Shown here piece after piece: positions 1-33,173 of a stretch of DNA of 33,173 bases. The DNA lies in NCBI GenBank assembly GCA_029834535.1, contig JAQMWT010000352.1, positions 1 to 33,173 on the forward strand. The letters run 5' to 3'. Every line of letters starts with the position of its first letter. The stretch's first letter is position 1. Under the pieces are notes generated by a model. The model made no database searches, had not been told where the DNA came from, and worked only from the letters and a program-made list of their open reading frames with translations. Source of the stretch: Chrysophaeum taylorii (Eukaryota; Sar; Pelagophyceae; Pelagomonadales; Pelagomonadaceae). Made by a program: the position numbers and the translations under genes.

Positions 1-2247
1 TTACGTATTGCTGTTAGATAGTGCGCATCGCGGGTCGAAGGATGGCATGCAACGTTAATTTACGCACGTCATGGACAATCCGACACAAACGTTCTAAATT
101 TCATGATAGGTTCCAGCTTTCGGAATGCATTTACGATTATGAAACGCGTGCTTAGGTCCGGGGACAAGGCGATAGAATAAAATTATCATACGAAAATTGT
201 TGGTGCGCACACTGCGAGTTGAGTAACGTCGAATGCGACGAGCCGTGGATCGTGCCATCATGTTGGCAAAACCTCACGAATAGCGTGAGTTGGGGTTACA
301 TAGGACGAACTTTGGCGCCCATCTTCCATCGCTGGATGTGATGAAGCCAAAGGTATCGTTGAGACAGATGCATGTCACTTCTTAACGCAAAATTTACCGA
401 TGAACTTCGACATACGATTTTTCCGAGGGCGACGAGCCGAATCGTGAAGCACAGGCGGGGTGTAGGAAACCAGTTTGTACTAGACTACGTGTCTTGATTT
501 TCATTATGATGGTGATAAGCTTGGCATAACCAGTCCTGTAATCATGAGTAAGCATGTTTAGTCTTCATCGATTCCTGCATCCGTGTTTCCAAAGATGCAA
601 GGTTTCTCCATTTCGTGTGCCTGGTATTTAGAAGAGTTTAGAACCGTGATGCCTCCAGCACTTCCAGTGATGTGAAACATGACGTAGAGCCATCTATTTA
701 GAATAACCAGAGATGGTTGGTTATGTTCGATATTGTAATACGAAAGGACACGTACGCATGGAGTTTGGGAACAAGCGTCCTAATGCGCATTATAGAGGAG
801 CACGCCTTGAGTTCAATAGGAGGCTTCTCCAAAGAAGGGCTTTCTTGAACAAGGTTAAGTCCCATATGTTGAAATGCCTCCATTTCATCTTGACTTGATG
901 TTCGACTGTTTTGTTTGAGTGCAGACGAAGAAACAACATGATTAAAGTTTCGAGCTCAAAACCGTTAAGCAAACGGATCTGTGCGACTGAAGTTGCTAAA
1001 GTTTTGGGTATGGACACAAATGTCAGAGTCCCAGAAACCGTGTCTGCCGACGAATTAACTTGCGACTGATGGTTAGCGTGATCTGCAATGTCCAGGTGTC
1101 GAAGGATGTTTATTATGCCAGCCAAAGCAAATCTAGATGGCCGGTATTATAGTTGCGAGCAGCAAGGATCCAACTTTTCTGGCTTGATAATCTCCATCAC
1201 AAATAACATGGGAAACCGATCAGCATATCGACCGTAGTTCATCAAAGATGAGATTACGCGCCTGTATTATGATCTTCGGCAAAATGATGCAAGTGTGGTG
1301 GCGTCATCTCCATAAGAATGAGGGGCTTTAAAAGCCAAGTACTTGAGCACTTGGAAACAAGTAGTCGTCCATATCGCGCTCGAAAGTTGAAGTGGATCTC
1401 CCTTTATCGCGTTATTGGTGCATGGGACGTCAGTTCCACTATATCAGTATCATCTTGCACGTTCAGTGTCCGATGCTCGATGTATATATGGGAGGAAATT
1501 GGGTAGTGACGGGAAAACTCCGATGGAATTACCAAACCGTCTTCGTAGCATATGCGTAAGATTTTCGTCGCTCTCAACAAGAACTTTAACTTTGATGTTG
1601 ATTTGCAAGTCATTGGAAGTGCAAGCCAAGAAGGCAGGAGTGGACACCCCGGAACAAAGTAGAGTTACGGTATGTGTTCGTGAACTTGGAGACGTAGTTA
1701 CCGTATGGAGCGTGTAGTCACACGGAGGTGGAGAATGCTTCCGTATAGGCGGACTGCGAATGCATGGACTCCAAGATGGTTTTGAGCCACGGACGTAAAT
1801 TACACGTTCCATAAGGTTAGAGTATAGCTTAAGCATTTCGCGTTGTTCGTTAAGAGCACTTCGTCTGAACTGTAAGGAGCGAAGTTCAATTTTCCGAGCT
1901 TTTGCTTGTTGTGGCGAATAAATTGGGAGAGTAGGCAACAAGTTGTTTAATCTAAACAAAGTAATCTTGACGTTATCGTCAATTTTACTCTGGGTAGATG
2001 ATTGTCCTTTAAATTCAACCCCACAAAGATGTATGCCAAGTTTATCTTCTCCCCATTGAGTCATGCTGATGATGTGCAGATCGGGATCGTTATGGTCGTT
2101 TTCTTGGGTAGGAAAAGCGCAACATCTAGCCGCATATCCCACGTTAGGATGCTTTGGGAGAGCGGGATGACGGTTCTTATTACCATGGCATGAGTGATGC
2201 TTTGAGTATCGGTTGCAGTCTGGATAGCGGGTGACAAGGACCGTAGT
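1..2247 (-). pseudogene. C5 DNA methyltransferase domain (left copia-like copy)
   Basis: Continuous in frame with the protease, an open stretch from 2142 to 1450 contains a linker of about 150 residues and then methyltransferase motif I (CSGVSTPAF, about 1640-1665) and the motif II glutamate (VESDEN). Motif IV follows near 1440-1420, but one base is missing just before the catalytic cysteine codon compared with the right copy, so the reading frame is lost exactly at the active site. Motifs VI-VIII, a long target-recognition region and motif X follow in broken frames down to the window edge. It is the inverted homologue of 9150 to about 11460. Confidence 0.8.
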
Positions 2248-3711
2248 TTAATTGATATGCATTGGATCAGCGTAACGTTTAAATTTAATCACATGTTGAG
2301 AGGCACACGTATCAGCATATCCTGGCGTAGTCATTAGAGGTAAATTGTACTCATTGTACAATTTAAGCATGGTTGCACAACAGGCATGTGTAGAGCTTTG
2401 ACCGAACACATACTGTGTCATGAAACTTTGCGTTTGTTCGGAAGGTACTACGACAAGTGTAATACCATTGTTTAATTTCGGTACCAACACAGGGGGATCT
2501 GTACCATCCTCATTTTTTTCGTTAGGTTGGTTATCGGGGAGCTCGGAGTGCGAAGAAGTTCCCCGAGCTTGACGACGAAAGATGGCATTCTGGGCTTTAG
2601 CATTTATGTGCTGCCGTAGCGGCTGAGGAATGTTATCGATTTCATCATCTTTGATAGATAGAAAAGTATGAAGCATCTTTTCTGTTTCAGCAGTCCCCCT
2701 CTGCTCCGCATCACTGGGGGACGCTGCAGGAGCAGAAATTTCAGCTTGATCCTTTTCTTCTATAACATGAGATTCTTTATCGGCTTCTAAGAGGTTCGAG
2801 ATGGTGTTAAACATCGTATCAACTCGTGATAAGTATAGATGAACTTGAGTAGCTTCGTCAGGATCTAGAGACTGTGTCGAAGCTTGGGAAGCGGCTGTCC
2901 AAAGGGTACTCAGTAAGCTCTTCATTTCCTCCTGTACCATTTTAGAGTCGGTAGAAGGATTGGGATTCGCTTCCTGTAATTTACCAAACAGGTGGCGAAG
3001 ACGGTCAACTTGATAAGTAGCCCTGTCCGTGAGTGACATATTGGAGCGTGAGTTGCGGTTAGAGGACTGTGAGTAGACAGGACGGTCGAAACTGGAGCCT
3101 TTGACATTCTAATTTGAAGGTGGACGATAGTAGGACGTACCACGAGGTAAAATTGTCGATGCTTTATCTTTTGCATTACGAAGCTTACGAGCGTTAAAAC
3201 AAGACTGTCCAGCAACGGTAGCTAACAATGAGTAAGCATTGTTTAGAGAATCATGAGATTGATGAATAGTATCCATCAATAATACCTTAGGTGGCTTGGT
3301 GGCGGTAGTACCAGGGATATATGGAATCCATGATGCGGGTTTATCCGAGCGTCGGTTAGATGAAAACTTTGTCTCATTATATATCTTTAACAAGAACTCC
3401 AATAACGGACGAACATCGTTTGGATCAACTAGCTTTAAAACTCCAGGATCGTGAGTCGAGTTGTTTCCCGAGCGTGTCTCGTAAAGTTTGCACCATTCCA
3501 ATAAAGACTGAGAATAGCGTTCGTGATCAGAGGGATTAGCATATAGACGATAGATCTCCTCGTGAGCTTTAAGTGCGATTATGGAATCATTAAATTGAAT
3601 TGATGCTTCGTCATTGTTTAATTGATTTGCCTGAGTATGGAAAGCCAGGAGTTGTTCGACAAATACATGAGCATACCAATTAGCATTTAAGGACGTTCGA
3701 TTAAACTGAGA
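2248..3711 (-). pseudogene. gag C-terminal part and protease (left copia-like copy)
   Basis: Gag resumes after the Helitron in one frame to a TAG near 3109 and continues in the same frame from 3039 to a stop at 2248. The protein has charged helical segments and ends in the retroviral-type aspartic protease signature YADTCASQH (active-site Asp codon at about 2311-2313; D-T-C-A in place of D-S/T-G-A, as in many copia elements). The protease releases the mature proteins of the polyprotein. A sequence PSDAEQRGTA near 2695-2720 recurs after the integrase of the right copy. No zinc knuckle is seen. Confidence 0.75.
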
Positions 3712-3721
3712 CAAGTGCAGG

Positions 3722-4018
3722 CCAGTAAGTTCACCTAGTCCCAATCTCTAACCCCAGTAAGTTCACCTGGTCCCAGTAAGTTTCATTTAAGTTCACCTGG
3801 TCAGTAAGTTCACCTAGCTCACACCCACTCCTTTGAGCTCGTCGCTCTCACCGCCGCCAATCCAAGCTGCTTTGATCCGCACGCGCCGCCAACCTTTGAG
3901 TTTACTCTAAAAACCCCAGTATGTTCACCTGGTCCCAGTAAGTTCACCTGGTCACTCAGTTCACCTAGTCCCAATCTCAAACCCCAGTAAGTTCACCTGG
4001 TCCCAGTAAGTTCACCTA
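3722..4018. repeat. Short tandem repeats, CCAGTAAGTTCACCTGGT family
   Basis: About nine imperfect copies of a roughly 19-bp unit lie in two clusters (3722-3815 and 3911-4018), separated by about 95 bp of unrelated sequence. They occupy the 3' subterminal part of the Helitron. Some units carry CTAG instead of CTGG, and a longer spacer (TCCCAATCTC) recurs in both clusters, so the two clusters are themselves duplicates. Confidence 0.85.
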
Positions 4019-4089
4019 CAGTGCGCGATTAGACGCTGGGAGGGGGCTTATCGGTATTGCGCAGTACGTGTGGGGTAGGGTGGAGTCGT

Positions 4090-4606
4090 CGACTCAGAAG
4101 AGCATATCCTCGGGGTTGCCGATCGACAGAGAGCCACGTAGAGCTGGACGTGACAGAAGACGGGCTTGGGCAAGAGGACGGCGACCTCGCGGTGCGTCTA
4201 GCCCTGGCTCTTGTTGATCGTTTGGCGTCGGCGGGTCTTAAGGGATACAGGTTGGAGGAGCCTCGGTGACACGACACGATCGATCATGTATCTGGTACCG
4301 TTGCAGTGGCCGTGCGACGGGTCGAGGTTGCGAAGACTTTAAGCTCGCGATCAAAGTCAGCATGCCGTTGGTTGTCAGGGAGTTGAAAACTCGACTGTAA
4401 AGAGCGAGGCGTCGTCTTCCGACCCAACCTAGTCGGCCGAAAAGAACTCCGACGCCTCGTCTCCGGGAAAAAAAGGCCGCGGTAATGCGCGCGTTGTCAG
4501 CATCGACAACATCGTTTCGACGGGGCGTGAGAATGGCGAGCTGAAAGAGCCGCCGCGGGTCGTGGAAATGGTCTGCGAGGTTGCCGTAGACGGCTTGGAG
4601 GATCAA
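4090..4606 (-). pseudogene. Helitron Pif1-like helicase, C-terminal fragment
   Basis: The helicase unwinds DNA during rolling-circle transposition. On the minus strand successive family signatures appear in the right order across different frames: an ILTPRRNDVVDADN block near 4520-4480, LYSRVFNSLTTNGM near 4395-4355, NLDPSHGHCNGTRY near 4330-4290, then TINKSQG followed by a stop, LLPKPVFCHVQLYVALS near 4205-4125. These match the end of Helitron RepHel proteins, where the last two blocks are helicase motifs V and VI. Frame changes and an internal stop show it is not functional. Confidence 0.88.
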
Positions 4607-4659
4607 TGCCTGCCTGGCTCGCGGGCCTACCTGATCCTTACCCTAAACCGGGGGACAAA

Positions 4660-4701
4660 CAGACAGGCAGACAGGCAGACAGACAGACAGACAGACAGAC
4701 A
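4660..4701. repeat. GACA microsatellite
   Basis: A run of GACA units with two GGCA variants sits about 25 bp from the Helitron 5' end. Tetranucleotide slippage at this position is common in degenerate element copies. Confidence 0.9.
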
Positions 4702-4726
4702 AACATCTGTCGATTAGTAGTAAAGA

Positions 4727-5463
4727 TTCAAGCTCAGTAACATCTGCACAAGATACTGTTTCATAGTAATGGTAAGCTAGAAGCGTTACTGCACGTAATT
4801 TATTAGGGTGTGCAGTAAACGCACAAATCTTCTTTAACTGCGGCCACATGGCGAGGGCAGGGCGTTCTTGAGATTCTAGGTTGAAGAACGTGTACAGGAA
4901 ACCGATGTAAGTTTCGCAATGTTTAATCCAATCGGCATTAGAGAGACCTGTGAAGGATATGTTCGTTAGAGTTGAGTCATACACAATTGATTTAGGGAAT
5001 GGGTATCTAATACAGTGAGGACACGCTTGACATCCTCATTTAATTCGGGTCGAACAAGATTATATGACTCTTGATAGCAAAGTCGTTCGAGATCATTGCG
5101 TGCATCAACGGATAGTTGATGGGTAGAGTTAACGTGCCAAGTCTCGAGATGAGCAGGCAAGGCATCTTCATTGGGTAACTGCAATTCATTAATTATGTCA
5201 GCTTTCCATTGAGCGAAAATGATATCAACTTCGTGTTCGAGAAGTTGGTCATATTCTGGGGCATTTCGTGTATATGAGTCATAAGAATCATATACGAACA
5301 ACGCATCCGCATATGGGCTTGTCATATGCCTTCGAAGCACCTCAATTTGCAAACTCACCTTGGTCGAATTGTCTTGGAAGCGTAATCCACCCTTGAGTTT
5401 ATCAACGAGGATTTGTTCCTGCTTATAAATATCCGTGGTGGATATTGGTTTCGGCTTTGACAT
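4727..5463 (-). pseudogene. gag, N-terminal part (left copia-like copy)
   Basis: The start codon at 5463 opens a protein beginning MSKPKPIS that is closely matched by the right copy from 6903. The first 160 residues are open; a small indel near 4990 moves the frame, and the rest continues to 4727, where the Helitron interrupts it. There is no zinc knuckle and no similarity I can name; the call as capsid protein is by position, directly after the LTR and before the protease. Downstream sequence resumes at 3711. Confidence 0.7.
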
Positions 5464-5470
5464 AGTCGTG

Positions 5471-5487
5471 ACCTATTGAAAATAGGT
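5471..5487 (-). other. Hairpin in the gag leader, left copy
   Basis: A perfect inverted repeat, ACCTATT-loop-AATAGGT with a three-base loop, lies 8 bases before the gag start codon. The same hairpin is at 6879-6895 in the other copy although surrounding bases have diverged. It could act in packaging, translation or priming; no function can be shown. Confidence 0.5.
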
Positions 5488-6007
5488 TATAGGAAGGATA
5501 AAACAAGTTGACATGTTCGAATGAAGGGTCTCTAACATGTGGAGGAATATGTACAGTTCGCTATTTTAAGCGTGAGCATATATACAAGACCAATCAAATC
5601 ATTATGCCATTTAAGCATGATGCTTTTTGAGACTGACGAATGGATTAATTCTCGAGCAGTCAGTCATTTGTTGGGGAATGAGAGGAAAAACCCGTACAAG
5701 TTTTCGCGGCTTGTGTAGGAAAATTTTTAATTTTATTGGCTATGCGAGTGCATATGACCAGTGGCCGACCCAACTCGGTCACAAACCAAATTAAATGGTG
5801 GTCAAATACCGTCACACAACAAATATGTACAGTAGACCACCACCAAACACATTGTCGCATTGTACTCGTAATCAGGCGCAAACTGATCACTCCATTATAC
5901 GCACAACACAGTTGGGCTGACACACCTACGCACTGGCCCATAACCTGGAGAGATTCGACCCTCTCCGGGTACATGGTAGAGACTGCGTGCAGTCTTAGGC
6001 GTGTACA
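5488..6007 (-). repeat. 5' LTR of left copia-like copy
   Basis: This stretch is an inverted copy of 6353 to about 6870. On the minus strand both copies begin TGTACACGCC and run without coding potential to the gag leader. The 5' boundary is placed where the two copies stop matching; the four bases before it (GGTC) are also shared. The 3' boundary is uncertain because no 3' LTR is in the window for comparison and no primer binding site could be assigned. Confidence 0.65.
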
Positions 6008-6352
6008 GACCTCCAGAGAGCTACACTATTATGTGTACGACACTGGAACATCTCACTCCTTTCACACCTATCTCCACTAGAGGGTTTTCTCTCCGCAATA
6101 CGGCTTTCCCTCTTTCCTTCCTTACCCTTCCGCAATTACTTATTCATGACTATGAAGAATACAGTCTGAAGCTCTCTTCCAATATGGAGTAGGTCTCCAG
6201 GTGCGTACCGTCAGGTACGGTGTTTTCTGTTTAATTAACAGAGGCTTCGTTCCTCGTCGTCAGTGTAAACGCTTCTATGGGACTTAATGTCCTTAAGGAG
6301 TTAGGGCCTAAATCCCTACCTTGTGTAGTAGCATGTGACAAGCGGAATGGTC
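6008..6352. other. Spacer between head-to-head LTRs
   Basis: This 345-bp stretch is the only part of 1-11460 that has no inverted partner. It has no convincing gene. Two small perfect stems are visible (CGTACC/GGTACG near 6200 and CTGTT/AACAG near 6230) and a pyrimidine-rich tract near 6105-6135. It could be the original target DNA, or part of another element into which the two copies inserted. Confidence 0.5.
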
Positions 6353-6870
6353 TGTACACGCCTAAGACTGCACGCAGTCTCTACCATGTACCCGGAGAGG
6401 GTCAAATCTCTCCTGGTTATGGGCCCAGATGCGTAGGTGTGTCAGCCCAGCTGTGTTGTGCGTATAATGGAGTGATCAGTTTACGCATGATTACGAGTAC
6501 AACGCGACTATGTGTTTGGCGGTGGTTTACTGTACATATTTGTTGTGTGACGGTATTTGCCCACCAGTTAATTTGGTTTGTGACCGAGTTGGGTGGGCCA
6601 CTGGTCATATGCACTCGCATAGCCAATAAAATTATTTTTTTTTTCCTACACAAGCCGCGGAAACTTGTGCGGGTTTTTCCTCCCATCCCCCAACAAAAGA
6701 CTGACTGCTCGAGAACTAATCCACTCTTCAGTCTCAAAGCATCATGCTCAAATGGCATAGTGAGTTGTTTGGTCTTGTATATAAGTTCACGCTCAAAATA
6801 GCGAACTGTACATATCCCTCCCTCCGCATGTTATAAACCCTTCATTCGAACATGTCAAGTTGTTTTATCA
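6353..6870 (+). repeat. 5' LTR of right copia-like copy
   Basis: Begins TGTACACGCC and matches the inverted LTR at 5488-6007. A T-rich run near 6630 and a purine/pyrimidine-biased stretch follow. The exact 3' boundary is not determined because the partner 3' LTR is absent. Confidence 0.65.
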
Positions 6871-6878
6871 CTCCCATA

Positions 6879-6895
6879 ACCTATTTTCAATAGGT
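6879..6895 (+). other. Hairpin in the gag leader, right copy
   Basis: The same ACCTATT-loop-AATAGGT hairpin as in the left copy, ending 7 bases before the gag start codon at 6903. Its stem is unchanged in both decayed copies. Confidence 0.5.
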
Positions 6896-6902
6896 CACAA
6901 CC

Positions 6903-8637
6903 ATGTCAAAACCAAAGCCAATAACCACTACGGATATCTATAAGCAGGAACCAATCCTCGTTGATAAACTCAACAGTGGGTTGCGCTTCCAAGACAATTC
7001 GACGAAAGTAAGTTAGCAAATAGAAATGCTTCGCAGGCATATGACAAGCCCATACGCGGGCGCGTTGTTCGTGTACGACTCGTACAACGCGCATACGCGA
7101 AATGGCCCAGAATATGACCAACTTCTCGAACATGGAGTGGATATCATTTTCGCTCAATGGGAAGCTGAGAAGACTAATGAATTACAGCTACCTAACGAAG
7201 ATGCCTTGCCTGCTCATCTCAAGACTTGGCACGTCAATTCTACACATCAACTATCAGTCGATGCACGTAATGATCTCGAGCGACTTTTCTATCGAGAGTC
7301 ATATAATCTTGTTCGACCCGCATTAAACGAGGATGTTAAGCGCGCCCTTTCTCTCTTAAATACCCGACTTCCTAAATCAATCGGGTATGATTCATCTCTA
7401 ACCAACATATCCTTCTCAGGTCTCTCTAATGCCGATTGGGTTAAACACTGCGAAACCAACGCCGGTTTCCTGTATACGTTCTTCAACCTGGAATCTCAAG
7501 AACGCCCTGCCCTCGCCATGTGGCCGCAGTTAAAGAAAATTTACTCGTTTACTGTACACCCTAACAAAACGCGCGCATTGACCCTTCTGGCTTACCATTA
7601 TTATGAAACTGTATCTTATACAGATGTCACTGAACTTAAATCTCAGTTTAATCGAATGTCCTTGAATGTTAATTGGTATGCTCATGTATTTGTCGAACAA
7701 CTCCTTGCTTGCCAAACTCAGGCAAATCAACTAAACGCTGAAGAAGCTTCAATCCAATTCAATGATTCTATAATTGCACTTGAAGCTCACGAAAAGCTTT
7801 ATCGTCTTTATGCGGATCCTGCTGATCACGAGCGCTACTCTCGGTCCCTATTAGACTGGTGTAAACTTTACGAAACACGCTCGGGGAACAACTCGACTTA
7901 CGATCCTGAAGTTTTAAAGCTAGTTGGTCCCAATGATGTTCGTCCGTTATTGGAGTTCTTGTTAAAGATATACAATGAGCCAAGTTTTCATATAACCGGC
8001 GCTTGGATAAACCCGCATCATGGATTCCACATATCCCTGGTACTACCGCTACCAAGCCACCTAAGGTATTACGGATGGATACTATTCATCAATCTCACGA
8101 TTCTCTAAACAACGCTTACTCATCGTTAGCTACTGTCGCTGGACAGTCTGGATTTAATGCTCGTAAGCTTCGTAATGCAAAAGATAAAGTATCGACAATT
8201 TCACCTCGAGACACGTCCTACTATCGTCCACCCCCAAATTATAATGTTAAAGGCACCAGTTTCGACCGTCCTGTCTACTCACAATCCACTAACCGCAACT
8301 CACGCTCCAAAATGTCACTAATGGATAGGGCTACTTATCAAGTTGACCGTCTTCGCCACTGTTTGGTAAATTACAGGAAGCGAGTCCCAATCCCTCTACC
8401 GACTAAAATGGTACAGGAAGAAATGAAGAGCTTACTGAGAACCCTTTGGACAACCGCTTCCCAAGCTTCTACACAGTCTCTCGATCCTGAAGAAGCTACT
8501 CAAGTTCATCTATACTTATCACGAGTGGATGCTATGTCCAACACCATCTCGACCTTTTAGAGACCGATAAAGAATCTCACGTCATAGAAGAAAAGGATCA
8601 AGTTGAAATTTCTGTTCCTGCAGCGTTCCCCAATTAT
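6903..8637 (+). pseudogene. gag (right copia-like copy)
   Basis: The start codon at 6903 matches that of the left copy. A TAG near 7012 closes the first frame; the same frame reopens and runs to about 7975, where one base lost relative to the left copy moves it, and a second open stretch runs from 8003 to 8560. Because this copy lacks the Helitron, it shows the uninterrupted gag. The protein is about 570 residues, rich in helices, with no zinc knuckle. Function as capsid protein is inferred from position. Confidence 0.7.
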
Positions 8638-9405
8638 GTGGAGCAGAGGGGGACTGCTGAAACAGAAAAGATGTTTCATACTTTTCTATCTATCAAAGAT
8701 GATAAAATCGATAATATTCCTCAACCGCTACCGCAGCACATAAATGCTAAAGCACAGAATGCTATCGTTCGTCGTCAAGCTCGGGAAACTTCTTTGCACT
8801 CCGAGCTCCCCAATAACCAACCTAACGAAGAGAATGAGGATGGTACAGATCCCCCTATGTTGCTTCCGAAATTAAACTATGGTTTTACACTTGTCGTGGT
8901 ACCTTCCGAACAAACGCAAAGTTTCATGACACAGTATGTGTTTGGTCAAAGTTCCACACATGCTTGTCACGCAACAATGCTTAAATTGTACAATGAATAC
9001 AACTTACCATTAATGACTACGCCGGGGTATGCTGATACGTGTGCTTCTCAACATGTGATTAACTTTAAACGTTACGCCGATCCAATACATATCGTTAAAC
9101 TACCCGAATCCCGGTCACCCGCTATCCAGACGGCTACTGATACTCAAAGTATCACTCATGCCACGATAATAAGAACCGTCATCCCCGCTCTTCCAAAGCA
9201 TCCTAACGTTGGATATGTAAAGCTAGACGTTGCGCTTTTCCTACCCAAACAAAACGAACATAATGATCCTGATTTGCACATCATCAGCATGACTCAATGG
9301 GGAGAAGATAAACTTGGTATACACCTTTATGGGGTTGAGTTTAAAGGACAATCATCTATCCAGAGTAAGATCGACGACAATGTCAAGATTACTCTGTTTA
9401 GATGA
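8638..9405 (+). pseudogene. Protease region (right copia-like copy)
   Basis: The aspartic protease signature YADTCASQHV is at about 9028-9057, with the catalytic Asp codon at 9034-9036. It would process the polyprotein. The open stretch ends with TGA at 9403-9405, but the same frame continues beyond it into the methyltransferase, and in the left copy this position is not a stop, so the stop is a mutation and not a gene end. Confidence 0.72.
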
Positions 9406-11408
9406 AACAACTTATTACCTACTCTCCCAATTTATTCGTTACAACAAGCTAAAGCTCGAAAAATGGAACTACGCTCTTTACAGTTCAGATTAAGTGCTTT
9501 TAACGAACAACGTGAGATGCTTAAACTACACTCCAACCTTCTTGGGCGTGTAATTTACGTCCCGTGGCTCAAAACCATTTTGGAGTCCATGCATTCACAG
9601 TTGCCTTATGTTCGCAAGCATTTCTCACCTCCTGTATGACGCAAGGTTAATACACGCCTGCTCCATACGGCAACAACATCTTCTAGTTCACGAGCACCTA
9701 CTGTGACTATACTTTGCTCCGGGATGTCCACTCCTGCCTTCTTGGCTTGTGCTTCCAATGACTTGCAAATCAACATCAACGTTAAAGTTCTTGTTGAGAG
9801 CGACGAAAATCATACGCATATGCTACGAAGACGGTTTGGTAATTCCATCGAAATTTCCCCGTCACTACCAAAGTTCCTTACATACCTACATCGAGCATCG
9901 GACACTGAACGTGCAAGATATTATACTGATATAGTGGAATTGACATCTCCATGCACCAATCGCAACATAATCAACGCGAGATCCATCTCAACTTTCGAGC
10001 GCGATATGGACGACTCCTTATTTCCAAGTGCTCTAAGTGTACTCGAACTTCTAAAGCCCCTCATTCTTTTTATGGAGATGACGCCACCACACTCTGCATC
10101 GTATGAAGATCATATACGAGTTGCTAATCTTATCTTCTCTACGATGAACTACACGGTGGATATAAGTGATCGATTTCCATGTTACTTGTGTGGAGATTAT
10201 CACGCCAGAGAAAGATGGATCCTTGTTGCTCGCAATTATAATACTGGTCCTTTAGATTTGCTCTCCTGGCCTAATATGCGAGTCACTTCCTTCCTGGACA
10301 TTGCAGATCACGCTAACTCTATCAGTCGCAAGTTAATTAATTATCGACCAACCTTGGACGCAGGTCTTATCGGATATAACATTCATTTCCATGCCTAAAA
10401 CTTACAGCAGCTTCAGTCGCACAGGATCCGTTCGCCTAACAGTTACTGAGCTAGAGACATTAACCACGATGTTTCTCCGTTTGCATTCAAATAAAACAGT
10501 CGAACATCCAAGTCAAGATGAAATGGAGGGCATTTCTAACTTTCGCCTAGGATTTTTAACGAATTCAAGAAAGCCCCTATCATGTATGACTTCTCCTATT
10601 GAACTCAAGGCTTTTGTTATCCTCGATAATATTATGGGACGCTTGTTCCCAAATTCCACCACATTATCTGTGTCCTTTCGTATTACAACTATCGAATCTA
10701 ACCAACCATCTCACAGGTTATTCTTAAATAAAACCTCTCCTTCCTCCTTCATTTACATCACTGGTGGAAGACACATAGGTGGAGACATCATAATTTCTAA
10801 CTCCTCTTCTAAATATCAGGCACACACAAATGCATTTGGGGGAACCTACATCTCCCAAACACATGATACAGGAATTGATAAGACTGCTTCTCTCAATCCC
10901 GTTACCGGTTTTCTTTGGTTATGCCAAGCTTATCACCATCATAATGAAACTCAAGACACCCGTCGTCTCGTGCAAACATTGGTTTCCTACACGCCACCTG
11001 TGCTTCACGATTCTTTCATCTTTTATCCAAAGAAAAATCATCTCGAGTTCATCGGTAGAATTTTTGCTTTCAGTGACATGCATCTGTCTCAAAGCAGGTA
11101 CCTTGGCTTCATCACTCACATCTAGTGATAGAAAGATGGGCGCCAAAGTTCACTCTACATATACCCCAACTCCCACTATCCGTGGATTCGCTAACATGAT
11201 CCTTTACGATCCACGGCTTGATCGCACTCGACATTATTCAACTCGCGAACTGGCACGCGCCAATAACTTCACAGCGCACCAAATTAATTTTCTCCTGTCT
11301 TTGTCCCCGGATCTATACTGTGACATAATCGCTAATGCTATTCCGGCTGGAACCTATCATGTAATTTACACACATTTGTGTCAGATTGTCGATGATTTGC
11401 TTAAATGA
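9406..11408 (+). pseudogene. C5 cytosine DNA methyltransferase domain inside copia-like polyprotein
   Basis: The enzyme transfers a methyl group from S-adenosylmethionine to cytosine in DNA. Visible motifs in order: I, CSGMSTPAF (about 9715-9741); II, VESDEN with Glu at 9796; IV, ELTSPCTNRN with the catalytic Cys codon at 9952-9954 (Ser-Pro-Cys rather than Pro-Pro-Cys); VI, FMEM with Glu at 10075; VIII, HARERW at about 10201-10218; a long target-recognition region to about 11150; a pre-IX TPTPTIRG; IX, YSTRELARANNF (about 11236-11271); X, ANAIP (11331-11345). Motifs I-VIII share the protease frame, with a further TGA near 9637; the remainder needs two frame changes. The linker 9406-9700 has no family. 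Motif recognition is by eye; overall order and spacing make the call strong. Confidence 0.83.
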
Positions 11409-11529
11409 ATGTTATCACCATCCTTTGACCCTGATCACGCTTCTCTAACCAAAAACTATAGGTCAACCTTTTTCACAAACATAATTTCCCAGTGACACAT
11501 CCTTAATATTACACCAAAGTTCGATCACA

Positions 11530-12868
11530 ATGTTATACATTTCCAATAAAAGCTTCCAATGTTGTGATAATATCGCTTCTAACCACGAACTCCCACTATT
11601 TCATCTCGACTCGGTGGCTCACGTCTTCCTATCTAACATCTTATCCGCAGATACATCATCTTCTACAAAATCGAAACACATTCCTCTCATAACTCCAAGA
11701 CAGTTACACGAGAAACATGCTTCCTTCGACAGAAAAGTTCATGCCAGAGGCACCCTCGCATTTCGAGATGCTCAGCGACGTGCTACCAATTTCCACAATA
11801 TACATCATTCTAGTGATTCCCAAGCTATAAAAGCTGTTCAGGTTATTGCTAGTCCGGGACATCATCCTTCCGATGTGCCCTACCGTAAGTTTTGTGTGGA
11901 TTGTACTTTACATAAAAAACGCTTTCCTCAGCCACATCATCTTACCAAGCAACCTTCATTCGAAATAGTTTTCCAACCTGGTGAAGCCTGGGCATGTGAT
12001 GGTGGTTACGTATCTGTCCTATCGGAATGGGGATCCTTTCGCCATATCATAGTCTTTAAGTGTCTCATTTCTAAATTTTTGTTAGTGTACTTTTGTCGTA
12101 CCACCAATGCTAGTGAATTTTGCAATGCCCCCGAGTTTGTTCGCAACTTTTGCTCCACTTATGTTCATGTACAATTAAAACAAATTTATTGTGATTCTTT
12201 TAAACCCTGCTTATCTTAAGACGTTACTACTCCCTTTCGTGTTGAACATGGTATTAATATGTCTGCTTTCCCTCCTTACTTACATGTTTTTAATCATGAA
12301 ATAGAAGCCGCTGTTGGTCATATAGCAACTGCCGCGTCTACACGACTCCGGCATATGCTTAATGTATCCTTCCTATAAAGGTCACCCCCTAACAGATCCG
12401 GCACCACACTACCCGTGGGCTGTTATACATGCTGCTCAATCGTATAATCTCCTTCCTAACGTTTCTCTCTAACGTATTTATAGTAAGTCCTAAGCCCCCA
12501 ACAAGTTTTGTTGGATCAATGTAATGTTCCCAAACAAGATTACCTCAAACCTTTTGGTTCTGTTTGTTATCTACATTTGGAACCTAATGAATTTCATAAA
12601 CATGAACCTCGATGTCGTCCAAATATCTACTTATGTGTTGCTAATGTTATAAATCCGTTAATCACACCCCATGTTAACCACTTAGCTGATGTTGTCCTTA
12701 ATCCTGAGAACGGCCAAGTACGTGTTTCTTCTAAACTTACCTTTCCTCATCTTATTTCTCAATCCCCTCCTGATCATGAACAACATCCCTCACCCGCACC
12801 TTCACCCGACATCCCCTTCTCTGTTCACAGCACCCCCAGTGATGCGGCGCAGAGGGGGAATGCTATGT
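11530..12868 (+). pseudogene. Copia-type integrase (right copy)
   Basis: Integrase joins the cDNA to the genome. A histidine-rich segment and CVDC (about 11800-11920) form the HHCC zinc finger. The catalytic core begins with WACDGG (about 11989-12006) and continues with conserved aromatic blocks; after a stop at 12217 the core continues with FNHEIEAA (catalytic Glu near 12300), then WAVIHAAQSYNLLPN (about 12418-12462). From 12508 the typical copia block KPFGSVCYLHLEP follows, then a proline-rich tail ending in PSDAAQRGNA just before the hAT boundary. Several stops make it inactive. The preceding gap 11409-11529 shows no feature. Confidence 0.8.
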
Positions 12869-12871
12869 CCG

Positions 12872-13993
12872 TTAGTAAAAAATATTACGAAATTCCTTTA
12901 CTTTGCCTATTTTACTTTACTTTACCATTACTTTACAGTCGTTTCAAAATGATGGTAAAGTATTTTTTTACGTTACTAAATCCGTACGTCACCCACGTCG
13001 ACGAGTCGTTTTGAGCGACGTGGCGGGGTCTGTAGAAGTCTGCGTCACGGACCCCGCATGCGACGGCCAGGCCGGCCGAAGCGGAGCAGTCGCCTCCGAT
13101 GGCATGCCACAACGTGGAGGATGAGATCGAGGGTGGTACTAATGACGACGGTGAGGAGGAGGACGGCAACGCCTTCATGCGACTGCGCCGGCGTCCGACT
13201 CAGATGACGATGGCGACATCGAGCCCGACTGCTGGGCCGAAGCCATTCCTCAGCCCGAAGAGCAGCAGCAACCTGATTAATCGGAGGAGGCGATGCCGGA
13301 CTTCAAGGTGGAGTTCGAACGCGTCTTCATGAAGCGGGTCCAGTACGCTCGCACCATCGAGTGGCTCAAGGAATTTCCTGACGACCTCTCGGATTCCTCC
13401 GACACCTCCAGGATCCCAAGCTCTTGGACATGATGTTGCTCAACGTCGGCAAGCTCTACACGCGAATAGAAGGCAACCAGGAGTACGGCTACCTTCGAGA
13501 CATTGCACCAGTCTCGAAGGGCAATATCGGCGCCCTGCCTGCTGAGAGCTTCTGCGAGCGCATCATCTCAGCTGCCAACATCGTCATGACGGAGGGCAAC
13601 ACCCTCCTGAGCGACGAGGAGCTGGACATGCTCGTGACCCTGCGCATGAACAAGGAGTTTATCAAGTGGGCTCGAGACAAGTACGGCTACATCCTCAAGA
13701 AGTTCGAGATCAAGTCCGAGATCAAGTCCGAGATCATTCCCCTACAAAGGAGACGAGACGATTAACCACGGCGATTAACCAGTAAAAGCAAGCGAGTCCG
13801 CTCATCACATCGTTGCGTAGTGCTCCGTCCCTGCACGAGGTTGGGGCCAGAACAGAAATGCGTCAAAATTAAATTTTCAGCCCGAGCAGTCTTTACCTTT
13901 ACTTTACGCGGCACCCGGCTGTAATGCTCGACTTTTACTTTACGAATTACTTTACTCAAAAGGTGTGGTAAGTAATGCTCGTTACATTACTAA
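12872..13993 (+). mobile_element. hAT DNA transposon remnant
   Basis: The left end reads TTAGTAA and the right end, inverted, also TTAGTAA followed by similar bases, so these are probably degenerate terminal inverted repeats. Both subterminal regions carry repeated TTTACTTTAC motifs (12900-12965 and 13880-13955). Inside is the C-terminal end of a hAT transposase. I see no 8-bp target duplication, which fits decay or a rearrangement at the junction with the truncated copia element. Confidence 0.65.
13293..13765 (+). pseudogene. hAT transposase C-terminal (dimerisation) fragment
   Basis: The block GALPAESFCERIISAANIV followed by LLSDEELDMLVTLRMNKEF (about 13530-13665) has the pattern of the hAT family C-terminal dimerisation domain, where an A/S-E-R-x-F/I-S-A-A core and a later L-x-x-E-x-x-x-x-L helix are conserved. 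A frameshift near 13415 separates the first 40 residues from the rest. The catalytic core upstream is absent. The protein ends with a short EIKS tandem repeat. Confidence 0.75.
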
Positions 13994-14020
13994 ACTGATT
14001 TAGTAAATGCACAACGCTGA

Positions 14021-14058
14021 TTTATATATCCCCTTGGTCAACGCCTCTCTTCGAGAGG
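14021..14058 (+). promoter_or_regulatory. TATA-like element and hairpin upstream of IFT139
   Basis: TTTATATAT at 14021-14029 lies about 105 bp before the start codon at 14134, followed by a CCTCTC/GAGAGG hairpin with a three-base loop at 14044-14058. Position fits a core promoter, but nothing else supports it. The hAT remnant ends only about 28 bp further upstream, so the gene's proximal promoter must be very short or must include transposon sequence. Confidence 0.35.
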
Positions 14059-14133
14059 GCTAGTTTTTCAACCAAAGGATTAACGCGTGACGGGTGCTGG
14101 GATGGGTACTGTGCCCGCGCAACAAGATCTCTG

Positions 14134-17100
14134 ATGTCCGCTCAACCCTCAACGTTACCATTGCTTTCGTTCTATGCGCGCCAAGGTTTGTGGGGGTGCG
14201 ATCGACCACACTGGATTCGAGAAACAGATGCTTCGTGTTACAGGCATCTCGAACGTGAAGCAAATAAGTACGTCTCAAACAACTCCGATCCGGCATTCCT
14301 GTGGTGGAGAGCAATTGCTGTTGGGTTTGCTAGTCAAACATTTGGCACCAACAGACACAGTCAGGCTATTCAAGAACTGTCGACACTTGGAAGCAAGCGT
14401 GACTGGCAGCTGCCCGTGCTCGTTGCTTTATCTCACTTTCGCAACATTGCTAGTAATCTAGATGCGCCCGAGCTGAACTTATTGCAGGTAGTGTATCTGG
14501 CGTCTTTCGATGAATTTTTTAGCAGGATCAAGCGCTAAGAGAAAGAGAAATTGCTAGTGATGAGTCCATCGTGTTTGCTGCACGATTTTGTTGGTATGCA
14601 GCAATACATGCTTCCGGGCGAGACTGTCGTGCACACTACTCATTGTGTGCGTCAAGATTGCTAGAACCTCTCGTCGAAGACGCGGCAAGTACTTTCACGA
14701 AGACGCGCGGACATGCGCGAGTGATCTTAGCTTGGGTGTGACCCTTCGGCCATAATGTTTTGAACGTCGTGTTTTCCACAGGTGAAGATGTTGGCTCAGA
14801 CAGCAGAGGAAGCCCGTGTAGACGAAACCACTGTGTATGGTCTGCTGTGGAATGCGACACGAAGACAGCCCTGCGACCACTTGGAAAACTGCATGGCACG
14901 AGCACACTTTTTTGAGAGAACAGGGAGATTTGAGTTGGCAATGGAGCAAGTGGACCATGTCGGTAAGTCGAAGAATTAAACTTAGAAATTACGAGAGAAT
15001 GCACAGTTGCTGTGCAGTTGTGGATTCCCGCTCTACTGGAGAAATCGAAGTTGTTGATTCTTTCTGGAAACTGGGATCAGGCATTTGAGGTGTTGAAGAT
15101 TATCCTACAGCAGCATAGTCTGAATCTGATGGCACTGAGGTTTGTGGCGTTGCACCAAATTATTCGCGGTGCCGATGAAGCTTCTGTGCTTAAACATCTC
15201 ACAGCTCTGGTACAAGCTTTCAAGCACTACGAACCTGACAACGGTGCATTACACTTGCAAACTACGAGAGCTCTTTCGAGGGCTTGTGGACGTCGACCTG
15301 TTATCCTAGAAGTGGTGATTTCATTGACTAAGAGAGCACTGATGATGTTTCCTCAGCAAGCGGGAACTCTGGCTGAATTGGCACACCAACAGGCAATAAT
15401 GGGGGACTACAGGGCAGCAATTGCAACTTGTCACGAAGCTGTGATAGAGGATGAGGCGAATCCCGAGGCCTTGCTCGAAATGGTATACTGTCTCGTGCAA
15501 TGTGGCGAGCTTGATGATGCGGAGCAACAGCTCGAGTTTACAGCGGCAATAGCAGATTCGACTGAAACCTCGCCTCGAGTGCCATTTCTCACGGGATTGA
15601 TAAAATTGCGCCGCTTCAAGGATACTGACGGGCATCTTGAGCTATTGAAGCGATCCCAAGAGTTGCTACAGCAATCGGAGAAATTGCATCTCCACAGGTT
15701 TGCAAGGGTGCAGCTGGCTGATGTCTTCGATGAATACACGCTACGCGACCCAGATTTCGTACTCCAGCTTGCTACAGAGTATTTGCACCACATCCAACCT
15801 CTAGTCAACATTGGAGAACAGGGAATACACCAAGACTCTAACGCGGTAAAGCGAGGCGTTGTTGCTACAGAGTATTTGCACCACATCCAACCTCTAGTCA
15901 ACGTTGGAGAACAGGGAACACAGCAAGACAACGCGATAAAGCGAGGCATTGACCTCTTGGAGCGACTAACAGATCAAGTTCCTGGTCTTACAGGGGCACA
16001 TCTATTATTAGCGAAAGCTTGCTTCCAGTTTAAGCAGTTCACATTGGCTGAGCGAAGAGTGCAGATTGTTATAGGAATAGATGGGCGCTGCGTTGATGCC
16101 CACATTCTGTTAGCTCGCATCCTGCTTGCACGTCGCAAAGACACGAAAGCCTTGACGGCACTCGAAGAAGCTCTCGCTTATGATTTTGAGGCCAAGAAAA
16201 AACCAGCATTTGTGTTAACTAAGGCGAAGTTTTTATCAAATAGAGGTGACTATGATGAAGCTTACAAGCAGCTTCGTGCCTTAAGCCTCATCGTGACGCG
16301 AGAGGGTAGAGACCTCGACTTGCTGTGGTTATCAGGAATGTCACTGGACGAAACCGCTTCAGTTTTCATTGAATTAGGGAAGATCCACACCGCGTTAAAG
16401 CAGTACATGGAAGCAGGGGCCATTTTGGCTGAGGCTGAAAACTTGTTTCGCAATACAGCACAGGAGATTCGCATCATTGTTGCACGAAGTGAGTTGTCAA
16501 TCCAACGCGGAGATTTTCAAGGTGGTATGAGCTTGTTGGGCGGGGTTCCTCAGTCGTCAGCTTCTTACGACAGTGCGCAAATCATCAGGGCTAAGTTCTA
16601 CCTCGAAGAAAGGCAGGACAAGCACTCATACATTCAATGTTTCAGAGAAATGACTTTGATGAAACCGACTGCAAGAACCCATGAGTGTGAGCTTAAATAT
16701 TTAGGGCTTGTAATGCCGGAAGTGGATGTTGGCTTATAGGTCTGGGAGATGCGCTAATGCGAATTCAAGCACCTGGAGCAGCGATTGATGCATTCGAGCA
16801 ATCTCAGCTCAAAAGCGGGTTTACTCCGTTGCTTGCGGGGAAAATTGGTAAAGCACTGATCGCAACGCATGATTACGCTCAAGCCACTGCATACTACACT
16901 CAAGCACTCAAGGCGCATTCTGCGGACCCAGTCACGCGCCATAACTTGGCTGAGTTGCATATGAAGTTGGGCAACTATGAAAGTGCTTTACAGGTTGTCA
17001 TCGTCGTTCGATCGTTCGACTGTTGAGTATGATCTTGTCTTCGTGATTCAGGTTTTGTACGCGTTGGGTCCGAAGTGTATGGTGTCAACAGATGCACATC

Positions 17101-19302
17101 TGAGCCTCGGTGTAAGAAGCCTACTGCTCTTAGTGGAGGTACTTGTCGAAACATTCTTCATGCTTGATGATCCTAGTTACTAAGGTATCCGCCAAGGCGG
17201 ATCTCAATGGTTGTGCGTCTGCGCTTTTAAGCCCCCCGGCATTTTCACGTGAAGAGTGGTCTGTTACTTTGCTTCTCCGAGCCCGTGACGTACAGCAGGG
17301 TCTCATGGATCAGTTGGAGACCAAATCTGAGCCTTGCAACATTCTAGATGAACATAAGGTGTGTGAACAGCAACATGTAATGTTATAAGAGATTTGTACG
17401 AACACAGAATGTCATGGCACAAATTCATATTCAGCTCGCCAGGTAAGGTGCTCTACCGAAGGCGGTCCCAACGTTACTTTTCAGGCTTACCAAGGATGAA
17501 GGCCTGAGGTTTTGGCATCTTAAGGAGGCTTTGAGGATAGACCAGGTGCAAGAATGGATTGTTATGTGATGAAGGTGAAAACAGGCTAATTTGAATGTGA
17601 TATTAAGCATAGCAGAGCTTCACTTGAAGCACGGAAACTTGCGTGAATGTGAAATGCAATGCGTTGCTATTAACAAATTGAGTGCCAAGCATCCAGCAGC
17701 CACGTTGATGCTAGCTGACGTTTATGTTCTTAAGCAAGAGAACGAGGCTGCCATGAGAAAGTGGTGTGAAGTAGTACAGGTAGTGCTAATCTGCTGCATG
17801 CAGCAAGCATTTTTTTTACTGCAGGCTCACCCTAACAATTATGTGGCCTTGGCCAGGCTCATCGAGTTCTTAAATCGTTCCGGCAGATCATCAGACGTTC
17901 CTGATCTACTTGCGACCGCACGCTTGACAAAGCCTCGTGCATTGTTGCAAGCAGGTTATAACTTCTGCAGGGGTTTGCATGCGCGCTACCGCAGTGACCC
18001 TGCTGAGGTAACATATTCTTAGTACTCGAGGCCGGTCGCATAAGAGTAAATCGTGCGTACAGGCAATCCAGTATTTCAACTTTGCTCGTCATGATGGCGT
18101 TTGGGGTCCTAGCTCCTTGTCAAACATGAGCGAATTATGCATAGATCATGAGAGTGAAAATTACTCCGAGCTGAGCACCGGGATATGCATGAATTCTCAG
18201 GTGTGTGCTTCCGCGCTTGCCGAGCTCGCCGAAGCTTTCTTTTCAGTCGTTCAAATTGATGCAACATCTTATCGATGAACTTTCATTGTTTGCAACTTCC
18301 CCAAAGCTGGCATTAACAACCAGCATACTCCGGGCAAGCACTCTGGGTGTCCGGCTGTGTTCTTTATTGTGCCGTTTAATTACTCAGGCTCGCGTTCTAC
18401 TGGTGGGGCAATCGAAGAATGAAGTAGAAACAGCGATTCACACCTTCATTGATATTCTCGAGAGAGACGAGGTCAGCTGTGTAGTGTCCTACGTGGCTGT
18501 TTCATTAGCGGCGTTGTCCAGCATTGTGTTCCTGCAGTACTTGGCATGTCATTGGGCCTGACCCTTGCAAATGCGACAGCCAAAGCAAGAAACTTGGTGC
18601 GTGTCTGACCGGACATACTGGGTATTTGCGCAGATCACAATACTCGTAGCTAAAAAAGATCGCCAAAATGGAGTACTCCCACCAGTGGGCGAATGAATTC
18701 GAGCGAGCTTACCTATTCCTTGCTGGTGAGTGAGGGTTTTGGCATAGCAGTGATTGTGCATTAGATACGTATGTCCGCAAAGGCAAGTATGACTTAGCTG
18801 AAGGACTCTGTAATGTATGTGCCAATTTCCTGTGCGGCGAGTGGAGGGTGTCCCTGCACACAGCAATGCTTGAAATTCAATCTTTCGTGTGGCAAAGCTT
18901 GGGAACTGGTCGGCTTCATTCGTGAGAAGGAAGCGGTGAGCCTGGACGTTACTCCTGGCTCTTGACAACTGTCACTCGGAAGATAACCTAGGTATACCAA
19001 GATGCTGCTGACATGTATGAGAAGGTGTGGTTCATGGACAACCGAATGAGCGCTACGATTGGCTTCAAGTTGGCTTTTAATTATTTAAAGGTATGGTGGT
19101 TAAGTTTATTGTTCACTACTACTTAGTTATGGACCCCATTTGTAGGCGAAACGCCTCATCGAAGCAATTGATGTTTGTGTCCAAATTCTGGCTCAGTATC
19201 CAGTGCGTGGCTGTCATACACTGCTGGGTAATGTCCCAGCAGGACTATCCGAGTATTCGAAATGAGATTCTGGACAAAGCAATACGTACCATGCGCGCCT
19301 GA
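14134..19302 (+). CDS. IFT139: Intraflagellar transport protein IFT139 / TTC21B, 21-22 exons
   Basis: IFT139 is a TPR-repeat subunit of complex IFT-A, which drives retrograde transport in cilia and flagella. The spliced product is about 1,394 residues and collinear with animal TTC21B (about 1,316) from start to the final EILDKA block. Exons: 14134-14185, 14228-14487, 14526-14735, 14782-14962, 15007-16686, 16740-16993, 17052-17138, 17185-17358, 17408-17442, 17485-17545, 17585-17779, 17825-18007, 18063-18200, 18247-18348, 18388-18471, 18522-18596, 18650-18725, 18765-18814, 18864-18935, 18992-19090, 19146-19202, 19243-19302. All junctions are GT-AG and keep the frame with no internal stop. The first intron (42 nt) has no stop and could be coding; it is proposed because removing it restores the family length. 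Donors beyond GT are loose. A 31-residue duplication lies in exon 5. The gene appears intact. Confidence 0.92.
15771..15950 (+). repeat. 93-bp in-frame tandem duplication in IFT139 coding sequence
   Basis: A unit starting at 15771 is repeated from 15864 with a period of 93 bp (31 codons); the second copy lacks three bases near its end and has a handful of substitutions. It duplicates a segment beginning ATEYLHHIQPLV at about residues 490-550, in a region where animal TTC21B has a single copy. High similarity suggests a recent event. Confidence 0.93.
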
Positions 19303-20208
19303 GTCCTATGGGAAATGCGCATTACTCTGAACCTAGCATTAGATTCCACGGCTTACAGGGCAGGCCCAATGCACTGTTACGCTGGCTGGCTGCAAGCCGC
19401 GAAATCTGCGTACTTATGCCTGGCCAACATGTGATCAGGTCATGCTAACACTACCGTTGAACAATAGAATGATCGACTTCTGATAATCAAAGCACATGGT
19501 TTTCTAATGGGTTATTGCAGTGCCGTGAGTGCGCCGCGTATGTCCGGGCAAGAGGAGGTATGTAGAGGACGTGTAGGGGATACATTGGCGAAGTAAATGA
19601 GCCCCACGTAATTGGCTTCTCGCGTCACGTTGGTCAGAATGTGCGTCACGTTGGTCAGAATGATGTCGATCTCATGATTCGGCTATGATGTGCGATCCGG
19701 GGTAGTGGTGTATGCCTGCCACCGCGGCCCCAACATATAAAACCTCTTGATCCTTGAAATGCGAAGAGGGGTGCTATCTTGAGACGAAGCTTCAACAGTC
19801 ACGGCCAAGACGGTTCATTCACCGCCGAGGGATGAAGGGACTGAGGTGTAGAAGCAGGCAAGGACCGTCAAGCGAGATAGTACAGTGTCCGTCCAGTAGA
19901 GCTTACACCGCGGAATGCTGTCTCAGTACGTCCTGTCTCTACGACGGCGAGAGAGTGGTGGTGCTGGACACTGCGAGAACAAACTGAGTGTTGGCGATAG
20001 ACAAACTAGGCTTAAGGCAAAAGGGGTTGCAGGAAAAAATTCTGTGCGCCTTGACAGATCGAACTCTGGGAGATGAGCACTGGGCGAGAACAGAAAGGCT
20101 ATTCATCCTATAAATTTGTATTCTCTTTTTCTACGCCATCGAAGATCGAAATTAGGGCGGTCTTGTAAACAACAACATCAGGAGTAGGAGATGATGTCGC
20201 CGTGCGAA
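19303..20208. other. Stretch without a recognisable gene
   Basis: No gene could be supported in these 900 bases. Short open frames (for example 19754-19987) have no recognisable domain or conserved neighbour. It contains the IFT139 3' flank and a 21-bp tandem duplication. The far end abuts the 3' tail of the LINE fragment. Confidence 0.5.
19622..19663. repeat. 21-bp tandem duplication
   Basis: GCGTCACGTTGGTCAGAATG is present twice in a row with a 21-bp period. It is a simple recent duplication in non-coding DNA. Confidence 0.9.
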
Positions 20209-20210
20209 GT

Positions 20211-21224
20211 AACTAACTTACTAAATAGAAGCCAGCCCAATGCATGGGGCGTAGGCTAATCCCAGCGCCATGGTGCGTGGGATAAGGGTCACTGGGCGAT
20301 GAGACGGGGGGGTGTAGAAAGGGGGATTGAGGACAAGTTGATTTTTTGTCGCCAGTTGTCACGGTTTTGAGCGAGGGAGTAACAGGTCGCCGTGAGAATG
20401 TTGGATTTGCGAAGTGCCTTGAGACCACGGCCGTACGTGAATTGTGGTGTCCCGAGGGGGCGTTTGGAGGCGCACCAGGAGGTGAGCATTTTCCATGGGA
20501 GCCGATGCGAGGGCATGCGGGCAACGTGGTTTGCCCAGCGAAGTTGTCGGCGCGAGGTGTAGACGACGATAGTCTCCAGGCCGAGGCGCCGGAGGAGGGT
20601 TGAGGTTTTGATATGATGTTGCCAGGTCTGGCGACGTGTAACGCGGCACATCGCGCGTGCGCACTGTGCGTGAAAGCATCGTAGACGATTGTAGACAACC
20701 TCGATTAGGCACCATGATTCCGCACCGTCAAGGAGGATGGCGAGGGCAAGACAGACGTAGACAGTTCGTTTGGCTCGGGCAGAAACGAATTTCGAGGCAA
20801 AAAAGTAGTGACGGAGCGCACCGAAGGCCGCTGCCGCCTTCTTTAGACGAGAGTCTACGTAGTCACTGCAGTTGCGAGAGAGTACAGAGCCCAGGCATTT
20901 GAATGTCGCCACCACGGGGATATGACGGCCGTCACCTACGTCTAAGTCGGAGAGGTCGGCACCATCGTTGGTTGTCGGGTCATTGTAGAGAAGGCCTGGC
21001 TTGGCAACAAACAGTATCTCGGATTACGACTCTTTCCCTACTTGGCGGTGGTCCGTGTGGACTTCCATACTCCACCTGACAAAGTGCAGGATGAGACGGG
21101 GTGTCTCGTCATTCACAGCATGACGATCGGGAAACGGGGACGCCGCATCATCTGCGTACGCTGACCCTTCGAGTGCGACTTCCTCAGCGCCGCGTTTTAC
21201 GTTGGAGCGACTGTTGTGACCCAA
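20211..21224 (-). mobile_element. LINE (non-LTR retrotransposon), 3' half with reverse transcriptase end
   Basis: On the minus strand the reverse transcriptase active site AYADD is at about 21147-21161, followed by the fingers/thumb and C-terminal blocks FKCLGSVLS, AFGALR, AILLDGAESWCL, RAMCRVTR and RRQLRWANHVARMP, a pattern typical of RTE-like and related LINEs. One TAA at about 21024 interrupts the frame, which otherwise runs to 20289. The sequence ends near 20211 with TTTAGTAAGTTAGTTA, a TTAG-type tail. The endonuclease and the first part of the reverse transcriptase are missing, as in common 5'-truncated insertions. Clade assignment is tentative. Confidence 0.82.
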
Positions 21225-22113
21225 CTTGTGCGCCGCACTAAGGCCAATTTAGGGTAAAGATTTGTGCACGGTGCGAGAATCCAAACTGAGTGGGTCTTTT
21301 GAGTTATATGTGCCTGCACGTCCTCCAAGGACGCCGTGGGCACAGTCCACAGAGCCAACGACAGTGGTTGATTGACATACATGGTGGGTGCTTCCCTGGA
21401 CGCGCTTAATCAGCTCTTGGGGTCGCGGGCGAGGTTGTCGGCCTCGGTGTCGGTCCAGGGGGTGACGACGATTGCGGCGGGGGAGCCCGCGACGATGGGC
21501 CCATCGCTCGAAGGAGAGCAAGACTTGTGAGGTAGAGTTTGTTCTACTCGGGGTGCATTATATCACCGCGTGAGGCTTGAGCAACTCGAGCAGCGCGGGG
21601 ACGTTCGGGCGCCCTGCTGACCGCTTTTTTGAGGGGCGCGGTCTTATCGCGCGACACGTTGCGGACATCGAGCTCGGCCCGGACTTCGGCGGTGTTGCTG
21701 AACCAGATGAACGGGTAATCGTTTGTGAGGTTCGGCGAGACGACGGACTCATCGGTCGGCACCGGGAGATTCTCGAGCCTTTCGCGGCGGCGACCGCTTG
21801 GGCGGTCGGACCAAGCTTGTCGGATCGAACTCGGCGGCGACTCGTTCTGCTCGAAGCTTTCGCTTCGCCGTCGGCGCGGGTTCGGTTGTGGCGTCCGCAC
21901 TCGACAACTTGGGTAGTGACTCGACGAACGCGGCAGCAGTGGCGGGGCGGCGATGCACTTCACCGAGATACTGGTTTGAAGCCTGCTGGGAATCTCGGAA
22001 GCGGTAGTTGTACAGCAGCGGTGGTGGTGCTGTGAGGTCAACAGTATCGTCGTCCCGCCGCTGCCATTTGCCAACGTGGCCCAATATTAGAGATAGAAAA
22101 TTCTATTTTGGGC
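21225..22113. other. Unassigned region between LINE and gypsy element, possible decayed coding sequence
   Basis: GC-rich sequence in which minus-strand frames stay open for 110-176 codons (21749-22084 and 21544-22074), with an apparent frame change near 21760. The predicted products are rich in Ala, Arg, Pro and Ser and match nothing I recognise. They could be the remains of a gag-like gene or chance openness of GC-rich DNA. Confidence 0.3.
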
Positions 22114-22331
22114 TATGGCGGCACAGAAAGACCACTCCCGACCCCCGGGTGACAAAGGGGGTACTCACCGACTCGTCCTAAACCTCACCGAACGAGGAAA
22201 ACACGGACTCGGGGTCGGATATGCTCGCCACACACCTTGCTCACGCTCACCAAGCCTCTCAACAAGATGGAGAGATGGTATATGATAGCAAGAATGCTAC
22301 AAGAATACTGCAAGAATGCTTCTCACAAGGG
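22114..22331 (-). repeat. 3' LTR of gypsy-like element
   Basis: Direct repeat of 32190-32413. On the minus strand it can be read as TGTGAG...GCCGCCA, starting TG and ending CA. The polyprotein reading frame runs on into it and stops at 22297. It lacks the extra GCTCAC unit present in the 5' LTR. Confidence 0.8.
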
Positions 22332-22965
22332 CCTTGGCTGAATGAGCATCTCGAGAACGAATCTTCTTGTAGACACGTTCAACGACAGGTTCGGGAACGC
22401 GTCCACTACGCAAAGTGGACTTAGGAATCAGCACATCGATCTCATGCGGGGCGAAGTCGGTGACACAAGGAGTGGTACTGTTGTTGACCTTGGACTTGTC
22501 GGTGAAACTGCGACCGTCCACGTCCTTGTATTCCGGCTTAAGCTTACGAGTAGAGAGATGTGAGGTAGGCTTGTAATAAGAAACCTTGTCATGGGGACCA
22601 AGATCAGCATAAAAATGCAGAGCGACTCGATCATTCACAAAATCAAACGGTTCATAAACCTCAGCGACGTAAATCTTCTTTCGCCAATCGGACCGTTTGT
22701 TATCTGGAATCCGAAAGATAACGAACTTGCCGTGCTTGTAATCATCCCGAAAGGTCTCCTTGGGTTTGGGCACAGCTCGATCGACCACTGGAGAAACCAT
22801 CACAGGGGTGATCTGACTGACATGAACACAACGGCGTTCAGGAGGAGAATCAAGAGACTCAATCCTGTAGGTGACCGGAGACAAGCGTTCCATAACGAAT
22901 GGACAGCGCCATTCCGGTCGAAGCTTGTTCTGAAGAAAAGGGATGTAGAGCAAAACATGTGGACC
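22297..22965 (-). pseudogene. Integrase C-terminal domain and extension (gypsy-like element)
   Basis: In frame with the integrase core after a single TAA at about 22974, the sequence KLRPEWRCPFVMERLSPVTY and VHVSQITP (about 22925-22800) is the GPY/F-type C-terminal module of gypsy integrases. About 120 more residues follow, including KFVIFRIPD and IYVAEVYEPFDFVNDRVALH (about 22740-22610), which looks like a small beta-barrel (Tudor/chromo-like) fold such as those that direct integration, but I cannot assign it. The final 40 residues are coded across the LTR boundary. Confidence 0.7.
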
Positions 22966-24432
22966 TTATTCATACTCCACATCGACATGGTCCGCATTGT
23001 AAGCGAGACGTTGTTTACGAAGAGCCTTCTCGCGAGCTTCGTTCACCGTAGCGGTATAGAACTTCAACCTCTCGCGAGTCTCTGCCACAACATCGGAGCG
23101 AGTTTTCGGCAGGCGGCGGACATCAAGATCCATGATCGTATAATCTGTTGGCAATAGAGGCTGCCGGTTGAGACGAAGCATGAAAGGTGAGATCTGAGTT
23201 GCCGGAATAAACTTACGATTGTAGCAAAAAGCAATGTACTCCGCGAATTCGGGCCAGTCCGTGATCTTGCGGTTTTGAAGACACGCACGGAGGAAGGCCT
23301 TGATAAAGCGGTTGACCCTTTCCGCAGGATTAGCCTGAGCATGATGCGGAATCGTGGTACTATACCGAACATTGAAGACATGACAAAACTCTTCCATCAA
23401 CTTGTTGACGAACTCTTTCCTATTGTCGGTACGAATCCTCTGAGGCAGATAGCCTTTGAGTAATACATTCGCGACAAAAGACTTGAGGATTGACTCAGCA
23501 GTCTTATGGTGTAGTACGTCGAGAATCAAAAAATGAGAAAATGGATCAAAAAAGATGATCAGATATGTCTCGGGACCAGCACTGGGCAAATGTCCGAACA
23601 AATCCATACAAAGGACGGCGCAATCACCATCATACACCGGTTGCTGAAGAAGACCTGCTCTCTTTGGTTCAGGCGTACGAGCTTTCTTGCACACTATGCA
23701 ACCAGCAATATAAGCACCCACCTCATTAGACATGTGGGGCCACCAAAAACGTTCAAGTATCGACTGCACTGTACTTTGACGATCCATGTGACCACCATTG
23801 AGAGGTGCGTCATGGTACAATCGGATGATGCGCGTCCGTAAAGTTCGGGGTGCGACTATCATCGGGTGCAAGTCAGGTGCGGCACGGTAGAGAACTCCTT
23901 TCACCACTTGACGGCGATAATTGGCTCCGTACCGACGAAGAGAATGGCCCTGAGCCATGCGATAACGAATGTCCTCGCAAGTAGCATCAGTGATCTGCTC
24001 TTTGGCTATCTCTTCCAAAGTCAAATTATCCGGAATCTTGTCGATGTACTCTTGGTAATCATCTGCATAACGGAAAATACTAAGCTGGGTCTGCAGACGT
24101 TGCTTCTGACGTTGTCTCGTAGCATGAGACGTGACCAATTGCATCGGATCATCGAGATCCTCTCCTTCATCCTCTTCAGGTAACTCAGTCGTAACAAACG
24201 ACAGAATGACATGGCACCCAGGTAAAGGTACTCCTTCATCATCGACAGGGCGAGGAAGTTCTTGGCACACTAGATACGCGTGGTTCAAGGGTTCACCAAA
24301 CTCATCCGTCTCGATGACATGATCTATAGGATTGCGAGATAGACAGTCAGGGATACTCATTCCCGGCGACTTCCCTGGTTCGTAACCCAATTCAGGATCA
24401 CAATTGGCGAGCCGCATCGCCCATCGAGCCAA
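22966..24432 (-). pseudogene. Integrase, zinc finger and catalytic core (gypsy-like element)
   Basis: The open frame first covers the end of RNase H (ARWAMRLANCDPELGYEPG) and a linker, then the HHCC zinc finger (YHDAPLNGGH ... CIVCKKA) and the catalytic core with all three acidic residues visible in context: CMDLFGH, RTDNRKEF and NPAERVNRF. The core catalyses strand transfer of the cDNA. The frame is open for 488 codons, the best preserved part of the element, and ends at a TAA that replaces a sense codon before the C-terminal domain. Confidence 0.88.
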
Positions 24433-24732
24433 CTACCCAGACGAGTGCTTCGCCTTTCGTAAAAACGTCAAATTGCGATGATCCGTCTCAAGGATCGTCT
24501 TGTGACCTTCAATATAAGAGCGAACATGCTCAAGAGAAAGAATAACTGCCAGTAGCACTAGCCGGCGGGGCTCATAGTTCCGCATCTCTTTCGGCACAGC
24601 TCGGCTCCAGTACTCTATCACTCCTTCCTCTCGTGTCACCTTGCCGGTTTCGTCCTTGACTTCCACGAGCTGAAAAAGATACGCGCCCAGACCATCCTTG
24701 GAAGCATCCGAGCGGATCTGAAAAGGAAGATC
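24433..24732 (-). pseudogene. RNase H domain (gypsy-like element)
   Basis: RNase H removes the RNA strand during reverse transcription. DASKDGLGAYL (near 24690) supplies the first catalytic Asp, IEYWSRAVPKEMRNYEP follows, and TDHRNLTFL (near 24475) the last acidic block. It is bounded by a TAA near 24734 and a TAG at 24433-24435, both in the frame shared with reverse transcriptase and integrase. Confidence 0.85.
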
Positions 24733-25345
24733 TTAGTCAGGATGATAAACTCCGCGAGAGTCCACCAAAGCTTCGATGATCGTGTCCCATGCCTTTTGGC
24801 ACTCAGGCGTCCACTCAAACTTAACGCCTTCAAGACACAATCGCCTCAGCGGCTCCACCATCTTCGAGTAATTCTTCACATATCGGCGGCAATAGTTGCT
24901 CATGCCGATGAAAGATCGAATCTGGGTCTTCGGGGACGTGTTAGGCAACGTACCGGGAATCGGCATCTGTTGCAACGCTTCTAACGTCTTGGGATTCGGC
25001 TTCAAGCCCTCCGGAGTCGAAATGTGTCCCAAAAACTCGATTTCATCCTTGAGGAGGTGGAACTTCGAAGTTTGTCCACTATATCCTCGCTGCGCTAGAT
25101 GGCACAGCACTTCAATCAAAACTTGTAAATGTCGGTGGAGTTCATCCGATCCCATCATAATATCGTCGACGAACGCGACCAAGTCCTTATACATCCATGT
25201 GGACAAATCGCTAGCCATCTGCTTATAAAAGAGAGCTCCTGCTGTTTTTACTCCCAGAGGCAAGCGCAAGAAACTATGGGCTCCAAGTGGACTAACCATC
25301 GTAACGGCGTCCTGAGCGGCGGCGTCCAAACGTAGGTTATGATAA

Positions 25346-25716
25346 CTAACTAACTAACTAACTAACTTCAGACCTCTCCCGAGCATGGGAGCCAGGCCGG
25401 ACCGACAGGAGCCAGTCCGGAATCACGGGCCTGTAGACGAGGGGCGCCGAAAGGTGGGTCGGCGGAGAGTGATCATCAAGCTTGTCGCCATGCGACGAGG
25501 AGACCGCGATGTGACTGACAACCAACTCGTCGATAACCTTCCGTCTGCGCCCCCCGGCCATACCCCGTCCCACTGCGAACGTTCCGGCTGCCAACCGGCC
25601 CGCCCGAGAGGCGAATAGGTGCCAACCTACGCCGGGAGGGCGGATGCCCTCGCGAGGCTCAGGATTCATGAGGCACCGTCCTCCATCGCAACCATGCGGT
25701 CGGCGATCAGGGTAAG
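25346..25716 (-). mobile_element. SINE-like (or 5'-truncated LINE) insertion with TTAG tail
   Basis: Bounded by the perfect 11-bp duplication GGTTATGATAA at 25335-25345 and 25717-25727, this 371-bp element lies inside the reverse transcriptase. On the minus strand it ends in GAGGTCTGAAG followed by about five TTAG units. Its last 53 bp occur again, inverted, at 30335-30387. No tRNA-like A or B box could be recognised and no reading frame has a family, so SINE or the 3' end of a LINE are both possible. The LINE at 20211-21224 has a TTAG-type tail too. Confidence 0.85.
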
Positions 25717-26454
25717 GGTTATGATAATCCCATCGAATATCAATGCACGTCCGCCAACGGCGCATGGCAAGAAAAGCCAAAGCATCATCTTGAAGAATAT
25801 TCGGCCTACTGTCATTGACCAGCTGATCATTGAGCTGACGCAAGTCAACTGCAGCACGAAAAGCATTCGACGTCCCGGCCTCTGCTCCCTTCTTAGGCCG
25901 CATCAATGCAGGGAATCCCCACGGAGAGTTCGCCGGTCGGATGACTCTATCGCGACACCACTCAGCGATCTGCTTTCTGAGACACTCGAGCTTTGCTGGC
26001 GTCAACCTATAAGGCGTCATCTTGATCGGTCGTGGGTTTGCGTTTTTAAATCGTAGAGAAACCGTTGGCGAGTCCACGGGTCTCATAATCGGATCAAAAA
26101 AGACCCACGCGTATTGCACGCAGTGGCTCAACATCATCTTCGCATCCTCATCCAGATGCGGGTTGTCGGGAATTCCCAGTTCTCGAACAACCTTTTCGAC
26201 TTCTTCCTTCGTCGGAGTTACGACTTTCATCGCCTCATTGTCCTTGACGTGCTCCGGAGTCTGCGGTAACGGTACACCGTCCGCGTCGCGCGGCGCATCC
26301 TTCCATGGCACATCGAACTTTTCTTCATATTCGAACCTCACCTCAGGGTGGCTCTTATTGATCTTTTCGCCTTTGACGCGCACAATCGGCTCGCTCCTTA
26401 CTTTCGGCTCCTGTTCAGGTTCAGGATCCCGTGGAACGTTTACTTTTGATTGTC

Positions 26455-26475
26455 GGGGGGGGGGGGGGGGGGGGG
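26455..26475. repeat. G homopolymer of 21 bases
   Basis: A run of 21 G on the plus strand encodes a proline run on the minus strand, between methyltransferase and reverse transcriptase. The reading frame that looks natural before it differs from that after it, so its length has probably slipped. Long G runs are also prone to sequencing error. Confidence 0.9.
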
Positions 26476-26613
26476 AGCAGAAAAAGCATGAGCCGTCCCC
26501 GGCGCATCTGTTGGAAGCGGAAGCATAGGGACTTCTGGCGGTTCCCATTCAGTGGGATCCTGGAGATCAACTTTTGACACCCACTTAACGACACGAGTAC
26601 GCGTATTTGACAG

Positions 26614-26659
26614 CGGAATCTGTACGTGACGAAGGGCGGAATCTGTACGTGACGAAGGG
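26614..26659. repeat. 23-bp tandem duplication causing a frameshift
   Basis: CGGAATCTGTACGTGACGAA with three more bases occurs at 26614-26636 and again at 26637-26659. Its length is not a multiple of three. With one copy the frame upstream (methyltransferase end) passes directly into the acidic linker before the reverse transcriptase, so the duplication is a later inactivating mutation. Confidence 0.9.
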
Positions 26660-27836
26660 TGGTGTCGGAAATTCGCAAATACTGCTCAAAGGGTCGATCT
26701 GTCGGGCTCAACGCGGTCGGCAGGACTTCGCCACTTAGGCGGAAACCTTTGGACACGGAGTTGTGCAGACCGACTGCTAAAATCGCAAGAGTGTCTGGAG
26801 GGACGACAGACACTAAATGTTTGAACGAATCTGTCTTAGACAAGCTAGCCCAATCATGATCCAGCGGCATCGTGAGCAACTCGGCCGTCATCTCGAGAGT
26901 CAAAGGCTGAGTGTCCGAGCGATGCGGTCCCAAACGAAGAGGAACTTGCGTAACGGTGTAAGCCGTATCTGTTGCTTCTCGGGACGAGCCGAGATTATTC
27001 AGCTGGAGCAGGTGGCGTTCATGAGCGTAACCTAAAGCTGCAGCAAATTTTTGTTGCATATTCGCTCATGTCTTCGGAGCCTCTTGCAAGTGCAGTGGGT
27101 GACTGGAAACCAACAATCGCACGCGAGAGCTCATCAAAGTGGGCGTGATATCATGAAAATTGACGACGTATACGTAAGGGTGTAAGCGCGCTATATAAGA
27201 AATAATGGCCGCCTCCTGTTCAATCAGCCACATCATGAAGCCAGCCATTTTGCACAGCTTCGTCGTCCAATTAGTGGCCGTAACTCCCCTGCCAACATCT
27301 CTGGATGTCAAGTTGCAGAGTGCTGAATGAACGCAGGGTGGAGACGCCATACACATCGACGATGACCATTCCGCTTCAGGCAAATAAGCCTTGATCAATC
27401 GGAGGGTCGAGTCATATCGTCCGCAGAGCGTGAGCTGAACCACAGGTATCTTCGGAGAATTCTTCTGATGAATCTTGTTGGCAGCTGTTGAGGAGCCGAG
27501 AGCAAGGACGACTCGAAATGACGTCACGCACAACTCATTCGCTCGTTGCAGTCCTAAAGTACTTCCTCCGGCGCCGCTAAAGAGCATCACGACCCTGCGA
27601 TACGTGATCACCCAGTGGACTTTTTAAAACCTTCGGCGAATCTCGCCTTCTGTAACTTCTCGACATTTCTTTTCCTCCTCGTCGGTTCGTCGGTCGAAAT
27701 CGTCGTTACCGAGCGATTCTTGACGAGAATTCTTATTCTTATCGGCAGAAGGAGATGCCTTCTGCACCGAGCTCAAAAGCATCGGTTCGGGAGCCGTATC
27801 GCCTTGAGTCAGATGGCTTGCGACCGAAACAGTGAA
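26660..27836 (-). pseudogene. C5 cytosine DNA methyltransferase domain inside gypsy-like polyprotein
   Basis: In the same frame as the protease, after a charged linker, lies a compact C5 methyltransferase: motif I LFSGAGGSTLGLQRA (about 27584-27540); motif IV MASPPCVHSALCN with the catalytic Cys codon at 27333-27335; motif VI IEQ; motif VIII SSRVRLLVSS (about 27131-27102); motif IX QPLTLEMTAELL (about 26909-26874); motif X SVVPPDTLAILAVGL (about 26810-26766). The Glu of motif II appears replaced (LALGSS). Three stops (27837, about 27624, 27066) interrupt an otherwise single frame. Only about 40 residues separate motif VIII from IX, so there is almost no target-recognition region. It would methylate cytosine, perhaps on the element's own DNA. 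Confidence 0.85.
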
Positions 27837-29436
27837 TTATAGGTTAGCCTTGTCAGATTCGGCTTCACCATCCTTCGTTAAATCGTCGACCGTTTCAACA
27901 TTCAGCTCGTCATCAAAAAGAAAAATATCGCTCAAAGCGAGAACTTCACCTTGAGTAATCACGGTCGGCACATCCTGGGTAGAGGAGATCGCCACTCGCG
28001 CTGCGAACTTATCATGATCCTCAGGAGAAGAACACATTCCATCGACTACCCCAAGTTGCTCGTATCCAGAAGACGTAGCAACGAAAACTTTCCCGGTTTC
28101 CATGGGCTCTGACAGAGCGACTGGCACGCAGTAAGTGCGCCCAGGCTCGACCTTCATCGTGCGCGCAGCGTAGGCTATCACTTCATAGGCATCGCTGTTC
28201 GAACTTTGAGAAGGCGTAACTGGAGGGACTCCCCAAGTCGTCGAAGCTCCCGCTCGTTTCGGCGGTGGACGCTGGAGGTCTTCAATCTTGCACAAGCGAG
28301 CGTAGACTCGGTTCTCAACTGTGCTCAGGCTCTTTTGCATCGCATGGTGCTGTTGCCCATAAACCTGAACTACAACGGGGCTGCGCTCGTCATAAGTTGT
28401 TCTGAACGTCAAAATCGGAGAATCGACTCGTCGATTCTGTACCTTTAACTTCTTGCGCCCATAAGCGACTTGTGTGCGGAGAAACGCAATGCGATTTCGC
28501 GGGTACACTATGGCTCCCAACACCCGAATATCGCGCGCTCCCAGCAGAAATAGGTGATTAGTATCGGCCACAATGGCAACCACTGGAACGGGCACGTCGT
28601 CCGCGAGCGCAATCCGCAATGCGACCCATTTGTGGATAGTCGTCTTATTCAATCCTGACCCGTACAGGGTGCGCTCGACCGGAAGATCACCTCGGTGAAG
28701 GATGATATTATCCTTCGTCACTTTTTCGACCATCCCACGACAAATATAGGAGACATCAGCCATTCCATACACGCCGAAATTCGTTGCGAACTTCGGCCCG
28801 TCTCGTCTGTAAATATGACCAACTATGAACGTAAGTGTACCAGGGTCCACACAACCGATAGTGATGAGGTCTTGCTCGATCTTTTCCCCATCGCTCGGCG
28901 AAAGTGCAGTGTGATGACATCGTATCTCCGGTTTCGCATCGCCCGGCATCTGCATCGTCACCGCTGCCATATCTGGCGTCCGACATCTCGCCTCTGAATC
29001 TATATTGGCGCTCGCCGCTTCGGCTGCTTCCTCATTCCCCAGTTTCGCAGGCAACAAATTTTGACACTTCTCAATCGGAGGCACATATACTTCCTCCTTT
29101 ATCTCCTCTGATAATTTTCGTTTCTCGTCCATCAAATCGGACATTCCCGTCAACTTCTCCTCCGTCGGCGCTGCTGTGGTCTGCTCTGCTGCGACCAAAA
29201 CTGTATCGGCTAAAACATCGGCTAAAATAGGCTCGGGGAGGGGGCGTAGGAAAAGAAGACGTCGTCCCCGACGTCAACTCAAAAGGTCTAACGTCATCAT
29301 CGGGAACTGCCCTGCAAGACATACACATTGAAGAATGGGGGGACACTGGAACCTGCGGCATGGGCTCGTCGGTCTCCGAGTCTGAGTCTTCCCAGTAGTG
29401 CGGAGAATCCAAAGTTGCATCTGATATTGCTTCCAC
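27837..29436 (-). pseudogene. Protease region and linkers (gypsy-like element)
   Basis: After the gag stop the frame continues to about 29250 and then changes to the frame that stays open for 453 codons (29198-27837). In it GMADVSYI (about 28770-28747) and LLGARDIRVLGAIVYPRNRIAF (about 28550-28487) correspond to the flanks of a retropepsin: the residues after the active site and the C-terminal hydrophobic-hydrophobic-Gly block. The Asp-Ser/Thr-Gly triplet expected just before ADVSYI is not there; Tyr-Gly-Met is read instead. The last 180 residues are an unassigned linker before the methyltransferase. Confidence 0.65.
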
Positions 29437-30334
29437 CTACGATGTAGAAGGCCACCGAACGATCCGAGCGTTGGTGGTATTTTGCTCCTGTTGCAAGCGA
29501 TGGCTGCTCGTCACAGCGCCATCGGCAACATCATCGGAGACTCGGGCGGGGCGCGCCGTCGGGTAAAAGACAACTCCCGACGATGGCGGCGCTTCGCATA
29601 GAGATTGGAACGCGAAAGTTGCGCTCGAATGTCCCGAACTATCCTGATATCGGCCTCCGTCATATTCGTCATCGCGCTGTCGATGACGTCTGCGCCGGCG
29701 CGAATTGCGACTAGAGCTCCGGCTATGGCGGCGACGGCGGGAGCTCGGGCTTGATTGAGGACTATTGGCCTTTCGATCAGGGCTCTTAGTTCGATGTCGG
29801 CGCGACGATCGTCTAGAAGGTGATCGTCCGTCTCGCTGTCGTGTAGAAGTCGACTTGCTATCCATGATGCCTCTGACCTTGCTCACCATGGTCGCCATTG
29901 TGGTTCCAAGCTCAGTGAGGGCCGTTTGGATTTCATTAGTAGGCTCCGATCCGCGCGTGGCGTTCGCATGAGATGCATCATCACGCTTCTCCCAATCGGA
30001 GCGCGATATGGGTTGCTTCTTATGTTTTCGAATGCGCTTCCACATCGCACAGTAATAACGGTCCGGATCGCGGTTGCAAACCACGCGATTTCCGTGTTCA
30101 TCTTCATCATGGGTGGACCAGAAGAATCCGCACTCCCTGCACCTCTTCTTGCACCACCAAGAAGGATCTCGTAAGATCAGCGGATCCGTATTCCCAGGCG
30201 GCTTATCCGCATCTTGCTTAGCTTGTTGATCGGAAGTCATAGCTCGACCTCCCCGCCCTCGCGGCGGTTTATTCGATTTCGGATTGGGAGGCCCTTGGTC
30301 CTTCTCCTCCTCCATCAACATTCGAAAGTCGTTC
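29437..30334 (-). pseudogene. gag C-terminal part, nucleocapsid-like (gypsy-like element)
   Basis: After the 46-bp duplication and SINE fragment, gag continues with KSNKPPRGRGG, a Cys/His cluster (CKKRCRECGFFWSTH ... CNRDPDRYYC, about 30160-30045) that could bind zinc, and a long Arg-Ser-rich stretch of nucleic-acid-binding character (about 29850-29690). It ends with TAG at 29437-29439, followed by G, in the same frame as 120 further codons. The Cys spacing is not that of a standard CCHC knuckle. Confidence 0.7.
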
Positions 30335-30387
30335 CGGCCTGGCTCCCATGCTCGGGCGAGGTCTGAAGTTAGTTAGTTAGTTAAGTT
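30335..30387 (+). mobile_element. SINE-like fragment with 46-bp target duplication
   Basis: These 53 bp match the 3' end of the element at 25346-25716 in the opposite orientation, including the TTAG tail. They are flanked by 30289-30334 and 30388-30433, a 46-bp direct repeat with one mismatch, which is gag sequence present once in an uninterrupted gene. This is a strongly 5'-truncated insertion by target-primed reverse transcription. Confidence 0.88.
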
Positions 30388-31761
30388 AGGCCCTTGGTCC
30401 TTCTCCTCCTCCATCAACTTTCGAAAGTCGTTCTCGAGTCGCGTAATAAGCGCCACCATCGACTTAAAAGTCAAGTAACTATCCGGATGTCCGCTCCTCA
30501 TAGTCCGCACAAGGGCCCGCAGCTCCTTGGACGCCAAACCACTGATAAGCTGGTCGAGGATATCAACGTCATCCATCGTGCGGCTGGACACGGTACAAAA
30601 GGCAAAAGCCTCACTTTGAAATTTGGTACAATACGTTTGTATGTGCCGCTCCCCAGACTTCTTCGGAACTGAAGCCTGAGTGACCTTCCGCAGCTTATCG
30701 AGCAGCTCCTGCTGCGTGCTCGGAGGTCGGCAAGTCGATCTAAAATAATCCAGAATTTTATCGCAATACGTCTTATTAAGACGACGGATGCGACGAATCG
30801 AGGCTCCATGCTCTTCATCGTCAGCATCCAATTTCAAATAAAACGACGGACCGTGCGGTAGCTCATCGCAGAGCTCCTCGTATTTCCGCAAATGTTCCTC
30901 AAAAATTGGTGCAACGGTATCCCGTAAGTGCACCGGTAATAGGTAACGTAATTTCTCGACCGAGTCATGGTCATCAGCTAAAGTATGCATCACCGCTGCC
31001 GAATCCAGATTGAACTGCCGTTGATCTCGGCCGTCGATGACGAGTTTGAAGTTGTCAGGCTTCAGACTGGAAGTGGGGCGACGAGATCGGCTCAAGTTGG
31101 CCTTCTCGAAGGCGTCCGCAACCGTCTGCGATGATCCCCGTGATAATCCCCGTAAAATTTTCGTACCTTCATCCTCAGTTTCCGCCCTACCCTCAGTCTC
31201 CGTATCGACTCGGGGCGGAGGTCCATCCCCCGTTTCAGTGTTCCTTTCCGGTTCAGTCCGCCTCACGGGCGTTTCCGGTTCGGGTCGACTCACGGGTCGT
31301 TCGCGGCTACTCTCACGACGCGTACGTTCGGCTAACAATTCATCTCGCTCACGACGAAATCGTTCAACCTCTTCACGTAGGGTCTTCGTTGTCTCGATCT
31401 CTTGCTGCAATGCGTCATTTAGCATGTCCACTTCTCGTCGAGCCGCTTCTTCTTTCGCTTCAGCCCTTTCACGGGCAAATCGCTCAGCTAATCGTTCGCT
31501 TTCGCGACGTCTCCGCTCGAGGTCTTCACGAAGTCGACTTCGGGCTGCGGATCCGCGCTCAATCGTAACACGCTCGCCACGGTCCGGGGTCGTTGGACTC
31601 AACGGCGAAAAAATTGCAGTATCCGGAGGCACGTCAGGGGGCAAGTCAGCAACGTCGACTGCCTCGGCCTCTCTTAATTCACCTTCCTCGCGGCCTATCT
31701 TAGGGGCGGCGGGAAGAACTGGAGGAGATTCGTCCTCACGCACGTCTGCGTCTGTATCCAT
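30388..31761 (-). pseudogene. gag N-terminal part, capsid (gypsy-like element)
   Basis: The start codon at 31761 opens 462 codons. Residues 1-75 are acidic and proline-rich, 75-155 form a strongly charged Arg/Glu coiled coil, 155-215 are a low-complexity linker, and 240-450 are helical as expected for a retrotransposon capsid (for example DKILDYFRSTC and FRKLMEEEKDQG). The protein assembles the particle. It is in good reading order to the point where the SINE fragment cuts it near 30387; the tail LTN is coded by the insertion. Confidence 0.8.
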
Positions 31762-32189
31762 ACTGTATCAATGTCGATGAGGAATCTCGAAACACGTCCG
31801 GATCCGATCACTCGAAGTATTGCATGTTGATCCTAACAACGCTGTCTGTCGCTGTAAAAACAGCACTCACGGAATTCCGATCCGCTGGCCATCCAAAATG
31901 CCCGTGGGTAGCGATCCCACTCGCTAACAGCTTCCGCCGTTCAGCTATACCAAAATCAATTTCCCGGGTGAATGCGCTGCGATTTCCAACTCGCACGCGT
32001 GTTCGTCGTCTCTCGGAACGCACGAACAAAACAAAGTTCGCATATATTCTCAACGCAAACCGGTCCACTGGAACTCCGCGTGCTTGATCAGGGCACACGT
32101 GCAAATCCGGACCACGTAATACAATACGTACGGCGGCACTCGTTCGTCGGCGACCGATGTAGTCGCACGATCTCATATCCCCCACCACG
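31762..32189 (-). other. 5' leader of gypsy-like element
   Basis: Between the 5' LTR and gag lie 428 bases. A frame from 32200 to 31808 is open but has no recognisable family and is not in the gag frame. I could not assign a tRNA primer binding site; the bases right after the LTR (minus strand TACGTGGTGG) are where it should be. Confidence 0.45.
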
Positions 32190-32413
32190 TATGGCGGCAC
32201 AGAAAAACCACTCCCGACCCCCAGGCGACAAAGGAGGTACTCACCGACTCGTCCTAGACCTCACCGAGCGAGGAAAACACGGACTCGGGGTCGGATATGC
32301 TCGCCACACACCTTGCTCACGCTCACGCTCACCAAGCCTCTCAACAAGATGTTGAGGTGGTATATGATAGCAAGCATGCTACAAGAATACTCCAAGAATG
32401 CTTCTCACAAGGG
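32190..32413 (-). repeat. 5' LTR of gypsy-like element
   Basis: Direct repeat of 22114-22331 with 11 substitutions and an extra GCTCAC unit near 32325. At about 220 bp it is short for the gypsy type. Confidence 0.8.
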
Positions 32414-32775
32414 AGAGGTATGATGTCACTAGGAAAGTAGGAAAAGCCGTCCCGTTGAACGGGTATCGAGCCTCGAGAAAGGAGGGTAAGCCTTAGCGGT
32501 CAGGAGTTTCCGCAACAAGGGCTAGTACCCCCCTATCCTAGGGTTAGCACCTTCTCATCTCACACTAAAATTCAGAAAACATCGCTGTGTTATCAACATC
32601 GTGCTGTCCTCGTTGTTAAGAACAGGGCAGGGCAGCCTACCACTGCTCTCACTCTACCGAAGGGTAGCACAGTAGAAATTACTGTTCTCTAGGTAACGGG
32701 CACCAGTCCGGTCTCGGTAGAGTACAGGATTTCCAGTTGAGTTCCGCTCTCTGACGTTCCTGAACCAACAAAAAG
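32414..32775. other. Non-coding stretch before a gag-like start
   Basis: No gene is seen. The stretch has several short inverted repeats (for example around 32440-32470, CCCGTTGAACGGG) and leads directly to the open frame at 32776, so it may be the LTR or leader of another retroelement running off the right edge. Confidence 0.4.
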
Positions 32776-33150
32776 ATGCCAGTAAGCAATCAAGACCTAC
32801 GACGAGAGTTGGCCACTCAAAAAGCTCAACATGAACAAGCCATGAAAGCACAAGAAGCTCGACTAGAAGCTTGGCACCAACAAGACATACAAGCTCTTCG
32901 CAACGAACTTCTCGGGCACTTGCAAGGTATTAATGCCACACCACCTACTGTCGCCGCCGCGACTCCACCTCCCACTACGGCTTCACACGACACCAAGAAC
33001 AAGGCCACCACCTTCTCGGACCCCCCTAGCTCTGTCCTCAAGTCCATGGACAGCGCTCGAATCACCCCCCAAATGCTCTCTTACCACGTCATGCAGTTGT
33101 TCGTCGAACATCTCATGCCCGAGACTGGCATTACTCAATACTTCCTGTAA
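32776..33150 (+). CDS. gag-like N-terminal protein of another retroelement (partial or broken)
   Basis: This 124-codon frame starts ATGCCAGTA after an A-rich stretch. Residues 1-47 are Gln/Ala/Glu-rich with heptad character (coiled coil), 50-75 are Thr/Pro/Ala-rich, and the rest is unassigned. The layout, a coiled coil then low-complexity linker, is common at the start of retrotransposon gag proteins, and neighbouring DNA is transposon. It stops at 33148-33150, 23 bases before the window ends, so whether it is complete or mutated cannot be told. Confidence 0.35.
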   Translation: MPVSNQDLRRELATQKAQHEQAMKAQEARLEAWHQQDIQALRNELLGHLQGINATPPTVAAATPPPTTASHDTKNKATTFSDPPSSVLKSMDSARITPQMLSYHVMQLFVEHLMPETGITQYFL

Positions 33151-33173
33151 GGCTTCTAGAGATGAAAAATTTC

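Follow-up and report, generated by a model that had tools for sequence, protein, structure and literature searches.

C5 DNA methyltransferases (DNMTs) have been described within retrotransposons, namely in LINE and DIRS elements of Symbiodinium and in gypsy elements of Klebsormidium (de Mendoza 2018, PMC5890265). An earlier note on the DNA considered here mentioned such enzymes from dinoflagellates and charophytes; this precedent is real but, as far as the available part of PMC5890265 goes, it lies in LINE, DIRS and gypsy elements, the copia elements of Symbiodinium being without any DNMT. In the yeast assay reported there, CG methylation was obtained with two enzymes from DIRS elements; those from LINE and gypsy elements gave none, an outcome which the authors considered inconclusive. 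KnitGypsy-Dnmt3 of Klebsormidium nitens, as presented in the available text of PMC5890265, resembles the family reported here (copia-A) in carrying a C5-methyltransferase (MTase) in the Pol of an LTR element under purifying selection, but it belongs to the gypsy superfamily and its enzyme is of Dnmt3 type, whereas copia-A is a copia family with the MTase behind a conserved UGA; a gypsy element on the same stretch of DNA is probably nearer in kind to KnitGypsy-Dnmt3 than copia-A is. SymbioDIRS-Dnmt3 and SymbioLINE-Dnmt, from the same portion of that study, share with copia-A a C5-MTase in a many-copy retrotransposon and the occurrence of more than one such family per genome, although the former is of the DIRS class (with a tyrosine recombinase) and the latter a LINE.

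Adenine methyltransferases borne by DIRS elements (PMC6338049, PMC5890265) also represent a DNA methylase in a retrotransposon polyprotein, but according to the accessible text of PMC5890265 they are structurally unrelated to the C5 kind. As carriers of C5 enzymes, the available portion of PMC6338049 names gypsy and DIRS, a 2025 paper (PMC12344493) contains in its accessible part one sentence on 'LTR Copia and DIRS' that cites the 2018 work, and the accessible parts of PMC9998398 and PMC12477816 report no copia-borne C5-MTase element; beyond the PMC12344493 sentence, nothing on copia-borne C5-MTases appeared in the available text of the literature matches listed. Here it is shown from genomic copies that, in an abundant Ty1/copia family of Chrysophaeum taylorii, Pol regularly begins with a predicted C5-MTase domain that selection has maintained.

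Organization of the window

The window, that is, the whole stretch of DNA analysed, is the complete 33.2-kb contig C352, and the genome searched is the 70.8-Mb assembly of 697 contigs. The assembly is eukaryotic by its ribosomal protein uL3, whose best PDB chain, 5xxb from Toxoplasma, reached 624 bits and the next 620, too close to discriminate between lineages; a dinoflagellate or Perkinsus was considered as host, but the spliced-leader pattern had no match at up to one mismatch. The window contains two decayed copia-A copies, a host gene related to TTC21 and a minus-strand gypsy element (Table 1). The copia-A copies abut head to head at 6011/6012; the left one retains a decayed MTase remnant that reaches down to about position 5, and the right one stops before the reverse transcriptase (RT). 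No copia RT lies in the window. The integrase region of the right copy matches rve (E 0.073) and SH3_retrovirus (5.2e-6), both under the cut-off. The host gene shows 38-39% identity to two proteins of public contigs and contains a direct duplication (15769-15836/15862-15929). Two further observations concern the window: an open reading frame (ORF) at 20289-21023 on the minus strand resembles, by eye, the last part of an RT of the LINE type, and a 63-nt GTAAGTTCACC-rich repeat occurs in three copies at 3720-4012 of the left copia copy.

Table 1. Coordinates of the features within the window.
Feature	Position	Strand	Details
Left copia-A copy, inverted	5..6011	-	protease 2299-2316, motif I 1648-1671, motif II 1561-1575
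Right copia-A copy	6012..12870	+	last 31-nt piece at 12840-12870
Right copy, 3' part of Gag-protease	8359..9636	+	ADTCAS at 9031-9048; frame broken here
In-frame TGA	9637..9639	+	context GTA-TGA-CGCAAG; Gag-protease/MTase-Pol boundary
Right copy, predicted C5-MTase domain	9640..11483	+	frames 9640-10350, 10322-11116, 11115-11483
Motif I, TVTILCSG	9700..9723	+	second glycine missing
Motif II, ESDEN	9796-9810	+	right copia-A copy
Motif IV, TSPC with catalytic-type cysteine	9943..9954	+	Cys codon 9952-9954
Motif VI, FMEMTPP	10069..10089	+	Glu kept, ENV not
Motif VIII, DYHARER	10195..10215	+	Q replaces H in 10/10 covering rows of alignment A5
Motifs IX-X	11232..11351	+	IX HYSTRELARANN 11232-11267; X IANAIPAG 11328-11351
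Right copy, integrase region	11485..12762	+	KPFGSVCYLH at 12547-12576; integrase ORF from 11485
Host gene	14967-16999	+	TTC21-related by Pfam accessions of relatives
Ty3/gypsy element	22114..32413	-	LTRs 22114-22331 and 32190-32413 (95-96% alike); RVT_1, Integrase_H2C2, rve
Gypsy C5-MTase	26775..27623	-	between upstream ORFs and RT
Gypsy MTase motifs	LFSGAGG in 27564-27590; SPPC in 27324-27347	-	IX 26874-26903; X 26775-26807

A divergent C5-methyltransferase domain

Judging from its motifs, the segment between protease and integrase of copia-A is a divergent but complete C5-MTase domain. Motifs I, II, IV, VI, VIII, IX and X, to which we assign the names used for C5-MTases, follow one another in the order and at the positions given in the earlier note, including the cysteine at 9952; of the interval 9406..11408 which that note had assigned to the enzyme, however, 9406-9636 is the end of Gag-protease, and the domain spans 9640-11483. 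In this decayed copy the domain is split over three frames, which the single-frame ORF of one genomic copy matches by tblastn at 92%, 82% and 93% identity. Across alignment A5 (11 rows, one of them not covering motif IV), the SPC of motif IV, with its Pro-Cys, is found in 10/10 covering rows, the Glu of motif VI in 9/10 (Gly in L087) and the QxR of motif VIII in 10/10. On the other hand, the FxGxG of motif I is represented by CSGMS, CSGLS or CAGLS, PCQ is replaced by PCT and ENV by EMT, and motifs VIII and IX are separated by a long insert for which the reference C5-MTases have no counterpart. Because the second glycine of motif I is absent and these two replacements have occurred, the activity of the predicted enzyme is uncertain.

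Family searches recognized this domain poorly. Pfam PF00145 gave no match in the window ORF and, over nine genomic copies, a single one (1/9, E 0.081) that did not reach the gathering cut-off; NCBIfam gave no MTase over nine copia-A rows, with one unrelated family in 1/9 (E 0.051), and profile searches of the PDB gave no C5-MTase match. Weak support comes from phrog_116, annotated as 'DNA methyltransferase', which was matched by 8/9 rows of alignment A1 (best E 7e-4) and by 2/6 sequences of a second protein set, the window ORF not being among those matched. Scans of viral contigs with profiles A1 and A2 returned no relative, and a search of 5.8 billion proteins with the copia-A stretch returned no homologue at E 1e-3. 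A p53-like match between motifs VIII and IX (E 0.32) disappeared with a deeper profile and is regarded as chance.

Since Pfam was nearly silent on copia-A, a profile-profile comparison was built, in which a copia-A profile of 15 single-frame stretches of genomic copies, divergent ones among them, was aligned with 12 C5-MTases, 11 of them from plasmids or phages and one, L001, from the genome itself. The global alignment pairs motif I with motif I, TSPC with PCQ, EMT with ENV and QARER with QxRxR and, after the long insert, PTPTIRG, motif IX and motif X. Its score is 33.2, whereas 60 column shuffles did not exceed 9.8 and three further controls, namely the reversed alignment, Gag-protease and integrase, scored 1.0, 3.9 and 3.5, respectively; the local score of 40.3 compares with a maximum of 21.8 in 60 column shuffles and with 20.2, 10.7 and 20.5 for the same three controls. 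The PF00145 search proposed in the earlier note as a check therefore misses the domain, but the comparison between profiles passes. As the score exceeds its controls and all motifs are in place, the C5-MTase ancestry of the predicted domain is taken as shown and, considered alone together with its membership of Pol, can be regarded as very highly probable.

The methyltransferase as a member of a copia element

The tests on the families were run on fetched copies, out of 919 (copia-A MTase), 826 (gypsy MTase) and 1089 (copia-A integrase) candidates. A genome search with the copia-A MTase yielded at least 150 matches (the best 150 of 919 candidates being scored). Searching with the integrase only yielded at least 151 (150 of 1089 candidates scored), and the 30 best of these integrase-anchored copies were fetched with a flank of 1.5 kb. 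Sequence of motifs IX-X lies directly upstream of the integrase in 30/30 of them, and the sequence between VIII and IX is present in 28/30, being absent from L046 and L069 and scant in L060; motif IV-VIII sequence occurs in 25/30, the flank reaching that far only partly. L061 is internally shortened and L069 is in short pieces. A protease joined straight to the integrase, the arrangement named in the earlier note as speaking against its proposal, was not seen in these 30 copies, in which the flank reaches the protease only in L061, nor did any of them lack the MTase segment. An alternative explanation is a passenger, a host gene inserted into one old copy and amplified without function; the decay of both window copies agrees with such a passenger, but MTase sequence in 30/30 integrase-anchored copies does not, and neither does its dN/dS, which is close to that of the integrase in eight copies not chosen by MTase. 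This explanation is already disfavoured and appears very improbable.

The copia context proposed earlier, with the MTase between protease and integrase, is likewise supported, and RT is found in other copies. At least 23/150 MTase matches are followed on their own strand, at a distance of about 4-6.3 kb, by an RVT_2 match (by eye, among the matches listed); L091 carries a clear copia RT (RVT_2, 7e-43) followed by RNase H motifs recognized by eye, and RVT_2 with the order PR-IN-RT-RH is found in both L039 and L091. No LTR pair was recognized in L039, L091, L092 or the window copies, all of which are partial. Taken together, the copies show a predicted order of Gag-PR, UGA, MTase-IN-RT-RH. An additional ORF follows the copia RNase H in L091 (2822-4837, 672 aa) and in L092, with 77% identity at the DNA level; it has only coiled-coil-like matches and occupies the slot of the env-like gene of some elements.

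A conserved UGA ahead of the methyltransferase

The Gag-protease frame closes with a TGA, after which the MTase-Pol frame resumes in phase. This TGA stands at the identical place in 20/20 copies, including that of the window; in seven further copies it is in frame in six, L085 having TGACAC with a frame change nearby, and leaving aside L084 and L086, whose low identity is due to broken frames and not to divergence, it is in frame in 4/5. When the codon itself was left free, a search pattern matched 186 places in the genome (control, 1), and the 100 listed comprise 99 TGA and one TTA; the flanks belong to this pattern, so that it measures the state of the family and not selection by itself.

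It had been suggested in the earlier note that protease and motif I lie in one frame in both copies and that the domain is part of the polyprotein. The frame number is indeed the same, but the TGA intervenes; the left copy owes its open frame at the junction solely to indels, which shift the TGA out of frame and delete bases after it. Simple continuity of the domain with the protease does not hold, given the conserved in-frame UGA that separates the two.

From this anatomy, read-through of the UGA is the likely expression route of MTase-Pol. There is no in-frame Met between the TGA and the CSG of motif I in the copies seen, and a restart at ATGA cannot be general because the divergent copy L083 has lost the ATG overlapping the TGA. 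No stable pseudoknot-free RNA fold was found 3' of the UGA (z -0.34 to 0.52 in six sequences). In window 9640-9759, the CGCAAG that directly follows the UGA is complementary to a CUUG(C/U)G some 105 nt further on, and several of the folds contain this pairing, perhaps by chance.

Tca2, a copia-type element of Candida albicans, provides a comparison for this codon. Like copia-A it has a UGA of the in-frame type at its gag-pol boundary (abstract of PMC2194720), but its junction alone gives no read-through in Saccharomyces cerevisiae, and that abstract names no MTase. Because the UGA of Tca2 may be bypassed in other ways (PMC2194720, abstract), read-through in copia-A is proposed with caution.

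Selection on the domain

In eight open integrase-anchored copies, dN/dS was 0.156 between motifs VIII and IX, 0.106 over motifs IX-X and 0.105 in the integrase; these eight of 30 were kept as open and collinear, and openness itself selects copies. Over motifs I-VIII the value was 0.066 in 20 copies, which are the best MTase matches and hence biased low, the integrase-anchored figure being fairer. Shifted-frame controls gave 1.6 and 4.4, and Gag-protease, in eight copies, 0.338 as a ratio of means and 0.151 as a median. By these ratios (0.11-0.16, resembling the 0.105 of the integrase) the predicted MTase domain is kept by natural selection, and copia-A thus has a DNMT in an element coding region under purifying selection, as do the elements in the available part of PMC5890265.

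Further C5-methyltransferases in the genome

The MTase of the window gypsy element is, by sequence, more canonical than that of copia-A: the FxGxG of motif I is present as LFSGAGG, PF00145 is matched at E 0.012 (under the cut-off in the window copy) and at E <= 1 in 6/6 rows of alignment A3 (best 2.2e-5), and the global profile score against the C5-MTase references is 55.6. At least 150 genome matches were found (150 of 826 candidates scored), with open frames of up to 3067 aa, two of them above 3000 aa, and a dN/dS of 0.094 in 10 copies, the broken-frame window copy included. The MTase lies ahead of RT-IN in gypsy and ahead of IN-RT in copia. A repeat of about 360 bp (window 25352-25717) interrupts the gypsy RT; in L091 and L092, copies 97-98% alike follow the copia RNase H. 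Part of the repeat is present in L039, where its ends would fit a 5-bp duplication, and a further piece lies at about window 30328-30387.

A scan of the genome with PF00145 gave 57 places, eight of which were inspected (L001-L008). By eye, L001 resembles Dnmt2, and L002 is a further MTase gene; contig C634 carries L001 together with a gypsy MTase copy and is therefore likely to be host DNA. The remaining six, L003-L008, form copia-B, another family of copia type, in which PCQ and ENV are canonical and PF00145 is over the cut-off. A protease-like DGGAS precedes the MTase in L006 and L007, a copy on C96 has a downstream integrase (rve E 0.0014, under the cut-off; LPFG by eye), and L093 is grouped with this family, whose canonical MTase lies between protease-like and integrase sequences; the putative class copia is here assigned from the integrase alone. 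The copia-B MTase has a global profile score of 55.2 against the C5-MTase references, a dN/dS of 0.152 (six copies) and no homologue at 0.01 among 5.8 billion proteins. Comparison of the copia-A profile with the copia-B and gypsy profiles gave no match, the scores of 19 being at shuffle level.

A possible role in marking new copies

It is proposed that a minority of ribosomes would pass the UGA, yielding MTase at a low ratio to Gag and together with integrase and RT; that the three would be packaged into the particle, where cytosines of the element's new cDNA would be methylated before integration; and that the new copy would arrive pre-marked for the host. Such marking might help the copy to evade a sensor of unmarked DNA, shield it from a nuclease or serve self-limitation. 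For this chain as a whole, we estimate a probability of roughly 0.5. It is supported by the CG methylation obtained with two SymbioDIRS DNMTs in yeast, and weakened by the negative, in the authors' view inconclusive, outcome with the LTR (gypsy) and LINE DNMTs in the same test (both from the available text of PMC5890265), as well as by the missing CpG footprint in the elements and the lack of a stable RNA fold after the UGA.

With respect to this footprint, the observed/expected CpG ratio amounts to 0.98 and 1.04 for the pair of copia copies and to 1.20 for the gypsy element. The TTC21 stretch has a mild deficit (0.82, with TpG/CpA at 1.28), and the surroundings of uL3 reach 1.30. When copia-A copies are compared, C-T differences per C are 0.063 at CpG, 0.049 at CpA, 0.047 at CpC and 0.071 at CpT, and among nine gypsy copies 0.008, 0.003, 0.011 and 0.016, respectively. 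By neither measure do the elements clearly show the decay that long-term CpG methylation would leave. This would be consistent with a target other than CpG, with efficient repair or with an enzyme that is inactive.

An inactive enzyme would correspond to a C5-MTase descendant that has lost methylation and is kept for binding of DNA or RNA or for folding of the Pol precursor. The missing footprint, the degenerate motif I with PCT and EMT, and the long insert ahead of motif IX would agree with this, but the positions kept are the Cys, the Glu and the QxR, and motifs I-VIII likewise have a low dN/dS, albeit in the set biased low; such a loss seems rather unlikely, yet it deserves serious consideration. 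Methylation could also act in trans, on host chromatin or integration sites instead of cDNA, as the high copy number (at least 150 matches, 919 candidates) and the mild deficit of the host TTC21-like stretch might suggest; the ratio around uL3 points the other way and an enzyme packaged with Pol would sit in the wrong place, making this improbable. Finally, a packaged enzyme meets RNA as well, and RNA methylation has been raised for the LINE DNMTs (PMC5890265, available part), so that a Dnmt2-like preference for RNA, with the element genome or the tRNA primer as substrate, can be envisaged; no feature seen in the copia-A sequence points to RNA, and we consider this quite improbable.

Implications

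Returning to methylation of the element's own cDNA, a broader and more tentative proposal, doubtful as a whole, would be that at least two LTR superfamilies (copia, as two unmatched families, and gypsy) each carry an early-polyprotein C5-MTase, that self-methylation of particle-borne cDNA is convergent and in copia dosed by the UGA, and that it is common enough to shape or replace host methylation. The present data extend the capture of C5-MTases to the copia superfamily and place copia and gypsy side by side, as two LTR superfamilies with a C5-MTase in one genome. They also present a puzzle, since hosts silence invaders with a mark of the very kind that this invader would bring along. The puzzle is testable in an organism with two families of at least 150 copies each, in which selection on the domain can be measured and one codon may determine its dose.
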